DNA from: Bacteroidales bacterium | Lineage (GTDB): Bacteria; Bacteroidota; Bacteroidia; Bacteroidales; UBA932 | Length of the DNA stretch: 64,000 bases | Assembly (NCBI GenBank): GCA_017962375.1 | Contig: JAGCVJ010000014.1 | Coordinates: 106,790 to 170,789, forward strand | Direction: 5' to 3' | Part shown: positions 1-64,000 of the stretch, one piece after another | Position numbering within the stretch: position 1 is the first letter of the stretch | Layout: each line of letters starts with the position of its first letter | Notes under the pieces: generated by a model | Seen by the model: only the letters and a program-made list of their open reading frames with translations | Told to the model about the DNA's origin: nothing | Databases searched by the model: none | Position numbers and translations under genes: made by a program

Positions 1-858
1 TTGACTAAGATTTAGACCATGAATCTTTAACCATAAAAACTCTCGTAAAGCATCATTGTTTATACCTATCACTACTATTTCAGATAAAGCAAACCCAAGA
101 CAATTCCAACATATACCATCGGAGTCTAATTCTTGACCACAGTCCGAACAATAAGTAACCTCACCTGATTTTGTTCCGATGGCATAACTATTGCCAAAGC
201 TTGAATCTATGTTCTCCCGTTCTAACAAATAACAACGCCTAATTTGACCCGATATGATATATTCACAACGTAGAAGATTCCCACTCTTATCAGAATACAT
301 TATGACACCACTGTAAGAAGGCTTTGTTAAATAATCATAATCAGGATTCTGAACTGAATATGATTTTGTCGGAATCATTGTTACAACATACTCGGAAAGA
401 ATGGGTTCCTCTCCTATTCTGCAAACTCGCATAAAATAACACTTGATGTTTGCAAGAGAGTCTTCATACTTTGTGTGATCAGCCACTAACGCTCCATAAA
501 GACCTGCTTCGTTCGACTTGAATGGGAATTCTTCATAAATCCAACCATCGTCATAACGGACTTGACGAAAGCCTTCAATTGTTATTAAGGAATCTATACA
601 GACAGACCACATTGTATCTGATTGTATCTCCAACGATTTGGTTGTTATAGCGAAGACATTTTGATTATATCTGAAAAGATTTATGGGAATTATCCCCTTG
701 CCCATCAAAGACAATTGATCAGAGTTTCGATAAAAAAATAACTTATCCTCTTTAACACAGGAGAACAATGAAATAAAAAAAATAAAGAAGAATACTCCGA
801 GAAACTTAGGCCCCATAAATCCAATACGAGGTCCGTTTTTCTTTGACTTGCTCTTCAT
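1..858 (-). CDS. Exported zinc-ribbon lipoprotein, paralogue of the next gene (3' end outside window)
   Basis: This frame is open from an ATG at 858 to the window edge (286 codons, no stop), so the C-terminus is missing. A basic N-terminus is followed by a very hydrophobic stretch ending in LFSC at about residue 34, which reads as a lipoprotein signal. A CSDC...CWNC pair near residues 237-253 looks like a small zinc ribbon. The last 190 residues align well by eye with the end of the neighbouring 907-2232 protein, with shared blocks such as GLYGAL, IKCF/IKCY, EYVV, PTK and SGVI. The neighbour stops about 32 residues after its ribbon and this one already has 33, so little is likely missing. I do not recognise the family and infer no function beyond an exported, probably metal-binding protein. 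Confidence 0.7.
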   Translation of the reverse strand, partial: MKSKSKKNGPRIGFMGPKFLGVFFFIFFISLFSCVKEDKLFFYRNSDQLSLMGKGIIPINLFRYNQNVFAITTKSLEIQSDTMWSVCIDSLITIEGFRQVRYDDGWIYEEFPFKSNEAGLYGALVADHTKYEDSLANIKCYFMRVCRIGEEPILSEYVVTMIPTKSYSVQNPDYDYLTKPSYSGVIMYSDKSGNLLRCEYIISGQIRRCYLLERENIDSSFGNSYAIGTKSGEVTYCSDCGQELDSDGICWNCLGFALSEIVVIGINNDALREFLWLKIHGLNLSQ

Positions 859-906
859 ATAATATTACGGTTTTACTTTCAGATTTTGATAGTAGATACG
901 AATATA

Positions 907-2232
907 CTAAAATCCAGCTTGATGAATAACAGTTGCCCACACTTCTTCAACCACAGACTGCTTGCCAGGGCCTGCAATTACCAGAGATTTGAGAAAAGAA
1001 GCTTCACAGTCAGAGCAGAAACCATTGGCGGAAACAGGTTGGGCTCCACAGACAACACAGCCAAAATAAGATTTACTTGTTGCTTGAGGCAGCTCGGAAG
1101 GAGTTTCTTTATCCCGATCCAGCAATCCAGAGCCTAATATCAAACCATTTATCACAGTTTCAACTTTTTGCAGTTTGCCCTCTTTTGAGGAATACAGTAT
1201 AACGCCGCTGAAACCCGGCTTGTCCAGAAAATCAAAATCGGGATGACGGTCTGCATAGGCCTTTGTGGGAACAAGGGAAACAACATACTCGGACTTCTGG
1301 CGAGTTTTCTGTCTGGAAACTTCCAGATAGAAGCACTTGATGCTTACCAGCGAATCCAGATAGTTACGATGGTCTATCAATAATGCTCCATATAGCCCAG
1401 CCTTGTTGGACTTGAAGGAATACTGGTTGTAAGCCCATCCGCTTTTCTCAAAAAAGACATGTTTGCATTGGCTATAATCAACGAGAGAATCCAGACAAAG
1501 CGAAAAAACTTCAGGCTCCGGACTGGAAGGTTTGTCTTGCAATAACCGGTTATACTTTGCCAGATCCACAGGAAGATTCCCAGCTATGCTGAAATCCGGA
1601 TCCAGGCGATGCTCTTCTTTGGCGAAAGGCTCAAGAAAGATTCCTCTGCTGTTGAATCTGGATAAATCACTGACCTTGTCAAGAACAACATTCGTGGGCA
1701 CGGAAAAGGGGTTACGCCATTGTTTCAACTCCTCCTCAGAAAGATCTTCTGTATAATAATCCGGCAAATTCAGAAGCCAGAACAACCGCTCATCGCCCTC
1801 AACTGTTGAAATGACGTCAAGTCTGAGATAACCTTTATCGTGCCGCTTCGTATAATCATAGAAACGTGCCTCGATGAAGCTTCGTACAGTTGTTGCCAAA
1901 CCCCCTATTATTGCCACCGAATCCAGGCGAGAAAGATTATCGCTGAGAAGTATGTCTCCTTTCTTGTACAGATATGAGCCCACTACATTGTGCACCCCGG
2001 ACTTGTAATAAGTGTTATACGGATTATTGCTGAACGGTTTGATCTTTACAATGAAAAGCTCATCCTCTTCCGGATTCTCATAGGTCCAGTAACCCTGGAA
2101 GAATTCTTCCTGACTGTTGCGTGGTATTTTTATATGTGGTCTTGTAATACTTTGGGCAGAAATATATTCAGAAAAAAGACCTTGAAGCAAAACAAGTATG
2201 AATAATATCGCCGTTCTGGATGTGCCAATCAT
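907..2232 (-). CDS. Exported protein of unknown function with C-terminal zinc ribbon
   Basis: A 441-residue protein with an N-terminal signal peptide that appears to end after residue 27 (ISAQ). The C-terminal half matches the adjacent gene at 1-858, and the N-terminal 200 residues are extra. CVVC (about 392-395) and CSDC (about 406-409) form a CxxC-x10-CxxC ribbon, an unusual thing to find on an exported protein of a Gram-negative bacterium. The gene lies 48 bp upstream of its paralogue in the same direction, so the two probably arose by tandem duplication and may be co-transcribed. It is divergent from tgt with only 37 bp between the starts. The family is not recognised. Confidence 0.8.
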   Translation of the reverse strand: MIGTSRTAILFILVLLQGLFSEYISAQSITRPHIKIPRNSQEEFFQGYWTYENPEEDELFIVKIKPFSNNPYNTYYKSGVHNVVGSYLYKKGDILLSDNLSRLDSVAIIGGLATTVRSFIEARFYDYTKRHDKGYLRLDVISTVEGDERLFWLLNLPDYYTEDLSEEELKQWRNPFSVPTNVVLDKVSDLSRFNSRGIFLEPFAKEEHRLDPDFSIAGNLPVDLAKYNRLLQDKPSSPEPEVFSLCLDSLVDYSQCKHVFFEKSGWAYNQYSFKSNKAGLYGALLIDHRNYLDSLVSIKCFYLEVSRQKTRQKSEYVVSLVPTKAYADRHPDFDFLDKPGFSGVILYSSKEGKLQKVETVINGLILGSGLLDRDKETPSELPQATSKSYFGCVVCGAQPVSANGFCSDCEASFLKSLVIAGPGKQSVVEEVWATVIHQAGF

Positions 2233-2255
2233 ATTTACAAATATACAATTTTTCG

Positions 2256-2263
2256 TACTTTTG
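2256..2263 (+). promoter_or_regulatory. -7 promoter element of tgt
   Basis: TACTTTTG is an exact match to the Bacteroidota -7 consensus TAnnTTTG. Only 6 nt separate it from the ATG at 2270, so the transcript would be leaderless or nearly so. It also rules out the in-frame upstream start at 2198. Confidence 0.7.
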
Positions 2264-2269
2264 CCGTGT

Positions 2270-3403
2270 ATGTTTTTTGAACTGACCCATAATAATCCCG
2301 ACAGCTATGCAAGGTCCGGAGTCCTCCACACAGACCACGGAGACATTCCAACCCCTATCTTCATGCCTGTGGGCACTGTGGGAAGCGTCAAGGGAGTTTA
2401 TCATAGAGACCTCAAGGAAGACATAAAGGCAAAGATTATCCTGGGCAACACTTATCATCTGCTGCTAAGGCCCGGCATGGAGCCGATCAACAAGGCCGGA
2501 GGGCTTCACAAGTTTGTCAGCTGGGACAGGCCTATCCTCACCGACAGCGGCGGATTCCAGGTGTTCTCACTTGCTTCAAGAAGAAAGATCACTGAAGAAG
2601 GATGCACCTTCCAGTCTCACATAGACGGATCAAGGCACATATTCACTCCGGAGAACAACGTGGATGTGCAGAGGATGATCGGGGCGGATATAATTATGGC
2701 TCTGGACGAGTGCACTCCGGGAACGGCGGACTACGCCTATTCCAAGAAGTCTATGGACAGGACGCACCGCTGGCTGCACAGGTGCATTGCAAGGTTCAAG
2801 GAAACCGAGCCGCTGTATGGCTACCGCCAGTTTTTCTTTCCGATAGTCCAGGGCTGCGTTTATCCCGACCTTAGAAGAGAGGCCGCCAGAATAGTCGCTG
2901 AGACAGATATGGATGGCTGCGCCATTGGAGGACTGAGCGTGGGAGAGCCAACGGAGAAAATGTACGAGATGCTGGACGTGCTCAAGGAAGAGCTGCCTAA
3001 GGACAAGCCGAGATACCTTATGGGAGTGGGAACCCCCGCCAACATACTCGAGGGCATAGATCGCGGAGTGGATATGTTCGACTGCGTGATGCCTACAAGG
3101 AACGGAAGAAACGGAATGCTCTTCACCTGGGAAGGCACAATCAACATAAAGAACAAGAAATGGGCGGAAGATTTCTCCCCGATAGACCCTCAAGGCACGT
3201 CATTTGTTGACCATACCTACAGCAAGGCATACCTGAGGCACATGTTCGTGGCGGGAGAAATGCTGGGAGCCGAGATTGCAAGCTACCACAACCTGGCCTT
3301 CTACCTGGATCTGGTGACAAAGGCAAGAGAGCATATTATAGCCGGAGACTTCAAGAAATGGAAAGAAGAGGCCGTGGAGAAAGTGAGCCGCAGAATTAGT
3401 TAG
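2270..3403 (+). CDS. tgt: Queuine/preQ1 tRNA-guanine transglycosylase
   Basis: A 377-residue enzyme that exchanges the wobble guanine of GUN-anticodon tRNAs for preQ1 in queuosine synthesis. The active-site blocks are clear: LTDSGGFQVFSL holds the general acid/base Asp and MFDCVMPTRNGRNG holds the nucleophilic Asp. The usual zinc site (CxCxxC, then a distant His) is altered: the block after the conserved DP reads GTSFVDH, so all three cysteines are missing, while the HNL histidine remains. The start at 2270 is chosen because the -7 element lies just upstream and homologues begin near FELTH. The permease gene follows after 2 nt, and queG, a later enzyme of the same pathway, lies 2.2 kb downstream. 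Confidence 0.95.
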   Translation: MFFELTHNNPDSYARSGVLHTDHGDIPTPIFMPVGTVGSVKGVYHRDLKEDIKAKIILGNTYHLLLRPGMEPINKAGGLHKFVSWDRPILTDSGGFQVFSLASRRKITEEGCTFQSHIDGSRHIFTPENNVDVQRMIGADIIMALDECTPGTADYAYSKKSMDRTHRWLHRCIARFKETEPLYGYRQFFFPIVQGCVYPDLRREAARIVAETDMDGCAIGGLSVGEPTEKMYEMLDVLKEELPKDKPRYLMGVGTPANILEGIDRGVDMFDCVMPTRNGRNGMLFTWEGTINIKNKKWAEDFSPIDPQGTSFVDHTYSKAYLRHMFVAGEMLGAEIASYHNLAFYLDLVTKAREHIIAGDFKKWKEEAVEKVSRRIS

Positions 3404-3405
3404 AG

Positions 3406-4539
3406 ATGTTCAAGCTGAGCTTAGAGAAAATAAAGCAGGAGATTCGTGATTTCAAGCCGCAGATCACCACTATGGACAAGTACATCATTAAAAAGTTCAT
3501 AGGAACTTACGTGGTGGCCTTGCTGCTGATTATCGGTATCGTGATAATCTTCGACCTCAGCGAAAAAGTGGACAAATTCGTCACCAACCAGGCTCCGCTA
3601 AAGCTCATCATCTTCCAGTACTACGCCAACTTCATCCCGTACTTCATAAACATGTTCAGCCCGATGTTCGTGTTCCTGACCGTTATCTTCTTCACTTCCA
3701 AGATGGCGGCCAACACGGAGATCATCGCCATACTGGCCGGAGGTATCAGCTTCAAGAGGCTGATGTGGCCGTACTTTATTTCCGCCACGGCCATTGTCAT
3801 TTTCTCACTGATCCTCAACCTTTACGTCATCCCTCCCTGCAACAAGGGAAGGCTTGCCTTCGAGCAGAAATACGTGAGAAAAAAGTACACCGAGTTCTCA
3901 AGAAACGTCCATTACCAGATAAATCCCGGAACATTCCTCTACGTTCAGAGCTTTGCCCCGAGCAACAACACCGCCTACGGATTCGCCCTGGAAAGCATAG
4001 AGGGCCACGACATTGTTTCCAAGCTCAGCTCCACCGAGGCCCAGTGGGACTCCACGGCCCAGTGCTGGAAGCTCAGAGACTACATTCTCCGCACATTTGA
4101 AGACGGGGCTGAATCTGTAAAGACAGGACGCAGCCTGGACACTGCCATAGCGGTAACGGTAGAAGACTTCTACCGAAGGCGAAATACCGTCCAGACCCTT
4201 CCGGACGGACAGCTAAGGCGCCTTATCAGAGACCAGAAAGTGCGTGGAGACAAAGACGTGATGTTCTCTCTGATTGAGCAGAACGAAAGATGGGCCATGC
4301 CTTTTGCCGCGTTCATCCTCACCCTGATCGGAGTATCTCTTTCTTCAGTCAAGCGAAGAGGAGGAATCGGCCTCAACATAGGTATCGGAATAGCCCTGAG
4401 CTTCTCCTACATCCTGTTCATGAGGTTTGCCCAGATGTTTGTCTATTCCAACACCCTTCCACCGTTCATTGCCTTGTGGCTGCCGAACGTGCTCTACCTG
4501 ATTATCGCGATTTACCTCTACAGGATTGCCCCGAAATAA
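3406..4539 (+). CDS. LptF/LptG-family lipopolysaccharide export permease
   Basis: A 377-residue YjgP/YjgQ-type inner-membrane protein. The family layout is visible: hydrophobic helices in the first 130 residues, a periplasmic beta-jellyroll middle (about 150-270), then three helices at the C-terminus. Such proteins pair with LptB to lift lipopolysaccharide out of the inner membrane. Only one copy is here, so its partner and the ATPase must lie elsewhere. Most family members start close to the DKYIIKKF block, so an ATG at 3472 is a plausible alternative that would remove 22 residues. Two nt separate it from tgt, so the two genes are almost certainly co-transcribed. Confidence 0.9.
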   Translation: MFKLSLEKIKQEIRDFKPQITTMDKYIIKKFIGTYVVALLLIIGIVIIFDLSEKVDKFVTNQAPLKLIIFQYYANFIPYFINMFSPMFVFLTVIFFTSKMAANTEIIAILAGGISFKRLMWPYFISATAIVIFSLILNLYVIPPCNKGRLAFEQKYVRKKYTEFSRNVHYQINPGTFLYVQSFAPSNNTAYGFALESIEGHDIVSKLSSTEAQWDSTAQCWKLRDYILRTFEDGAESVKTGRSLDTAIAVTVEDFYRRRNTVQTLPDGQLRRLIRDQKVRGDKDVMFSLIEQNERWAMPFAAFILTLIGVSLSSVKRRGGIGLNIGIGIALSFSYILFMRFAQMFVYSNTLPPFIALWLPNVLYLIIAIYLYRIAPK

Positions 4540-4548
4540 GGACAAAAA

Positions 4549-4575
4549 AAAGAGGAGTTTAATACTCTCCTCTTT
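4549..4575. terminator. Bidirectional terminator between the permease and tdh
   Basis: A perfect 9-bp inverted repeat (AAAGAGGAG / CTCCTCTTT) with a 9-nt loop and A/T tails on both sides serves two convergent genes. It overlaps the last codons of tdh, so part of that protein's tail is dictated by the stem. Confidence 0.8.
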
Positions 4576-5521
4576 CTACTTTTGCCTTGCAGACTTTAAG
4601 CATGTCGTCTATCATTTCCTGAAGCCCCCATTTCGGATTCCAGCCCCATTCTTCTCTTGCGCAGCTGTCATCCATAACGTCCGGCCAGCTTGCAGCGATT
4701 GCAGCTTTCACAGGATCTATCTGGTAGTCCCAGGTGAAAGTAGGGATTCTCTTCTTTATCTCGATGAAGAGCTCTTCAGGAGTGAAGCTCATAGAAGCGA
4801 TGTTGAAGGAATTTCTGTGGACAAGCTTTGATGGATCGGCCTCCATCAGCTGGGTAGTAGCCTCAAGAGCGTCAGGCATATAGAGCATATCCATATAGGC
4901 GTCCTTAGGAACGGTGCAGGTGTATCTGCCGTTCTTTGCCACCTCGTAGAAAACCTCCACGGCATAGTCTGTGGTGCCGCCTCCAGGAAGGCAGCCGTTG
5001 GAGATGATGCCAGGGAAGCGCACGCTGCGGGTATCCACGCCGAATCTCTTGAAATAATAGTCGCTGAGAAGCTCGCCGCTGACTTTGCAGACTCCGTAAA
5101 TGGTGTCAGGCCTCATAATGGTGTCCTGAGGAGTCTTGTAATGAGGAGTGCTGTTGCCGAAAGCGCCTATGGATGAAGGAGTGAAAAGGGCGCACTTGAA
5201 TTCTCTTGCCAGGTTGAGGGAATTGAGCAAAGCTCCCATGTTGATCTTCCAGGCCAGGTCCGGATTGCCCTCTCCCTTGGCCGACAGAAGGGCCACCAGG
5301 TTGTAGATACCGTCTATGCCATATTTCTTGATGGCATTCCCGTATCCTTCAAAGTCCAGGGCGTCCAGCTGAATGGCCTCGCAGGTTTCGGAGAGCCTCT
5401 TCACAACCTCAGGCCTCACCTCGCCGGCTATCACGTTTTCTGCTCCGTATGTTTTCTGCAGGTGCGGAACCAGTTCAGTTCCAATCTGGCCGCCGGCACC
5501 CACTACTAATATCTTTTTCAT
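4559..5521 (-). CDS. tdh: SDR-type L-threonine 3-dehydrogenase
   Basis: A 320-residue extended short-chain dehydrogenase. The dinucleotide-binding GAGGQIG motif is at residues 8-14, and the YGVCK tetrad (Tyr-x3-Lys) follows TPSSIGAFG. The overall length and sequence match the epimerase-like L-threonine dehydrogenases of Bacteroidota and other bacteria, which oxidise threonine to 2-amino-3-ketobutyrate with NAD+. The partner ligase (kbl) is not in the window. A generic NAD-dependent epimerase is the alternative reading, but the C-terminal half fits the threonine enzyme better. The gene is convergent with the permease and shares its terminator. Confidence 0.82.
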   Translation of the reverse strand: MKKILVVGAGGQIGTELVPHLQKTYGAENVIAGEVRPEVVKRLSETCEAIQLDALDFEGYGNAIKKYGIDGIYNLVALLSAKGEGNPDLAWKINMGALLNSLNLAREFKCALFTPSSIGAFGNSTPHYKTPQDTIMRPDTIYGVCKVSGELLSDYYFKRFGVDTRSVRFPGIISNGCLPGGGTTDYAVEVFYEVAKNGRYTCTVPKDAYMDMLYMPDALEATTQLMEADPSKLVHRNSFNIASMSFTPEELFIEIKKRIPTFTWDYQIDPVKAAIAASWPDVMDDSCAREEWGWNPKWGLQEMIDDMLKVCKAKVERGEY

Positions 5522-5631
5522 ATATCTTTCCTAATTTCTCTAAAAACCTTAAAGCAATTTTAAATTTTACAGAACAAAATTAATAAATTTCTTTGTCCTT
5601 GTCTTAATAATTATAGAGAATATTTATTTCG

Positions 5632-5639
5632 TAAATTTG
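5632..5639 (+). promoter_or_regulatory. -7 promoter element of queG
   Basis: TAAATTTG matches TAnnTTTG and ends 5 nt before the GTG start at 5645, so the queG transcript is probably leaderless. The 120 bp upstream is AT-rich and holds nothing else I can name. Confidence 0.65.
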
Positions 5640-5644
5640 TTGCA

Positions 5645-6598
5645 GTGAACAGCGCGGAAAGAAACATAAGCAAGGAAGACCTTTGGAAAGGCATTCTGAA
5701 AATGTCTGAAGAGTTAGGCTTTGCCGATTGCGGATGTGCCGCGGTTGTTCCGCTGGACGGAAGCCGTGAAGCCAAGAGATATCTTGAGGCCGAGGAAAGC
5801 GGGCATTTCGGCAAGATGGAGTATCTGAAGCGGAATGTGGACAAGAGGATGGATCCCGCCCTGCTTCTTGAAGGAGCCAAAAGCGTGATCGTGCTTCTTG
5901 CGCCTTTTTCCAGCGGCGGATGCAGTTTGTCTTCAGACGGTCTCAAGATTTCCGAATACGCGCTGGGGCAGGATTACCACATTGCAATAAAGGAGAGGCT
6001 CTACAAGATTGTCGCTTTCATAGAGGAAGCAACGGGAGAAAGGAAAAGCTGCAGAGTGTTCACCGATTCCGCTCCTGTGCTTGAAAGGGCCTGGGCCGTG
6101 AGAGCCGGAGTGGGGTTCATAGGAAAGAACAACTTCCTGATAAGCCCCAAAGCCGGCATCAAGAACTTCATCGGAGTGATTTTAACCAGATCCGAGCTGC
6201 CTTACACGGATAAAACGGTTCCTAACGGATGCGGACAATGCTCCAGATGCCTGGCTGCCTGCTCCCGGAAAGCCTTATATGAGCCCTTCAAGGTTAATGC
6301 ATCCAAGTGCCTGTCGTACAAGACCATCGAAGAACCTCTCGAGGGGGCGGACAAAGGGCGGACAAAGGACTTTTCCGAGAAATGGATCTTTGGATGCGAC
6401 GACTGCATGAACGCATGCCCCTGGAACAGGTTCAACAAGGAAGGATGGAAGGAATTCTCTTCAAAAAAGGCACTCTTAAAAGGCCTGACAAGAGAAAAAT
6501 GGGAAAAAATGACAGAAGGAGACTTCAAGGAAATGTTTACCGGCTCTCCGCTTGAAAGGGCGGGCCTGGACAAGATAAGACAAAACATATCGCGATGA
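5645..6598 (+). CDS. queG: Epoxyqueuosine reductase
   Basis: A 317-residue cobalamin- and iron-sulfur-dependent enzyme that converts epoxyqueuosine in tRNA to queuosine, the last step of the pathway that uses tgt (2270). Asp141 in FTDSAPVLERA is the expected catalytic residue. The ferredoxin-like part carries C196, C199, C202 and C206, then C222, and a second set C251, C254 and C258 (CDDCMNACPW), enough for two 4Fe-4S clusters. The start is GTG at 5645, placed by the -7 element just upstream. It overlaps the next gene by 4 nt (ATGA), so the two are translationally coupled. Confidence 0.95.
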   Translation: MNSAERNISKEDLWKGILKMSEELGFADCGCAAVVPLDGSREAKRYLEAEESGHFGKMEYLKRNVDKRMDPALLLEGAKSVIVLLAPFSSGGCSLSSDGLKISEYALGQDYHIAIKERLYKIVAFIEEATGERKSCRVFTDSAPVLERAWAVRAGVGFIGKNNFLISPKAGIKNFIGVILTRSELPYTDKTVPNGCGQCSRCLAACSRKALYEPFKVNASKCLSYKTIEEPLEGADKGRTKDFSEKWIFGCDDCMNACPWNRFNKEGWKEFSSKKALLKGLTREKWEKMTEGDFKEMFTGSPLERAGLDKIRQNISR

Positions 6599-7470
6599 AA
6601 ATACTAACCCCAGTAGAGATTCCGAAGCCGGAAAAGATGATAGACTATTCTTCCATGATCCTGACTCTTGGAAGCTGCTTTGCAGACCAGATGGGAGAAA
6701 GGATGAAGATGTACGGCTTTGACTGCCTGGTGAACCCGTTCGGCACTCTCTACAACATCTGCTCTGTGTTCAACTCGCTGATGAGGCTGGGAGCAGTTTC
6801 CGGACTTCTCAGAAGCCAGGACAATCCTCTGTTCTCCAAAGAAGACGTGTTCCTTCGCCCGGACGGAAAGTTTGTCACCTGGAGCCACCATTCAAGATGC
6901 GGCCTAAGGGAAAGTGACGGCTTTACGGCAGAAGATTTCCTCAAGAAAGCAAACGAGGAGCTGCAAAGGGCCGCAGACTTTTTCTGCAAAGCGGACACGG
7001 TTATTATTACACTGGGAACTTCATACGTTTACAAGCTCAAAGGAACGGAGTTCGTAGTTTCAAACTGCCATAAAATGCCCGCCAAGGATTTTGAAAGAGT
7101 GTTTGTTCCTTCTGAAGACACTAAGGAAATGATCTGCCAGATCAAGGCGATGTTCCCAAATAAGCGTTTCATTTTCACCGTAAGCCCTATCCGCCATCTC
7201 TCAGACGGAGCTCACGGCAACAACCTGTCAAAGAGCGCCCTGCTGCTTGCCGTTGACGGCGCAAAAGCTGAGTATTTCCCTTCATACGAGATAATGCTGG
7301 ATGAGCTGAGAGACTACCGCTGGTACTCTGAAGACATGACTCACCCGTCAGATGCCGCAATAAAGTATATCTTTGAAAAGTTTGCTGACAGTTTCATCGC
7401 TGAGAATTGCAAAGAAAAAATGCAGCAGGAACTCAGAAGCTGGAAAGCTTCACAACACAAGATCAAATAA
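6595..7470 (+). CDS. GSCFA-domain (SGNH-like) protein
   Basis: A 291-residue protein with the family signature LGSCFAD at residues 24-30. This block resembles the GDS nucleophile block of SGNH/GDSL hydrolases, and a DxxH-like DMTHPSDA block near residue 247 could supply the other catalytic residues. The family is common next to queG in Bacteroidota but its substrate is not established. There is no signal peptide, so it is probably cytoplasmic. The start codon overlaps the queG stop and sits inside one of the ATCGCGAT octamers described in the findings. Confidence 0.9.
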   Translation: MKILTPVEIPKPEKMIDYSSMILTLGSCFADQMGERMKMYGFDCLVNPFGTLYNICSVFNSLMRLGAVSGLLRSQDNPLFSKEDVFLRPDGKFVTWSHHSRCGLRESDGFTAEDFLKKANEELQRAADFFCKADTVIITLGTSYVYKLKGTEFVVSNCHKMPAKDFERVFVPSEDTKEMICQIKAMFPNKRFIFTVSPIRHLSDGAHGNNLSKSALLLAVDGAKAEYFPSYEIMLDELRDYRWYSEDMTHPSDAAIKYIFEKFADSFIAENCKEKMQQELRSWKASQHKIK

Positions 7471-7481
7471 AGCCAAACGAT

Positions 7482-8336
7482 ATGAAAAAGATTTTTCTCT
7501 CCATGATTATGCTGCTGGGCATTGGCGTTTCTGCCTTTGCAGGCAAGATCGTTACAGACAGCATCTACTCCAAGACGCTGAACTTCACTCACAAGTACAA
7601 TGTTTACCTGCCGGACGGGTACGACAAGAGTGACCAGAAATATCCGGTGGTGTATCTTCTCCACGGAATGTACGGCGGATATTCCGACTGGGCCAAGATG
7701 GGTAACATGAAACTGGTTGCAGACGAGCTGATCTCAAGCGGCGAGGCCTGCCCTATGGTTATTGTGATGCCTAACGCCGGAGACTGGGACATCTACAAGG
7801 TCCAGAACGGCTATTTCAATATTCCGGGATGGAATTACGAGGATTTTTTCTTCAAGGAGTTTATGCCAGAGGTTGAAAGCAAGTACAGGATTCTCGGCGA
7901 CAAATATCACCGCGCCATTATGGGCCTAAGCATGGGCGGAGGCGGATGCGTTGTCTATTGCCAGAAGCATCCTGAGGATTTCTGCGCCTGCTACGCCATG
8001 AGCGCCTGGCTGGACACCAAGAGCCTGAACGATGAAAAGGCCGACAAGGGAGATATGCTCTATACGCTCAACCGCAGCGTGAGGCAAAATTCCGCGCTCG
8101 ACTTTGTGGAGAATGCAGACGAGGCTACTGTAAAGAAACTCAGAAGCATTAAATGGTTCATAGACTGCGGAGACGAAGACCATCTTCTGGACCAGAACGT
8201 GATTTTCTACCAGAAAATGAGAGCCAAGAAAATCAAGGCCGAGTTCAGGGTTAGGAACAGCGGCCACAACTGGGAATACTGGCACACCGCCCTGAGGCTC
8301 GCCCTGCCGTTTGCATCGCGGAGTTTCGGAAAGTAA
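7482..8336 (+). CDS. Secreted alpha/beta-hydrolase esterase (esterase-D/feruloyl-esterase type), copy 1
   Basis: A 284-residue hydrolase with a signal peptide ending near AFAG (residue 20). The LLHGMYGG oxyanion block and the nucleophile elbow GLSMGG are intact; a GDEDHL block and the terminal GHNWEYW supply the likely Asp and His. Relatives include putative carbohydrate esterases, S-formylglutathione-hydrolase-like enzymes and mycolyltransferase-like folds, so the substrate is open. The ATG at 7482 is chosen because it begins the signal peptide; the frame is open further upstream but overlaps the previous gene. It is probably co-transcribed with queG and the GSCFA gene, and is followed by a close paralogue. 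Confidence 0.9.
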   Translation: MKKIFLSMIMLLGIGVSAFAGKIVTDSIYSKTLNFTHKYNVYLPDGYDKSDQKYPVVYLLHGMYGGYSDWAKMGNMKLVADELISSGEACPMVIVMPNAGDWDIYKVQNGYFNIPGWNYEDFFFKEFMPEVESKYRILGDKYHRAIMGLSMGGGGCVVYCQKHPEDFCACYAMSAWLDTKSLNDEKADKGDMLYTLNRSVRQNSALDFVENADEATVKKLRSIKWFIDCGDEDHLLDQNVIFYQKMRAKKIKAEFRVRNSGHNWEYWHTALRLALPFASRSFGK

Positions 8337-8343
8337 ATTGTGC

Positions 8344-8351
8344 TAAATTTG
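8344..8351 (+). promoter_or_regulatory. -7 promoter element of the second esterase
   Basis: TAAATTTG matches TAnnTTTG, 18 nt before the ATG at 8370. The short leader also contains an ATCGCGAT octamer (8361-8368). It suggests the second esterase can be transcribed on its own. Confidence 0.55.
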
Positions 8352-8369
8352 ACTAAAATTATCGCGATT

Positions 8370-9227
8370 ATGAAAAAATATATTCTCTCTATTATCGTTC
8401 TGCTGGCCTTCTCAGTATTCGCCAATGCGAGCAAGGTGGTAACGGACAGCATCTACTCCAACAACCTCAAATGCTGGCAGAAATACAATGTGTATCTTCC
8501 AACCGGATTTGAGAAGTCCGAAAAGCAGTATCCTGTGGTTTACCTGCTCCACGGCCTGTACGGAAGCTATTTTAACTGGGAGAAATCCGGAAATATGAAA
8601 CTTGTGGCAGACGAGCTCATAAGCTCAGGAGAGGCCGATGAAATGGTTATCATTATGCCTAATGCCGGAGATTATGACGTGAGAAACTACCAGAACGGCT
8701 ATTTCAACGTGGTAGACTGGCCTTACGAGGACTTCTTCTTCAACGAATTGCTGCCGGCTGCAGAGAAGAAATACAGGGTTATCGGCGACAAGGAGCACCG
8801 CGCCATTATGGGCCTTAGCATGGGCGGCGGCGGTTCCGTGGTTTACTCCCAGAGGCATCCCGACATGTTCTCTTCCTGCTATGCAATGAGCGCCTGGCTG
8901 GACAACAAAATGGGTGAGGTTGCAGGCAACAACCAGAAGAAAGACAAGCTTTACATCGTATGCGAGAGCGTATCTGAGCACTCCGCCATCAATTTCGTTG
9001 AAAATGCAGACGATGCAACAATTGCAAAGCTCAAGACTGTGAAATGGTTCATAGACTGCGGAGATGACGACTTCCTGATGGATCTTTCCATCCTCCTTTA
9101 CCAGAAGATGAGAGACAAGAAAATCAAGGCCGAACTGAGAATCCGCAACGGCGTGCACAATTGGGAATACTGGCACACAGCCCTTAGGATGGCCCTTCCG
9201 TTCGCCTCCAGGAATTTTGCAAAGTAA
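8370..9227 (+). CDS. Secreted alpha/beta-hydrolase esterase, copy 2
   Basis: A 285-residue paralogue of the preceding gene, similar along its whole length: same signal peptide style, KVVTDSIYS start of the mature protein, LLHGLYGS block, GLSMGG nucleophile elbow, GDDDFL acid block and HNWEYW histidine block. The ATG at 8370 is preferred over one at 8340 because the -7 element lies between them. Tandem duplication with retention of every catalytic block suggests two substrates or two expression regimes rather than a decaying copy. It ends before a strong terminator shared with the ribosomal cluster. Confidence 0.9.
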   Translation: MKKYILSIIVLLAFSVFANASKVVTDSIYSNNLKCWQKYNVYLPTGFEKSEKQYPVVYLLHGLYGSYFNWEKSGNMKLVADELISSGEADEMVIIMPNAGDYDVRNYQNGYFNVVDWPYEDFFFNELLPAAEKKYRVIGDKEHRAIMGLSMGGGGSVVYSQRHPDMFSSCYAMSAWLDNKMGEVAGNNQKKDKLYIVCESVSEHSAINFVENADDATIAKLKTVKWFIDCGDDDFLMDLSILLYQKMRDKKIKAELRIRNGVHNWEYWHTALRMALPFASRNFAK

Positions 9228-9244
9228 CTTAGACTTTGGACAAC

Positions 9245-9277
9245 AAAAAGCCGCAACCTTTCGATTGCGGCTTTTTT
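9245..9277. terminator. Bidirectional terminator between the esterases and the ribosomal cluster
   Basis: GCCGCAA (9250-9256) and TTGCGGC (9265-9271) form a 7-bp stem with an 8-nt loop, with an A-run on one side and six T on the other. It can stop transcription in both directions and lies 20 bp beyond the rplQ stop. Confidence 0.9.
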
Positions 9278-9297
9278 CGTAGGTCAGGTTTTTGACC

Positions 9298-9768
9298 TTA
9301 TTCAGCCTTAGGCTCTTCAGTCTTTTCGGCTTTCGGAGCGGCCTTTTTGGCACGGCTTCTTCTGGTAGTGGTCTTCTTCTCAGCCTTTGCTTCCTTCTCA
9401 ACAGGAGCAGCTGCAAAGTCAACCAGTTCGATGTAAGCCATGTCAGCGGCGTCGCCAGCCCTGAAACCGGTCTTCAGGATACGGGTGTATCCGCCCGGAC
9501 GGTCTGCAATCTTAGGAGCAACGGTGCGGAAGAGCTCGGTAACAGCCTCTTTCTGCTTGAGGTAGCTGAATACGACACGGCGGTTTGCTGTAGTGTCGTT
9601 CTTGCTCTTTGTAATCAGCGGCTCAACGTACTCCCTCAAAGACTTGGCCTTTGCAAGTGTTGTCTCGATGTGCTTGTTCAGGATAAGTGACGAAGCCATA
9701 TTTGCGAGCATTGCCTTGCGGTGACCGCTCTGACGTCCAAGATGATTTACTGCTTTATTGTGTCTCAT
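9298..9768 (-). CDS. rplQ: 50S ribosomal protein bL17
   Basis: A 156-residue protein whose first 115 residues match L17 ([12 protein letters not shown] start, [10 protein letters not shown] block). It is followed by a tail of about 40 residues made of Lys, Ala, Glu, Thr and Arg, not needed for the core fold. L17 sits on the outside of the 50S subunit near the exit tunnel. It is the last gene of the run and lies 8 nt after rpoA. Confidence 0.97.
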
Positions 9769-9776
9769 TTCTCAAT

Positions 9777-10766
9777 CTATTTTTCGATGTTATACTTGCT
9801 GATATCCATTCCGAACTTGAGACCGTGCTTCTCAACGAGGGCCTCGATTTCAGTCATGGACTTCTTTCCGAAGTTGCGGAACTTCATAAGCTCGCTCTTC
9901 TGATGGGATACGAGGTCTGCAAAGGTCTCGATATCGGCTGCCTTGAGGCAGTTGATGGCCCTTACTGACAGATCCTGGTCAACAAGCTTGCTGTTGAGCT
10001 TCTGACGCTCTTTCAGCCAGTTTTCGTCGATAGGAGTGTTCTCGGTCTTGCCTGGATTGTCAACCTCAATCTTGCCTTCGGTGAAGAGATTGAAGTGGAA
10101 AATCAGGATCTTGGCGGCCTCAAAGAGAGCGTCCTTAGGGTTGATGCTTCCGTCTGTGGTGATTTCAAACGAGAGGCTCTCATAATCTGTCTTCTGCTGA
10201 ACTCGGTAAGGAGCTACAGTGTACTTGACGTTGATTATAGGAGTGAATATGGAATCTATCGCGATAGTTCCCACAGGATCGTTCTCGTTCTTGTTCTCCT
10301 CTGCAGGCACCCAGCCTCTACCCTTGCCGATAGTCAGCGTTACAACGAGCTTTACGGACTCTTCCATAGAGCAGATGTGCTGCTCAGGGTTCAGAACCAT
10401 GAAGGAAGAGAGCTTCTTGGAGATGTCTTCGGCGGTAAACTCTTTCTTACCCCCTACTGTAAAGGTTATCTTTTCTCCTTCCTCAGTCTCGATCATTCTC
10501 TTGAATCTGACCTTCTTGAGGTTGAGAACTATGTCTATAACACCCTCGATTACTCCAGGGATGGTTGCAAACTCGTGGTCTACACCTTCGATCTTTACTG
10601 AAGTGATAGCAAAGCCTTCGAGGGAGGAGAGAAGCACCCTTCTCAGAGCGTTACCTATGGTAATACCGTATCTTGGCTCGAGTGGTTTGAACTCGAACTT
10701 GCCAACGGTATCCGTAGATTCGAGTACCAGAAGCTTTTCGGGTTTTTGAAATGCTAATATCGCCAT
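9777..10766 (-). CDS. rpoA: RNA polymerase alpha subunit
   Basis: A 329-residue subunit that nucleates RNA polymerase assembly. The N-terminal dimerisation domain has the [10 protein letters not shown] block near residue 43. The C-terminal domain, from about residue 255, has the helix-hairpin-helix block ([20 protein letters not shown]) that contacts upstream promoter DNA and activators. It lies between rpsD and rplQ, as in most bacteria. Confidence 0.98.
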
Positions 10767-10774
10767 ATTAATTA

Positions 10775-11395
10775 TTATTTAGAGTAGAGTTCAACGATGA
10801 GCTGCTCGTTAATGTTCTCAGGTATTTCGGTTCTGTCAGGAAGGTTGAGGAACTTGCCTTCAAGTTTCTCAGGATTCCATTCGAGCCATGAGTAGTGAGC
10901 CGGAGAAGCGGCAAGAGCCTCTTGAATTACTTCAAGACTCTTGGATCTTTCTCTAACACCTACGATGTCACCTGGCTTAACATGAGCGGAAGGAATGCCC
11001 ATCACATTGCCGTTGAGGACAATATGACGATGGCTTACGAGCTGCCTTGCAGCGGCTCTGGTAGGAGCGATGCCAAGCCTGTAAACAATGTTGTCCAGTC
11101 TTGACTCGAGGAGCATGATAAGGTTCACACCCTTGATTCCCTTCATTCTGGAAGCCTCTGTGTAGAGGTTGCGGAACTGTCTTTCGAGAACTCCGTATGT
11201 GTACTTTACTTTCTCTTTTTCCTTCAACTGAGTACCGTATTCAGAAACTTTCTTTCTCTTCTTAGCGGCACCGTGCTGACCTGATGGGTAGTTCTTGTTG
11301 TCGCGTACCCTCTTTTCGTATGCCTTGTCAGGTCCATAAATCGGCTCGCCGAACTTGCGGGCGATCTTTGTCTTTGGTCCAGTATATCTAGCCAT
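10775..11395 (-). CDS. rpsD: 30S ribosomal protein uS4
   Basis: A 206-residue protein that starts assembly of the 30S 5' domain. The S4 RNA-binding domain is at about residues 95-160 ([10 protein letters not shown], then SHRHIVLNG). The N-terminal zinc cysteines of some S4 proteins are absent, so this is the cysteine-free form. It lies 8 nt upstream of rpoA. Confidence 0.98.
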
Positions 11396-11415
11396 ATTCT
11401 TATACGATTAATCAG

Positions 11416-11805
11416 TTAAACTCTACGGCGGCCCTTAGGACGGCAGCCATTGTGAGGCAGTGGGGTAACGTCGATGATTTCGGTTACCTCGATACCTGCG
11501 TTATGAATAGCCCTGATAGCAGACTCACGGCCTGCGCCCGGACCCTTTACATATGCCTTAACCTTGTGCAATCCTGCGTCAAAAGCAACCTTTGCACAAT
11601 CTTCAGCAGCTACCTGAGCTGCGTAAGGAGTGTTCTTCTTGGATCCTCTGAAGCCCATCTTTCCGGCTGAGGACCAGCTGATAACCTGACCCTTGGAATT
11701 GGTCAGGGTTACTATAACGTTGTTGAATGTAGAAGAGATATGGGCCTGACCCACTCCGTCTACCTTTACAACTCTCTTTCTGTTTGATACTACTTTCTTT
11801 GCCAT
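11416..11805 (-). CDS. rpsK: 30S ribosomal protein uS11
   Basis: A 129-residue protein of the 30S platform. The family blocks [18 protein letters not shown] and the basic end [11 protein letters not shown] are intact. A Shine-Dalgarno-like GGGAGG lies 9 nt before the ATG, which is notable because most genes in this window have none. Confidence 0.98.
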
Positions 11806-11821
11806 AATCTAAGTCCTCCCA

Positions 11822-12199
11822 TTATTTGGTTGCCTTCTTCTTGTTGGCAACGGTCTTCTTCTTGCCCTTGCGGGTACGGGCATTGTTCTTAGTGCTTTGC
11901 CCTCTTACAGGCAGACCCAGTCTATGACGGATACCTCTGTAACATCCGATATCCATAAGACGCTTGATGTTCAGCTGAGTGGCGGTACGGAGCTCGCCCT
12001 CAATCTTATACTCGTCTGCAATCGTCTTTCTTATTGCAGCAATCTGGTCATCTGTCCAATCCTGCACCTTGATGTTGCGGTCAATGCCGTTTTTGTCAAG
12101 GATTTTTTGGGCAGAAGAGCGACCAATTCCGAAGATATAGGTAAGACCTATCTCTCCCCTTTTGTTTTTTGGTAAATCTACACCGGCTATACGTGCCAT
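11822..12199 (-). CDS. rpsM: 30S ribosomal protein uS13
   Basis: A 125-residue protein at the top of the 30S head, contacting the P-site tRNA and the 50S subunit. It begins [14 protein letters not shown], carries the helix-hairpin-helix GIGRSSAQ block, the [14 protein letters not shown] block, and a Lys-rich end. Confidence 0.98.
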
Positions 12200-12266
12200 A
12201 TTCTATTTGTTTTTCTTTTGTTTTGATTTTTTCTGTTAAACAATCTCTTGCAGGGCAATCTCCCGA

Positions 12267-12383
12267 TTATCCCTGACGCATCTTGAACTTAGGATTCTTC
12301 TTGCAAATGATGTAAACGCGTCCTTTGCGTCTAACGATCTTGCAATCCTCGCTGCGCTTTTTTACTGATGCTTTGACTTTCAT
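12267..12383 (-). CDS. rpmJ: 50S ribosomal protein bL36
   Basis: A 38-residue gene between rpsM and infA. The product starts [10 protein letters not shown] and ends [10 protein letters not shown]. Only two cysteines remain (14 and 27) and the CxxC pairs and His of the zinc-binding type are absent, so it is the zinc-independent form usual in Bacteroidota. Confidence 0.95.
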
Positions 12384-12425
12384 TGTATTGATATTTTTTA
12401 GAATTATCTTTTAGAGCCGATCACA

Positions 12426-12644
12426 TTATTTGTATCTGAAGGATATGCGGCCTTTGGTAAGGTCGTACGGAGACATCTCCACCTTTACCCTGTCGCCAGG
12501 AAGAATCCTGATGTAGTGCATCCTCATCTTGCCTGAAACGTGGGCGATGATTACCGGACCATTGTCCAGTTCCACTTTGAACATGGCGTTGGAAAGTGCT
12601 TCCAGAATAACGCCGTCTCTTTCAATAGCTTCTTGTTTTGCCAT
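12426..12644 (-). CDS. infA: Translation initiation factor IF-1
   Basis: A 72-residue S1/OB-fold protein that blocks the A site during initiation. The family blocks are complete: [28 protein letters not shown] and [11 protein letters not shown]. It abuts map with one nt between and precedes rpmJ. Confidence 0.98.
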
Positions 12645-12645
12645 A

Positions 12646-13419
12646 TTAATATTCCTTGATCTTTTTAATGTAATCGAATGTAGTCAGTATCTCCGGCTTG
12701 CCTTTCCTTACGGCAACGGCAAACTCGAAATGGGCAGATTTCTTGCCGTCGGCAGTTGCCACTCCCCACCCGTCTTTCTTCTCATAAACTTCCTTGGCTC
12801 CTGCGTTTATCATCGGTTCTATGCAAATCACCATTCCCTGGCGGAGTTTCTTGCCGCTTCCCGGCTTTCCGTAGTTAGGAACCATCGGGTCTTCGTGCAT
12901 GTCCTTTCCAAGCCCGTGGCCTACAAGCTCTCTTACAACAGAGAAGCCCCTGGCCTCGCAATAAGACTGGATGGCATGGCCTATATCGCCGATCCTGTTC
13001 CCGTCCACAGCCTTGGCGGCTCCCAGATAGAGGCTCTCCTCAGTAGTCTTGAGAAGGAGAGCCGTCTCCTGGTCAACTTCCCCTACAGGAAAAGTGTAGG
13101 CGGAATCTCCGTAATAGCCTTTGTAGACTGTTCCGCAATCTACCGAGATGATATCACCCTCCTGAAGTACATAGCCATCGGGAATCCCGTGCACCACCAT
13201 GTCGTTTACAGACAGGCAGAGCGTTGCCGGAAAACCTCCGTACCCCAGAAACCCCGGCACTGCTCCGTTGTCGCGGATGAAGGTTTCGGCAATCTTGTCC
13301 AGCTGTTTTGTTGTCACACCCGGAGCAATATGCTTGCCAACCTCAGCCAAGGTCTTTGACACGAGTATAGCATTCTCTCTGAGAATATCTATTTCTTCCT
13401 CTGTCCTGTAGTGTACCAT
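12646..13419 (-). CDS. map: Methionine aminopeptidase, type I
   Basis: A 257-residue enzyme that removes the initiator methionine from nascent proteins. The five metal ligands of the pita-bread fold are visible: Asp in VDCGTVYKG, Asp in GDSAYTF, His in [10 protein letters not shown], Glu in CIEPMI and Glu in HFEFAVAV. It sits between secY and infA, the usual place for Bacteroidota, linking signal removal to ribosome synthesis. Confidence 0.97.
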
Positions 13420-13454
13420 CTTTTACTGACTCCAATGACTCTTTAAACCGTCTG

Positions 13455-14771
13455 CTATCTTCCTTTAAGTCTTCCGGTCTTTGTCAAGCCGTCATAGTGC
13501 CTCATAAGCAGATGAGACTCAATCTGCTGCAATGTGTCAAGCACAACGCCCACCATAATCAGCAGGGAAGTGCCGCCGTAGAACTGAGCGAACTGGTTGT
13601 TTACTCCAACTATCATGGCCAGCGCAGGAAGGATACCCACGATTGCCAGGAAGATGGAACCAGGCAGAGTGATACGGCTCATTACTGAGTCTATGTACTC
13701 AGCGGTGTTCTTTCCAGGCTTTACGCCAGGGATGAAACCGCCATTCTTCTTCATGTCGTCTGCCATCTGAGTCGGGTTGATGATGACAGTTGTGTAGAAG
13801 TAAGTGAAGATTATGATAAGGAATGCAAACACTGCATTGTACCAGAAACCTTTCACGTCAGAGAAGGTGGCTGCAAATCCTCTTGTCGCGTCAAACTGTG
13901 AGAAAAGGAGCGGGAACATCATCAGAGCCTGGGCAAAGATGATAGGCATAACGTTGGCAGCATTGATCTTCAAAGGGATGTACTGTCTTACGCCGCCATA
14001 CTGCTTGTTTCCGACAATTCTCTTGGCGTACTGTACCGGAATCTTGCGGGTTCCCTGTACCAGAGCGATAGTCAGAGCGAATACGACAAACAGGAGTATG
14101 AATTCCACGATGAGCATCAGAGGACCTCCCACGCTTGCACTCATTCTGGTTCCTATTTCAGCAACCAGGGCGTGAGGCAGTCTGGCAACGATACCGATCA
14201 TAATGATCAGGGAAATACCATTGCCGATTCCGCGGTCGGTAATCCTTTCGCCGAGCCACATGATGAACATTGTTCCGCCAATCAGAACCAGAGTGGCGAA
14301 AATGTTGAAGCTTGTGCCCTTGATAAGGAATGCATCTGCCGGAAGCTGAGCGTGAAGATTGGTCAGATAGGCCGGACCCTGGATCGCGAGAATCACGATG
14401 GTCAGGTAACGAGTCCACTGATTCATCTTTCTTCTTCCGCTCTCGCCTTCTTTCTGAAGCTTCTGGAAGTATGGAACCATAATGCCGAGGAGCTGGAGCA
14501 CGATAGATGCAGAGATGTAAGGCATTACACCCAATGCAAATATGGAAGCGTTTCCGAAAGCTCCTCCGGAGAACATATTGAGCAATCCCAGAAGACCCTC
14601 GGATGTCTGAGCCGTCAAATCTGAATCGGCAATCATGTTAGGGTTGATTCCCGGCATCACTACAAAGCTTCCAAGACGATAAACCAAAATCAGAAGGAGG
14701 GTGTAGATGATCCTCTTCCTGAGTTCCTCGATCTTGAAAATGTTCCTTATAGTTTCTATTAACTTCTTCAT
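13455..14771 (-). CDS. secY: Protein translocase subunit SecY
   Basis: A 438-residue inner-membrane channel with about ten membrane helices. The cytoplasmic RKIPVQYAKR block (about 240) is the ribosome/SecA contact loop; the plug and pore-ring region lies near GLLGLLNMFSGGAFG. It starts 4 nt after rplO. Confidence 0.98.
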   Translation of the reverse strand: MKKLIETIRNIFKIEELRKRIIYTLLLILVYRLGSFVVMPGINPNMIADSDLTAQTSEGLLGLLNMFSGGAFGNASIFALGVMPYISASIVLQLLGIMVPYFQKLQKEGESGRRKMNQWTRYLTIVILAIQGPAYLTNLHAQLPADAFLIKGTSFNIFATLVLIGGTMFIMWLGERITDRGIGNGISLIIMIGIVARLPHALVAEIGTRMSASVGGPLMLIVEFILLFVVFALTIALVQGTRKIPVQYAKRIVGNKQYGGVRQYIPLKINAANVMPIIFAQALMMFPLLFSQFDATRGFAATFSDVKGFWYNAVFAFLIIIFTYFYTTVIINPTQMADDMKKNGGFIPGVKPGKNTAEYIDSVMSRITLPGSIFLAIVGILPALAMIVGVNNQFAQFYGGTSLLIMVGVVLDTLQQIESHLLMRHYDGLTKTGRLKGR

Positions 14772-14775
14772 TTTA

Positions 14776-15225
14776 TTACTTGATTACTGTTGCGGTACCG
14801 TTCAAAGCCTCAATCTTGGCGATAGCGGACTTTGAGAATGCGTTTGCAGATACGTTGAGCTTAGACTTGAGTTCTCCATTGCCAAGAATCTTCACCAGGT
14901 CGTTCTTGGAAACAAGACCGTTCTGGATGAAAGTGTCAAGGGTAATGGTGTCAACTCCGAGCTTCTCGCTCAAAGACTGAAGGGAAGAAAGGTTGATGAC
15001 CTTGAAGACAACCTTCCTGGCGTTGGTGAAACCAAACTTAGGAAGCTGCCTCTGGATAGGCATCTGGCCTCCCTGGAAACCGAGCTTTGCAGAATAACCG
15101 CTGCGCTGCTTGGCACCGTTCATACCGCGTGTAGAAGTTCCTCCGTGTCCGGATCCTTCTCCGCGACCTATTCTCTTTTCTCTTCCCAAAGAGCCTTTAG
15201 CAGGTTTTAATGTATTGAGTTTCAT
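14776..15225 (-). CDS. rplO: 50S ribosomal protein uL15
   Basis: A 149-residue protein with the Gly-rich N-terminus (GRGEGSGHGGTSTRG) that threads into 23S rRNA, then the GFQGGQMPIQRQLPKFG block. A full AGGAGG motif lies 7 nt before the ATG, one of the clearest ribosome-binding sites in the window. Confidence 0.98.
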   Translation of the reverse strand: MKLNTLKPAKGSLGREKRIGRGEGSGHGGTSTRGMNGAKQRSGYSAKLGFQGGQMPIQRQLPKFGFTNARKVVFKVINLSSLQSLSEKLGVDTITLDTFIQNGLVSKNDLVKILGNGELKSKLNVSANAFSKSAIAKIEALNGTATVIK

Positions 15226-15237
15226 CGATAATCCTCC

Positions 15238-15417
15238 TTAAATTTCCTCAATCGTTACAAGGTGACGAACTTTCTCGATCATGCCCTTGACAACTGGGGT
15301 CAGTTCAACTTCTACGGAATGGTGAATCTTTCTGATTCCTAAAGCCTCGAGAGTGGCTATCTGCCTTTTGGTGGCGCCGCTCTTTCCTCTTACTTGTGTA
15401 ACTTTAACCTTAGCCAT
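15238..15417 (-). CDS. rpmD: 50S ribosomal protein uL30
   Basis: A 59-residue gene between rpsE and rplO. The product starts MAKVKVTQVRGKSG and has the L30 helix TLEALGIRKIHHSV. An AAGGAG motif lies 8 nt before the ATG. Its stop is 12 nt from the rplO start. Confidence 0.96.
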   Translation of the reverse strand: MAKVKVTQVRGKSGATKRQIATLEALGIRKIHHSVEVELTPVVKGMIEKVRHLVTIEEI

Positions 15418-15429
15418 TTCTGAATCTCC

Positions 15430-15954
15430 TTATCCGTTAAATACATTGTTCATAGGAACGCCTCTCAGACCTGCAACGGTGTAAGCGTCTCTCATCTGTG
15501 AAAGGGCTGCGATAGTAGCCTTCACCAGGTTATGAGGGTTGGACGATCCCTTTGACTTTGCAAGCACGTCGTGAATGCCTACAGACTCGAACACGGCACG
15601 CATAGCACCACCGGCCTTCACTCCTGTACCAGGAGCGGCTGGCTTCATGAATACCTCAGCGCCGCCGAACTTTGCAGTCTGCTCGTGAGGAATGGTGTTC
15701 TTGTAGATAGGAACCTTCACAAGGTTCTTCTTGGCATCCTCGATAGCCTTTGAGATAGCTGTGGTAACTTCGTTGGCCTTGCCAAGTCCGTAACCTACAA
15801 CGCTCTTCTCGTCGCCTACCACTACTATAGCCGCGAAGCTGAAGTGACGGCCACCTTTTGTAACCTTGGTCACTCTGTTGATAGCTACCAGCCTGTCCTT
15901 GAGTTCAAGGTCTGTAGTCCTGATATCTTTGTTGTTCTTGTTGTTCTCTGCCAT
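15430..15954 (-). CDS. rpsE: 30S ribosomal protein uS5
   Basis: A 174-residue protein of the decoding region. The double-stranded RNA-binding part (residues 20-85) has [14 protein letters not shown] and [10 protein letters not shown]; the C-terminal half carries the Gly-rich [13 protein letters not shown] block. Confidence 0.98.
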
Positions 15955-15959
15955 AGCTC

Positions 15960-16316
15960 TTAGAATTTAAGACCGCCCTTGCGTGCGGCGTCTGCCAAAC
16001 TTTTTACTCTGCCGTGATAGAGGTAACCTCCACGGTCGAAAGCCACTTCAGTGATTCCCTTTGCTGCGGCAACCTTTGCTGCGGCCTCTCCTACGAGGGC
16101 TGCAACTTCAATCTTGGTCTTGCCAGCGGTCTGAGGAGCAACGTCCTTGTCCAGAGATGAAGCGGCGGCGAGAGTTACGCCATTAATATCGTCGATGAAC
16201 TGAACATAGATCTGCTTATTAGATCTGAACACGCTCATCCTTGGTCTTTCCGGTGTTCCGCTGACAACTTTGCGGATACGGTAACGGATTCTCTGTCTTC
16301 TTTCTATCTTATTCAT
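15960..16316 (-). CDS. rplR: 50S ribosomal protein uL18
   Basis: A 118-residue 5S rRNA-binding protein. The basic N-terminus ([13 protein letters not shown]) is followed by [15 protein letters not shown] and the [15 protein letters not shown] block. A GGAGG motif lies 7 nt before the ATG. Confidence 0.98.
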
Positions 16317-16329
16317 ATCCTATCCTCCA

Positions 16330-16887
16330 TTATTTAGCTGCAGCTGTCTTTCCTGCCTTTCTGCGGAGCACCTCGCCTGCGAACTTGATACCCTTGCCCT
16401 TGTAAGGTTCAGGCTTGCGGAATGAACGCACCTTGGCGGCTACCATACCGAGCAGTTGCTTGTCGGAACTTTTCAAAATGAGAATCGGGTTGGCGCCCTT
16501 CTTTACCTGAGGAACCTCAGCGGTAACCTCGTCAGGGAGCTGGAGCAGAATATCGTGAGAGAAACCGAGGCTGAACTTCAAAAGCTGGCCGTTGGCTTCA
16601 ACACGGTAACCTACACCTACGAGTTCCTGCTTGGTCTGGTAACCCTCAGAAACTCCTACAACCATGTTGTGTATAAGAGCACGATAAAGCCCGTGCATAG
16701 ATCTGTGGCGCGGCTGGTCTGTAGGTCTTTTTACAGTAAGCACGCCTCCCTCAACGGAGACTTCAATATCCGGATCAACCTTCTGCTGAAGCTCTCCCTT
16801 AGGGCCTTTAACCTTTACCACATTATTATCTACGGAGACTGAAACTCCTTGTGGCAGGCTTACAGGTAATTTTCCTATTCTTGACAT
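16330..16887 (-). CDS. rplF: 50S ribosomal protein uL6
   Basis: A 185-residue protein made of two similar halves, located near the factor-binding site. The signature EPYKGKGIKFAGEVLRRKAGK is complete near the C-terminus. Confidence 0.98.
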   Translation of the reverse strand: MSRIGKLPVSLPQGVSVSVDNNVVKVKGPKGELQQKVDPDIEVSVEGGVLTVKRPTDQPRHRSMHGLYRALIHNMVVGVSEGYQTKQELVGVGYRVEANGQLLKFSLGFSHDILLQLPDEVTAEVPQVKKGANPILILKSSDKQLLGMVAAKVRSFRKPEPYKGKGIKFAGEVLRRKAGKTAAAK

Positions 16888-16905
16888 ATCAATAATGTTT
16901 TTCTG

Positions 16906-17301
16906 TTAGTAAACATAGCAAAGCACTTCGCCGCCTACATTCTGCAGCCTGGCTTCCTTGTCTGTCATAATACCCTTGGAAGTAGAGAGAATTGCTATTC
17001 CCAGTCCGTTGAGGACTCTTGGCATGTTCTCAACTCCCCTGTACTGTCTGAGGCCCGGACGGCTTACCCTGACAATCTTCTTGATGGCAGGAGTCTTGGT
17101 CTCAGGATGGTACTTGAGCGCAATCTTGATAGTTCCTACAGGCTGTCCCTCCACAATCTTGTAGCTGAGGATGTAACCCTTCTCGAAGAGTACTCTGGTC
17201 AGCTCCTTCTTCATTTTGGAGGCAGGAATCTCAACAACCTTATGGTTGGCCCTGTAGGCGTTCCTGATTCTAGTCAAAAAATCTGAAATCGGATCAGTCA
17301 T
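16906..17301 (-). CDS. rpsH: 30S ribosomal protein uS8
   Basis: A 131-residue 16S-binding protein; S8 also represses its own operon in Escherichia coli. It begins MTDPISDFLTRIRNA and ends with the GGEVLCYVY block. No regulatory hairpin near the rplE start is obvious by eye. Confidence 0.98.
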   Translation of the reverse strand: MTDPISDFLTRIRNAYRANHKVVEIPASKMKKELTRVLFEKGYILSYKIVEGQPVGTIKIALKYHPETKTPAIKKIVRVSRPGLRQYRGVENMPRVLNGLGIAILSTSKGIMTDKEARLQNVGGEVLCYVY

Positions 17302-17345
17302 TGTCTTTAGTTTTTAATAATCGATATCCTTTAGTTAATTAGTTT

Positions 17346-17615
17346 CTACCAGCTGGCCTTGCGAACTCCAGGGATCAGGCCCTTTGAAGCCATTTCTCTG
17401 AACTGGATTCTGCTGATGCCGAAAACTCTCATGTAGCCTTTTGGCCTTCCGGTCAGAGAGCAGCGGTTGTGAAGCCTTACAGGAGAAGCGTTCTTTGGAA
17501 GCTTGTCCAGAGCTGCATAATCACCAGCCTCTTTGAGAGCCTTGCGTTTCTCAGCGTACTTGGCGCATAATTTCGCACGCTTTACGTCACGTGCCTTCAT
17601 TGATTCTTTTGCCAT
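17346..17615 (-). CDS. rpsN: 30S ribosomal protein uS14
   Basis: An 89-residue protein of the 30S head with the signature [20 protein letters not shown]. The length and single cysteine show the zinc-free type rather than the short CxxC type. Confidence 0.98.
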
Positions 17616-17632
17616 ATACTATCTCTGTTTTA

Positions 17633-18277
17633 TTATTTCTTCTTGAACGGAACTCCGAAGGCTGCCAGGAGAGCTCTTGCCTCCTCGTCCTTGGTAGTGC
17701 TGGTTACGAAGGTGATCTCCATTCCGAGAACCTTTGATACTTTGTCTATATCAATCTCAGGGAAGATGATCTGCTCTTTCAGGCCGAGGGTGTAATTGCC
17801 CTTGCCGTCGAACTTCTCCTCAACGCCCTTGAAATCGCGGATACGAGGCAGAGAAACCTTGATAAGCCTCTCCATGAACTCGTACATCTTGGTTCTTCTA
17901 AGGGTTACCTTGCAACCGATAGGCATTCCCTTTCTCAGCTTGAAGGAAGCGATGTCCTTTCTTGAGTAAGTGAGAATTGCCTTCTGTCCTGTGATAAGAG
18001 CCAGCTCTTCAGCTGCATTCTCAACGATCTTCTTGTCTGCAACGCCTGCGCCTACACCCTGGTTGATGGTGATCTTCTCGAGTCTAGGAATCTGCATTGT
18101 GGACTTGAAACCGAACTGCTTCTGGAGCTCGCCGGCTATTCTTTCCTTGTATTCTTTCTGCAGGTTAGGAATCCATCCTTTAGGAGTTACCTGCTCGCCG
18201 CCTTTCTTGGCTTTTGCCTCGCCCTTAGACTGCTTTGCATTCTTGGCGGCCTGCTCTTTCTTTACTTCCTTTGCCAT
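17633..18277 (-). CDS. rplE: 50S ribosomal protein uL5 with basic N-terminal extension
   Basis: A 214-residue 5S rRNA-binding protein; the usual length is about 180. The core starts near residue 37 ([10 protein letters not shown]). Before it lies an extension of roughly 30 residues made mostly of Lys, Ala, Glu and Gln. The [26 protein letters not shown] and RDFKG blocks are normal. Its ATG overlaps the rplX stop by one nt (TAATG), so the start is fixed by coupling and the extension is likely real. Confidence 0.96.
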
Positions 18278-18600
18278 TATTTGATTTCCTCCCCTGATTT
18301 TTTAGCGTAACGTACAAGCTTGCCCTTGTCATTCAGACGGCGTCCGATTCTGGTTGGGCCACCTTTTGAAGGGTCTACAAGCTGCAAGTTAGAGATGTGG
18401 ATTGGAGCCTCCTGCTTGATGATGCCACCCTGAGGGTTGTTTGCATTCGGCTTTGTGTTCTTGCTTACCATATTGAGTCCCTCAACAATGGCACGCATAT
18501 TCTTGCGGTCTACCTTGAGAATCTTGCCGGTCTTTCCCTTGTCGTTTCCGGCGTTCACGAAGACCATATCACCTTTCTTAACGTGGAATTTTACATTCAT
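18277..18600 (-). CDS. rplX: 50S ribosomal protein uL24
   Basis: A 107-residue assembly-initiator protein with a KOW motif ([20 protein letters not shown], residues 9-28). AGGAGG lies 7 nt before the ATG. Confidence 0.98.
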
Positions 18601-18617
18601 TGCTATACCTCCTATGA

Positions 18618-18983
18618 TTAAAGCACCTCAGGGGCAAGTGAAACAATCTTCATATAGTTGTCGCGGAGCTCTCTTGCCACAGGGCCGAAAATACGGGTTC
18701 CCCTTACCTCGCCCTGGTTGTCCAGGAGCACGCAAGCGTTCTCGTCAAACCTGATGTAAGAACCGTCCGCACGGCGGATTTCCTTCTTAGTCCTTACAAC
18801 TACTGCCTTGGAAACAGATCCCTTCTTGGCGTCTGCTCCCGGGATTGCGCTCTTTACTGCTACCACAATCTTGTCACCGACACCGGCATAACGGCGCCTG
18901 GTTCCTCCCAGGACACGGATGCAGAGAACTTCCTTTGCACCGCTGTTGTCGGCTACCATTAATCTTGATTCCTGCTGTATCAT
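18618..18983 (-). CDS. rplN: 50S ribosomal protein uL14
   Basis: A 121-residue subunit-interface protein: [18 protein letters not shown] start, [14 protein letters not shown] middle, and the signature [14 protein letters not shown] near the end. It lies 3 nt downstream of rpsQ. Confidence 0.98.
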
Positions 18984-18986
18984 AGC

Positions 18987-19241
18987 TTATTTAACTTTTT
19001 CAACGATTTCAACTAATCTCCAGCGCTTTGTCTTTGACAGAGGACGGGTCTCCATGATCTTTACAGTATCACCTTCAGAGCACTCGTTCTTCTCGTCGTG
19101 CGCTACGAACTTTGTGGTTTTATTTACGAACTTGCCGTAAATAGGGTGTTTTTCCTTGGTCTTGACAGCTACAACGGCGCTCTTGTCCATCTTGTTGCTG
19201 ACTACAACACCTACTCTTACTTTCCTAAGCTTCCTTTCCAT
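18987..19241 (-). CDS. rpsQ: 30S ribosomal protein uS17
   Basis: An 84-residue OB-fold protein with [15 protein letters not shown] and the signature [20 protein letters not shown]. It overlaps rpmC by one nt (TAATG). Confidence 0.98.
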
Positions 19242-19444
19242 TATTTGCTCTGTTTTTTATTCTCGATCTCGGTCAGGACTGTAAGCATCCTGGTGATATC
19301 TTTCTTTGCTTTTCTAATCTGAGACGTATTCTCTAATGGAGAGACAGCGTGGTTGAGGACCATCTGGTTCAGAGCTGCGCGGCTAGTTTCGATGCGCTCC
19401 CTGAGATCCTTCTCGCTCATTTCACGTATTTCCTTGATATCCAT
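19241..19444 (-). CDS. rpmC: 50S ribosomal protein uL29
   Basis: A 67-residue, almost wholly helical protein at the exit tunnel. It begins [14 protein letters not shown] and has the [16 protein letters not shown] block. Its stop overlaps the rpsQ start. Confidence 0.97.
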
Positions 19445-19458
19445 AATACTAATCTCTT

Positions 19459-19881
19459 TTACTGTTTAACATAATCCCTTCTTACTACAAACTTTGTAGA
19501 AACAGGAAGTTTCTGGGCTCCGAGCCTGAGTGCTTCCTTGGCAACTTCCATAGGAACGCCCTCTACCTCGATAAGCATTCTACCAGGGGTTACAGGGGCA
19601 ACGAATCCCTCAGGACTACCTTTACCCTTACCCATACGTACTTCTGCAGGTTTCTTTGTGAAAGGCTTGTCCGGGAAAATACGGATCCAAACATATCCTT
19701 CACGCTTCATATAACGAACCACTGCCTGACGTGCAGCCTCTATCTGCTGACCGGTCATCCAGCAAGACTCGAGAGTCTTGATACCGAAAGAACCGAATGC
19801 AAGCTGTGTTCCTCTGTGGGCCTGTCCTTTCATACGGCCCTTCTGCATTCTTCTGAATTTGGTTTTCTTTGGTTGTAACAT
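19459..19881 (-). CDS. rplP: 50S ribosomal protein uL16, first gene of the run
   Basis: A 140-residue protein contacting the A-site t[22 protein letters not shown] start, [15 protein letters not shown] block. In nearly all bacteria rplP follows rpsC inside one operon. Here the next gene upstream is an unrelated DUF2059 gene, ended by its own terminator, and rplP has its own promoter about 70 nt before the ATG. The operon has therefore been cut exactly between rpsC and rplP. Confidence 0.98.
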
Positions 19882-19948
19882 AGCTAAAATTGCTTTATCT
19901 CGTTAATTCTCAACACTTTGGCTGTAACGGAACCGAAATGTCGGGACG

Positions 19949-19979
19949 CAAAGGTAAAACAATTATCTGAATCTGCAAA
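19949..19979 (-). promoter_or_regulatory. Promoter of the rplP-rplQ ribosomal operon
   Basis: Read on the minus strand this is TTTG, exactly 19 nt, then TACCTTTG, a perfect match to the Bacteroidota -33/-7 consensus. Transcription would start around 19943, leaving a leader of about 60 nt. The leader has a short CCGA/TCGG hairpin that I would not call regulatory. Confidence 0.85.
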
Positions 19980-19988
19980 TATTTTTTC

Positions 19989-20112
19989 AAAAATTTTTCA
20001 AGGTTTTGGCTAAATTTTTTTGATAGTCAACCCACCCAATCTCAGCTATTTACAAATTTGCAAATCCTCAGCGCTACCCATATTTTGGATTTCTCAGCGA
20101 AAAATTTTTCAA
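19989..20112. repeat. AT-rich gap with a 13-bp direct repeat
   Basis: The 322-bp stretch between rplP and the DUF2059 gene (19882-20203) has no gene. It holds the rplP promoter, a terminator hairpin, and between them two copies of AAAAATTTTTCAA (19989-20001 and 20100-20112). CTCAGC recurs three times between the copies. The repeat could be a junction scar from the rearrangement that separated rplP from rpsC, or chance in an AT-rich region. Confidence 0.45.
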
Positions 20113-20178
20113 AAAAAGATACCCCGCACAAGTATTAACGTTGCGCGACCACAGTCACTGTTGAATACTTGTGCGGGG
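20113..20178 (-). terminator. Long-stem terminator after the glutamate/dipeptidase operon
   Basis: A perfect 15-bp inverted repeat (CCCCGCACAAGTATT at 20122-20136, its complement at 20164-20178) flanks a 27-nt loop. On the minus strand the stem is followed by TATC and a run of seven T. It lies 26 nt beyond the DUF2059 stop and would insulate the ribosomal promoter. The stem and loop are longer than the other terminators here. Confidence 0.75.
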
Positions 20179-20203
20179 CTTATCGCAGAGAAAAGCCGTG
20201 GGG

Positions 20204-20692
20204 CTATTCAGAGTTTTCCCCGTAGAGCTCGAGAAGATCCTTCAGGAAATCCTGGGCTATTTTCTTGCCCAACTCCCCGGCGGCCTTGCTGATATCGTTG
20301 TTGATGCCCTCCATGCAGCTGGCGTATTTAGTTCCCACCGGGCTTTTGTAGAAATCGGTGAGCCCCTTCAAATCCTCCAGAGAAAGATATTTTACATAGA
20401 CACGGGCAAACAACTCGTCAATCTCCCTTCCGTTGAAAGCATCCTTGACTCTGGCCATAAAGCCGTCAAAGAACTCTTCCGGAACATCTTCGTAGGCTTT
20501 TTTCAGCATGGGGAGGATCCGATTGATCTGCTCGATATTGGTTTGCCTGAGATTGGTTACGGTGATGAACTCAGATACCGCCGCCAGATATTCTTCGGAA
20601 ACGTCAACTGGTGTAACGACTTCTGTATTCTGTGAAAAAGCGATGCTGCCGGCAAAAAGCAGAAAAACTGCCGATAGGATAAAACGTTTCAT
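20204..20692 (-). CDS. DUF2059 exported protein
   Basis: A 162-residue protein with a signal peptide ending around AFSQ (about residue 21) and a helical DUF2059 domain. The diagnostic block LEDLKGLTDFYKSPVGTKYA is at about residues 105-124. DUF2059 proteins are found in many Gram-negatives and their role is not known. The ATG at 20692 starts the signal peptide; one four codons upstream is less likely. It is the last gene of an operon with a dipeptidase and a glutamate symporter. Confidence 0.85.
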   Translation of the reverse strand: MKRFILSAVFLLFAGSIAFSQNTEVVTPVDVSEEYLAAVSEFITVTNLRQTNIEQINRILPMLKKAYEDVPEEFFDGFMARVKDAFNGREIDELFARVYVKYLSLEDLKGLTDFYKSPVGTKYASCMEGINNDISKAAGELGKKIAQDFLKDLLELYGENSE

Positions 20693-20707
20693 AATATTTG
20701 TCATTTA

Positions 20708-21844
20708 TCAGTTCTTGAATTGAGAGGCGTAGTCTTCGCAGGCTTTCCATACGCGGAGGAGGTTTCCGCCCCAGAAGGCTATGAGCTCTTCAGGGGTCCA
20801 GCCCCTTTTGAGGAGTTCCACGGTGAGGTTTTTCATCTGCGACGAGTTGTCCAGGCCGATTACTCCACCTCCGCCGTCAAAGTCGGTTCCAAGGCCCACG
20901 TGGCGGTAGCCCACAAGATTCTTGATGTGGTCTATGTGGTTTGCAAGGATGGCAACGCCCACTTTATAGTAAGGAAGGTCGTCGCTGAGGAAGAATCTTC
21001 CGGTTCCCACCTGGATTACGCCGTCCACGGCGGCTATTGCCCTAATTTCATCGTCTGTGAGGTTTCTGGTCTGGGAAGGCTTGAGAGCCCTGCAGCCGGA
21101 ATGAGAGGCCAGAACAGGGGCCTTTACTATCTTGAGCACATCCACAAGAGACTCTGAGGAAATGTGGGAAACGTCCACCATTATACCCAGCTGCTGCATC
21201 CTTTCAACGACCTTTTCTCCGAAAGGAGACAGGCCGTGCCCGGTATTTGGATACCAGTAGTACTTGTTGGTATAGCGGCTGCCGTCGCAGATCTGGTTAG
21301 GAGTGTTGTGGGAGAGGGTTATGTATTTGACGCCCATCTTGTAGAACTCGTCCAGGTCTTCAAGGGTGCGGACAGGATAGCCGTTCTCGATGCAGAGGAC
21401 CACTATCCTCTTGCCTTCTTTCTTGAGGCGGTAAACATCGTCTGTAGAGTAGGCGATGCCCGCTTCCTGGCTGTGACGGGTGGTTACATAGTCTTTCCAG
21501 CTCTGGAGCTCTTCATGGCACCAGTTATAGGCCGAATCCAGAGACTTCTGGTTCTGCCACGGGCCCTGGTCCAGGTAGATGGCAAAGAAAGCCCCGTCCT
21601 GGCCGCCCTGCCGCATCAGCTCAAAGCTGGTCTGGCCCTTGGCCACGGTGTAGTGGCCGTTGGGATGCATCATGTATGTAGGAGTGTCTATGTGGGTGTC
21701 AAAAGATATGGCCACCTGGTGGATGCTGTCGGCCAGAGCCATATACTGCTCGTCTGAGAGCTTCTGGCATTTGCCGCAGTGCTGGGCGTAGGAGCTCCAG
21801 GAAAAAAGCAGCAACGCAGAAATCAAGGCAATTGTCTTTTTCAT
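20708..21844 (-). CDS. Secreted M19 (renal-dipeptidase family) dipeptidase
   Basis: A 378-residue metallo-dipeptidase with a signal peptide ending after SSYAQ (residue 20). The metal-binding blocks of the TIM-barrel family are present: HIDTPTYM near residue 55, the central glutamate in LCIENGYP, HISSES and SHSGCRAL for the other histidines, and GLGTDFDGGG near residue 318. It should cleave dipeptides in the periplasm. The gene starts 12 nt after the GltS-type symporter, and this pairing suggests that glutamate freed from dipeptides is taken up by the neighbour. Confidence 0.92.
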   Translation of the reverse strand: MKKTIALISALLLFSWSSYAQHCGKCQKLSDEQYMALADSIHQVAISFDTHIDTPTYMMHPNGHYTVAKGQTSFELMRQGGQDGAFFAIYLDQGPWQNQKSLDSAYNWCHEELQSWKDYVTTRHSQEAGIAYSTDDVYRLKKEGKRIVVLCIENGYPVRTLEDLDEFYKMGVKYITLSHNTPNQICDGSRYTNKYYWYPNTGHGLSPFGEKVVERMQQLGIMVDVSHISSESLVDVLKIVKAPVLASHSGCRALKPSQTRNLTDDEIRAIAAVDGVIQVGTGRFFLSDDLPYYKVGVAILANHIDHIKNLVGYRHVGLGTDFDGGGGVIGLDNSSQMKNLTVELLKRGWTPEELIAFWGGNLLRVWKACEDYASQFKN

Positions 21845-21856
21845 ATAGTATTTGTT

Positions 21857-23248
21857 TTATTTGCGTACAGGATGCCACCATTTCATGCTCCGGGCCAGAA
21901 GCAGAAGAAGCAGGCTGGCCCCAAGGCATATCCACATCAGAAGGCCGCCCCATCCGGCGGAGAATGAAATCGGGATGAGAGTAATGAGAATTATCTCCAC
22001 TGGAGCTATCGGGAGGTAGGCCAGAGCATAGTCGTCCATTGTCTTGCTCTTCATCTGAGGGTCAACGATCCTCTCCAGGGCTATTCCCATGGCCATAGTG
22101 CCGGTCCACCAGCCCCATGCGAAGATGGAGCGCTCGAACCAGAAGCTCGGGCTGAGCCTTCTGCCGAAGTAGAAAGTGATGCCGAACACCACAAAGACTC
22201 CGATTATAACCAAAACCAGCAGAGGCAGCCAGTACTGGACAACCACCCCTATCTTTATGGAAGCCACGCCGCAGGTTACGAGAAGATCGGTGAAGAAACT
22301 GCCTTCTCTCTGGACTGTCTCGCGATTGACATAGTCTGAAACCTTGGTAACGTCGAACAGCTTCTTTAGCAGAAGGCCGGCCACGAAGGCACAGGAGAAC
22401 ACCGGAAGCTCCAGGCCGTTGTACGGGGCCTCAAGCCCGCTGCACCAGTTCTTGACGGCCACGCTCAGAAGATAACCCAGAAAGGCCACCAGCACAACTA
22501 TCGCAATGTGGAAGGTCAGATGCTCTATGGAGATGGAAGAAGTGGTCTCCTGCCCCAGCGGCACTCTCTTGTCTTTAGGTATGAGGCCGCTGCGGAGCTC
22601 CGGAGGAAGGTCTTTGAAATCGGCGATGAAGGCCGTCTGCTTTTTCCTGGCGCCCCATTTGATTATCACAAGGCCGAAGATTATGGCCATAATCACTCCT
22701 ACCGTAGCGGTCGTCATGCCCAGAGTCATGGCGTCTTCCCACTTGAGTCCGCCGCCCAGGTTGTCAAAGGCGCTTCCTATGGCGGCAGCCGTTCCGTGGC
22801 CTCCGTAGAAGCCGGTTGGCAGCATGGCCCCGAAGGCCTGGTTAAGGTCAGGCCAAACGCTCTTGAACAGGTAGATGCCCAGAAGTCCCATCACTCCCCA
22901 CTGAAGCAGCATGCCCAGCTGGGCGTAAACCCACATCGGCCCCACTCGGGTGACAACTTCCTTGACAGATGTCTTCTGCGACGAAAAAGGCAGGGTGGCA
23001 AACACCAGGGCTATCAGCACCGCCGCGTACGAAGACAGGTTGCCGGAAAACGGCAGCCAGCCCAGCCCGTTAGGCCCCAGAGCCAGGCCCAGAAGGCCCG
23101 CCAGAAGGCTCGGCGGTATGAAAAGCTGCTGCACTACTTTGACTTTCACCCTTATCAGCTTTCCTATAAGCAGAAGACCGGACAAAAGGCCCAGGTCAAC
23201 CAGGAAAACCCAGGGAGTAAACCCTTCAAAATGGAAGAAACTGTTCAT
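21857..23248 (-). CDS. GltS-type Na+/glutamate symporter
   Basis: A 463-residue inner-membrane protein with about a dozen helices. The conserved re-entrant block FYGGHGTAAAIG of the ESS/GltS family is near residue 148, and the second half holds the matching WWTGTMAMG block. It would import glutamate, or a close analogue, with sodium. A TTG start at 23269 would overlap the -7 element, so the ATG at 23248 is used. It heads an operon with the dipeptidase and DUF2059 genes. Confidence 0.85.
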   Translation of the reverse strand: MNSFFHFEGFTPWVFLVDLGLLSGLLLIGKLIRVKVKVVQQLFIPPSLLAGLLGLALGPNGLGWLPFSGNLSSYAAVLIALVFATLPFSSQKTSVKEVVTRVGPMWVYAQLGMLLQWGVMGLLGIYLFKSVWPDLNQAFGAMLPTGFYGGHGTAAAIGSAFDNLGGGLKWEDAMTLGMTTATVGVIMAIIFGLVIIKWGARKKQTAFIADFKDLPPELRSGLIPKDKRVPLGQETTSSISIEHLTFHIAIVVLVAFLGYLLSVAVKNWCSGLEAPYNGLELPVFSCAFVAGLLLKKLFDVTKVSDYVNRETVQREGSFFTDLLVTCGVASIKIGVVVQYWLPLLVLVIIGVFVVFGITFYFGRRLSPSFWFERSIFAWGWWTGTMAMGIALERIVDPQMKSKTMDDYALAYLPIAPVEIILITLIPISFSAGWGGLLMWICLGASLLLLLLARSMKWWHPVRK

Positions 23249-23266
23249 CGCGATCAAATAATTGTT

Positions 23267-23274
23267 CAAATGTA
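23267..23274 (-). promoter_or_regulatory. -7 promoter element of the gltS operon
   Basis: On the minus strand TACATTTG, matching TAnnTTTG, 18 nt before the ATG at 23248. An ATCGCGAT octamer (23247-23254) overlaps the start codon. Confidence 0.6.
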
Positions 23275-23315
23275 CGAAAAAAAGAACGAGTTTTGCAGTG
23301 GATTATAGCGTCCGT

Positions 23316-24092
23316 ATGAAAAGGAGCACGCTCATATCGTTTCTGGCTATGGCCACTGTTGCGGCACTTCTGCCGCAGGGCTTTCTGCATGCCCAGGATG
23401 ACAGGGTGCTCCCCGAAATCGGGAAATCCGAAATAGAAAGGACCCTGGAAGAAAAGAGAGAGCTGGAAAAGCGGGTGGAAAAGAAAAAGAAGCGGCAGCT
23501 CAAGCTGGAGATAGACCAGGCCCGCAAAACTTTCTCCGGCGGCGGATACGCCATAGGCTACCAGGTGGTGAACGGCGACACTGTCTTCATAGACAAGCTT
23601 CCTCCGGTATTCAAGTTCGACAGGATGAAAGGCAACAGAAGCGGACGGTCCTGGAGGAAGTACAAGAGGCTGGTGTACAATTTCAAGAAAGTATATCCTT
23701 ACGCCCTGCAGGCCAAAGACATCATTCGCGAGGCCGACAGCGTTCTGGCAGTGAACGACTTTTCCGCCCAGCAGAGAGAAAAATACATATCCCAATACCA
23801 GAAGCAGCTTTTCTCCAAGTTCGAGAAGCCTCTCAGGAAAATGACCATCGGACAGGGAAAGCTGCTGATGAAACTCATAGACAGGGAACTGGGCAGAACC
23901 TCGTTCTACATAATCAAAGAATACCGCGGAAAACTGGCCGCCGGTTTCTGGCAGACGGTGGCAAAAGTATTCGGCAACGACCTCAAGAAGCCGTATGACA
24001 GGTTCGGGGAAGACCGAATGGTTGAAGACCTGATACTGATTTACAATTCAGGGGCGTTTGATTCGCTTTACTATTCTATGTTCTACGAATAG
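23316..24092 (+). CDS. DUF4294 exported protein
   Basis: A 258-residue protein with a signal peptide ending near LHAQ (about residue 26). A charged helical segment rich in Glu, Lys and Arg (about 38-65) is likely coiled coil, and the DUF4294 domain covers the rest (GDTVFIDKLPP, then YKRLVYNFKKVYPYA). The family is confined to Bacteroidota and has no known function. The ATG at 23316 begins the signal peptide. Its 3' end overlaps the convergent lpxH gene by 10 nt, with no terminator between them. Confidence 0.88.
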   Translation: MKRSTLISFLAMATVAALLPQGFLHAQDDRVLPEIGKSEIERTLEEKRELEKRVEKKKKRQLKLEIDQARKTFSGGGYAIGYQVVNGDTVFIDKLPPVFKFDRMKGNRSGRSWRKYKRLVYNFKKVYPYALQAKDIIREADSVLAVNDFSAQQREKYISQYQKQLFSKFEKPLRKMTIGQGKLLMKLIDRELGRTSFYIIKEYRGKLAAGFWQTVAKVFGNDLKKPYDRFGEDRMVEDLILIYNSGAFDSLYYSMFYE

Positions 24093-24853
24093 GAAAAATG
24101 CTCGCGGCGCAGAGTCTTGCCGTCGAAAACCATATAATCAGGATTGTGGATCCAGTCGCCGAGGATAGAAATATCTCCTCCGCCAGGGATTTCATTGGTC
24201 AGGGAAAGATGATAGTGGCCGAAGATGAAATGGTCCACCTTCTTGCCATCCGGCAGCTTCGCCTGGTATTCGGAAGCCCAGCGGACGCTGTCTTCAATAA
24301 CCTTCTGGCGATATTTCTTCTGCGATTCGTCGTCCTCTCCCTTGTATCTGGTGAGGCGGTTATGGCGGCTCCAGCCGTGCCCAAGCGAGAATGCCCACCT
24401 TGGATGAATGGCGCTGAACATAACCTGGAGGAACCGGCATTTGAAGATAGACTGAAGGAACCTGTAAGAGCGGCTCTTGTCCCAAAGGCCGTCTCCGTGG
24501 CCCAGGCAGAAGCGGGTGCCTTCTATCTCCACCTCCCACGGCTGGGCGAAAATCTCCACCCCTATTTCCTTCTGAAGATAGCTGTAGGTCCAGATGTCGT
24601 GGTTGCCGTTCATGAAATTGATTTTCACTCCGCGGTCGGCAAGGTCGGCCAGAGCCCCCAGAGTGCGGGTGAATCTGCGTGGAATCACGTTCTTGTATTC
24701 ATACCAGAAGTCGAAGATGTCGCCCAGAAGGAAAACCTGCGACGTCTGAGGCGGAAGATTCTTCAAAAAGCCCGCAAAGGCCTTTTCCATGGCCTCAGGA
24801 TCCTTGTAGTCCAGTCCAAGATGAGTGTCTGCTATGAAATAGTAGAGTCCCAT
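24083..24853 (-). CDS. lpxH: UDP-2,3-diacylglucosamine diphosphatase (LpxH-type)
   Basis: A 256-residue calcineurin-like phosphoesterase that releases lipid X from UDP-diacylglucosamine in lipid A synthesis. All metal blocks are visible: ADTHLG at 8-13, GDIFDFW, GNHD, GHGDGLWD, and GHYH near the C-terminus. It abuts uppP with no gap, last in the ftsX-DUF3098-uppP-lpxH operon. Its tail overlaps the end of the opposing DUF4294 gene. Confidence 0.9.
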   Translation of the reverse strand: MGLYYFIADTHLGLDYKDPEAMEKAFAGFLKNLPPQTSQVFLLGDIFDFWYEYKNVIPRRFTRTLGALADLADRGVKINFMNGNHDIWTYSYLQKEIGVEIFAQPWEVEIEGTRFCLGHGDGLWDKSRSYRFLQSIFKCRFLQVMFSAIHPRWAFSLGHGWSRHNRLTRYKGEDDESQKKYRQKVIEDSVRWASEYQAKLPDGKKVDHFIFGHYHLSLTNEIPGGGDISILGDWIHNPDYMVFDGKTLRREHFSYS

Positions 24854-25792
24854 TTATCTTATGGCATACGGAAGCACTATGCAAAGCACGCCGGCTATGA
24901 AGCAGTAAACGGCAAAACCCCAGAGGCGGAACCTCTTCAGCAGCTTCACCATCAGGGTGCAGGCGAACAAGCCGGAAACAAATGCCGCCAGGAATCCGCA
25001 AAGCACGGGAACGCTGAAGAAATTGCTCATGTCATGCCCCTTGAAAAGCTTGAGCAGCTCCAGGAAAGCCTCACCCAGAATCGGGATAATAACCATAATG
25101 AAGACGAACTGGGCCAGAGGAACCCTTCTTACCTTGGCCATAAGGCCGGTTGCTATGGTGGATCCAGAACGTGAGAGGCCCGGAAGCACGGCAAAGCTCT
25201 GGGCTACTCCAACCACAAACGCCTGCCAGTAGTTGATTCCGTTCTGCAGGGAGAATATCTTCCTCCTCTCAGGACCGGTAGCGTTTTCAGCAACGGTCAT
25301 CCTGTCTGCAATCTTCTGCTCCTTGTCCTCGCCGTCCTTGCCCTTCTTGAGGTCTCTTACGGCAGAGATAATCTCGCTTATAAGAAGCAGCACTGCAGTA
25401 ACTATCAGGCAGATTCCAACCACCAGAAGCGGATTCCCGGTATGGCGGGCCACTCTCTCCGTGTCAAAAATCCTCTCCACCCAGTCTTTGAAGAACAAGC
25501 CCACTATCAGAATCGGGATCATGGAAACCAGAATCTTCAGGATATAGTCTTTTTCGCGATTCATTCCCTTGGCAAAAAGCCCCTTGCCCAAATTGAAGAC
25601 AGGTTTCCAGAAAATGACAAGGGTACTCAGAACGGTTGCCACGTGCACGGCAATGTCGAAGGCCAGGTTGCCTTCTCCGCCAATACCCAATGTTTCCTGC
25701 ATTATTGTCAAGTGTCCGCTGCTGCTGATCGGAAGAAACTCAGCGATTCCCTGCACCAGACCTAAAATAATACCATGCCACCACTCCATCAT
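24854..25792 (-). CDS. uppP: Undecaprenyl-diphosphatase (BacA/UppP)
   Basis: A 312-residue inner-membrane enzyme that recycles the lipid carrier for peptidoglycan and O-antigen and gives bacitracin tolerance. The two active-site blocks are PISSSGH at 21-27 and GLSRSGSTIA near residue 212. Between them lies a polar segment of about 45 residues (from about 150) rich in Lys, Glu and Asp; this makes it longer than the usual 265-residue form and probably forms a cytoplasmic loop. Placed between DUF3098 and lpxH. Confidence 0.95.
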   Translation of the reverse strand: MMEWWHGIILGLVQGIAEFLPISSSGHLTIMQETLGIGGEGNLAFDIAVHVATVLSTLVIFWKPVFNLGKGLFAKGMNREKDYILKILVSMIPILIVGLFFKDWVERIFDTERVARHTGNPLLVVGICLIVTAVLLLISEIISAVRDLKKGKDGEDKEQKIADRMTVAENATGPERRKIFSLQNGINYWQAFVVGVAQSFAVLPGLSRSGSTIATGLMAKVRRVPLAQFVFIMVIIPILGEAFLELLKLFKGHDMSNFFSVPVLCGFLAAFVSGLFACTLMVKLLKRFRLWGFAVYCFIAGVLCIVLPYAIR

Positions 25793-25798
25793 ATTCTA

Positions 25799-26044
25799 TT
25801 ACTTTTCTGTTTCTTTCTTATTCCTGTGCATTATGGCGAACACAACAACCCCGCAGCCCAGAAGCATAACTACTGGCGCTATATACAGTCTCTTGACACT
25901 GAAGATTCCGGGAGAAAAAACCGAAGGATCCTTGCTGCCGCCGCCGGCCAGAAGTATGTAGCCCAGCACCATGATTGCAAAACCTATTGCAATCCACAGC
26001 AGGTTTTTCTTGGGAAGAGCAAAATTCTTTTTGTCGTCTGCCAT
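25799..26044 (-). CDS. DUF3098 small membrane protein
   Basis: An 81-residue protein with two membrane helices (about 16-37 and 55-74) and the KDPSVFSPGIFSVKRL loop typical of DUF3098. In Bacteroidota this gene commonly lies between ftsX and uppP, as here, which suggests a role in division or envelope synthesis that has not been defined. The ATG at 26044 is preferred over a TTG at 26056 that overlaps the ftsX stop. Confidence 0.88.
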   Translation of the reverse strand: MADDKKNFALPKKNLLWIAIGFAIMVLGYILLAGGGSKDPSVFSPGIFSVKRLYIAPVVMLLGCGVVVFAIMHRNKKETEK

Positions 26045-26052
26045 AATATATC

Positions 26053-26931
26053 TCAAAAATATAGCCTGTCCACAGACATGGCTGTCATTTTTCTAACTGT
26101 CAAAAAAGTGCACGCCAGACATAAAAGCACGCCCAAGGCCAGCAGTCCGGCGGCGCAATATAGGAAAGTTTCCGTTCCGATGATTGAATTTAGCTGAGGA
26201 ATCTGCTTTCTTGCCGCCGCCTGGGCCGCGTAAAGCCCCCCTGCGGCAATGGCTCCTCCCAGCGCTCCCTGCAAAACGGAATTGAGCAGAAACGGCCTCT
26301 GGATGAAGCCTCTGGTAGCCCCTACAAGCTGCATGGTGCGAACCGCGAACCTCTTGGAGAAGATGTTGAGCCTCACTGTGTTGCTGATAAGCACTATGGA
26401 TATCACGGCCAGCAGCGCAATGAAGAACACAAAGGCTATGGACATTCTCCTTAGGTTGCGGTTGATGGAGGAGATTATGTCTTCCTGGTACTCCACCCCG
26501 TCCACCATAGGGTCTTCGCAGAGCAGATTCTTGAGAGCGGCTATGCTGTCCGCCTCAAAATACGCCTCGTTGAGCTGAAGCTCCACGCAGGCCGGCAGAA
26601 AGTTGGTCTCGAACTCCTCCAGAAAGTCTTCGCCGAGAAGCTCCTTCATTTCCTGTGTTCCCTGCTCCTGGGTTTTCAGCTCCGCCGACAGCACCTGAGG
26701 CATTTTGGCCAGGTTCACGGAGAACTGCTCAGCCTGGGCCGGAGACACTTTTTCAGAAAGAATCACGGAAATTTTCACATTCTCCTTGAAGTAGGCGGAA
26801 ATCCTCCTGACGCTAAAAAACAGCAAGGCGAACAGCCCCACTATGAATAGCACTAGCGAGATGCTGATCACCGACGAAATATATGAACGCCAGAACCTTC
26901 GGCGCAAGATTCCCTTTTCCTTCCTGTCCAT
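26053..26931 (-). CDS. ftsX: Cell-division permease FtsX
   Basis: A 292-residue membrane protein with one N-terminal helix (about 20-42), an extracytoplasmic domain to about residue 165, then three helices, the FtsX fold. FtsX pairs with the ATPase FtsE to activate cell-wall hydrolases at the septum. ftsE is not in the window, so the pair is split. Its promoter places the start codon about 8 nt after the -7 element. Confidence 0.92.
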   Translation of the reverse strand: MDRKEKGILRRRFWRSYISSVISISLVLFIVGLFALLFFSVRRISAYFKENVKISVILSEKVSPAQAEQFSVNLAKMPQVLSAELKTQEQGTQEMKELLGEDFLEEFETNFLPACVELQLNEAYFEADSIAALKNLLCEDPMVDGVEYQEDIISSINRNLRRMSIAFVFFIALLAVISIVLISNTVRLNIFSKRFAVRTMQLVGATRGFIQRPFLLNSVLQGALGGAIAAGGLYAAQAAARKQIPQLNSIIGTETFLYCAAGLLALGVLLCLACTFLTVRKMTAMSVDRLYF

Positions 26932-26939
26932 TTAATCAC

Positions 26940-26947
26940 CAAAGATA
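26940..26947 (-). promoter_or_regulatory. -7 promoter element of the ftsX operon
   Basis: On the minus strand TATCTTTG, matching TAnnTTTG, ending 8 nt before the ftsX ATG; the transcript would be leaderless or have a leader of a few bases. Confidence 0.65.
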
Positions 26948-26979
26948 TAAAAACAGACCGAATAGTTAAAAAATTTTGT

Positions 26980-26987
26980 TATCTTTG
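26980..26987 (+). promoter_or_regulatory. -7 promoter element of the glycogen-synthase-like gene
   Basis: TATCTTTG, 17 nt before the ATG at 27005. It is back to back with the ftsX promoter in a 73-bp divergent gap. Confidence 0.65.
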
Positions 26988-27004
26988 CATAAACTATTTT
27001 ACGG

Positions 27005-27832
27005 ATGAAAGCGCCTGTCAGAATATTATACATAAGTTCGGAGATTACTCCGTACATTCCGGAGAGCCCTTCGGCCATTGTCGGAAGGTATATGCCTCAG
27101 GCCGCGCAGGAAAACGGATTTGAGATAAGGTCGTTTATGCCAAAGTATGGCTGCATAAACGAACGGCGCAACCAGCTGCATGAGGTTATCAGGCTTTCAG
27201 GAATGAATATCGTGGTAAATGAAGTGGACCGTCCCCTTGTAATCAAGGTTGCCTCCATTCCTCAAGCCAGGGTACAGGTCTATTTCATCGAGAACGAAGA
27301 CTACTTCAAGAGGAAATTCATATTCAGAGACGAGAAGGACAAATTCTTTGCAGACAGCGACGAAAGGGCCATCCTCTTCGCCAGAGGCACTTTGGAAACC
27401 GTCAAGAAACTCAGGTGGCAGCCTAATATCGTGCATTGCAGCGGCTGGATTTCCAGCCTGGTTCCTCTCTATCTGAAGAAGCTTTTCAAGGCAGACCCTA
27501 TTTTCACGGACTGCAAAGTGATAGTTTCCCTGTATGACGAAATCAACAAAGAACGTTTCTCATCTGACTTCGCCAAGAAAGCGCTTTCCAGCAACCTGAA
27601 AGCTTCAGATGTGGAATTGCTGAACACCCCTACTGGCATAAATCTTGCTAAATTGGCTGTCAAGTATGCAGACGGTGTCATATTCGGCAGCAAGAACATA
27701 AGCAAGGAAGTGGCGGAATTTGCGGCAAAGGAAAAGAAACCGTCTTTGGCGTTCACCGATATAACAGAAGGCAATACGGCTGCATATACAGGCAAATACA
27801 TTAAGTTTTACGGAAAATTTTTGAAAGAGTAA
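27005..27832 (+). CDS. Short glycogen/starch-synthase-like protein (N-terminal domain only)
   Basis: A 275-residue protein matching only the N-terminal Rossmann domain of GT5 glycogen synthases. It begins with the ILYISSEITPYI block but lacks the KxGG-type substrate motif (PSAIVGRY replaces it) and the whole C-terminal nucleotide-sugar domain. It is therefore unlikely to be an active synthase. Short proteins of this kind are conserved in Bacteroidota directly before a DUF4270 gene, as here (TAATG overlap of one nt). The role is unknown; a sugar-binding or regulatory function is a guess. Confidence 0.8.
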   Translation: MKAPVRILYISSEITPYIPESPSAIVGRYMPQAAQENGFEIRSFMPKYGCINERRNQLHEVIRLSGMNIVVNEVDRPLVIKVASIPQARVQVYFIENEDYFKRKFIFRDEKDKFFADSDERAILFARGTLETVKKLRWQPNIVHCSGWISSLVPLYLKKLFKADPIFTDCKVIVSLYDEINKERFSSDFAKKALSSNLKASDVELLNTPTGINLAKLAVKYADGVIFGSKNISKEVAEFAAKEKKPSLAFTDITEGNTAAYTGKYIKFYGKFLKE

Positions 27833-29238
27833 TGCATTCATTTTTCAAGGCAGCAGCCTTAACATTCGCGATATCCATATCTTTTTTTGCCTCATCATGT
27901 ATAGAAGTTGACAAGACTCTGGGCGCAGACAACACCCCGGATGACCAGGCTTTGTATCTGCAGACAGCAACTTTCCATCTGCCGCTTCAGACAAAGATGA
28001 TGGACTCTCTGCAGGCTCTCACCACCACCTATGGAGTTGCAGGAGCGATAAGGACACCCGAATTCGGGCTGGCAAAGTTCTCTTTTGCCACCAACTATGC
28101 GCCTTACTACACAGACAAGAAGATAAACCTGGGAACCGACAGGAAAATCAAAAGCATCTACCTCACAATCCAGAAAAAGTCCAACACCGTGATGGACCTG
28201 AGCCAGACCAGCCTTCCTCAGAACTTCAGGGTTTACAGGATGACCCGCGTGGTAGACACCACCTCAAGATACGGAGAGCTGAAAAGCACAGACTACAACC
28301 CTGTCCAGATAGACACAGGAGCCGTTATCTACACCGGAGGAGACACTCTGAGAGTATGGCTCAAAAACAGTTTCGGACAGGAACTCTTGAGCGCCACCCA
28401 GCTGGAACTTGACTCTTCCATGAGGTTTATGGAAAGGTTCAAGGCAATGCTCTTTATGTGCGACGCTCCTGAAGATGGCACCTATGGCGGCAGACTGAAC
28501 GTATTCTCTACAGTTGACGCTTATATCAACATTCTGTTCTCCTTCCAGCCAACCTGGAAAAGCGGGCTTGCAAGAAAAGACTCCATCTTTGTGATTCCTC
28601 TGGGCGACAACTCCTATACCCAGAATTTCTCGTCCTACGAATCCAAGCCTCTGGAAAGCGCTGAAGAAAAAGAATACCTGACCGTAGAAGGCATAGGCGG
28701 TCTCAAGCCATATGTGGATCCGATGGTTCTAAAAGACACGCTGGACAAGTGGATTGCCAAGAAAGGCTACAATCCTAAGAAAGTCCTCATAGGCAAGGCC
28801 ACATTCAGGCTGCCGTTTGTCACCGATAACTCCACGGTGTCTTTCATAAACAACTGTTTCCCTGCAAACCTTTACCCTAACAACAAGATTTGGGACACCA
28901 AGAGCTCTTTCTGGTATTACGCTCCTCTGGAAGACGTCTACACCAACCAGAACAACACCGGAGACATCAACAGGTCTCTGAGCTGCTACACCGGAGATAT
29001 ATCAAGCCTGATCCAGCAGCTTGTTATCAACGACAAGGATTATGTCCAGGCTAACTGGAAGAAATTCGCCATGTGGTTCTCCTGCGTGAACGAGAACACC
29101 ACCAGTTCATATTATTCAGAAACCTCCACCACCAATTACACCGCCGATGCTTCTTCTTACTACATCGGCAAGCTGAACGGTCCTCTTCACGCCAACTATC
29201 CTACAATAGAAATCATCTACGCTGTAATGAACGATTAA
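27832..29238 (+). CDS. DUF4270 lipoprotein
   Basis: A 468-residue lipoprotein with lipobox FASSC (Cys23), so it should be anchored in the outer membrane or on the surface. The rest is predicted to be beta-rich, fitting DUF4270, a Bacteroidota family of unknown function. It is translationally coupled to the glycogen-synthase-like gene and ends before a good terminator. Confidence 0.88.
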   Translation: MHSFFKAAALTFAISISFFASSCIEVDKTLGADNTPDDQALYLQTATFHLPLQTKMMDSLQALTTTYGVAGAIRTPEFGLAKFSFATNYAPYYTDKKINLGTDRKIKSIYLTIQKKSNTVMDLSQTSLPQNFRVYRMTRVVDTTSRYGELKSTDYNPVQIDTGAVIYTGGDTLRVWLKNSFGQELLSATQLELDSSMRFMERFKAMLFMCDAPEDGTYGGRLNVFSTVDAYINILFSFQPTWKSGLARKDSIFVIPLGDNSYTQNFSSYESKPLESAEEKEYLTVEGIGGLKPYVDPMVLKDTLDKWIAKKGYNPKKVLIGKATFRLPFVTDNSTVSFINNCFPANLYPNNKIWDTKSSFWYYAPLEDVYTNQNNTGDINRSLSCYTGDISSLIQQLVINDKDYVQANWKKFAMWFSCVNENTTSSYYSETSTTNYTADASSYYIGKLNGPLHANYPTIEIIYAVMND

Positions 29239-29264
29239 TATTCTTCTGCGAAGAAATACCATAG

Positions 29265-29294
29265 AGCCTGCTGAATACCACAGCAGGCTTTTTT
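29265..29294 (+). terminator. Terminator of the DUF4270 operon
   Basis: AGCCTGCTG (29265-29273) and CAGCAGGCT (29281-29289), a perfect 9-bp stem with a 7-nt loop, followed by a T-run. Confidence 0.9.
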
Positions 29295-29362
29295 AATGCT
29301 TTCAGCGACCACAGGCCCTATGAATATAAAAGGCTGCCTCCAATGAATATGACATAAAAAAA

Positions 29363-29386
29363 GACTGGCCAATGACATGGCCAGTC
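29363..29386 (-). terminator. Terminator of the TonB-dependent receptor gene
   Basis: GACTGGCC / GGCCAGTC, a perfect 8-bp stem with an 8-nt loop. On the minus strand it is followed by seven T. It lies 26 nt beyond the receptor's stop codon. Confidence 0.9.
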
Positions 29387-29411
29387 CTTTGAGTTTGTGC
29401 TGAAACTTCTC

Positions 29412-32400
29412 TTAGAAGAGGAGTCTCAGACCGAACATCATACCCCAGGTAGAGCTGGTGGAAACAGTCTTCTTCCAGGAGTTAGAGTTGTAGAAGTTGT
29501 CAATTACACTCTGAGGGTCAGCTGCAGTTGCGCTGGCATTCAGCCTGTACGTAGGAACGCCGCCGGTGTTGTTGACAAAGGTCAGAGGACGAAGGTTGTC
29601 GTAGCTCTGGTTTGCCATGCTCTTGTAAGCGCCCCACTTCTTGTTCAGCAAGTTGCCCACATTCACGATATCCAGGCTGGCCTGGAGAGTGAATCTGCGG
29701 TTGGTGCCGAAGTTGGTGAAAATGTCCTGCATAACCTTGAAGTCCCATCTGTTGTGCCAAGGAGCAACGTATGCGAATCTCTTTGCATATTCTCCCTTGT
29801 GCTTGCGCAGATACTTGGTGTCATTGACATACTGCCAGAAAGCAGCCTTTGCCAAAGAAGCAGGAACAACAACATTGTGGCTTGTGCCGCCTGCGTCGGT
29901 CCACTTATATGTGTAGTCAACGAACTCGATGTCATTAGGATTTCCAGGAATATACATCAGGTCAGCTGAGTAGCCGTCCTTGTTCATGTCGTTTGAGTAC
30001 ATCCAGTTGCATCTTCCCTGAGCGCTTCCGGTGTAGAGGAGGGAAACGGTGGTTGCAAAATGCTTTGCCCACTCGAACCTGTAGGAAAGATTACCTACAA
30101 CTCTGTGAGGAACTGCGAAGTTAGAGTAGCTCAGTTCAGGATCGTTGAGGTAGTTGATTACAGGGTTGGAGCTCCATGCTGAAGCAGCGGTTGAACCAGG
30201 GTTGGAAGTAACGTCCTTTGCAATAGTATAGGTGTAAGCGATGCTTCCGCTAAGACCTCTGCTTGCATTCTTGGTCAGCTGAGCAGTCAGAGAGTTCTGG
30301 AATCCCTTGTTGGTGTTGGTAAGGAGCATTGCTGAGTTTACGTTGTTGTTTATCTTCTGGGTTGTCCAGTAAGCTCTGCGGTCTGAACCTGAATAGAAGC
30401 CGGCTGGGAATTCCATATTGATATTCTTCTGCATTACAGCGTTGATATCCTTGGTGAAGATTTCCTCGAGGGTGAATACCATGTTCCAAGGAAGCTCAAA
30501 GTCAACAGCAATGTTGGTTCTCCATACCTGTGGCATACGGAAGTCCTTGTCAACCTCGCAGAGAGCAGGGCTGTCAGGAAGCTTGCCAGGAGTAGTAGGA
30601 AGGAGGGTCGGGTTGTTGTCGATCTGCTTCCTGAAGTCAGGATTGAACTTGATGCCGGCAGCTGCAAGCTTGTTGACATCGGTGATCAAAACCTCAGGAG
30701 ACTGGATCATTCCGGAACCGTTAGGCTGGTTGGTGTACCATACGAATGGCAGGAAACCAGTGAACAGGCCGGTACCACCGCGAACCTGAACGCTTCTGTC
30801 ACCCAGAACATCCCAGTTGAAACCAATTCTTGGTGAGAACTGAACTCTGCTCTTAGGCCACTTGCCGCTCTCGATGCTGTAGTTCTTGGCAGCCGGTTCG
30901 CCTACTGAATAGTGGTCTTTCCACTTGTTGTTCCACTTGTTGAACTTGAATGCGTCAACCTCAGCGTTAGTGTCAAGCTTGTTGTGATAGATAGGAAGCT
31001 CTGCCCTCAAACCGTAAGTCAGCTTGAAGTTGTCAGAAACTTTCCACTCGTCCTGAGCGTACAGGGAAGCCATACCGAATGACAGTTCAACACCTGGCTT
31101 CTCGCCAGCGGTGTAAGCGTACTGGATAGCAAATGCTGTAGGAGTTGCTCCTGCATAGAAAGCCTCCATACCGTCTGCATAGGTAATTCCTGTAGCAGGG
31201 TCCTTGGTTCCGTTGTAGTTGTACCTGTAGTAAGAAGTACCCTCTCTCATGTAGTTGTTCTTGAAGTAGAGCAGGTCATATCCTGCGCCGACAGTGATAG
31301 TGTGGGCACCGAGGGAGAATGACAGGTTGTCCTTCAGGGAAAGGGTATTGTTGATTACGTCGTTGTTGTAGGTGAAGAGCTCGTATCCGAATGCCATGTA
31401 CTGGTCACCGCCCTTGTAGATATCTACAAACGGGAACTCGTCAGAATCGGAAGTTCTCTTGTCCTCGATCATTGTGTAAGAAGCCAGGAAGTTGTTGGAA
31501 ACCTTGCCCCAGTTGGAGTTCAACTCGGCGGTTATACTTCTTACTGTATTCTCAAAGCCGTACCATGCATTCTGGAAAGCGACAGACTGGGCGGAAATAC
31601 GACCTGAACCTCTTGGGTTAGGAGCGGAGGTAGAGTTGGTCGGCTGGTCATAAGTTCCTACAACCTCGTTGTAACGGAGGGTGAACTTGCTTGACTTGCT
31701 GATGTTCCAGTCAATTCTAGCCAGGATCTTGTGGTTCTTCTCCTCGAAGTTGCGGAAGTTCTGGTAAGGGCCAGCCTCATATCCGTAGGTAGAGAGGAGG
31801 AAGTCGTGCATCTTCTGAAGGTCGTTGACGGTTGTACGGGAAGTTCTGGTGGCGTTGTCAGCAACACCGCTAGTGCTAGGCTCCCAAGCGCCTGAAGGCT
31901 TGGTGGTCTTCTCATACTCGCCGCTTACAAAGAAGAACAGCTTGTCCTTGATGATAGGGCCACCGAAAGTGACACCGTAAGTCTGGGACTTTGAATCGTG
32001 GGCACCTGCAACCTTGCTGTTTCCAACCTTTTCTCCGGTGAAGGATTTAGGACGGAAATATGTGTAGACACTTCCGGTGAACTTGTTGGTACCACTCTTG
32101 GTTACGGCATTGATGGAAGCTCCTGTAAACTGGCTCTGGCGAATGTCGAACGGTGCCAGGTTTACGGTGATTTCCTCGATAGCGTCAAGTGCGATAGGCT
32201 GAGCCTGTCCACCAGGGAGAATCTGGGTGGTGCTAAGACCGAAGTTGTTGTTGAATGCAGCTCCGTCGATGGTGACGGTGTTCATTCTGTTGTCCCTTCC
32301 GCCGAAGGATGTTCCGTTGGCCTGAGGAGTCAGCTTGGTGAAGTCTGTGATACCCCTGCTGATAGAAGGGAGCTGGCGGAGCTGTGCAGTGCTGATGTTG

Positions 32401-32816
32401 GTGGAAGCACCGTCCTTGTCAGAGTTGAGCATTGGGTTAACGCCGCCCTTGACAACGATAGCATCCAAAGCAACAGATTCCTCAGTGATGGTGATGTTGC
32501 GAACGAAGTTCTCACCCAGTTTCAGGTAAGCTCCGTCTGTCTTTGCATCAGCATAGCCCAAAAGGGAAGCTGTAACTTCGTAAGGACCTCCGACACGCAT
32601 GTTAGGAATACGATAGTTACCGTTGTTGTCGGTAACTGAATAGTACTTTGTACCAGAAGGAGTGTGGGTGGCTATAACGGTAGCGCCAGCAACTCCAGTT
32701 CCGTCCTTTTCGCTCACCTTTCCGCTCATAGAGGATGTCGTAACCTGAGCGTAAACGCTTGAAGCAACGAACATGCCCATAACCATCAAGGCAAGCAGCT
32801 TAATTGTTTTTTTCAT
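29412..32816 (-). CDS. Oar-like TonB-dependent outer-membrane receptor
   Basis: A 1,134-residue outer-membrane protein: signal peptide to about residue 23 (VYAQ), a carboxypeptidase-regulatory-like domain (about 28-105), a plug domain with the FGGRDNRMNTVTIDG block (about 170-185), then a beta-barrel ending in Phe (LRLLF). The plug block and barrel start are typical of Oar-like receptors, which do not come with a SusD partner, and none is present. The substrate is unknown. The gene is transcribed alone, with its own terminator. A poor -7-like TATTTTCG lies about 40 nt upstream. Confidence 0.92.
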   Translation of the reverse strand: MKKTIKLLALMVMGMFVASSVYAQVTTSSMSGKVSEKDGTGVAGATVIATHTPSGTKYYSVTDNNGNYRIPNMRVGGPYEVTASLLGYADAKTDGAYLKLGENFVRNITITEESVALDAIVVKGGVNPMLNSDKDGASTNISTAQLRQLPSISRGITDFTKLTPQANGTSFGGRDNRMNTVTIDGAAFNNNFGLSTTQILPGGQAQPIALDAIEEITVNLAPFDIRQSQFTGASINAVTKSGTNKFTGSVYTYFRPKSFTGEKVGNSKVAGAHDSKSQTYGVTFGGPIIKDKLFFFVSGEYEKTTKPSGAWEPSTSGVADNATRTSRTTVNDLQKMHDFLLSTYGYEAGPYQNFRNFEEKNHKILARIDWNISKSSKFTLRYNEVVGTYDQPTNSTSAPNPRGSGRISAQSVAFQNAWYGFENTVRSITAELNSNWGKVSNNFLASYTMIEDKRTSDSDEFPFVDIYKGGDQYMAFGYELFTYNNDVINNTLSLKDNLSFSLGAHTITVGAGYDLLYFKNNYMREGTSYYRYNYNGTKDPATGITYADGMEAFYAGATPTAFAIQYAYTAGEKPGVELSFGMASLYAQDEWKVSDNFKLTYGLRAELPIYHNKLDTNAEVDAFKFNKWNNKWKDHYSVGEPAAKNYSIESGKWPKSRVQFSPRIGFNWDVLGDRSVQVRGGTGLFTGFLPFVWYTNQPNGSGMIQSPEVLITDVNKLAAAGIKFNPDFRKQIDNNPTLLPTTPGKLPDSPALCEVDKDFRMPQVWRTNIAVDFELPWNMVFTLEEIFTKDINAVMQKNINMEFPAGFYSGSDRRAYWTTQKINNNVNSAMLLTNTNKGFQNSLTAQLTKNASRGLSGSIAYTYTIAKDVTSNPGSTAASAWSSNPVINYLNDPELSYSNFAVPHRVVGNLSYRFEWAKHFATTVSLLYTGSAQGRCNWMYSNDMNKDGYSADLMYIPGNPNDIEFVDYTYKWTDAGGTSHNVVVPASLAKAAFWQYVNDTKYLRKHKGEYAKRFAYVAPWHNRWDFKVMQDIFTNFGTNRRFTLQASLDIVNVGNLLNKKWGAYKSMANQSYDNLRPLTFVNNTGGVPTYRLNASATAADPQSVIDNFYNSNSWKKTVSTSSTWGMMFGLRLLF

Positions 32817-32950
32817 AAAATTAAAATATAAGGTTTTTTGGATTTTGTTTTCAACAAGCGAAAATACAAAATGTCAAAGACATTTCCCAAGAAAAAAACG
32901 GCAAAACAAAATTATTTGCTTTTCTGTTGTTTGATATGCAAAAATATGAT

Positions 32951-32958
32951 ACTTTTGC
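32951..32958 (+). promoter_or_regulatory. -7 promoter element of metK
   Basis: TACTTTTG matches TAnnTTTG; a TTTG lies 17 nt upstream (32930-32933). The start codon is 135 nt further on, by far the longest leader in the window, which prompted the riboswitch search. Confidence 0.65.
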
Positions 32959-32975
32959 CGCCGAATATAAACAAC

Positions 32976-33041
32976 GGTGGACAGATTTGACTGCTTGCAA
33001 CCACACTAAAAAATGCTAAAACGAACCGGGCCCGGAGCATC
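32976..33041 (+). promoter_or_regulatory. SAM-II-like riboswitch in the metK leader
   Basis: The leader contains the conserved blocks of the SAM-II (metA) aptamer at nearly the right spacing: GTGG (32978-32981), GATTT (32985-32989), TTGCAA (32996-33001) immediately followed by CCAC (33002-33005) to close the first helix, then 10 nt and GCTAAA (33016-33021). The published aptamer has GAUUU, UUGCAA, helix strand, about 11 nt, GCUAAA. ATGCT (33014-33018) can also pair with AGCAT (33037-33041) around the palindrome CCGGGCCCGG, giving a fold that excludes the aptamer. By hand the second pseudoknot helix is weak, so this is a strong candidate and not a certainty. Confidence 0.6.
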
Positions 33042-33093
33042 TTCCCGCCCACTTCCAGCACAAAGTCAGATCATCCGCCATAATAAAAATGTT

Positions 33094-34365
33094 ATGGCTT
33101 ATTTATTTACATCAGAATCAGTGTCTGAAGGACATCCAGACAAAGTTGCGGACCAGATTTCAGACGCTATACTCGACCAGTTCCTCATTCAGGACGAGCA
33201 CTGCAAGGTGGCCTGCGAGACATTCGTGAGCACCGGCCTTGTAGTTATCGGCGGAGAAGTCCGCTCGGAAGCTTACGTAGACATCCAGAAAACCGCCAGG
33301 GAGGTAATCAACCGTATCGGCTACACCAAGGCCGAGTACAAGTTCGACGCCTCATCCTGCGGAATACTCTCCGCTCTCCACGAGCAGAGCGATGACATCA
33401 ATCGCGGAGTAGACCGCAAGAGGGAAGAAGACCAGGGAGCCGGAGACCAGGGCATCATGTTCGGCTACGCCTGCAAAGAGACCGAAGACCTTATGCCTCT
33501 GCCTATCTGGCTGAGCCACAACCTTCTGCTCACTCTCGCCGATATCCGCAAGAACACCAAGCTCATGCCTTACCTCAGGCCTGACGCCAAGAGCCAGTTC
33601 ACCATTGAGTACTCAGACGACCGCAAGCCAATACGGGTGCACACCATTGTTCTGTCCACCCAGCACGACGAGTTCGCCAAAGACAGCGAGATGCTCAAGA
33701 AGATCAAGGAAGACGTCCAGAATATCGTCATCCCGAGGATGCTCAAGAAGATGCCTGAGAACATCAAGAAACTCTTCACCAAAGGCTACAAGCTCTATGT
33801 GAACCCTACCGGAAAGTTCGTGATCGGCGGCCCTCACGGAGACACCGGCCTTACCGGAAGGAAGATTATCGTTGACACCTACGGCGGAAGAGGCGCCCAC
33901 GGAGGCGGAGCCCTCAGCGGCAAAGACCCGAGCAAGGTAGACCGCAGCGCAGCCTACGCCGGAAGATACATTGCCAAGAACCTGGTTGCTGCAGGAGTGT
34001 GTGACGAGTGCCAGATCCAGATTTCCTACGCCATCGGAGTGGCAAGGCCTCTGAGCATCTTCATCAACACTTTCGGCACCACCAAGGTCAAGAGAAACGG
34101 CAAGACTCTGACAAACGGCCAGATTGCAGAGGCTGTAGGAAAACTCTTTGACCTGCGCCCTGCAAAAATCATCAGGAAGTTCGGCCTGAAGAACCCTATC
34201 TACGAGCCTTGCGCCGCTTACGGCCACATGGGAAGAAAGCCTTACACAAAGGAAGTTACCCTCCTCCGCGACGGAAAGAAGATCAGGAAGAAAGTCCAGT
34301 TCTTCGGATGGGAACTTACAGACTCGGTAGGTAAGATCAAAGACTATTTCGGAATCAGACAGTAA
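33094..34365 (+). CDS. metK: S-adenosylmethionine synthetase
   Basis: A 423-residue enzyme making SAM from methionine and ATP. The N-terminal block ([20 protein letters not shown]), the [10 protein letters not shown] block and the P-loop-like [21 protein letters not shown] block are intact. It is longer than the Escherichia coli enzyme by about 40 residues, owing to charged insertions near 200-240, common in Bacteroidota. The frame is open back to 33013, but that ATG lies inside the aptamer; MAYLFTSE at 33094 matches homologues. Control by SAM through the leader would be product feedback. Confidence 0.97.
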
Positions 34366-34367
34366 TC

Positions 34368-35312
34368 CTAACGTCCTGCCTTGGCAGGCTCAGTAGATGG
34401 TCTGTCCTGGTAAGAGGTATTTCTGCCGTAAGGGCCTCCATACATATAGGAATGGGATTTGTCATTCGGACCCATCAGTGGAGGAAGAGTACCGTCATAG
34501 CGGTTGCTCCAGCCATAACCATATCCATTGCCAAATCCATACATGTTGTAACGGCTGTAGTCATATCTGCCGGAAACATATTCCCATCCCCTCGGATAGC
34601 CCGTACGCTGAGCAACGCCGTTTTCTACACTTTCTTCAGAGTTGGTAAGGCCCATCCTGTTCTTGCTGAAATAGACACCGAATTCCATCCTGGTGTCAGA
34701 TGGTGTTCCGTTGACAAGGCTTATTGAAGGCTGAAGATGTTTCACGCCTTTCTTGGCAACCTTGCTGAAAGCCTTCAACACTTCTTTGTCAAGAACCGAG
34801 TGGCCAGAAGATTCTTCAATCCTGATATCGCGAACCGTCTTGTCTGCCCCTATTACATAACTGATTACAACCACTCCATAATGCTTGGCAAGCCATTCCT
34901 TTTTCGGATACTTTACCTTGAAAAGGCATTTGGAATGCATGACATCGGCCCAAGGTTCCCCTTCATACATAGGTATGGAAACGACAGGAACTTTTACCTT
35001 GTCATTTACAGCCTTCAGGCCGTCGATATCATACTTGTCTTTCAGTTCAGGGGTTGAAAGAACTGAGTATGCAACAACGCCTTTTCTGATTTCATCAAGA
35101 TTATCCAGATTAGCCTCTCCCTTTGCAGGATAGTTCTTGTTGATGATCTTCTTTAAAGAAGTGTAGGTCACATCTGTGTTTTGGGTAACGCCCAAAACCT
35201 CATACAAAGACCTGTCGTCTCCCGACATCAAGTCTTCAACCGTCATATCGCTTTGTGCATGGATTATGGAGGCTGCAAGCACAAAAGCTAAAAACAAAAA
35301 CAGTCTCTTCAT
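34368..35312 (-). CDS. Exported protein with degenerate J-like domain and TonB C-terminal domain
   Basis: A 314-residue protein with a signal peptide ending after HAQ (residue 20). Residues 36-98 read like a J domain: LYEVLGV at the start and AYSVLSTPELKDKYD at the end match the first and last helices of DnaJ. The catalytic HPD is replaced by YPA (61-63), so it could not stimulate DnaK, which is cytoplasmic anyway. Residues about 118-216 match a TonB C-terminal domain (VVVISYVIGADKTVRDIRI, then SSGHSVLDKEVLKAF). The tail (from about 230) is rich in Gly, Tyr, Arg and Ser. It is convergent with metK, 2 nt between stops, and has its own promoter. Confidence 0.75.
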   Translation of the reverse strand: MKRLFLFLAFVLAASIIHAQSDMTVEDLMSGDDRSLYEVLGVTQNTDVTYTSLKKIINKNYPAKGEANLDNLDEIRKGVVAYSVLSTPELKDKYDIDGLKAVNDKVKVPVVSIPMYEGEPWADVMHSKCLFKVKYPKKEWLAKHYGVVVISYVIGADKTVRDIRIEESSGHSVLDKEVLKAFSKVAKKGVKHLQPSISLVNGTPSDTRMEFGVYFSKNRMGLTNSEESVENGVAQRTGYPRGWEYVSGRYDYSRYNMYGFGNGYGYGWSNRYDGTLPPLMGPNDKSHSYMYGGPYGRNTSYQDRPSTEPAKAGR

Positions 35313-35337
35313 AAAGCAATATTGTTTGTTGTCGGTG

Positions 35338-35368
35338 TAAAGATATGATTTTTTTTTGTTTACACAAA
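35338..35368 (-). promoter_or_regulatory. Promoter of the J-like/TonB_C gene
   Basis: On the minus strand TTTG, exactly 19 nt, then TATCTTTA, one base off the -7 consensus. The -33 box begins 1 nt after the mutS2 stop. Confidence 0.65.
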
Positions 35369-35369
35369 T

Positions 35370-37871
35370 TTAATTTAGTTCGACGACGGTTATTCCGGCT
35401 CCTCCGAGGCGGACATCTTCATCTTGGCAGCTTGCTACTGCAGGATTTGTCTTGAGCCATTTGCGGATTTCTTCCTTGAGGACACCGGTGCCCTTGCCGT
35501 GGAGGATCCTGACCTTAGAGGCTCCCACTAGAGTGGCGTCATCGATGAATTTGGAGACAGTCATGAGAGCTTCATCAAGCCTCTGGCCCCTGATGTCTAT
35601 CTCGTCTTTGAAGGAAAGCTTGCGCTTGCTAATGCTCTCGTCCAAGGTTATGGAGTAATTCCTCAGCGATGATGGCTTGGCTGCGGCCTGGCTCTGGAAC
35701 TCCTTGTTGGAGATTACGGTGACGGAGTCTTTCTTGACGCGGCTGGTGATGTCTCCAACGGAAATGGTGACATTCTTGCCCTCTATCTTGATTACTTCCC
35801 CTATCAGGCCGCTGCCGTTCACCTTGACTTTGCAGCCAGGCTCAAGGGTGAGGACCTTAGGCTCCTCGGCTTTTGCCTTAGGCTGCTGGGGTTCTCTTTT
35901 GGCCTTTCTTTCTTCTCTGCGGGCCTGGCGTTCCTGGAGAGATTTCATCTTAGCCTCAATCTTTTTGTCCTGATTGCTGAGGCCCTTGTTTTCTATGTTC
36001 TGCCCTGCATCTTTGAGGGCCTGGCGAGCTTTCTTGGTGGCTTCCTTTTCTGCCTGGGCCTCCTTGATTTTCTTGATGGTGGATTCAACCTTCCTGTTTG
36101 CCTCGGCGATTATCTGCTTTGCCTCCTCCTTGGCCTGCTCGATTATCTGCTTTTTGGCCTGGCGGATGTCGGAAAGCTCCTTGGAGTATTTCTCGGTGAC
36201 AGACTCCAGAGTCTTGTCTGTGTTTCTTATGCGGGCAAGCTTCTCGTCCAGTTTCCTGCGGTTTTTGGATATGGTGCGCAGCTGGCGTTCAAGGTCTATG
36301 AAGTCTTCTCCGGCTTTTTCCTCGGCTTTCTTTACCAGAGGCTCAGGAAGCCCCATTTTCCTGGCAAGGTCAAAGGCGAAGGAATTGCCCGGAACCCCCA
36401 TTTCCAGCTTGTAGAGCGGAGCAATGTTCACGCTGTCGAAGAGCATGGCCCCATTGATGACGCCCTTGCTGCCCTCGGCATAGACCTTCAGGTTGGTGTA
36501 GTGAGTGGTGATCACCCCGTAGGTTCCCCTTTCCTCCAGCTCCTCCAGAATGGTCTGGGCTATGGCTCCGCCGGCGGCAGGCTCGGTGCCGCTTCCGAAC
36601 TCGTCTATCAAGACAAGAGTTTTGCCTGAGGCGGCCTTGAGAAGGTTTCTCATATTCTGAAGATGAGAGCTGTAGGTACTCAGGTCGTTTTCCATGCTCT
36701 GCTGGTCGCCGATGTCAATCAGTATGTTGTCAAAGACAGGAAACTCGCTCTTCTGGCTGCAGGATGCCGGCATTCCCCACTGGAACATGTACTGCATAAG
36801 GCCGGTGGTCTTCAGGGCCACGGACTTGCCTCCGGCGTTAGGTCCGGAAATAACGAGTATATGCCTTTCGCGGGTAAGAGTCAAGTCTATCGGTACTATC
36901 TTCTTGCCCTCCCTTTCAAGGGCGGATTCCAGAAGCGGATGCCTTCCTTCATAGATTCTCAGGCTCCCGTCCACGGAAATCACAGGCTTTCCCGCCCTCA
37001 TCTGATGGGCGCACTCGGCCTTGGCACGGATGAAGTCCACCTCCCCGATGAACCTGGCCCCGTCCATGAACTCAGGAATGTAAGGGCGCAGAAAATCGGT
37101 GAACTCCATAAGGATCCTGGCAACCTCCCTCTGCCTGTCGAACATCAGGCGACGGATCTTGTTGTTCAGCTCCACAACCTCCATCGGCTCGATGAAGAAA
37201 GTCTTGCCGCTGGCGCTCGCGTCCTGGACTATACCCGGAAGGCTGCGCTTGCTAGTGGCATTTACCGGAATGAGCATCTTGCCGTCGCGTACGGAAATGG
37301 TGGCGTCTTCATCAGCGATATTGTCTGCCTTGGCTTTCTTGAGCAAAGACTCTATCCTGCGGCTGACAGAAGCCTGCCCCTGGCGCAGTTCGGACGAAAT
37401 CTTCTGAAGCTCCGGCGAGGCGGAATCTTTTATGAATCCGTTCTTGTCCAGGATGTTGCCGATTTTGGTGTTTACCGCCGGGAAATACTGGATTGGCAGA
37501 GCCAGAGCCTTCAGGAACGGATACTTTTCCTCCTTGGTTCCGCTGAGGAAAGAAGTGACGCTTCTCAGATTGTCCATAAACGCTGAGAGCTTTTTCAGGT
37601 TCTCCACGGAAATGCTGCTGCTCGCTTTCAGCAAAGACGGAAGGAAAGATGTGCAGTCCGTAAAGCCGCCCTGAGGAAACTTGCTTTCCATAGTGCGGAT
37701 CTCCATCATCTCCTCCACCAGCGAAAGCCGCCTTTCAATCTCCTTTGCATCGGAGGAAATCATCTCCTCCTCAGCCCTCTTGACGGCAAACTCAGTAGAG
37801 CATCGCCCCTTGATCTTGTCGCGGACGAAGCTGAAGCCTATCTTGTTTTCCAGTTGTAGTGTATCTTGCAT
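35370..37871 (-). CDS. mutS2: Endonuclease MutS2
   Basis: An 833-residue protein of the MutS2 family. The clamp/lever region fills the first 300 residues, the ATPase domain has the Walker A block GPNAGGKS near residue 340 and a DEFGSGTEP Walker B, then a long Lys/Glu/Ala-rich coiled coil (about 510-660) and a C-terminal Smr domain (DIRGQRLDEA, then HGKGTGVLKEEI). MutS2 acts on recombination intermediates and, in some bacteria, on collided ribosomes. It follows the PHP phosphatase gene in the same direction after 51 bp. Confidence 0.95.
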   Translation of the reverse strand: MQDTLQLENKIGFSFVRDKIKGRCSTEFAVKRAEEEMISSDAKEIERRLSLVEEMMEIRTMESKFPQGGFTDCTSFLPSLLKASSSISVENLKKLSAFMDNLRSVTSFLSGTKEEKYPFLKALALPIQYFPAVNTKIGNILDKNGFIKDSASPELQKISSELRQGQASVSRRIESLLKKAKADNIADEDATISVRDGKMLIPVNATSKRSLPGIVQDASASGKTFFIEPMEVVELNNKIRRLMFDRQREVARILMEFTDFLRPYIPEFMDGARFIGEVDFIRAKAECAHQMRAGKPVISVDGSLRIYEGRHPLLESALEREGKKIVPIDLTLTRERHILVISGPNAGGKSVALKTTGLMQYMFQWGMPASCSQKSEFPVFDNILIDIGDQQSMENDLSTYSSHLQNMRNLLKAASGKTLVLIDEFGSGTEPAAGGAIAQTILEELEERGTYGVITTHYTNLKVYAEGSKGVINGAMLFDSVNIAPLYKLEMGVPGNSFAFDLARKMGLPEPLVKKAEEKAGEDFIDLERQLRTISKNRRKLDEKLARIRNTDKTLESVTEKYSKELSDIRQAKKQIIEQAKEEAKQIIAEANRKVESTIKKIKEAQAEKEATKKARQALKDAGQNIENKGLSNQDKKIEAKMKSLQERQARREERKAKREPQQPKAKAEEPKVLTLEPGCKVKVNGSGLIGEVIKIEGKNVTISVGDITSRVKKDSVTVISNKEFQSQAAAKPSSLRNYSITLDESISKRKLSFKDEIDIRGQRLDEALMTVSKFIDDATLVGASKVRILHGKGTGVLKEEIRKWLKTNPAVASCQDEDVRLGGAGITVVELN

Positions 37872-37922
37872 CTGACTGTCTTTTTCTGCTTTAATATACC
37901 CGCTTGGTCTTCTGTTCTTTCA

Positions 37923-38741
37923 CTACGGAGTGTAGAGCACCGGATCGCGTTTCTCAAAATATGTCAGGCGCTCAAAGCCGCAGCTTTTGCAAACCTGGGC
38001 AAACACGGCGAATTTGTCGCAGAGCCTGCTTGACTCGTGGGAGTCTGAGCCCAAGGTCACAAACTCTCCTCCCAGCTCCTTGAAACGCCTGAGGATGTTC
38101 TGGTCCAGCACCTGCAGGTGAGAGCCGTGGAAGTCGTAGGTCTTGGTGTTGATTTCCAGAGCCTTGCCTTCCTGGGCGAGCATCTTGAGAATGGCGTCCA
38201 GCTCATCCGGGAAATCTGCGTAGCGGATGTCTTTTACATCGTACGGAGCATAGCGGGCCACATAGTCAAAATGCCCTATCACGTCATAGTCCCCGAAATC
38301 CTTTGCCGTGGTGTAAATCAGCTCCAGCACCCTGGAGTAAGCCCTCCTGAAATCTTTCCCGTCATAGTAGTTGCCGTAATAAGGGTCTTCCCCGTCAACA
38401 AAATGTATGGAAGCAATTATCTGGTCGAACTCAAACCCCGAAATATATTCTCTGCTGTGCTGAATGCTCTCTCCAGGCTGAAGGCCTATCTCAATACCTT
38501 TGAGCACCTTGCAGCCTCCATTCGGGAATATTTCCTTTTCCGCCTCGGCGATGGCTTTCTGCTGAGAGGCAATGGAAAACTCGAACAATCCGGGATTCCT
38601 CGGAGCGTCCAGGTCCAGGTGGTCGGTGATGGCTATTCCAGAAAGCCCTGCCTCCCTTGCATGCTCAAGCAGCTCCCTGACAGAGGTCTTGCTGTCGGGA
38701 GAAAACTCGCTGTGAGTGTGCGTATCGATAAATTTACCCAT
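37923..38741 (-). CDS. PHP-domain phosphatase (histidinol-phosphatase-like)
   Basis: A 272-residue PHP-fold hydrolase. The metal blocks are HTHSEFSPD at residues 7-15, TDHLD, GIEIG, and the late GSDSHES. It resembles HisK-type histidinol phosphatases, but no histidine gene is nearby, so a general phosphoesterase or nuclease role is equally possible. A -7 element lies 30 nt before the ATG. Confidence 0.85.
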   Translation of the reverse strand: MGKFIDTHTHSEFSPDSKTSVRELLEHAREAGLSGIAITDHLDLDAPRNPGLFEFSIASQQKAIAEAEKEIFPNGGCKVLKGIEIGLQPGESIQHSREYISGFEFDQIIASIHFVDGEDPYYGNYYDGKDFRRAYSRVLELIYTTAKDFGDYDVIGHFDYVARYAPYDVKDIRYADFPDELDAILKMLAQEGKALEINTKTYDFHGSHLQVLDQNILRRFKELGGEFVTLGSDSHESSRLCDKFAVFAQVCKSCGFERLTYFEKRDPVLYTP

Positions 38742-38771
38742 ACAATAGAGAGGTTTTTACCTTTTGGCATG

Positions 38772-38779
38772 CAAAATTA
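38772..38779 (-). promoter_or_regulatory. -7 promoter element of the PHP phosphatase gene
   Basis: On the minus strand TAATTTTG, an exact TAnnTTTG. The 80-bp divergent gap also holds a less perfect TACCTTTTG on the plus strand (near 38759) that may serve comF. Confidence 0.55.
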
Positions 38780-38824
38780 CTCATTTAATTGCAACTTGCC
38801 GGCATTAGAGAAAAACAAGAGCAT

Positions 38825-39571
38825 TTGATTTCTGCCAAAAACATAACAGAGGACCTGAACATCTGGGCTAAGAGCGTGGCTTCCGTGATGATGTCAAGGG
38901 AGTGCCTATGCTGCGGCAAGGCGCTCCAGGCCTTTGAGACGGACATCTGCACAGCCTGCCTGACAGATCTTCCGTCTTCCTACACCTGGGCGGAAGAGGA
39001 CTCTCCGGCGGACAAGGTGTTCTGGGGAAGAACGCGGATAGAGAAGGTGACCAGCCTGTTTCTCTATCGGGGACAGTACAAAAAGCTCCTGTACTCCATC
39101 AAGTACAAGGGGAACGTGCGCCTGGCCCTGAGGCTTGGGAGGCTGCTGGGAGAAAGAATCGCTGAGCAGCATATAGATTTCATAGTTCCCGTTCCGCTCC
39201 ACCCAGCCAAGAAAAGGAAAAGGGGGTACAACCAGTCTGAAATCATCTGCAAGGGAATAGAGGCGGCCCTGAAAAAGAAAATGCCGCTTGCCGCGATTGA
39301 AAACAGGCTGCTGGAAAGGAAGAATTTCACCCTCACCCAGACTCAGAAAGACAGGGCGGACAGATGGGAGAACGTGCGCAGCGCTTTCGGCGTGAACCGG
39401 AAACGGGCTGAGGAAATCGGCAGGGAATTCAGCAGACGGGGCAAGATTCCCTCCATCTTGATTTGCGACGATGTTCTGACTACCGGCGCTACACTCGACG
39501 CCTGCGCCAGCCTTCTCCACCGGGAGCTGGACTGCAGAATCAGCATAGCCACATTGGCATACGTTCCTTGA
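38825..39571 (+). CDS. ComF-family phosphoribosyltransferase-like protein
   Basis: About 248 residues with the ComF layout: an N-terminal zinc finger (CLCCG, then CTACL), a middle KYKGNVRLALRLG block, FIVPVPLHPAKKRKRGYNQSE, and the PRPP-binding loop ICDDVLTTGAT near the C-terminus. ComF helps take up single-stranded DNA in competent bacteria; in others its role is unclear. The start is uncertain: no ATG precedes the zinc finger until 38888, which would cut off the usual N-terminal helix, so the TTG at 38825 is used, and a TTG at 38789 is also possible. Its stop overlaps the -33 region of cdaA. Confidence 0.85.
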   Translation: MISAKNITEDLNIWAKSVASVMMSRECLCCGKALQAFETDICTACLTDLPSSYTWAEEDSPADKVFWGRTRIEKVTSLFLYRGQYKKLLYSIKYKGNVRLALRLGRLLGERIAEQHIDFIVPVPLHPAKKRKRGYNQSEIICKGIEAALKKKMPLAAIENRLLERKNFTLTQTQKDRADRWENVRSAFGVNRKRAEEIGREFSRRGKIPSILICDDVLTTGATLDACASLLHRELDCRISIATLAYVP

Positions 39572-39596
39572 TTTTGAGCGGTTTTTATTAGATTTG
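39568..39596 (+). promoter_or_regulatory. Promoter of cdaA
   Basis: TTG (39568-39570), 18 nt, then TAGATTTG (39589-39596), matching the -7 consensus. The ATG follows 22 nt later. It allows c-di-AMP synthesis to be controlled apart from comF. Confidence 0.6.
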
Positions 39597-39618
39597 CACC
39601 CGGATAGACAAGTAATAT

Positions 39619-40404
39619 ATGCTGGATTTCATCAACCTGCACTGGATAGACATTTTGGACATACTCTTGGTGGGTCTTCTCATCTATCAGATTTACAAGC
39701 TGATACGAGGAACAACCGCCATGAGCATCTTCATCGGCATAATTATACTCTATTTCATCTGGCTGGTGGTGAAGACCATCCACATGGAACTGCTGTCGGC
39801 CATTCTGGGGCAGATACTGGGCGTGGGAGTGCTGGCGCTGATCATCATCTTCCAGCAGGAAATCCGCAGGTTCTTAATTCATTTAGGCAACAACCCTATT
39901 CACCGAAACGGCAACTTCCTGGCCCGCAAACTCTTCGGCCGGGGAAACGAGACTGTTCCTCTGGCCACTCTGGACGAACTTACCCAGGCAGTGAGGAAAA
40001 TGGCCGAGACCAAGACCGGCGCCCTGATAGTGATGACTCACAAGTCGCCGATGGAAGCCATAATAGAAACCGGAGACAGGATAGACGCCATGGTGAACCG
40101 CAGGCTTATTGAGAACCTGTTTTTCAAGAATTCCCCTCTTCACGACGGAGCCTTGATAATGACTACGGAAAGGCTGGTTGCCGCCAGATGCACTCTGCCT
40201 ATATCCGACAGCCAGAGCATTCCTGCACAGTACGGAATGAGGCATCGCGCTGCGGTGGGCATAACAGAGCAGACCGACGCCGCGGCCATCGTGGTTTCCG
40301 AAGAAACCGGAATGATTTCCTTCGTAAAAAACGGGGAGATCAGAAACATCAGCTCCATAACGGAGCTCAGGCTTGCTATTGAGGACTCTTATTCTGCTTC
40401 TTGA
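39619..40404 (+). CDS. cdaA: Diadenylate cyclase CdaA
   Basis: A 261-residue membrane enzyme making the second messenger c-di-AMP from two ATP. Three N-terminal membrane helices (about 10-80) precede the DAC domain, which has the two catalytic signatures DGA (176-178) and RHR (208-210). c-di-AMP controls osmolyte and potassium handling and the cell wall. The regulator CdaR and the usual glmM neighbour are absent. Its last 29 nt overlap the opposing small gene. Confidence 0.93.
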   Translation: MLDFINLHWIDILDILLVGLLIYQIYKLIRGTTAMSIFIGIIILYFIWLVVKTIHMELLSAILGQILGVGVLALIIIFQQEIRRFLIHLGNNPIHRNGNFLARKLFGRGNETVPLATLDELTQAVRKMAETKTGALIVMTHKSPMEAIIETGDRIDAMVNRRLIENLFFKNSPLHDGALIMTTERLVAARCTLPISDSQSIPAQYGMRHRAAVGITEQTDAAAIVVSEETGMISFVKNGEIRNISSITELRLAIEDSYSAS

Positions 40405-40807
40405 GTTCTGACTTCAGATACCACTTGCCGTCCTTCCCCTTCTTGTAGTCTTTTCCCTTGCCTATGTAGCGGAGATATCCTATGTACTGCTGCTCGTCCA
40501 GCACTTTCTTCATTGCGTCCATAGTCTTCTGCTGCCACTGCAGATTCACGTAGCGGTAATTCTCAGGATCCTGCATTCCGGAACGTCGCAGATCGTCAAG
40601 AGCGTCTTTCATTCCCACGTAATTTGTTGTGAGTATGGAATCTACATAGAATTCCTGCGAATCTGTAAGGCCAAGTTTCTTGACCAGGTCTTTGGTGTGC
40701 CTTTCAGCAATCTCTTCCATGGAAGGCTCCTTGTCCTGGTTCTGGGCAAAAGAGTTTGCCGCCGAGAAAACCATCAGCAGAGCGGAGAGTAGAAATATCT
40801 TTTTCAT
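40376..40807 (-). CDS. Small exported Spy/CpxP-like protein
   Basis: A 143-residue protein with a signal peptide ending in SFAQ (about residue 22). The mature part is helical with a KLGLTDSQ block and an EQQYIGYLRYI block, which look like LTxxQ-type repeats of periplasmic Spy/CpxP chaperone-like proteins. The match is by pattern only. The ATG at 40807 is preferred over one two codons upstream. Its C-terminal end overlaps the end of cdaA by 29 nt on the other strand. Confidence 0.65.
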   Translation of the reverse strand: MKKIFLLSALLMVFSAANSFAQNQDKEPSMEEIAERHTKDLVKKLGLTDSQEFYVDSILTTNYVGMKDALDDLRRSGMQDPENYRYVNLQWQQKTMDAMKKVLDEQQYIGYLRYIGKGKDYKKGKDGKWYLKSELKKQNKSPQ

Positions 40808-40889
40808 GACCATTCTTTTTTTCTGAGTCTAAAATGCATTATCTTTACCACAAAAGATGTTCCTTACAGATAACAAAGTTAAAAAATAT

Positions 40890-42602
40890 ATGAGAAACAG
40901 ATTAAAACTTATCGCGATGATTGCAGCTGTGCTGTCCTTCGCCTCCTGGCAGACAGCGCACTCCTGCACCAACATCATTGTAACCAAGGGAGCTTCTAAG
41001 GACGGAAGCGTAATGGTTACCTACGCAGCTGACTCCCACACCCAGTACGGAGAACTCTATCACCACAACGGCGGCGTTTGGCCTAAGGGAACCATGATCA
41101 AGGTTTACGAGTGGGATTCCGGAAAATACCTGATGGACATACCGCAGGCCAAGATAACCTATTCCACAATGGGAAACATGAACGAGTTCCAGCTCATCAT
41201 CACCGAAACCACGTTCGGCGGGCTGGAGAGTCTGGTTGACACCACCGGCGGAATAGACTACGGCTCCATCATATACCTGACTCTGCAGAGGGCCAAGACT
41301 GCCAGGGAGGCCATAAAGGTTATCGCCGAGTTCCTGGAAACCTACGGATACTGCTCCGAGGGAGAGAGCTTCTCCATTGCCGACAAAGACGAGGCCTGGA
41401 TTATGGAAATCGTGGGCAAGGGCGTGAAGAAAGGCAAAGACGGCAAGAACCTCAACAAGGGCGCCAACTGGGTGGCTATCCGCATTCCGGACGGCTACAT
41501 CAGCGGCCACGCCAACTGCTCCAGAATCTCCACCTTCCCTCTCAACGATCCCGAGAACTGCCTCTACAGCAAAGACATAATAAAGTTTGCCAAGCAGAAC
41601 GGCTACTATGACGGCCCGGACAACGAGTTCAGCTTCTGCGACGCTTTTGCTCCGGCCAGCTTCGGAACCCTCAGGGGCTGCGAGACCAGAGTATGGAGCT
41701 TCTTCAACATTCTGGGCGGAGGAAAGATCGGCGACAAGGACGCTTCATACTATGTAGACTACGCCGCCGGCACCAACCCTTCCAACAAGATGCCTCTGTA
41801 CATCAAGCCGGCTCATCCGCTTACAGTGAAAGACGTGGCTGACGCCATGAGAGACCACTTCGAGGACACTCCTTTCGACTTCCGCTACGACCTGGGCGCC
41901 GGCCCTTACAACAACCCTTACAGGTGGAGGCCTATGTCTTTTGTCTCCGACGGCAAGAAATACGAGTTCGAGAGATCCGTTGCCACCCAGCAGACAGGAT
42001 TCTGGCTTCTGGGCCAGGCAAGAGGATGGCTGCCGGACGTAATCGGCGGCATTATCTGGTTCGGAGTGGACGACACCGCCACCAGCTCTCTCACCCCTGT
42101 TTATTCCAGCGGCCTGGAAGCCCCTCTGTGCTTCAGGGTGGGAAACGGCAGCATGGTCAGGTACTCAGACTCCTCGGCCTTCTGGCTGTTCAACAGGATT
42201 TCCAACTTCGCCTACACTCGCTACAAAGACATCGCTCCTGAAGTTCGCGCCGTTATAGACGAGCACGAGAACGGAGCCCTGAAGATCATTCCGGAAATAG
42301 ACGCCAACGCCCAGAGAATACTCAACGAAAGCAACGACGAGCAGAAGGTGAAGGCCTATCTGACCGAATGGTCCAACAAGTTTGCGGACAGGATGTTCAA
42401 GAGGTTCAAGAAACTGGACGAATACCTGCTTGTCAAGTATATGGACGGCAACATCAAGAAGCAGAACCCGGACGGCAGCTTCAAGACAATCTACAACGAA
42501 GACAATCCGGTTATGCCTGACCAGCCGGGCTATCCGCAGAAATGGCTGGATGCCATCGGCAAGGAAATGACTCCGATAAACCCTAACGAAAAGACGTACT
42601 AA
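40890..42602 (+). CDS. Secreted C69-family dipeptidase
   Basis: About 570 residues. A signal peptide ends just before Cys26 (TAHSC), and the mature protein starts CTNIIVTKGASKDGSVM, the N-terminal nucleophile pattern of peptidase family C69 (U34). Cleavage of the signal peptide would expose the catalytic cysteine directly. Later blocks (SDGKKYEFERSVATQQTGF) fit the family. The substrate is dipeptides or short peptides. An ATG 11 codons upstream is less likely because it would precede a charged stretch. A TATCTTTA -7-like element lies at 40840-40847. Confidence 0.9.
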   Translation: MRNRLKLIAMIAAVLSFASWQTAHSCTNIIVTKGASKDGSVMVTYAADSHTQYGELYHHNGGVWPKGTMIKVYEWDSGKYLMDIPQAKITYSTMGNMNEFQLIITETTFGGLESLVDTTGGIDYGSIIYLTLQRAKTAREAIKVIAEFLETYGYCSEGESFSIADKDEAWIMEIVGKGVKKGKDGKNLNKGANWVAIRIPDGYISGHANCSRISTFPLNDPENCLYSKDIIKFAKQNGYYDGPDNEFSFCDAFAPASFGTLRGCETRVWSFFNILGGGKIGDKDASYYVDYAAGTNPSNKMPLYIKPAHPLTVKDVADAMRDHFEDTPFDFRYDLGAGPYNNPYRWRPMSFVSDGKKYEFERSVATQQTGFWLLGQARGWLPDVIGGIIWFGVDDTATSSLTPVYSSGLEAPLCFRVGNGSMVRYSDSSAFWLFNRISNFAYTRYKDIAPEVRAVIDEHENGALKIIPEIDANAQRILNESNDEQKVKAYLTEWSNKFADRMFKRFKKLDEYLLVKYMDGNIKKQNPDGSFKTIYNEDNPVMPDQPGYPQKWLDAIGKEMTPINPNEKTY

Positions 42603-42607
42603 AAGAA

Positions 42608-42630
42608 ACAGCCGGTTGAAAGCCGGCTGT
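42608..42630. terminator. Bidirectional terminator between the C69 peptidase and DUF4465 genes
   Basis: ACAGCCGG (42608-42615) and CCGGCTGT (42623-42630), a perfect 8-bp stem with a 7-nt loop, between two convergent genes. Its T-tails are short. Confidence 0.75.
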
Positions 42631-42656
42631 TCTCTTGTTCTGCAAAGAAGAATTCT

Positions 42657-43487
42657 CTACTTGATGTTGGCCTTGTTAGGCTTAACCTCAGTGCCCTTGT
42701 CAATCCTTACAACAATGCAGTCGATGGCAACGTAAGCAGGAGTGTTCAGTCCGTATTCTCCCTTGTCGCTTCCGTCCATGTCAATCTTCAGCGAGTGGAT
42801 TCTTCCAAGCTCTGCAAGTGCAACTGGCTGCCACTTGTCGAGGATGTACTTGTTTCCGTCCTGGAAGTTGGCCAGATATACCTCAACTCTTCCCTTCTCG
42901 TTTCCGGCAGCGTCAAGGCCTATGAGCTTAACCTTGAACCATCCGTCCTTGATAGGAACTCCGCTTCCAAGGTCGGTAGTCATCTGTGCAACTGCATAGC
43001 AGGTGTTGGTGATGTAGAGGCCGTCGATGATTCTGGTAGTGGTGTCAGTATCAGTGAATGTCATTACAGGAGCGTGGTTCCAGCCGTTAGGGTCTGCCCA
43101 TCCGAAAGAAACCAGGCAGTGCTCGGTGTTGTTGTAGCCAGGGAAGCTCCTGAGGTTCTTGAAGTTTACAGCAAGCTGCTTTTTGTACCAGTCGGCTGCA
43201 TCTTCAGGCTTCAGTTCTACAGCGCTGAAATTTCCGACGGCTATTCCACCTGAATAGTACTGGTCATCCACAGGCTTTGAACCCAGGCCGGTGTTCTGGT
43301 CAAGCCAGTAATAGCCTTTTCCGTAAAGGTTTTCGCCATAAACGTCAGAAGCATACATCTCAGTAGAGAGGTCATCGAACATGGCTACTGCCTGATAGTA
43401 CGGAATTTCATTGTGTGAGCTCTTGTTGCAGGAAGCAACAATTGCAGCTCCAATCAAGACTGTTGCAAAAAAGAATAGTTTTTTCAT
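42657..43487 (-). CDS. DUF4465 lipoprotein
   Basis: A 276-residue lipoprotein with lipobox VASC (Cys20). The mature part has the DUF4465 layout: YYSGGIAVGNFSA, an ITNTCYAVAQMTT block, GRVEVYLANFQDG, DKWQPVALAELG, and NTPAYVAIDCIVV near the end. The domain is a jellyroll found in Bacteroidota surface lipoproteins. From memory, some gut members bind vitamin B12, but no cobalamin gene is adjacent. Its promoter is back to back with that of feoAB. Confidence 0.82.
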   Translation of the reverse strand: MKKLFFFATVLIGAAIVASCNKSSHNEIPYYQAVAMFDDLSTEMYASDVYGENLYGKGYYWLDQNTGLGSKPVDDQYYSGGIAVGNFSAVELKPEDAADWYKKQLAVNFKNLRSFPGYNNTEHCLVSFGWADPNGWNHAPVMTFTDTDTTTRIIDGLYITNTCYAVAQMTTDLGSGVPIKDGWFKVKLIGLDAAGNEKGRVEVYLANFQDGNKYILDKWQPVALAELGRIHSLKIDMDGSDKGEYGLNTPAYVAIDCIVVRIDKGTEVKPNKANIK

Positions 43488-43559
43488 ATCACTAGATAAT
43501 TTGTTTTCAAATCCGGGAAAATATCCTCTTCAAAGATGCTCAACGGGCTCTTTGCGTTG

Positions 43560-43567
43560 CAAATATA
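43560..43567 (-). promoter_or_regulatory. -7 promoter element of the DUF4465 gene
   Basis: On the minus strand TATATTTG, matching TAnnTTTG, with GTTG about 19 nt upstream. The leader would be about 65 nt. Confidence 0.6.
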
Positions 43568-43600
43568 GCGATTGAAATTACAACTACAACTGAAATGTCT

Positions 43601-43608
43601 TACCTTTG
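43601..43608 (+). promoter_or_regulatory. -7 promoter element of feoAB
   Basis: TACCTTTG, 22 nt before the ATG. The intervening and upstream AT-rich bases show no clear iron-regulator palindrome. Confidence 0.6.
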
Positions 43609-43630
43609 TCCGATTCTACAATAAAAGCAG

Positions 43631-46099
43631 ATGAGCAGGCTGAGTGATCTGAATACGGGAGAAAAGGCGGTAATCGTCAAGATTCTCGGACACGGAGGTT
43701 TCCGCAAGAGAATCATTGAGATGGGCTTCATCCAGGGCAAGACCGTGGAGGTTGTCCACAGGGCGCCGCTGCAGGATCCCGTGGAGTATGAGATCCTCGG
43801 CTATCACGTGTCGCTAAGGCTCAGGGAGGCTTCCCAGATAGAAGTTATCTCAGTTGAAGAGGCCGAACATCTGGCAAAGGAGCATAATCCCAAGACCGGA
43901 AACTTTGTTCCAACCTGCATCGGGTGCAAGGAGGCCGGCTGCAAGTTCAGGGATTCCATCCAGCAGACCACGGAAGAGGAAGACGCCCTTTATCGCGGAG
44001 CAAGAGAAAAGAGCAAGGAGATTACCGTAGCCTTGGTGGGCAACCCTAACTGCGGCAAAACCAGCCTTTTCAACAGGGCCAGCGGAAGCCACCAGAGAGT
44101 GGGCAACTACTCCGGAGTAACGGTTGACGCCGTCAAGGGCAAGATGTACTACAAGGGCTACCGATTCACTCTGATAGATCTGCCTGGCACCTACTCCATC
44201 TCCGCCTACAGCCCGGAAGAAAAATATGTTAGGCATTCCATTGTCAACGACAAGCCGGATGTCATCCTCAACGTGGTGGACTCTTCCAACCTGGAAAGAA
44301 ACCTCTTCCTGACCACCCAGCTGATTGACATGAACCTGAGAATGGTCATAGCCCTGAACATGTTCGACGAGCTGGAGCACAGGGGCGACACCCTCAACTA
44401 CAAGGAGCTGGAAAAACTGCTCGGAGTGCCGATGGTTCCTACGGTTTCCGTTACGGGCAAAGGCATCGCCGAGCTTTTCAACACCATCATTGAACTGTAC
44501 GAGGAAGGTGACGAGATCGAGGCCACGGACGCTTCCGGAAAATACCCTCTCCAGAAAAACAGGAAAGACTCTTCCTCCAAAGATTCCGTGATTGGAATTC
44601 TCAAGCATATCCACATCAACCACGGTCCGGTAATAGAGAAAAGCATAGATGCCCTAAGGGAAGAAATCTACAAGAACCCTAACGCTATGGACGAGTACAC
44701 GCCTCGTTACATAGCCATACGCATATTACAGAAAGACAAGGAGATAGAAAAGGTGCTGGACACCTTCTCCAACAAGGATGAAATTCTTGCGGCAAGAGAC
44801 AGGGAGGCCAAGGCAATTGAAAGGGAGCTCGGCGATTCTCCAGAGAACGCCATTATGGACGCCAAGTACGGCTTCATAGACGGAGCCTTGAGGGAAACCT
44901 ATCGCAGAGGAGAAAGGAAACCGGGCAAAACCCTCACAGAAAAGATAGACAACATTGTTACCAGCAGGTGGCTGGGTTTCCCTATTTTCCTTATCGCGAT
45001 GTATCTGATTTTCCAGGCCACCTTCTCCATTGGCCAGTACCCTATGGACTGGATAGGAAACGGAGTGGACTGGATCGGGCAGAAAGTAGGCACACTGATG
45101 AATGACGGCTGGCTGAAAGACCTCATTGTGGACGGCATCATTACCGGAGTGGGAGGAGTGCTGGTCTTCTTGCCTAACATCCTGATCCTGTTCTTCTTCA
45201 TCTCGATTCTGGAAGCTACCGGCTATATGGCTAGGGCCGCTTTCATAATGGACAAGCTGATGCACCTTATAGGCCTTCACGGAAGAAGCTTCATTCCTCT
45301 GATGATGGGCTTCGGCTGCAACGTGCCTGCCGTAATGGCCACCCGCACCATAGAGAACCGCAACGCCAGGATGATCACAATCCTGATCAACCCTCTTATG
45401 AGCTGCAATGCCAGGCTTCCTATATACCTGCTTCTGGCCGGCATATTCTTCCCTAAGAACGCAGGCCTGGTTATCTTCTGCATTTATCTGGGAGGAGTGC
45501 TTCTTGCAGCTCTTATGGCCAAGCTTTTCAGCAAGTTCCTGTTCAACTCCGAGGAGACTCCGTTTGTAATGGAGCTTCCTCCTTACAGGATTCCTACCTG
45601 GAAGTCTCTTCTTAGAGACACCTGGGACAAGGGCAAGCAGTATCTGCACAAGATAGCCACCGTCATCCTGATCGGAACTCTCATAGTATGGGCATTGAGT
45701 TATTTCCCTACCTGCGACCCTGATCCTGCGGCAAGGCTTGAGCATTCTTATCTGGCGATGATAGGAAACTTCATTTCCCCTGTCCTCGCCCCTATCGGTT
45801 TCCACTGGCAGGAGAGCGTTTCCCTTCTGAGCGGAATGGCCGCCAAGGAAATCGTGGTGAGCACGATGAATATGCTCTATACAGTTGACGGGCAGCTTAT
45901 TATCGGAAGCGTCCTCACCCCTGCCGTGGCTCTTGCGTTTATGGTCTTCACCTTGATCTACTTCCCTTGCGTTGCCACAATAGGAGCAATCAAGAGTGAA
46001 ACCGGCAGCTGGAAATGGGCACTGTTCACCGTCTGCTACACCCTTATTTTAGCCTGGATCGTGGCCCTTGCCGTTTCCAAAGCCTTCGCCTTTTTGTAG
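43631..46099 (+). CDS. feoB: FeoA-FeoB fusion ferrous-iron transporter
   Basis: An 822-residue protein. Residues 1-75 are a FeoA SH3-like domain (GEKAVIVKILGHGGFRKRI). A linker with three cysteines (96, 99, 104: CIGCKEAGC) follows. The G domain has G1 GNPNCGKT at 137-144, a DLPGTYS G3 block and NMFDE as G4. Two Gate-containing membrane modules (about 440-810) include the LMMGFGCNVPAVMATRTI block. It imports Fe2+ through the inner membrane. The FeoA-FeoB fusion is usual in Bacteroidota; the Cys-rich linker could sense iron or redox state, which is inference. Confidence 0.95.
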   Translation: MSRLSDLNTGEKAVIVKILGHGGFRKRIIEMGFIQGKTVEVVHRAPLQDPVEYEILGYHVSLRLREASQIEVISVEEAEHLAKEHNPKTGNFVPTCIGCKEAGCKFRDSIQQTTEEEDALYRGAREKSKEITVALVGNPNCGKTSLFNRASGSHQRVGNYSGVTVDAVKGKMYYKGYRFTLIDLPGTYSISAYSPEEKYVRHSIVNDKPDVILNVVDSSNLERNLFLTTQLIDMNLRMVIALNMFDELEHRGDTLNYKELEKLLGVPMVPTVSVTGKGIAELFNTIIELYEEGDEIEATDASGKYPLQKNRKDSSSKDSVIGILKHIHINHGPVIEKSIDALREEIYKNPNAMDEYTPRYIAIRILQKDKEIEKVLDTFSNKDEILAARDREAKAIERELGDSPENAIMDAKYGFIDGALRETYRRGERKPGKTLTEKIDNIVTSRWLGFPIFLIAMYLIFQATFSIGQYPMDWIGNGVDWIGQKVGTLMNDGWLKDLIVDGIITGVGGVLVFLPNILILFFFISILEATGYMARAAFIMDKLMHLIGLHGRSFIPLMMGFGCNVPAVMATRTIENRNARMITILINPLMSCNARLPIYLLLAGIFFPKNAGLVIFCIYLGGVLLAALMAKLFSKFLFNSEETPFVMELPPYRIPTWKSLLRDTWDKGKQYLHKIATVILIGTLIVWALSYFPTCDPDPAARLEHSYLAMIGNFISPVLAPIGFHWQESVSLLSGMAAKEIVVSTMNMLYTVDGQLIIGSVLTPAVALAFMVFTLIYFPCVATIGAIKSETGSWKWALFTVCYTLILAWIVALAVSKAFAFL

Positions 46100-46105
46100 A
46101 AATTC

Positions 46106-46135
46106 TTGCAGTTTTCAAACAAATTCATATCTTTG
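46106..46135 (+). promoter_or_regulatory. Promoter of tRNA-Glu
   Basis: TTG (46106-46108), exactly 19 nt, then TATCTTTG (46128-46135). Transcription would start about 10 nt before the mature tRNA end. Confidence 0.8.
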
Positions 46136-46150
46136 CAGTCCAAATCTGCT

Positions 46151-46222
46151 GGGAGATTCGTCTAACGGTTAGGACAAGGGATTCTCATTCCCTAAATAGG
46201 AGTTCGATTCTCCTATCTCCTA
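46151..46222 (+). tRNA. tRNA-Glu (anticodon CUC)
   Basis: A 72-nt tRNA folded by hand. A 7-bp acceptor stem has a G-U first pair; a TCTAACGGTTAGGA D-arm, an AGGGA/TCCCT anticodon stem around TTCTCAT (anticodon CTC, reading GAG), and a TTCGATT T-loop follow. CCA is not encoded. The D-arm sequence is characteristic of glutamate tRNAs. It is a single-gene unit with its own promoter and terminator. A UUC tRNA-Glu for GAA is presumably elsewhere. Confidence 0.93.
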
Positions 46223-46223
46223 C

Positions 46224-46253
46224 AAAGGGAAAATTCTTCGGAGTTTTCCCTTT
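46224..46253 (+). terminator. Terminator of tRNA-Glu
   Basis: A 13-bp stem (46224-46236 with 46241-46253, one T-G wobble) is capped by a TTCG tetraloop and followed by a T-rich tail. It begins 2 nt after the tRNA. Confidence 0.88.
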
Positions 46254-46277
46254 TCTTTTTTTATCGGGCAAAAAGGT

Positions 46278-46285
46278 TATATTTG
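46278..46285 (+). promoter_or_regulatory. -7 promoter element of the 46320 outer-membrane gene
   Basis: TATATTTG matches TAnnTTTG, 34 nt before the ATG; it lies 24 nt after the tRNA terminator stem. Confidence 0.6.
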
Positions 46286-46319
46286 CGCCAATTATCGAGA
46301 AACAAATACTTAAAAGAAT

Positions 46320-47018
46320 ATGAAAAAACTGTTTTTAACCGTTCTGGCTGCCTTTGCGTTTGCAAGTCTCCAGGCACAGATTGTGGATGTTGACATTCTT
46401 CCCGTATCAGATGACGAGAAGACTTCCGAACTTAACTTTACCGTAGCAGAGAATTTCTACTTTGGTTCCCTGACTGGTCTTGACTCTCCTAAGGAGATGG
46501 GTCTGAAGGCCTTCAAGTCCTGGGAACTGGGATTCGATATCGTAAACCTCTCCTACGCGCCTGCTGAGCAGCACAGGTTTGACTTTGCCCTGAACTTCGG
46601 CACCAGATTCTTCAAGACCCGCCACAAGAACATGATTACCAATGTGGGTGGTTACTATGTAGCAGCTCCGTTCCCTGTGGAGTCTATGAGCAAGAGCAAG
46701 AGAAAGTCAAGGCTCGACGTATACGAGCTCGGCGCTTCTCTTGGTTATGAAATCAAGGTTTTGGATGACCTGAAGATCGGATTTGACCTTATGGGCAACT
46801 ACAACTTCTCCGCAAAGAGCGTTACCAAGTACAAGATCGGCAGCTCAAAGGAAAAACTCAAGATGAAGCACTGGAAGACCCAGAAATTCACCCCTGAGTA
46901 CCGTCTGACCATCGGCCTTCCTGAAGTTAAGCTGTATGTGAAGTACGCTCCACACTCACTCTTCCAGAAGGAGTACGGTCCGAAACTCAGCTATATTTCC
47001 TTAGGTATCATCCTGTAG
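46320..47018 (+). CDS. Putative outer-membrane beta-barrel protein
   Basis: A 232-residue protein with a signal peptide ending in LQAQ (residue 19). The mature part alternates polar and hydrophobic residues in strands with aromatic girdles (ENFYFGSL, FDIVNLSYA, FALNFGTRFF, GASLGYEIKV) and ends in a strand (ISLGIIL), fitting a small outer-membrane barrel. I do not recognise a specific family. It is monocistronic with its own terminator. Confidence 0.7.
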   Translation: MKKLFLTVLAAFAFASLQAQIVDVDILPVSDDEKTSELNFTVAENFYFGSLTGLDSPKEMGLKAFKSWELGFDIVNLSYAPAEQHRFDFALNFGTRFFKTRHKNMITNVGGYYVAAPFPVESMSKSKRKSRLDVYELGASLGYEIKVLDDLKIGFDLMGNYNFSAKSVTKYKIGSSKEKLKMKHWKTQKFTPEYRLTIGLPEVKLYVKYAPHSLFQKEYGPKLSYISLGIIL

Positions 47019-47041
47019 TTTGCATCATGCAAGACTCTTAG

Positions 47042-47078
47042 GTGAACCTGTCTCGTTTTGGGCAGGTTCACTTTTTTT
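47042..47078 (+). terminator. Terminator of the outer-membrane protein gene
   Basis: GTGAACCTG (47042-47050) and CAGGTTCAC (47063-47071), a perfect 9-bp stem with a 12-nt loop and seven T. Confidence 0.92.
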
Positions 47079-47143
47079 ATTAAATTCGCTTGTTTAAACG
47101 CCAAATGCACTGAGTTTTCTCAGCGATTATTTTTTTTGAATTT

Positions 47144-48364
47144 ATGAAACAGTTGAAAAAAGCGTTGTGTATAGCAGGCATGCTGCTGGCAGTGAGTGCT
47201 TTGTGCCGCGGACTGGCAGGATGCGAAAACAAGGAAAAGGCTATGGAACAAAAACAGGCCGCATTTGAAGATTCTCTGCTGGCAATAATCAGAGAAGCCA
47301 ACATCCCGATGATCCAGCTCAAGTACACCGAGCCTTCGGACAGCGTTTACTGCCAGGTGGGCGTAACTCCGTGGTCGACGGAAAAGCCGGTCGAGACAGA
47401 TTCCGCCGCAGTGGGAGAAGAGGCCTGGAAGCAGATGAAGTTCAGCTACAGGGAAACCGGCAAGGCAGATTACGAGAAAGAGGCCGTGTTCCAGGCGGCG
47501 TCGCTGAGTAAAGTGGTGTTCGCATACATCGTGCTGAAGATGTATGACAACGGGGAGATAGACATAGACCGTCCTCTGTACGAATACACAGACATAGACA
47601 GGTTTGTGGACAAGGATATGGCCAAGACGCTGACCGCCAGGCTGATACTTATGCACCGCAGCGGCATCGACGACTGGGCCGCAAGCCCGTCTTCAGACGA
47701 GTGGCCTACCGCCCCTATCAAGTTCACCTTCCCGGTGGATTCCATCTTCGGATATAGCGGAGAGGGCTATGCCTTCCTGCAGAGAGCGGTGGAAGCCATC
47801 AAAGGAAAGGACATTCAGTCCATCGCAAAGGAATATGTGTTCGAGCCTCTGGACATGCCGCTTTCCGCCTACGAGTGGATACCGGAGTTCGAGGGAATTA
47901 CAACGGCTTCTGTAAGGCGTAACGGAGAAAGCCAGGGAGTAAGGCAGTTCCCGAGGCAGAACGTGGCCTACACCCTGAGGACCTGCGCCAACGACTACTC
48001 CAACTTCATAAGGGCGATAATGGACGGCAAGGGACTTTCCCAGGCCAGCCATGCGCTGATGATAACCCCTTGCAGCGGGCCTGCAACCCAGTTCCCTCCT
48101 AAGGTAAGGCCTGTGGACGAGAAACAGTCCATCTTCTGGGGCCTTGGCATCGGCATCGAGGAGAACAAGAATTACGGAAGAGTGCTCTGGCACTGGGGAG
48201 ACAACGGCAACACAAAGGCCCTGTTCGTGATAATTCCGAGCCAGAAGAAAACCCTGGTTTACTTTGCAAACAGCGGAGCCGGACACGACATAACAAATAA
48301 AGTTCTTGATCTTTTCTTCAAAGACGGTCCGATGGACATTCAGGACTGGATTCAGCAAGAATAA
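47144..48364 (+). CDS. Beta-lactamase-family serine hydrolase lipoprotein
   Basis: A 406-residue lipoprotein (lipobox GLAGC, Cys27) with the class C/D-peptidase fold. The SxxK catalytic pair is Ser120/Lys123 (SLSK). The second motif is YSG at 204-206 where class C enzymes have YxN, and the third is the HWGDNG block near residue 345, in place of KTG. The family includes peptidases, esterases and acyltransferases, so beta-lactam hydrolysis should not be assumed. It lies 12 nt before the acyltransferase that opens the ketosynthase cluster and may be its first gene; an acyl-transfer or hydrolysis role on the exported product is possible. Confidence 0.85.
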   Translation: MKQLKKALCIAGMLLAVSALCRGLAGCENKEKAMEQKQAAFEDSLLAIIREANIPMIQLKYTEPSDSVYCQVGVTPWSTEKPVETDSAAVGEEAWKQMKFSYRETGKADYEKEAVFQAASLSKVVFAYIVLKMYDNGEIDIDRPLYEYTDIDRFVDKDMAKTLTARLILMHRSGIDDWAASPSSDEWPTAPIKFTFPVDSIFGYSGEGYAFLQRAVEAIKGKDIQSIAKEYVFEPLDMPLSAYEWIPEFEGITTASVRRNGESQGVRQFPRQNVAYTLRTCANDYSNFIRAIMDGKGLSQASHALMITPCSGPATQFPPKVRPVDEKQSIFWGLGIGIEENKNYGRVLWHWGDNGNTKALFVIIPSQKKTLVYFANSGAGHDITNKVLDLFFKDGPMDIQDWIQQE

Positions 48365-48376
48365 AAACATCAGCAG

Positions 48377-49741
48377 ATGGAATTCAGGAAAACATTCAAG
48401 GGCGGACTTTACTACATGGGCTTCAAGGAGTTCATCCGCTTCCTCTTTAACCATTTTCTCTACAGGAAAGTTTACAAGATCGGAGACGAAAAGATTCTTC
48501 CGGAGGGCAACGCCCAGGTAATCGCATCCAACCACCAGAACTGCCTGGTGGACGCCATTGCCGTTATGCTGTCTTTCAAGGGGCCGGGCAGAAGACCTTT
48601 CTTCTGGGCCAGGGCAGACATCTTTGCAGTCAGCAAGATACTCGAGAAATATCTCAGGTTCCTGGGCCTTATGCCGGCGTTTAGGATGGACCACGAGGGA
48701 ATGGAAGACGTGGGAAAGAACAGCGCCTCTTTTGACGAGAGTTACCATCTTCTCAAGCACGGGCAGAGCGTGATGATATTCCCGGAGGCCGGCCATCAGG
48801 ACAAGAGATTTCTGGGGCACTTCACCACCGGCTACACCACAATGGCATTCAAGGCCGCCGAGCAGACAGGGTTTGAAAGAGAGATCTTCATTCTTCCTGT
48901 GGCCAACCACTATACAGACTACTTCGGGATGAGACGGGAGATGTGCGTAATGTTCGCCGATCCGGTATCGCTGAAGCCATATTACGAGCTGTACAAGGAA
49001 AAACCGAGAACGGCGATGAGGGAGGTCAACCAGCTGGTCAGGACAGCCATTTCTTCAATGATGCTGGATATCCAGGATCTGGACAACTATCCTTCAATAG
49101 ACTTTCTGAGAACCAACTACGGCAAGACATTTGCCGCCCTTAGCGCAAAGCCGTACGATAAGCTTCCCGAAAAACTGACAGTCGAAAAGGATTTCGTGGC
49201 CGCTCTGGGAAATCTTGAAGACCAAACCAGAGAGTCTGTTTACGCCCAGGCGGAAGGCCTCAGGCAGAGTCTGGAAGACAATAAGCTGGAGTTCAAATCG
49301 CTGAAGAAAAAAGTAACCTCAGCGGGTACCATTCTGAAAATCATCGGAATGGTTCTGCTGTTCCCTTTGTGGATATTCTCTCTGTGGCCGAATTTCTTCA
49401 ACTACCAGATTCCTAAGAAACTTACGGCAAGGGTGAAGGACAAGATGCTCTCGTCTTCTTTCCTTCTGGGAGTGAACGCGGTGATAACCATACCTTTGTT
49501 CGCGATAATATCTTTTGTTTTGATCTGGTGCTTCATGACCATCTACATGGCTATAATCTACCTGCTTCTGATGCCGCCTCTGGCACTGTTCTGCTGGTAC
49601 TACACCGAGTGGTGGGATGCGTTAAAGCAAGATTTGCGTTTACTGAAGTTCCATAAAAAATCAAAAATTGCTACCTTGCAGGCTTTAAGGAAAGACAGCG
49701 AGATTTTGGAAGACAGGCTTTGGTCAATATTCAAGAAATGA
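48377..49741 (+). CDS. PlsC-like glycerol/lipid acyltransferase
   Basis: A 454-residue enzyme. The acyltransferase domain fills residues 35-230, with SNHQNCLVDA (a catalytic HxxxxxD rather than the textbook HxxxxD spacing) near 52 and IFPEAGHQD near 138. After a helical linker come two or three membrane segments (about 315-335 and 365-410). The spacing variant HQN/HPN-x3-D is common in Bacteroidota homologues. It would attach an acyl chain to a glycerol-type acceptor. Its stop overlaps the ketosynthase start (ATGA), so the two are coupled. Confidence 0.88.
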   Translation: MEFRKTFKGGLYYMGFKEFIRFLFNHFLYRKVYKIGDEKILPEGNAQVIASNHQNCLVDAIAVMLSFKGPGRRPFFWARADIFAVSKILEKYLRFLGLMPAFRMDHEGMEDVGKNSASFDESYHLLKHGQSVMIFPEAGHQDKRFLGHFTTGYTTMAFKAAEQTGFEREIFILPVANHYTDYFGMRREMCVMFADPVSLKPYYELYKEKPRTAMREVNQLVRTAISSMMLDIQDLDNYPSIDFLRTNYGKTFAALSAKPYDKLPEKLTVEKDFVAALGNLEDQTRESVYAQAEGLRQSLEDNKLEFKSLKKKVTSAGTILKIIGMVLLFPLWIFSLWPNFFNYQIPKKLTARVKDKMLSSSFLLGVNAVITIPLFAIISFVLIWCFMTIYMAIIYLLLMPPLALFCWYYTEWWDALKQDLRLLKFHKKSKIATLQALRKDSEILEDRLWSIFKK

Positions 49742-50958
49742 AAAGAAGAGTAGTTATAACAGGAATGGGTATTTACTCCTGCCTCGGCAAAACTCTGGAC
49801 GAGGTGAGAGACTCCCTTTACAACGGAAAAAGCGGTATTATCTTCGACCCTGTCAGGAAGGAGATGGGCTTTGTTTCAGCCCTTACGGGATATGTGGAAA
49901 GGCCTAACCTCAAGGGCATTCTGAGCCGCAACCAGAGAGTTTACATGCCGGAGCAGGCGCTATTCTCCTACTGCGCCACGGCCGATGCCTTGTCAGCGGC
50001 AAAGATCAGCCAGGACTGGCTGGACAGCCACGAGGTGGGCCTGATCTACGGAAACGACTCTAGCGCGGAGCCTATCGTGGAATGCGTGGATATTATGAGG
50101 GAGAAGAAAGACACCTCCCTTATCGGCAGCGGCGGAATATTCAAGAGCATGAACTCCACCGTCACCATGAACCTGTCCTGCATCTTCAAGCTCAAGGGCA
50201 TCAACCTCACAGTTTCCGGAGCCTGCGCCAGCGGATCTCATTCCATTGGCTGGGGAGCAATGCTCATCCAGAACGGTCTTCAGGATATGGTGATCTGCGG
50301 CGGAGCCCAGGAGACCAACCCATATTCCGTATGCAGTTTCGACGGCATCAGCGCCTTCTCCAAGAGGGAAAGCGAGCCGGAGAAAGCCTCCCGTCCTTTC
50401 GACAAGAACAGAGACGGCCTGGTGCCTTCCGGAGGAGCCGCAACTGTAATACTGGAAGACTATGAGAGCGCCGTCAAAAGAGGTGCCCCTATAATCGCCG
50501 AGGTGCTTGGATACGGCTTCTCCTCCAATGGAGACCATATCTCCGTGCCTAACGTGGACGGCCCTGCCAGAAGCCTGAAGATGGCTCTCTCGCATTCAGG
50601 GATGCAGATTGGCCAGATCGGCTACATCAACGCCCACGCCACCAGTACAATGGTGGGAGACCAGAACGAGGCCAAGGCCATCTACCAGGTCTTCGGCGAC
50701 AACATGCCGCCTGTAACCAGCACCAAGAGCCAGACCGGACACGAGATGTGGATGGCCGGAGCCAGCGAGGTTATTTATTCCATCCTGATGATGAAAAACG
50801 GCTTTATCGCGGCCAACCTCAACTTCGAAACCCCTGACGAAGACTCAGCCAAGCTGAACATCCCGGCAAAGAGAATCGAGAGAAACTTCGACTGCTTCCT
50901 CTCCAACTCCTTCGGTTTCGGAGGCACCAACTCTACATTGATAATCAAAAACCTATGA
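49738..50958 (+). CDS. FabF-like beta-ketoacyl-ACP synthase
   Basis: A 406-residue condensing enzyme with the full Cys-His-His triad: C163 in GACASG, H300 in NAHATST and H335 in KSQTGHEMWMAG. The last block differs from housekeeping FabF, where an Ala/Gly-rich sequence follows the histidine. It sits with a dedicated acyl carrier protein, exporter and LolA, so it is more likely a secondary-lipid synthase than the fatty-acid housekeeping enzyme. No chain-length factor partner is seen. The ATG at 49738 overlaps the acyltransferase stop. Confidence 0.92.
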   Translation: MKRRVVITGMGIYSCLGKTLDEVRDSLYNGKSGIIFDPVRKEMGFVSALTGYVERPNLKGILSRNQRVYMPEQALFSYCATADALSAAKISQDWLDSHEVGLIYGNDSSAEPIVECVDIMREKKDTSLIGSGGIFKSMNSTVTMNLSCIFKLKGINLTVSGACASGSHSIGWGAMLIQNGLQDMVICGGAQETNPYSVCSFDGISAFSKRESEPEKASRPFDKNRDGLVPSGGAATVILEDYESAVKRGAPIIAEVLGYGFSSNGDHISVPNVDGPARSLKMALSHSGMQIGQIGYINAHATSTMVGDQNEAKAIYQVFGDNMPPVTSTKSQTGHEMWMAGASEVIYSILMMKNGFIAANLNFETPDEDSAKLNIPAKRIERNFDCFLSNSFGFGGTNSTLIIKNL

Positions 50959-50962
50959 TAAA

Positions 50963-51211
50963 ATGACAAAAGAAGAAATGATTGCCAAGGCTATCGACAT
51001 CCTGGCAGAAGAATTTGAAGTTGACAAAGAAGACATCACTCCGGATGCTGACATCAAGAAGACCTTGGATCTGGACAGTCTTTCGCTGGTAGACCTTGTA
51101 GCCCTGATTGAAGAGAACTTCGACATAAAGATCAAGGGCACGGACCTTATGCAGACTGCCACCTTCAGCCAGCTGTACGATTTCCTTTACGCAAGAATAT
51201 CTGCAAAGTAA
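50963..51211 (+). CDS. Acyl carrier protein of the ketosynthase cluster
   Basis: An 82-residue acidic four-helix carrier protein. The phosphopantetheine site is Ser39 in LDLDSLSLVDL. It begins 4 nt after the ketosynthase stop and ends one nt before the MMPL start, so it is dedicated to this cluster. Confidence 0.93.
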   Translation: MTKEEMIAKAIDILAEEFEVDKEDITPDADIKKTLDLDSLSLVDLVALIEENFDIKIKGTDLMQTATFSQLYDFLYARISAK

Positions 51212-53749
51212 ATGACCAAGCTAGCCCTGGCCGTATACCGCTTTTTCAAAAAGCACAAGAGTGTATTCTACCTGGTTCTGCTGGGCAGTTTCCTCGTTAT
51301 GGCTTTTCTGGCCAGGAAGATGTATTATGAGGAGGACATCACCAAGCTCCTCCCCGCTACCGAAGCAAACAGCGGAGTGAGATTCGTCTTTGACAAGCTC
51401 AAGGTCAAAGACAAGGTTTTCGTGGAAATGAGAGTCACGGACAGCACCCTGTCCAAGCAGGACGCGCTGGACACCCTGATCTCGGCCAGCAGCCGCCTCT
51501 GCGATTCGCTTCTGGCCCACGACAAGGACAAGGACATAGAAGACATCCTGTACATGGTGGACCCGAGTCTGCTTGAAGACGGCGCGTCCCTGATTCTGGA
51601 CAACGCCCCTTGTTTTCTGGACAGCACTTTCTACCCTCAGCTGGACAGCCGTCTGAACGCGGCGTCTATGGACTCGCTGATGCTCCAGAACGTAGACATT
51701 CTGGAAAATGACGGCAGCGGAATCTGGTACGACATAATCTGCAAGGACCCTCTCTCCTTCCGCAGCATGGCCATGAGCAGCCTGACCAGCGCCGCCGAAC
51801 TTTCAGACGGAAGCGCATCCAAGGCAGAAGGCTCTATCACCCTCACCGATTTCCATCTGTTCTCCTCAGACAGCACCACGGCTCTGGTGTTTATCTCGCC
51901 GGCTTTCAGGGCAATGGACAGCAAGTCCGGAACCAGGCTCATAGACCTCATAGAGGATGAGGCGGAAGACCTGGCGAAGACCTCTCCGGTAGAGGTGCTT
52001 ATAAGCGGCAAGTCCGCCAAGAGCGTGTACACGGCCAAGAGAATCAAGAAAGACCTGGTGATCACGGTCACCATCGCGATGATACTGATTATTCTTATCA
52101 TCGGCTACTGCTTCAGGACGGCCGACACGGTGGGATATATGCTGATGCCTTTGGTCTGGGGTGTGGTGATGGCTGTGGCGGCGGTTTACCTGATTCAGCA
52201 GCAGATGTCTTTCATAGCCCTGGGCATAGGCTGCATAGTGATCGGCGTGGCCCTGAGCTACTGCATCCACATTATCACGCACCACAAATACGTGGCGGAA
52301 GTGGAGCAGGTGATAAAAGACCAGGCCAAGCCTGTAACCCTGGGCTGCATAACCACGGTGGGTTCTTTGCTCGGGCTGATTTTCACCAAGTCTGCGCTTT
52401 TGAGAGATTTCGGCCTTATGGCTTCGTTCGTGATGGTGGGTACAACCCTGGCGGCAATTTTCTTCCTGCCTCAGTTCTTCCGCAACAAGACAGGCAAGAA
52501 AAACGAAAAGGCCTTTGCCGCAATAGAGAGAATCACAACCAGGCCTTATCATAAGCAGACCTGGCTGATAGCGCTGGTGGTCATATTGTTTGTCCTGAGC
52601 GTGGTGTTCACCAGAGGAAGGGCCAACTTCGACACAGACCTCTCGCATCTTTCATACAGCTCGCCTGAGCTTATAGAGGCAGAAAACCTCTATTCAGAAA
52701 AGACTCAGGGCGGAATGCAGACAAAGTATATCGCCGCTCATTCCAAGAATCTGGACAGCGCCCTCTACCTCAACCAGCTGATAGCGCAGCAGTGCCAGAC
52801 TCTCAAGGACGAAGGGAAGATTGCATCTTTCAACAATCTTTCCAACCTGCTTCTGCCTTCTTGGCAGCAGAACCAGAGAATAGAGCTTTGGAACAAATAC
52901 TTTACCCCGGAAAAGAAAGCCAAGGTTAAGGCGCTTACCGCAGCCGCAGCCGAAAGGAACGGCTTTGAGGCGGATATGTTCGACAGTTTCTACCAGGCTC
53001 TGGACAAGGAATACGAGCCTGTTGACGTTTACGGCAGCGAAGTTATTCCGGCCGAGATTATCGGCAACTTCATGGAGAAGAACGACGACGGAACCTATCT
53101 GGTGCTCACTTCCATCAAGGCCAAGGACAATGACGAGCTCTGGAAGGCTTCCGAGATTCTCGCCGAGGGAGGAGAAGAAAAAGACAAGACGCTGGCTTCG
53201 GGCCTTATAGTGATAGATCCTCTGTTCTATACAACCGACATGCTGGAGATAATGGAGCACGACTTCAACACTGTGCTGCTGATATCTTCTCTGTTTGTGC
53301 TGCTGATTCTGCTCGTAGCCCTGAGGAATGTGGTGCACGCCATCATAGCTTTTCTCCCGATGTTCATGAGCTGGTTCCTGGTTCTGGGATTCATGAAGCT
53401 GCTGAACATGGAGTTCAACCTGATCAACATGGTGATTTCCACCTTCATCTTCGGAATGGGAGTGGACTACAGCATATTTGTCATGGACGGCCTTATCAAG
53501 GGAAAGAAGCAGAGCGAGCTTCTCAAGTACCACCGCAGCGCCATCTTCTTCTCTGCTGTGATGCTGATTCTCGCCGTTTCCAGCCTGCTGCTTGCAGTGC
53601 ACCCGGCCATTTCTTCAATCGGACTGTCCACTCTGGCAGGTATGGTTTCAACCATTCTTATCACCTTCACCCTCCAGCCTTACCTGTTCTACAAGTGGGA
53701 GGACTGGAAATCCAGACACCGCAAGGTGAAAAACGCGGATGAAATTTGA
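51212..53749 (+). CDS. MMPL/RND-family lipid exporter
   Basis: An 845-residue inner-membrane protein with the two-fold RND design. Each half has one helix (about 14-33 and 448-466), a large periplasmic domain, then a bundle of about five helices (about 285-410 and 680-830). MMPL proteins of aryl-polyene, flexirubin and mycolate systems export lipids or lipid precursors. Its start follows the ACP stop directly and its end overlaps the FAD enzyme start by 11 nt. Confidence 0.9.
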   Translation: MTKLALAVYRFFKKHKSVFYLVLLGSFLVMAFLARKMYYEEDITKLLPATEANSGVRFVFDKLKVKDKVFVEMRVTDSTLSKQDALDTLISASSRLCDSLLAHDKDKDIEDILYMVDPSLLEDGASLILDNAPCFLDSTFYPQLDSRLNAASMDSLMLQNVDILENDGSGIWYDIICKDPLSFRSMAMSSLTSAAELSDGSASKAEGSITLTDFHLFSSDSTTALVFISPAFRAMDSKSGTRLIDLIEDEAEDLAKTSPVEVLISGKSAKSVYTAKRIKKDLVITVTIAMILIILIIGYCFRTADTVGYMLMPLVWGVVMAVAAVYLIQQQMSFIALGIGCIVIGVALSYCIHIITHHKYVAEVEQVIKDQAKPVTLGCITTVGSLLGLIFTKSALLRDFGLMASFVMVGTTLAAIFFLPQFFRNKTGKKNEKAFAAIERITTRPYHKQTWLIALVVILFVLSVVFTRGRANFDTDLSHLSYSSPELIEAENLYSEKTQGGMQTKYIAAHSKNLDSALYLNQLIAQQCQTLKDEGKIASFNNLSNLLLPSWQQNQRIELWNKYFTPEKKAKVKALTAAAAERNGFEADMFDSFYQALDKEYEPVDVYGSEVIPAEIIGNFMEKNDDGTYLVLTSIKAKDNDELWKASEILAEGGEEKDKTLASGLIVIDPLFYTTDMLEIMEHDFNTVLLISSLFVLLILLVALRNVVHAIIAFLPMFMSWFLVLGFMKLLNMEFNLINMVISTFIFGMGVDYSIFVMDGLIKGKKQSELLKYHRSAIFFSAVMLILAVSSLLLAVHPAISSIGLSTLAGMVSTILITFTLQPYLFYKWEDWKSRHRKVKNADEI

Positions 53750-55238
53750 CGCAGTCATACTGGGAAGCGGACTGGGAGGTCTCCAGTGCGCATACATTCT
53801 GGCCAAAAGCGGAATGAAAGTGTGCGTGGTGGAAAAGAACGGCATAGCGGGCGGCTGCCTGCAGAGCTTCAGGAGAAAGGGAGAGGTGTTTGACACCGGC
53901 TTCCATTATGTGGGGGCTCTGGGCAAGGGGCAGATCCTGGAAAAGCTGTTCAGCTATTTCTCCCTTATGGACCTGCCGTGGCGGCAGCTGGATACTGAGG
54001 GCTTTGACCAGATCTTCTTCGGCGGCAAAAGCTATCTGCTCAGGAACGGTTTCGAGAACTTTGCAGAGGGGCTTTCAGAGCATTTCCCCTCTTCTGCCAA
54101 GCAGATAAAAGCCTATTCCGCCTTCCTCAAAGAAGTGGGAAGCAAGATTACAGACCCGCTTCTGAAGCCCGGCAACGGCATCTTTTCCGTAAACGAGTTT
54201 CTGGGCAAGAATGCCTGGGAATACCTGGAGTCAAATATTGAAGACCCTCTGCTGAGAAACATCCTCAGCGGCAACTCCCTCAAGCTGGAGCTGAGGAAGG
54301 AAACCCTTCCGCTGTACACTTTCGCCCAGATAAACAGCTCCTACATCCAGAGCGCCTGGAGGCTTGAAGGAGGCGGTTCTCTGATTGCAGACAGCCTTGT
54401 ATCCAGCATAAGAAAAATGGGCGGAGAGGTCTATATGTCTTCCGAGGCCGTGGAAATCGCCGAGAAAGACGGCAAGGCAGACTATGTGCTGATTAAGCAC
54501 GGAAAGGAGCCGGAGCGCATCTATTCAGACATTTTCATCTCCAACCTCAGCCCTCAGCTCACACTTTCGCTCCTGAAGGAGAGCAAATGCGTAAGGCCTG
54601 TATTCAGGCACCGCATCCAGAAGCTGGAGCAGACCTACGGGTTCTTCACCGTGAACATCCGCCTCAAGGAAGGAAAGATTCCGTACCGCAACCGCAACTA
54701 CTACTGCTATGCAGAAGGCCTGGACTCCGTCTGGGATATCTCGGAAATGGCGGAGAAGGGCCTTGCAAAAGGAATGCTCATCAGCGAAACCGTGCCTAAA
54801 GGACCGGACAAGAGATGGGCCACAAACATAGACATTCTTGTGCCGATGGCTTTCAGCCAGGTTTCAAAATGGGAGGGCACAACCCCTTCAAGCCGCCCGC
54901 AGGACTACAAGGAGTTCAAGGCCAGAAAGGCTGAAGAGTTCATCGCGATGGCAGACGGCTGCATACCCGGCCTCAAGGAAGCTGTCCAGACATATTACAC
55001 CAGCACCCCGCTTACCTACCAGCATTACACCGGAGCCATAAACGGCACGGCTTACGGCATCCGCAAAGACTGCAACAACCTTCTAAAGACGCTTCTCGCG
55101 CCAAAGACTCCGATTCCGAACCTGTTCTTCACGGGGCAGAACCTGAACCTCCACGGAGTGCTCGGCGTATCGATAACTTCTCTTCTGACTTGTTCAGATA
55201 TTTTAGGAAAAGAGCCGTTGGTATCTTTTTTGGAGTAA
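53739..55238 (+). CDS. CrtI/phytoene-desaturase-like FAD oxidoreductase
   Basis: A 499-residue flavoprotein with the Rossmann GSGLGG dinucleotide motif at residues 9-14, an ECxAGGC-like KNGIAGGCLQSF block near 36, and the C-terminal FFTGQNLNLHGVLG FAD-binding block. It belongs with carotenoid desaturases, isomerases and retinol saturases. No phytoene synthase is present, so its substrate is more likely the polyene or acyl chain made by the neighbouring ketosynthase, inserting or isomerising double bonds. It overlaps the exporter gene by 11 nt. Confidence 0.88.
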   Translation: MKFDAVILGSGLGGLQCAYILAKSGMKVCVVEKNGIAGGCLQSFRRKGEVFDTGFHYVGALGKGQILEKLFSYFSLMDLPWRQLDTEGFDQIFFGGKSYLLRNGFENFAEGLSEHFPSSAKQIKAYSAFLKEVGSKITDPLLKPGNGIFSVNEFLGKNAWEYLESNIEDPLLRNILSGNSLKLELRKETLPLYTFAQINSSYIQSAWRLEGGGSLIADSLVSSIRKMGGEVYMSSEAVEIAEKDGKADYVLIKHGKEPERIYSDIFISNLSPQLTLSLLKESKCVRPVFRHRIQKLEQTYGFFTVNIRLKEGKIPYRNRNYYCYAEGLDSVWDISEMAEKGLAKGMLISETVPKGPDKRWATNIDILVPMAFSQVSKWEGTTPSSRPQDYKEFKARKAEEFIAMADGCIPGLKEAVQTYYTSTPLTYQHYTGAINGTAYGIRKDCNNLLKTLLAPKTPIPNLFFTGQNLNLHGVLGVSITSLLTCSDILGKEPLVSFLE

Positions 55239-55243
55239 CTTTG
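55236..55243 (+). promoter_or_regulatory. -7 promoter element of the lolA-like gene
   Basis: TAACTTTG overlaps the stop codon of the preceding gene and ends 7 nt before the ATG at 55251. It would give an extra, leaderless transcript for the lolA-DUF5686 pair within the cluster. Confidence 0.55.
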
Positions 55244-55250
55244 TGCAATT

Positions 55251-55898
55251 ATGAAAAGAATCTGTTTATTCATCGGTGTTATCGCCGCTTCGCTTCTGGC
55301 TTCCGCCCAGGCTTTGTCGCAGAGCAAAGACCAGGTGATGGCCAACATCCAGAAAAAGAATGAGAGCTACAAGACCGTGGTTTCTTCCTGCACCCAGATC
55401 AAGACCATGAAGGGCATGAAGAAAAACGTCACCAGCACGGGAACCATGTACTTCATCAGAGAAACAAACCAGATGAAGATGCAGTTCACTGGCCATAAGA
55501 ACAACGGCAAAGACAAGGACAACCAGCTGATTATCAACGGAGACAAAGTGGTAATGATAAACGGCGGCGCAAGGAACGTGTTCAACACCAAGGCAGACCA
55601 CAACATGAAGACGCTCCAGTGGACGCTCCTCTACTGCATCAGGGGTCAGATTGCCGAAGCCGCCAAGCTGAACAAGTCGGATATCCAGATGACCACAAAA
55701 GGCGGGTACTATGTTTTTGACATAGACGTTTCCAAGCACGCCAAGGGCCGCTGGAACCATCTCGAGGCCTCCTACAGCACCAAGGACCTGTCGCTGTGCA
55801 TCCTCAAGCTCGAGGAGAAGAACGGCAACACCACCACCTACAACACTCTGGAAAAAGAATATAACGGCGTAGTTGCAAAAGACATTTTCAACTATTGA
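55251..55898 (+). CDS. LolA-like outer-membrane lipid/lipoprotein carrier
   Basis: A 215-residue exported protein with a signal peptide ending around LASAQ (residue 20). The mature part has the LolA half-barrel pattern (KDQVMANIQKKNESYKTV, then FTGH and LIINGDKVVMING). Housekeeping LolA ferries lipoproteins across the periplasm; LolA-like proteins in aryl-polyene clusters are thought to ferry the product. Sited between an exporter and a large outer-membrane protein, this copy fits the latter role. The next gene starts at a TTG that overlaps its TGA stop. Confidence 0.83.
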   Translation: MKRICLFIGVIAASLLASAQALSQSKDQVMANIQKKNESYKTVVSSCTQIKTMKGMKKNVTSTGTMYFIRETNQMKMQFTGHKNNGKDKDNQLIINGDKVVMINGGARNVFNTKADHNMKTLQWTLLYCIRGQIAEAAKLNKSDIQMTTKGGYYVFDIDVSKHAKGRWNHLEASYSTKDLSLCILKLEEKNGNTTTYNTLEKEYNGVVAKDIFNY

Positions 55899-58492
55899 AA
55901 CGATTTGGCAAAATATCGGCTGTATTGCTGGCTCTGACAGTAATGTCTTCATTCGCCCTTGCCCAGACCACAAGGGTCAAGGGGCGTGTCACCGATGCCG
56001 ATACCGGCGATCCTCTGCCGTATGCCAATGTTTTCTTCAAGGGAACCACCATTGGCGTGTCCACTGACGATGACGGGTACTACACCCTGGAAACCAGGAA
56101 CCTTGAAGTGGATCTGCTCCGGGTTGAATATGTGAGCTACATCTCCCAGGAGAAAAACGTAAAGAAAGGAGCCTTCAACCAGGTGGACTTCGCCCTGAAG
56201 CTCGAGGAGAATCTTCTCAGCCAGATTGTGGTGAAGCCGGACTACCGCTATATCCGCTGGATTCTGGGCAACATCGAGAGAAGCAAAAAAGTCAACAACC
56301 CGGAAGAAAGAGACCGCTACCAGTGCCGCCTCTACACCAAGATGGAGCTGGACCTAGTGAATGCGGACACCCAGATAAAGAACAAGCTGCTGAGGAAGAA
56401 TTTCGGCTTTGTGTTCGACTATATGGACACTTCGGTGGTTTCCGGACAGCCTTACCTGCCTATAATGATATCGGAGAACAACTCCATGTTCTACAAGCAG
56501 AAGAATCCGTCGCAGACCAAGGAGGTGATCAAGGCCAGCCGCATTTCCGGAGTGAAAGACGAGGCCACCTTCGCCCAGTTCACCGGAAACATGCACATCC
56601 GCACCAACTTCTACGACGACTTCATAAACCTGTTCAACATCCAGATTCCTTCTCCGGTAAGCGGCCCTAATGTCTTCTACGACTATTTCCTGATAGACAG
56701 CCTTAACATAGACGGCAGGAAAACCTACCATATCCGCTTCCATCCGGCCAAGCTGGTTTCTTCGCCTACATTCGACGGAGAGATGAGAATCGACGCCCAG
56801 GACTGGGCCGTGAGGGAAATCCATGTGAAGCTCAAGAAAGGCTCCAACGTGAACTGGATCAGAGATCTTGTGCTGGATTCCGAATACCAGCTGGTGGGAG
56901 GCAAAGGCTCTTACCAGGGCAAGGATTCGCTCTGGTTCTTCAAGCAGGACAGGATGTACGCAGACTTTTCGGTGACGATGAGAGACTCCTCCAAGCTGAT
57001 GTCGTTCCTGGGAAGAAGGCAATGCGACTATCTGGACCCGCGGTTTGACACGCCTATGCCTGACAGCGTGGCCCGCCTGATGAGCAACGTGACCATGTCT
57101 GCCAATCCTCTGGTCAACGACGAGGCCTACTGGCAGCAAAACCGCCCGTTCGCTCTCAGCGAGAAAGAAAGCAACATCTACAAGATGGTGGATTCCATCA
57201 AGAACGTGCCGCTGTACCGCAATCTATACACCATCGTGAACACCTTTATAAATGGCTACTACAATTTCGACTACTTCGGCATTGGACCGTACTACAAGAT
57301 GTTCAGCTTCAACAATCTGGAAGGCGCCCGATTCCAGTTCGGGGGAAGGACAACGGAAGACTTCTCCAAGAAGCTCAGGCTCTCCGGCCACATAGCCTAC
57401 GGCACCAAGGACAAGAAGTTCAAGGGCAAGCTGATGGCGGAATACATCTTTAACAATATGCCTACAAGGAAGGTGTTTGCCAGCGCCAGCCGCGACATGG
57501 TGCAGATGGGAAGGGGCTCCGACGCCCTCACCGAGGCCAACATCATGTCGTCTTTGCTCAACAAGGGCAACAGCGAGAGGATCAGTCCGGTGAATGAATA
57601 CGCAGTGGGCTACATCCACGAGTGGAACGAGGGCTTCAACAACAGCATAGCCATAGAAGGGCGCCGAATCTACTCCAACCGCTATGTGCCTATGTACACT
57701 CCGGACAGCACCCACATAACCAGCGTGGCGTCTAACCAGGTGCATTACCAGGCCCGCTTCTCCTGGGACGAGACCGTAACCCGCGGAACGTTTGACAAGA
57801 TCTACGTGCTCACTCACTACCCTATTGTGACAATAGACCTTATCAGTGGAATAAAGGGCCTCGCCGACAACGACTTCGGATTCTTCAGAGCCGAGGCCAC
57901 GGTTGACTACTCTCTGCCGCTGCCTCCTGTGGGAACCTCCACATTCCATCTGACCGGCGGAAAAATCATAGGCAAGGTTCCTTACCCTCTGCTCAAGCTG
58001 CACGAAGGAAACGGCACCTACTTCCTGGACAAGAGCTCGTTCGCCTGCATGGACTTCTACGAGTTTGCCTCCGACACCTGGACCACCCTCTTCTACGAGC
58101 ATAACTTCAAGGGCTTCTTCCTTGGCAAGATTCCGCTTATGAAGAAGCTGCAGTGGAGAGAGGTGTTCACCCTGAAGGCCGGCTACGGCACCCTTTCCAA
58201 GGCCAACAACGGCATCTCGGACGGCAAGATCGGCAATCCGCTCAGCACCATCCCGGGAACAGGATCAGGACAGAAATACGAGGGCATGGAAGCTCCTATG
58301 CTCTTCCCGGAGGGCATGAGCTCCCTCAGAAAGCCTTACGTGGAAATGGGCGTAGGCGTAACCAACATCTTCAGAGTCTTCCGCGTAGACGTGTTCTGGA
58401 GAATGACTCACCGCTTCAAGATAGAAGACGGTGTAAAGGTCAAGAAGAACCACCGCGCCGCCATCAACTTCGGCTTCGAGTGGAGCTTCTAG
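55895..58492 (+). CDS. DUF5686 outer-membrane protein with carboxypeptidase-regulatory-like domain
   Basis: An 865-residue protein: signal peptide to about residue 23, a beta-sandwich carboxypeptidase-regulatory-like domain (about 26-105, GRVTDADTGDPLPYANV block), then a long beta-rich region ending INFGFEWSF, typical of an outer-membrane barrel. It starts at TTG, overlapping the TGA of the LolA gene (TTGA). DUF5686 proteins are widespread in Bacteroidota and of unknown role. Placement here suggests an outer-membrane receiver for the LolA cargo, or simple linkage. Confidence 0.85.
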   Translation: MKRFGKISAVLLALTVMSSFALAQTTRVKGRVTDADTGDPLPYANVFFKGTTIGVSTDDDGYYTLETRNLEVDLLRVEYVSYISQEKNVKKGAFNQVDFALKLEENLLSQIVVKPDYRYIRWILGNIERSKKVNNPEERDRYQCRLYTKMELDLVNADTQIKNKLLRKNFGFVFDYMDTSVVSGQPYLPIMISENNSMFYKQKNPSQTKEVIKASRISGVKDEATFAQFTGNMHIRTNFYDDFINLFNIQIPSPVSGPNVFYDYFLIDSLNIDGRKTYHIRFHPAKLVSSPTFDGEMRIDAQDWAVREIHVKLKKGSNVNWIRDLVLDSEYQLVGGKGSYQGKDSLWFFKQDRMYADFSVTMRDSSKLMSFLGRRQCDYLDPRFDTPMPDSVARLMSNVTMSANPLVNDEAYWQQNRPFALSEKESNIYKMVDSIKNVPLYRNLYTIVNTFINGYYNFDYFGIGPYYKMFSFNNLEGARFQFGGRTTEDFSKKLRLSGHIAYGTKDKKFKGKLMAEYIFNNMPTRKVFASASRDMVQMGRGSDALTEANIMSSLLNKGNSERISPVNEYAVGYIHEWNEGFNNSIAIEGRRIYSNRYVPMYTPDSTHITSVASNQVHYQARFSWDETVTRGTFDKIYVLTHYPIVTIDLISGIKGLADNDFGFFRAEATVDYSLPLPPVGTSTFHLTGGKIIGKVPYPLLKLHEGNGTYFLDKSSFACMDFYEFASDTWTTLFYEHNFKGFFLGKIPLMKKLQWREVFTLKAGYGTLSKANNGISDGKIGNPLSTIPGTGSGQKYEGMEAPMLFPEGMSSLRKPYVEMGVGVTNIFRVFRVDVFWRMTHRFKIEDGVKVKKNHRAAINFGFEWSF

Positions 58493-58522
58493 TTTATCGC
58501 GATACAAATAACACATCATATT

Positions 58523-59869
58523 ATGAAACAATACATCGAAAAGAACAAAGACCGTTTCTTTGAAGAATTATTCTCTATTCTCAGAATTCCTTCCATACGC
58601 GCCAAGAAAGAGCACAAGAGCGATATGCTCAAGTGTGCAAAAAGGCTCGTGGAGCTTTTGAAGAAGGCCGGGGCAGACGAGGCCGGCGTTTATCCCACTG
58701 CCGGAAACCCTGTAGTCTTCGGCAAGAAGATCATAGACCCAAAGGCCAAGACCGTAATGGTTTACGGCCATTATGACGTGCAGCCTGCCGAGCCTCTGGA
58801 GAAGTGGAATTCCGATCCGTTCGAGCCAGTTATTCACGACGGAGCCATCTGGGGAAGAGGCGCCAACGACGACAAGGGCCAGCTCTTCATGCACATAAAG
58901 GCCTTCGAGTATCTGGTCAAGACCAAGCAGCTCAAGCATAACGTCAAGTTCATTTTCGAGGGAGAAGAGGAAATCGGAAGCCCTTCGCTTCCGGCCTGGG
59001 TGAAAAAGAACAAGAAGATGCTCGATAGCGACGTGATCCTTGTCTCCGACACCACCATGATCAGCGAGAAAGTGCCTTCCATCAACTGCGGAATGAGAGG
59101 CCTGGCCTATCTTGAAGTAACCGTCACCGGCCCTAACAAAGACCTCCACTCCGGCCATTACGGCGGTGCTGTGGCCAACCCTATCAATGTCCTCTGCGAC
59201 ATGATTTCATCTCTGATAGACAAGAACGGCAAGGTTAAGGTAAAGGGCTTCTACGACGATGTTGTCAACCTCAGCAAGGCAGACCGCGCCCAGCTTGCCA
59301 GGGCTCCTTTCAACTTGAAAGAATACAAGAAATTCCTCGGCATCGCTGAGATAAAGGGAGAAAAAGGCTACACCACCCTTGAGAGAACCGGCATCAGGCC
59401 TTGCCTTGACGTATGCGGCATCTGGGGCGGCTACACCGGAGAAGGCGCCAAGACCGTGCTTCCTTCCACAGCCCACGCCAAGATATCCATGAGGCTCGTT
59501 CCTAACCAGGACAGCGCCAAGATAACCAAGCTATTCAAGCAGCACTTCCTGTCCATAGCTCCTAAATACGTTAAGGTAAAAGTTGAGGAGAAAGAGGGCG
59601 GAAACGGATTCCTTATCCCTATCACATCCCCTGCTTTCCAGGCAGCTTCTAAGGCCATGAAGGAAGTTCTGGGCATAGAGCCGGTTCCAAGCCGCGGCGG
59701 CGGAAGCATCGCCGTTCTGGCAGACATGCAGAAGATCCTTGGCACAGATCCTCTGCTGATGGGATTCGGACTGGAAAGAGACACCATCCACTCCCCTAAC
59801 GAGAGCTACCTGTTAAAGCAGTTCTTCGGCGGAATGGAGTCAATCGCCCTGTTCTACAAGTATTACTAG
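58523..59869 (+). CDS. M20-family cytosolic dipeptidase
   Basis: A 448-residue zinc peptidase of the CNDP/DapE-like group. The metal and catalytic blocks are VYGHYDVQP, GRGANDDKGQ, EGEEEIGS and, in the second half, SPNESY near the C-terminus. No signal peptide, so it cleaves imported dipeptides in the cytoplasm. The 30-nt gap after DUF5686 has no terminator, only an ATCGCGAT octamer, so read-through from the cluster is likely. Confidence 0.93.
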   Translation: MKQYIEKNKDRFFEELFSILRIPSIRAKKEHKSDMLKCAKRLVELLKKAGADEAGVYPTAGNPVVFGKKIIDPKAKTVMVYGHYDVQPAEPLEKWNSDPFEPVIHDGAIWGRGANDDKGQLFMHIKAFEYLVKTKQLKHNVKFIFEGEEEIGSPSLPAWVKKNKKMLDSDVILVSDTTMISEKVPSINCGMRGLAYLEVTVTGPNKDLHSGHYGGAVANPINVLCDMISSLIDKNGKVKVKGFYDDVVNLSKADRAQLARAPFNLKEYKKFLGIAEIKGEKGYTTLERTGIRPCLDVCGIWGGYTGEGAKTVLPSTAHAKISMRLVPNQDSAKITKLFKQHFLSIAPKYVKVKVEEKEGGNGFLIPITSPAFQAASKAMKEVLGIEPVPSRGGGSIAVLADMQKILGTDPLLMGFGLERDTIHSPNESYLLKQFFGGMESIALFYKYY

Positions 59870-59905
59870 AATAATCACGTACGGCAGAATATCGCCGGCA
59901 CCAGA

Positions 59906-60532
59906 TTATTGAATAACACCGTCCGACTTCTCTTCAGGGGTCGGACAGTATTTTACTTCCAGGTGCTGGAGGTAATCCAGGATGGTCTGGATTTTATTTA
60001 GATATCCGTCCAGTTGCTTCTGGACCTTATTGTCATTTACATAGTGGCGACCGCCGCTGTAGTGGTATTCCCCTTTGTCGTCGATGAATGTAATATTCCA
60101 GAAAGAGCCTCCGGTCGGCTGTATTTCATCCTTTTTGTACTTGTTGTCGTAATAAGGTTTCATCTTGCGGAGCTTAAGGGCTTTGATCATGCTCCTCACC
60201 CTTACGGCCACGGTGTCATCCACCAAGACCACCCTTTCAACAAAATACTTAGCCGGCCCTTTCATAGTATCAGGCATAGGTTCTATCGTACCATCCTTTC
60301 GGAGTCTCCTGGCAAACCTCACTGGCCTTTTTATATGAGGATCGGATAACTTCATCATAAGCTTCCCGTCCTTATAGAACAGATGTGTATTCAATCCTGC
60401 GGAATACCGGACCCTGTAGTCAAAAATCGTCTGATCTGCCCCATCGTTAATAAGATTTGCAGTCAATCTTTCCTGAGCATTTGATACCATGGCAAAACAA
60501 AGGGCTATCAACAATAACAAAACCTTTTTCAT
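59906..60532 (-). CDS. Exported protein of unknown function
   Basis: A 208-residue protein with a signal peptide ending at SNAQ (residue 19). The mature part is rich in Lys, Arg, Asp and Tyr, with KGPAKYFVERVVLVDDTVAVRVRS and GSFWNITFIDDKGEYHYSGGRHYV as its most structured-looking parts. I do not recognise the family. The frame is open 34 codons further upstream, but the -7 element at 60560-60567 excludes that. It lies convergent with the M20 dipeptidase and downstream of the fimbrillin-like gene. Confidence 0.72.
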   Translation of the reverse strand: MKKVLLLLIALCFAMVSNAQERLTANLINDGADQTIFDYRVRYSAGLNTHLFYKDGKLMMKLSDPHIKRPVRFARRLRKDGTIEPMPDTMKGPAKYFVERVVLVDDTVAVRVRSMIKALKLRKMKPYYDNKYKKDEIQPTGGSFWNITFIDDKGEYHYSGGRHYVNDNKVQKQLDGYLNKIQTILDYLQHLEVKYCPTPEEKSDGVIQ

Positions 60533-60559
60533 AGATGTATTCAAGATGTTTTCTTTACC

Positions 60560-60567
60560 CAAAGTTA
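60560..60567 (-). promoter_or_regulatory. -7 promoter element of the 59906 gene
   Basis: On the minus strand TAACTTTG, matching TAnnTTTG, 27 nt before the ATG at 60532. Confidence 0.6.
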
Positions 60568-60615
60568 ATAGTTTTATCGCTTTCAGGAAAAGAAAAACAA
60601 AAAAGAAAACAAAAA

Positions 60616-60637
60616 GGGATGGCAAAACTGTCATCCC
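60616..60637 (-). terminator. Terminator of the fimbrillin-like gene
   Basis: A 9-bp stem (60616-60624 with 60629-60637, one imperfect pair) with a 4-nt loop, followed on the minus strand by five T. It lies 28 nt beyond the stop at 60666. Confidence 0.75.
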
Positions 60638-60665
60638 CTTTCTTTCTCTTGTCTCGCGATTACCT

Positions 60666-62360
60666 CTAGAATGCCAGGAACGCTCTTACCTGACGGCCAT
60701 ACATTGATATGTTTGTGTCTTGCCTGTCTTTTACGTGATGCGCAAGAACCACGCCCTTGACACCTTCTCCATCTCTGAAGCCTGTACACAAAACCCTCTC
60801 GGCAGACATTTGGGTACTTGACCAATAATAATTCCAGTTATAGTTCCTGCCATTTACATCCTGATAGGTCCAACCATTCAAGGAGCAAATATTGATCGGC
60901 ATGGAATAACTTGCGGTGCCAACATAACTGTAGAATTTGTCATAAATGTCTTCAGAATAATAGAAATCACCATCTGTAGGATAATAGTTGTAATCCTTGA
61001 CATCCTGGTGTGTACTAGTCTTCAAGACAGGAAGAAAACTGGCACATTCGCCAAGTCCCAGGAAAGAAGCTATCCACTGTGAAATCGTCGGCATGAACCA
61101 ATTAGAGGAGTGAGTGGTGTCCACGGCTGGTGTATACTCGCTTATACAAGCGGCTGCCAGATATATAGCAGGGCTGGCCTTCATGAATTCAGTCTTCCCT
61201 ATTCCGTTATAACTGAGAAACATCAATTCATCACGACGGCTGGCGGAAAGATTGTTAAACCACTCTTGCTCAAAAGCAGAATTATTGATTCTTTTTTTGT
61301 TTTCTGTAGTCCAACGAACGCCGCCGTTTGCCGGACTGCAATCATTAAAAGCCATTACCAGGGCATGACCATAACCATTAGATTCCTCGGTAATGCCGTT
61401 TGCAAAACTTATTATATCGTCACTAGATGTCATGAAAGAAGGATGCTTTGAATTTTCTCCTTCATTCACATAAACAACCAGCCCCAGCGCAACACGAGTG
61501 CTTGAAACTGTCTGCTGTTTGTAATTGCCCCATGTTCCGTCTGAATAGAAAACATCTCCAACTTTTATCTTGTCAGTAACGGTGCTGAGCTTTCCGGTTC
61601 CCAAACTTGTGTTTGCGCCGCCAAACTTTCTTGTCCATACCACATTATCACCAGCATCAGTAATTGTGATCAACGCATTCTTGAGAACAGTGCCGCCTGG
61701 GAAGGCAATTGCAAAGAACGCATTTCCCTTTGAAATGTTTATGGTGTTGCTTGCACTGTTATTATTCTCATCCGACAAGGTTATTGTATAGAGACCATTC
61801 AAACCGCTGGAAATAATTTTGAAACTTACAAAGGTGCTGCCCTGTGAAAGATTGAAACTCTTTTGTGCATAAGTGCTTTCTCCAGTAAGAGAACTGTATT
61901 TCTGTACAGCCTCGCCCAGAGAAGAAACTACTGCTGTATTATAATTACCACCTGAGTTCAACACGTCTGAGGTGCTTATAAGCGTAGCGCTCAAAAGCAG
62001 ATCGTCTGCAGGATCGCCTTCCCCCTCATATTCAAGATCACCGGAAAAAACAGCAGATTGTGAACCTGCGCCGGAAACGAGGGTAAGATCTCCCGATATT
62101 TCTTCTCCTGTGATCCTCAAAACATCCCCTGTCTCGAAAACCTGGCTTTTTTCGCCTGAAATAGTTGCCTTTGTAGAAGAGCCGCCGTTCTTTACATTCA
62201 CTGAATAATGGATTATTCTAGCAACTGGAGCAACAGGCTTTTCCTCTTCAACAACAGGATCATCTTCAATAACGGGCTGATCGGCCTTGCTGCAAGAAAA
62301 CATTGCGGCAACAACAAGCATTGCTGCAAAAAACTTGAAAATATGATAGAATCTCTTCAT
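60666..62360 (-). CDS. Fimbrillin-like lipoprotein with C-terminal surface domain
   Basis: A 564-residue lipoprotein (lipobox MFSC, Cys23). The N-terminal half, after an acidic Pro/Glu linker, has the fimbrillin-like pattern: KATISG, FETGDVLRITG, an SATLIS block and the FVSFKI strand. The second half starts at KVGDVFYSDGTWG and ends NYYWSSTQMS...YGRQVRAFLAF, like the fibrobacter-major/DUF1566-type domains often fused behind fimbrillin domains. It is probably surface-exposed. A gene for a 44-residue peptide lies 29 nt upstream and is likely co-transcribed. Confidence 0.8.
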   Translation of the reverse strand: MKRFYHIFKFFAAMLVVAAMFSCSKADQPVIEDDPVVEEEKPVAPVARIIHYSVNVKNGGSSTKATISGEKSQVFETGDVLRITGEEISGDLTLVSGAGSQSAVFSGDLEYEGEGDPADDLLLSATLISTSDVLNSGGNYNTAVVSSLGEAVQKYSSLTGESTYAQKSFNLSQGSTFVSFKIISSGLNGLYTITLSDENNNSASNTINISKGNAFFAIAFPGGTVLKNALITITDAGDNVVWTRKFGGANTSLGTGKLSTVTDKIKVGDVFYSDGTWGNYKQQTVSSTRVALGLVVYVNEGENSKHPSFMTSSDDIISFANGITEESNGYGHALVMAFNDCSPANGGVRWTTENKKRINNSAFEQEWFNNLSASRRDELMFLSYNGIGKTEFMKASPAIYLAAACISEYTPAVDTTHSSNWFMPTISQWIASFLGLGECASFLPVLKTSTHQDVKDYNYYPTDGDFYYSEDIYDKFYSYVGTASYSMPINICSLNGWTYQDVNGRNYNWNYYWSSTQMSAERVLCTGFRDGEGVKGVVLAHHVKDRQDTNISMYGRQVRAFLAF

Positions 62361-62389
62361 GATTTCTTCTTTTAACCTTTGTTACCGAT

Positions 62390-62524
62390 TTAATTGCCTT
62401 CATCAAGATCACCGCCGTCGCCAAGGTCGCCGAGAGAGCCAGTGCCGCTGGTACAGATAAAAGACTCAATGAAAACATTGACAACTTTTACCTCCGGGGT
62501 TTCATATTTCAACAGCTTCTTCAT
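62390..62524 (-). CDS. Small 44-residue Bacteroidota peptide preceding the fimbrillin-like gene
   Basis: An ATG-to-stop frame of 44 codons. The peptide starts MKKLLKYETPEVKVVNVFIE, has a lone ICTSGTG block near residue 24, and ends in a Gly/Asp/Leu-rich tail. Peptides of the type MKK-x-Y-x-PE-x-xVV...IC-x-S are common in Bacteroidota, often next to surface-protein genes, and are usually missed because of their length. The function is unknown; a short ripped or secreted peptide, or a leader that couples translation to the lipoprotein, are both possible. Confidence 0.7.
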   Translation of the reverse strand: MKKLLKYETPEVKVVNVFIESFICTSGTGSLGDLGDGGDLDEGN

Positions 62525-62569
62525 TTGATTGGTATGTTTTTATTTTATATTATTCAATATCAGACGCTT

Positions 62570-62608
62570 GCGCGTGTTGTTTTTAGGAGGCACCCTAAAA
62601 ATTCGCGC
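62570..62608 (-). promoter_or_regulatory. Structured 5' leader of the peptide/fimbrillin-like operon
   Basis: On the minus strand TTTTTAGG and CCTAAAAA form a perfect 8-bp hairpin with a 6-nt loop (62580-62601). It is enclosed by GCGCG/CGCGC (62570-62574 with 62604-62608). It lies just after the transcription start in a leader of about 90 nt. Such a stem near the 5' end could protect the mRNA or be a control site. Confidence 0.5.
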
Positions 62609-62617
62609 ATCGGGGGG

Positions 62618-62649
62618 CAAATATAGTATGTGCAGAGCTATTCTCCAAA
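62618..62649 (-). promoter_or_regulatory. Promoter of the peptide/fimbrillin-like operon
   Basis: On the minus strand TTTG, 20 nt, then TATATTTG, close to the -33/-7 consensus. It is followed directly by a run of six C. Confidence 0.7.
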
Positions 62650-62676
62650 AAAAAATCGGTGTTATTAAAAATAATG

Positions 62677-62684
62677 TAACTTTG
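62677..62684 (+). promoter_or_regulatory. -7 promoter element of the TPR gene
   Basis: TAACTTTG, ending 8 nt before the ATG at 62693, again a near-leaderless arrangement. It is divergent from the peptide operon promoter about 50 bp away. Confidence 0.65.
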
Positions 62685-62692
62685 CTTTTGTT

Positions 62693-63592
62693 ATGAAAAA
62701 CATCAAGACTTTGCTATTTGCGGCTGCAATGCTTTTGAGCAGCACCGTTACCTTTTCCCAGACCCGGGAAACTTTTTACAACCATTTCAAAACGGCAGTG
62801 CAGGCCCAGGATACCCTTGCCGTAAGGAATGTCATCAACGATTGGGAGAAGGAGCTCCCTCAGGATCCCGAACTTTATGCGGCTTATTCAAACCTGTATT
62901 TGCTGAAATCCATAAAAGAAGTGGTAATCATATCAGACGAAGCGCCACAAGACCAGGAAGTATTCGTAATGAAGGATTCCACGGGCAAGGAACACTACAT
63001 GTACAGCAAGCTTGATATCGATATGCAATGGATACAACGCTCTGTTGACATTCTTTCCAAAGGTCTTGAAAAGTATCCCGACAGGCTGGACTTCTGGTTC
63101 GGGAAAGCATACTTGATAATGGATTACTACGAAGAAAACGACTTCATTCAGGTTCTTTCAGACCTGCTGAAACGCTCCACCATAAACAAGAACAACTGGC
63201 TGTGGACTCTGGATGAAAAAGTGGAAGACGGCCAGGCTGTCTTGTTTGACACCTTCCAGGGATATTTCTCGGGAGTGTTTGAACAAGACTTGAACTTTGC
63301 CGGCCGTATTGTAGACGAGGTTCTGAAATATTATCCGAACAGTGTTGTTTTCCTCAACGACAAAGCTGTCATTGCCTACAATGCAGGAGACATTGACGGA
63401 GCCCTGGAAAACTTTCTCAAGGTTCACAAGATAGATCCGGAAGATCCTGTTGTCATCAATAACATCGCCTATACCTATCAGCTGAAAATGGACAACGCAA
63501 AGGCTCTCGAGTACTACAAGCTGCTTTCCAAGACAACCGATCCTGAATACAAGAAAATCGCTGAGAAAGCAATTAAAGAACTTTCAGAATAG
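62693..63592 (+). CDS. Exported tetratricopeptide-repeat protein
   Basis: A 299-residue protein with a signal peptide ending at TFSQ (about residue 23). The mature part is helical; TPR-type pairs are clearest near the C-terminus (AVIAYNAGDIDGALENFLKV, then NNIAYTYQLKMDNAKALEYYK), with weaker ones near the start. It probably binds partner proteins in the periplasm. It is followed after 17 nt by a lipoprotein with an HExxH motif, likely in the same operon. Confidence 0.82.
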   Translation: MKNIKTLLFAAAMLLSSTVTFSQTRETFYNHFKTAVQAQDTLAVRNVINDWEKELPQDPELYAAYSNLYLLKSIKEVVIISDEAPQDQEVFVMKDSTGKEHYMYSKLDIDMQWIQRSVDILSKGLEKYPDRLDFWFGKAYLIMDYYEENDFIQVLSDLLKRSTINKNNWLWTLDEKVEDGQAVLFDTFQGYFSGVFEQDLNFAGRIVDEVLKYYPNSVVFLNDKAVIAYNAGDIDGALENFLKVHKIDPEDPVVINNIAYTYQLKMDNAKALEYYKLLSKTTDPEYKKIAEKAIKELSE

Positions 63593-63609
63593 CCAAGCCC
63601 AACGCAAAT

Positions 63610-64000
63610 ATGAAAAAGGCTATTTATTTGATGGCGGCCTTGATGCTGCTTATCTGTTGCCATACTTCTCGTGTCTCTATCTTTGATAAGGTTGAGAAAC
63701 TGTGCAATAAAGACAATGGCAAATTATGGGGCATCAACCTCTATGCTCCTGTTCTTGGAGTGGATTCGCTGAGGAATATTATCAGCAATGTCTCTGACGC
63801 GCCAAAATCATATCCCTCAGACAAGCCGGTTGCAAATTCTACAATTGAACTGGACGGCAAGCGCTGGACAACGGTTTTGTGGCCCCTGTCCGGAGACGAG
63901 ATGCACCAGTTAATTGTTCTTGTCCACGAGATGTTTCACTATCACCAGCCGGAGCTTGGGCTTTGGGTAGATAAAGATCCCAACAATTCTCATCTTTCCA
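63610..64000 (+). CDS. Lipoprotein with HExxH metalloprotease motif (3' end outside window)
   Basis: The frame is open from the ATG at 63610 to the window edge (130 codons), so the C-terminus is missing. A short signal with ICC near residues 16-18 suggests lipid attachment. Near residue 112 lies VHEMFHYHQPELG: HEMFH is a zinc-protease HExxH motif, preceded by a hydrophobic helix (DEMHQLIVLV). The third zinc ligand would lie beyond the edge, so the class cannot be set. It is probably in one operon with the TPR gene 17 nt upstream. Confidence 0.75.
   Translation, partial: MKKAIYLMAALMLLICCHTSRVSIFDKVEKLCNKDNGKLWGINLYAPVLGVDSLRNIISNVSDAPKSYPSDKPVANSTIELDGKRWTTVLWPLSGDEMHQLIVLVHEMFHYHQPELGLWVDKDPNNSHLS

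What the first reader, a model, noticed from the sequence alone, without database searches (positions are those of the whole stretch)
47144..58492. Compact ketosynthase-ACP-MMPL-desaturase-LolA cluster unlike the standard polyene set
Eight genes on one strand, most overlapping or within 4 nt, encode a serine hydrolase lipoprotein, PlsC-like acyltransferase, FabF-like ketosynthase, dedicated ACP, MMPL exporter, CrtI-like FAD enzyme, LolA-like carrier and DUF5686 outer-membrane protein. Known aryl-polyene/flexirubin clusters also carry a ketoreductase, dehydratases, thioesterase, a second ketosynthase or chain-length factor and an ammonia-lyase; none is here. With one ketosynthase and an FAD desaturase, the chain could be made by few condensations and unsaturated by desaturation instead of dehydration, then acylated onto a glycerol-type anchor and delivered to the outer membrane. 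That chemistry is inference; the gene order and motifs are seen.
Basis: partly seen in the sequence, partly recalled or inferred. Interest (0 to 1): 0.8.

Follow-up and report, generated by a model that had tools for sequence, protein, structure and literature searches.

The report
One part of a split polyene pathway
A gut-bacterium gene cluster that looks like an unusually short pigment-making set is most likely one part of a known kind of outer-membrane polyene pathway whose other parts lie elsewhere in the same genome, while relatives that have only this cluster keep a fuller, untested version of it.

Summary
The eight genes are real, on one strand, and under purifying selection. The ketosynthase (KS1) is not FabF; it belongs with the FabB/ApeR-like ketosynthase of aryl-polyene and flexirubin clusters. 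The same genome holds most of a flexirubin-type set elsewhere: contig C2 carries a FlxB ketoreductase, dehydratase-type genes, an elongating ketosynthase (KS2), a probable chain-length factor, LolA and MMPL; contig C8 carries a third ketosynthase, an ACP and an AMP ligase. C2 lacks KS1, and a genome search finds no other KS1.

In this genus, 14 of 14 genomes with KS2 and a single, compact-type, separately placed KS1 have the reduced cluster (no dehydratase or ketoreductase seen; one contig is cut after CrtI). Three genomes without KS2 carry dehydratases and ketoreductase in the cluster. Best reading: a component of a split polyene pathway, not a dehydration-free route. The 14 are one clade, so this is one evolutionary event. 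The stand-alone fuller form (one polyene ketosynthase, CrtI-like enzyme) is the more novel object and is untested. Product and chemistry are inferred.

The parts
47144..48364 (+). serine hydrolase lipoprotein (beta-lactamase/AmpH-like family), upstream gene of the reduced locus in the window's lineage
   Evidence: PF00144 93.9 bits; SLSK at 120, HWG at 350, lipobox LAGC at 24; next door in L082-L086 and in 11 of the 12 reduced loci of the genus fetched (the twelfth contig starts at PlsC); 3 of 34 named loci with enough flank
48377..49741 (+). PlsC-type acyltransferase with hydrophobic C-terminal segments; presumed transfer of the chain to a glycerol-type anchor (inferred)
   Evidence: PF01553 51.2 bits; found in 23 of 34 named loci with enough flank
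49738..50958 (+). KS1, FabB/ApeR-like ketosynthase; Cys-His-His triad and Lys present; start ATG 49738 overlaps the PlsC stop
   Evidence: trees; residue table (FabB numbering Cys163, His298, Lys328, His333)
50963..51211 (+). acyl carrier protein, DSL phosphopantetheine site at residue 38
   Evidence: PF00550 51.2 bits; 30 of 34 named loci
51212..53749 (+). MMPL/RND-type inner-membrane exporter, about 12 hydrophobic segments
   Evidence: PF03176 72.2 bits; 18 of 34 named loci
53739..55238 (+). CrtI/CrtD-like FAD enzyme (desaturase, isomerase or other oxidoreductase; reaction unknown)
   Evidence: TIGR02733 129 bits, TIGR02730 80 bits, both far under cut-off; 29 of 34 named loci; in the tree outside the clade of CrtIs from flexirubin-type cores
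55251..55898 (+). LolA-like periplasmic carrier
   Evidence: NCBIfam LolA2_flexi 76.8 bits, E 1.4e-21, below cut-off; PF03548 23.3 bits
55895..58492 (+). DUF5686 outer-membrane protein (TTG start); neighbour in the window's lineage, not a constant member of the locus
   Evidence: PF18939 190.9 bits; 3 of 34 named loci; a 52% homologue lies on a different contig from the compact locus in G027
58523..59869 (+). M20 dipeptidase, 30 nt downstream; flank, probably not part of the pathway
   Evidence: NF006053 505 bits; conserved next door in L082, L083, L085, and after MMPL in L087

Best explanation
The locus is a reduced member of a Bacteroidales family of one-ketosynthase polyene loci (fullest form PlsC-KS1-ACP-DH-TE-ApeI-MMPL-CrtI-KR-LolA). 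In this lineage it works as one part of a flexirubin/aryl-polyene-type pathway spread over three places in the genome. KS1 with its ACP does early condensations, as ApeR does. The KR (FlxB), dehydratase-type proteins, elongating KS2 and probable chain-length factor on contig C2, and the KS3-ACP-AMP ligase on contig C8, supply reduction, dehydration, later elongation and starter activation. The CrtI-like enzyme modifies the conjugated chain (isomerisation or further desaturation). PlsC and the LpxL-type enzyme put the chain on a lipid anchor. MMPL and LolA carry it to the outer membrane. Shown: gene content, phylogeny, purifying selection, and the association of the reduced form with a genome that has KS2 but no second KS1. 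Inferred: every chemical step, cross-talk between loci, export and product.
For: C2 carries FlxB (NF053542, 386 bits, cut-off 340), KS2, a weakly KS-like probable chain-length factor, DH-type proteins, LolA and MMPL; C8 carries KS3-ACP-AMP ligase. In genus g1, 14 of 14 genomes with KS2 and a single compact-type KS1 placed apart from the core have a locus with no DH, ApeI or KR seen (G641's contig ends after CrtI); 3 of 3 genomes with no KS2 and enough contig have DH, ApeI and KR in it. In G656 the compact genes run 34 nt into HAL-ACP-LpxL-rSAM-DH-TE-KS3-ACP-KS2... on one strand, with no second KS1. In 13 loci chosen because KS1 lies near KS2, KS1-CrtI-KR sits beside core genes; all 13 of these KS1s fall in the compact-type group (99) of the tree, and each of these genomes has one KS1. 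In family f1, KS1 and KS2 co-occur in 134 genomes; KS1 alone 14, KS2 alone 6, neither 230, of 384. ApeR complements ApeO-ApeC in vitro (PMC8358021). The KR of G000 and G003 does not group with the compact KRs of its own genus.
Against: The 14 reduced genomes fall in one clade, so the association is one event. G646 has KS2 and still keeps DH, ApeI and KR in the compact locus. Two reduced-lineage genomes show no KS2: G659 (85% complete, contig cut inside ACP, so the rest of the locus is unseen) and G352 (1.3 Mb; its KS3 fragment and a lyase lie on one contig that ends there). In L087 CrtI, LolA and DUF5686 are missing and MMPL is in two frames. The KR tree is not clean: the group of 18 that holds the G000/G003 KR is mostly core KRs but includes five compact ones. 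The reduced locus keeps its own MMPL, LolA and PlsC although C2 has its own, which would suit a separate product. Only a HutH-range lyase is found in G000 and in four of the seven other reduced-type genomes searched, so a working aryl pathway is not certain. The CrtI-like protein is short (360-393 aa) and distant in 7 of the 13 joined loci. FAS KR and DH could serve instead of C2. No expression or chemistry data. G000 is 87% complete.
Confidence: 0.58

Rival explanations
1. Independent second pathway: KS1 and its ACP make a short polyenoyl chain of their own, borrowing KR and DH from fatty-acid synthesis or from C2, and the locus's own PlsC, MMPL and LolA deliver a product distinct from the aryl polyene.
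For: Relatives without KS2 exist (G131, G223, G182, G260 and, by survey, G286; G643, G648, G654 in the genus) with DH and KR in the locus; G646 has a compact locus with DH and KR plus a core with its own KS1; the window locus keeps dedicated export genes. ApeR-type KSs alone make polyenes of up to four double bonds, and alterochromide clusters lack a KS-CLF (PMC8358021).
Against: In the window's lineage no second KS1 is found, and 134 of 140 KS2 genomes in the family have a KS1, so the core would seem to need KS1; compact-type KS1 is physically joined to core genes in G656 and in 13 chosen loci.
Confidence: 0.28
2. One reading: few condensations and unsaturation by the FAD enzyme in place of ketoreduction and dehydration.
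For: No KR or DH in the locus; CrtI-like enzyme kept under selection against L082 and L085 (dN/dS 0.12 and 0.13); a similar proposal exists for anammox/Desulfotalea clusters (PMC2649909, passages).
Against: Fuller relatives carry DH, ApeI and KR beside the same kind of CrtI; several flexirubin-type cores also carry a CrtI together with KR and DH; a FlxB KR and DH-type proteins exist in this genome.
Confidence: 0.05
3. KS1 is a FabB-like fatty-acid enzyme making the anchor's acyl chain or ordinary lipid rather than the polyene.
For: Nearest characterised relative by sequence is FabB; the other three ketosynthase matches in G000 are FabF, KS2 and KS3; E. coli apeR deletion still made the primary APE lipid and was grouped with late, attachment-type intermediates (PMC8253772, passages).
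Against: KS1 scores 377 bits against a FabB cut-off of 630; it is not found in 211 of 294 genomes of the order at E 1e-75 and tracks KS2, unlike a housekeeping gene.
Confidence: 0.08

Closest known systems
Flexirubin polyene cluster (flxA-flxY of Chitinophaga pinensis; PMC3992019)
   Same: Lyase-reductase-ketosynthase order at the start (FlxA, FlxB, FlxC) matches core loci of relatives; LolA and exporter present; C2 KR passes the FlxB model
   Different: The window locus has KS1, ACP, CrtI-like, PlsC, MMPL and LolA but no KR, DH, TE, lyase or ligase; the core lies on other contigs
Aryl-polyene cluster of E. coli/Xenorhabdus/Acinetobacter (ape genes; PMC8253772, PMC8358021)
   Same: FabB-like KS beside KR (ApeQ-ApeR), KS plus chain-length factor, ApeM/ApeL-type export, ApeD-type acyltransferase
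   Different: A CrtI-like enzyme is not in the published E. coli gene list; here the ApeR-like KS sits in a separate locus
FASII-like clusters with phytoene-desaturase-like genes proposed for ladderane/anaerobic PUFA synthesis (PMC2649909, PMC4790861)
   Same: KS, ACP and CrtI-like enzyme together in anaerobes; the two CrtI homologues tested did not make lycopene
   Different: No radical SAM enzyme in the window locus; MMPL/LolA export genes instead; sequences not compared here
Alterochromide cluster (named in PMC8358021)
   Same: Short aryl polyene made without a KS-CLF pair, as a stand-alone KS1 locus would have to do
   Different: Not compared by sequence here

Membership tests
flexirubin/aryl-polyene polyene cluster | ApeR/FlxC-type FabB-like ketosynthase | tested here: met
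   KS1 clade of 49 rows, SH-aLRT 100, holds KSs of HAL-KR-KS1 cores; nearest outgroups FabB then ApeR (quick tree with long branches); core context in another order of the class
flexirubin/aryl-polyene polyene cluster | ketoreductase and dehydratases in the same locus | tested here: not met
   nothing better than E 0.15 in 43-64 kb; KR and DH-type proteins lie on C2
flexirubin/aryl-polyene polyene cluster | elongating KS with chain-length factor in the same genome | tested here: met
   C2 KS2 by PF00109/PF02801; the CLF candidate is only weakly KS-like, PF13723 24.6 bits, cut-off 25
flexirubin/aryl-polyene polyene cluster | FlxA-type ammonia-lyase in the genome | tested here: not met
   only aromatic lyase in G000 passes hutH (588.9 bits, cut-off 539) beside hutI and scores 350.6 on FlxA (cut-off 700); genome 87% complete
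flexirubin/aryl-polyene polyene cluster | coloured aryl-polyene product | not testable with these tools
   no chemistry
flexirubin proper | DarA/DarB dialkylresorcinol genes | not tested
housekeeping FabF/FabB | passes curated FabF or FabB models | tested here: not met
   FabF 325.5 of 493.75, FabB 377.3 of 630; a separate FabF-like KS at C8:101858 groups with E. coli FabF
carotenoid desaturase CrtI/CrtD | passes curated CrtI/CrtD models | tested here: not met
   TIGR02733 129.4 of 549.7, TIGR02734 63 of 238.1
ladderane-type cluster | radical SAM enzymes in the cluster | tested here: not met
   none among the eight genes

The most novel reading that the evidence does not exclude
The stand-alone form (fullest: PlsC-KS1-ACP-DH-TE-ApeI-MMPL-CrtI-KR-LolA), in genomes whose only other ketosynthase match is FabF and some of which show no aromatic lyase, makes a previously unrecognised class of short, non-aryl, CrtI-modified polyenoyl lipid of the outer membrane in gut Bacteroidales; the window locus is that pathway merged with an aryl-polyene pathway by complementary gene loss.
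Probability: 0.33. Interest if true: 0.7.

Novelty: new variant of a known kind. Interest (0 to 1): 0.48.

Why it matters
[quoted passage not shown] Here nature has separated the ApeR-like ketosynthase from the core, joined it to the core, or left it as the only one. That makes its role and the role of the unexplained CrtI-like enzyme testable by comparing relatives. It also warns that cluster-by-cluster genome mining would read this locus as an odd new pathway when its partner genes sit on other contigs.

Tried and rejected
KS as FabF: rejected, it is FabB/ApeR-like. A self-sufficient desaturase-only route: rejected as the leading idea because fuller relatives carry DH, ApeI and KR. Decay of the locus: rejected for the window, dN/dS 0.00-0.13 for all nine genes against L082 and L085; five of nine values against L083 were saturated. 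Decay is possible in two relatives: in G003 the MMPL and CrtI frames are each split in two, and in L087 MMPL is in two frames and CrtI and LolA are gone; described only, not mended. Starter choice from the KS pocket: I had no AbApeR sequence, so I used E. coli ApeR as a stand-in; its Tyr at FabB position 134 is Ile or Val in every KS1 row read, core-type and compact-type alike, with Phe next to it; position 198 does differ (Met in 15 of 22 core-type rows; Val, Ile or Thr in all 58 compact-type rows, window included). This does not decide aryl against non-aryl starters. KR tree: the G000/G003 KR falls away from the compact KRs of its own genus, so I dropped the idea that the KR moved from the compact locus into C2; the tree is too mixed to prove a core origin. 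Bacteroidetes-type promoter pattern (recalled): 2 matches in the window, none near the locus, 0.8 expected. Structure prediction of the CrtI-like and DUF5686 proteins was not available, so no fold evidence. Literature on rumen arylpolyenes gave listings only, nothing read. My KS2 profile cross-matches KS1 and FabF; labels were taken by best score, and a KS1 fragment (L075), FabF (L045) and some fused KS2 genes (L222, L235) carry a wrong KS label. The careful KS tree did not finish; quick trees are used.
Full report
WHAT IS THERE. The eight genes lie at 47144-58492 on the + strand with gaps of 12, -4, 4, 0, -11, 12 and -4 nt. Pfam and NCBIfam confirm the named families, except that the ketosynthase (here KS1) is FabB-like rather than FabF-like, and the LolA call is just under its Pfam cut-off. 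The catalytic residues are present. dN/dS for the nine genes (M20 included) is 0.00-0.12 against L082 and 0.04-0.13 against L085; five of nine values against L083 were saturated.

THE REST OF THE GENOME. The window is contig C7 of a 2.17-Mb, 87%-complete genome; its closest named relative is a MAG titled 'uncultured Bacteroidia bacterium isolate RUG11482' (KS1 96%). Contig C2:8668-22725 holds kinase, nucleotidyltransferase, KR, LpxL-type, DH, ACP, KS2, a KS-like probable chain-length factor, SMR, LolA, DH-glycosyltransferase, MMPL, esterase and PlsC-type genes; C8:51651-54887 holds KS3-ACP-AMP ligase (several names rest on similarity to relatives or on recalled family features only). The C2 KR passes the flexirubin FlxB model at 386 bits against 340. 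The C2 DH itself has no Pfam match; the DH half of the fused gene is supported by PF21089 and PF07977. The only aromatic lyase found in the genome passes hutH and lies next to hutI.

WHERE KS1 FALLS. In a quick maximum-likelihood tree of 68 rows, KS1 forms a clade of 49 rows (SH-aLRT 100) with E. coli FabB and then ApeR as nearest outgroups, and FabF outside; these outgroup branches are long. Within it a compact-type group (35 rows, 100; 42 rows, 99, in a second tree of 62 rows) contains the window. Core-type KS1s are those in HAL-KR-KS1-ACP-LpxL... clusters. In the class outside the order, KS1 matches are 63-67% identical, and three such loci looked at have HAL, KR, KS1, ACP and LpxL in that order, two with one extra gene between HAL and KR. 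That order matches flxA (lyase), flxB (reductase), flxC (ketosynthase) as described for Chitinophaga pinensis (PMC3992019, abstract and passages).

THE COMPACT LOCUS ELSEWHERE. On the same strand these 34 carry ACP 30, CrtI 29, DH 24, PlsC 23, ApeI 19, MMPL 18, KR 16, TE 15, LolA 14, and none carries KS2, CLF, KS3, HAL or AMP ligase within the stretch counted. At least six of the 80 have core-type genes next door: L149, L154, L155 and L160 on the other strand, L123 and L126 on the same strand (the last two were among the 46). L082, L083 and L085 are the only ones of the 34 with CrtI but none of DH, TE, ApeI and KR. They come from genomes that also appear as G661, G651 and G645 (matching contig lengths), so they are not independent of the genus counts below.

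STAND-ALONE FORMS. In 294 order genomes KS1 (E 1e-75) is in 83 and KS2 (E 1e-65) in 77; nine have KS1 without KS2 and three KS2 without KS1. Of the nine I looked at five. G131, G223 and G182 carry PlsC-KS1-ACP-DH-TE-ApeI-MMPL-CrtI-KR-LolA in one run; G260 has PlsC-KS1-DH-TE-ApeI-CrtI-KR without recognised ACP, MMPL or LolA; G286 has KS1-ACP-DH-ApeI-CrtI-KR-TE. G131, G223, G182, G260 and G019 (a family genome) have just two ketosynthase matches each at E 1e-15, FabF and KS1, and G131, G019 and G260 show no aromatic lyase; G223 and G182 have one in the HutH score range.

THE GENUS AS A NATURAL EXPERIMENT. Genus g1 has 29 genomes: 23 with KS1, 19 with KS2; the six without KS1 also lack KS2. Of the 23: 14 (G000, G003, G640, G641, G645, G647, G649, G650, G651, G653, G657, G660, G661, G662) have KS2 and one compact-type KS1 in a separate locus without DH, ApeI or KR (G641's contig ends after CrtI); G643, G648 and G654 lack KS2 and carry DH, ApeI, MMPL, CrtI, KR and LolA (no ACP or TE was called in G643); G646 has KS2, a core-type KS1 and a compact locus with DH, ApeI and KR; G027 has KS2, a core-type KS1 and a compact locus with DH and ApeI but no KR; G656 has the compact genes, with DH, ApeI and KR, running 34 nt into a core, and one KS1; G045 and G664 have only core-type KS1; G659 has no KS2 match, sits in the reduced lineage by its gene context, and its contig ends inside ACP. 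Of the 14, the KS1s placed (the window, G003 and nine more) form one clade (100). Separately, of the six genomes behind L082-L087, five have KS2 besides KS3; the sixth (L086, 1.3 Mb) has only a KS3 fragment at a contig end; each has one KS1 match. The KRs of G000 and G003 pair up (100) and lie in a group of 18 (92) that is mostly core KRs but includes five compact ones, away from the compact KRs of their own genus (98). I read this as complementary retention: KS1 from the compact locus, KR from the core. It is one clade, hence one event, and which side lost what is inferred.

OTHER LINEAGES. In 13 loci that I chose because KS1 and KS2 lie close, KS1-CrtI-KR sits beside core genes (L223-L235; in L232 a lyase lies between CrtI and KR); all 13 KS1s are compact-type, each genome has one KS1, and no other KR was called in the stretch. 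The CrtI-like protein is only 360-393 aa in seven of them. G419 and G464 have a compact locus with DH, TE and KR plus a separate core without KS1 or KR in the stretch fetched. In 384 family genomes KS1 and KS2 occur together in 134, KS1 alone in 14, KS2 alone in 6, neither in 230 (Fisher p 3e-78, not corrected for kinship).

MECHANISM. Published work says ApeR is a FabB-like homodimer encoded beside ApeQ, makes polyenes of up to four double bonds in vitro, and raises the throughput of ApeO-ApeC (PMC8358021: abstract, passages and sections 7 and 10). ApeR has also been called required for initiation, while an E. coli apeR deletion still made the primary APE lipid (PMC8253772, passages). I infer that KS1 plays the ApeR part for the C2 core, and in stand-alone genomes does all condensations. 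The CrtI-like enzyme occurs in core and compact loci; the nine core-type CrtIs form one clade (100) and the window's lies outside it. Its reaction is unknown; two anammox CrtI-like proteins failed to make lycopene (PMC4790861, passages), and desaturation was proposed for them (PMC2649909, passages). Cinnamoyl-type clusters are proposed to isomerise, cyclise and desaturate polyenes (PMC6510318, passages).

NOVELTY. Eight full-text searches listed no paper that I could recognise as being on this locus or on a split flexirubin/aryl-polyene pathway in Bacteroidales; the library holds only openly licensed papers and most hits were seen as listings only. I file it as a new variant of a known kind. 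Product, cross-locus supply and export are untested.

Noticed in passing
window 32971-33029 (+): SAM-II riboswitch (59.5 bits) just before an ORF that passes the metK (methionine adenosyltransferase) model.
   Followed up: partly
window 46151-46222 (+): tRNA between the 822-aa ORF (FeoB-like, recalled) and the 232-aa ORF at 46320, which has no Pfam or NCBIfam match.
   Followed up: no
L044 (G000 C8) 6652-9888: KS3, ACP and AMP ligase separated from the rest of the polyene genes; in G003 the KS3-type gene is inside the core cluster.
   Followed up: partly
G000, G348, G349, G350, G351: These reduced-type genomes show only an aromatic lyase in the HutH score range (confirmed as hutH for G000), while G003, G352 and G353 have one in the lower score range of the cluster lyase (confirmed as FlxA for G003). 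Possibly a ready-made aromatic acid from plant feed is used.
   Followed up: partly
L046 (G003) 12437-16699: MMPL and CrtI frames are each broken in two in a single-contig genome; sequencing error or decay not resolved.
   Followed up: no
L087 1-6974: A reduced-lineage locus without CrtI, LolA and DUF5686: MMPL in two frames is followed directly by the M20 gene.
   Followed up: partly
L042 (G000 C2) 8668-10869 and L047 (G003) 1657-3941: A kinase-like and a nucleotidyltransferase-like gene (named from memory of the families) precede the core in both genomes; link to the pathway unknown.
   Followed up: no
L042 1061-8551: Two very large predicted proteins (1457 and 937 aa) lie on the other strand next to the core.
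   Followed up: no
L223-L235: A minimal KS1-CrtI-KR module recurs beside cores in several genera of the family, with a shortened CrtI-like protein in seven of thirteen, suggesting these three enzymes work together.
   Followed up: partly
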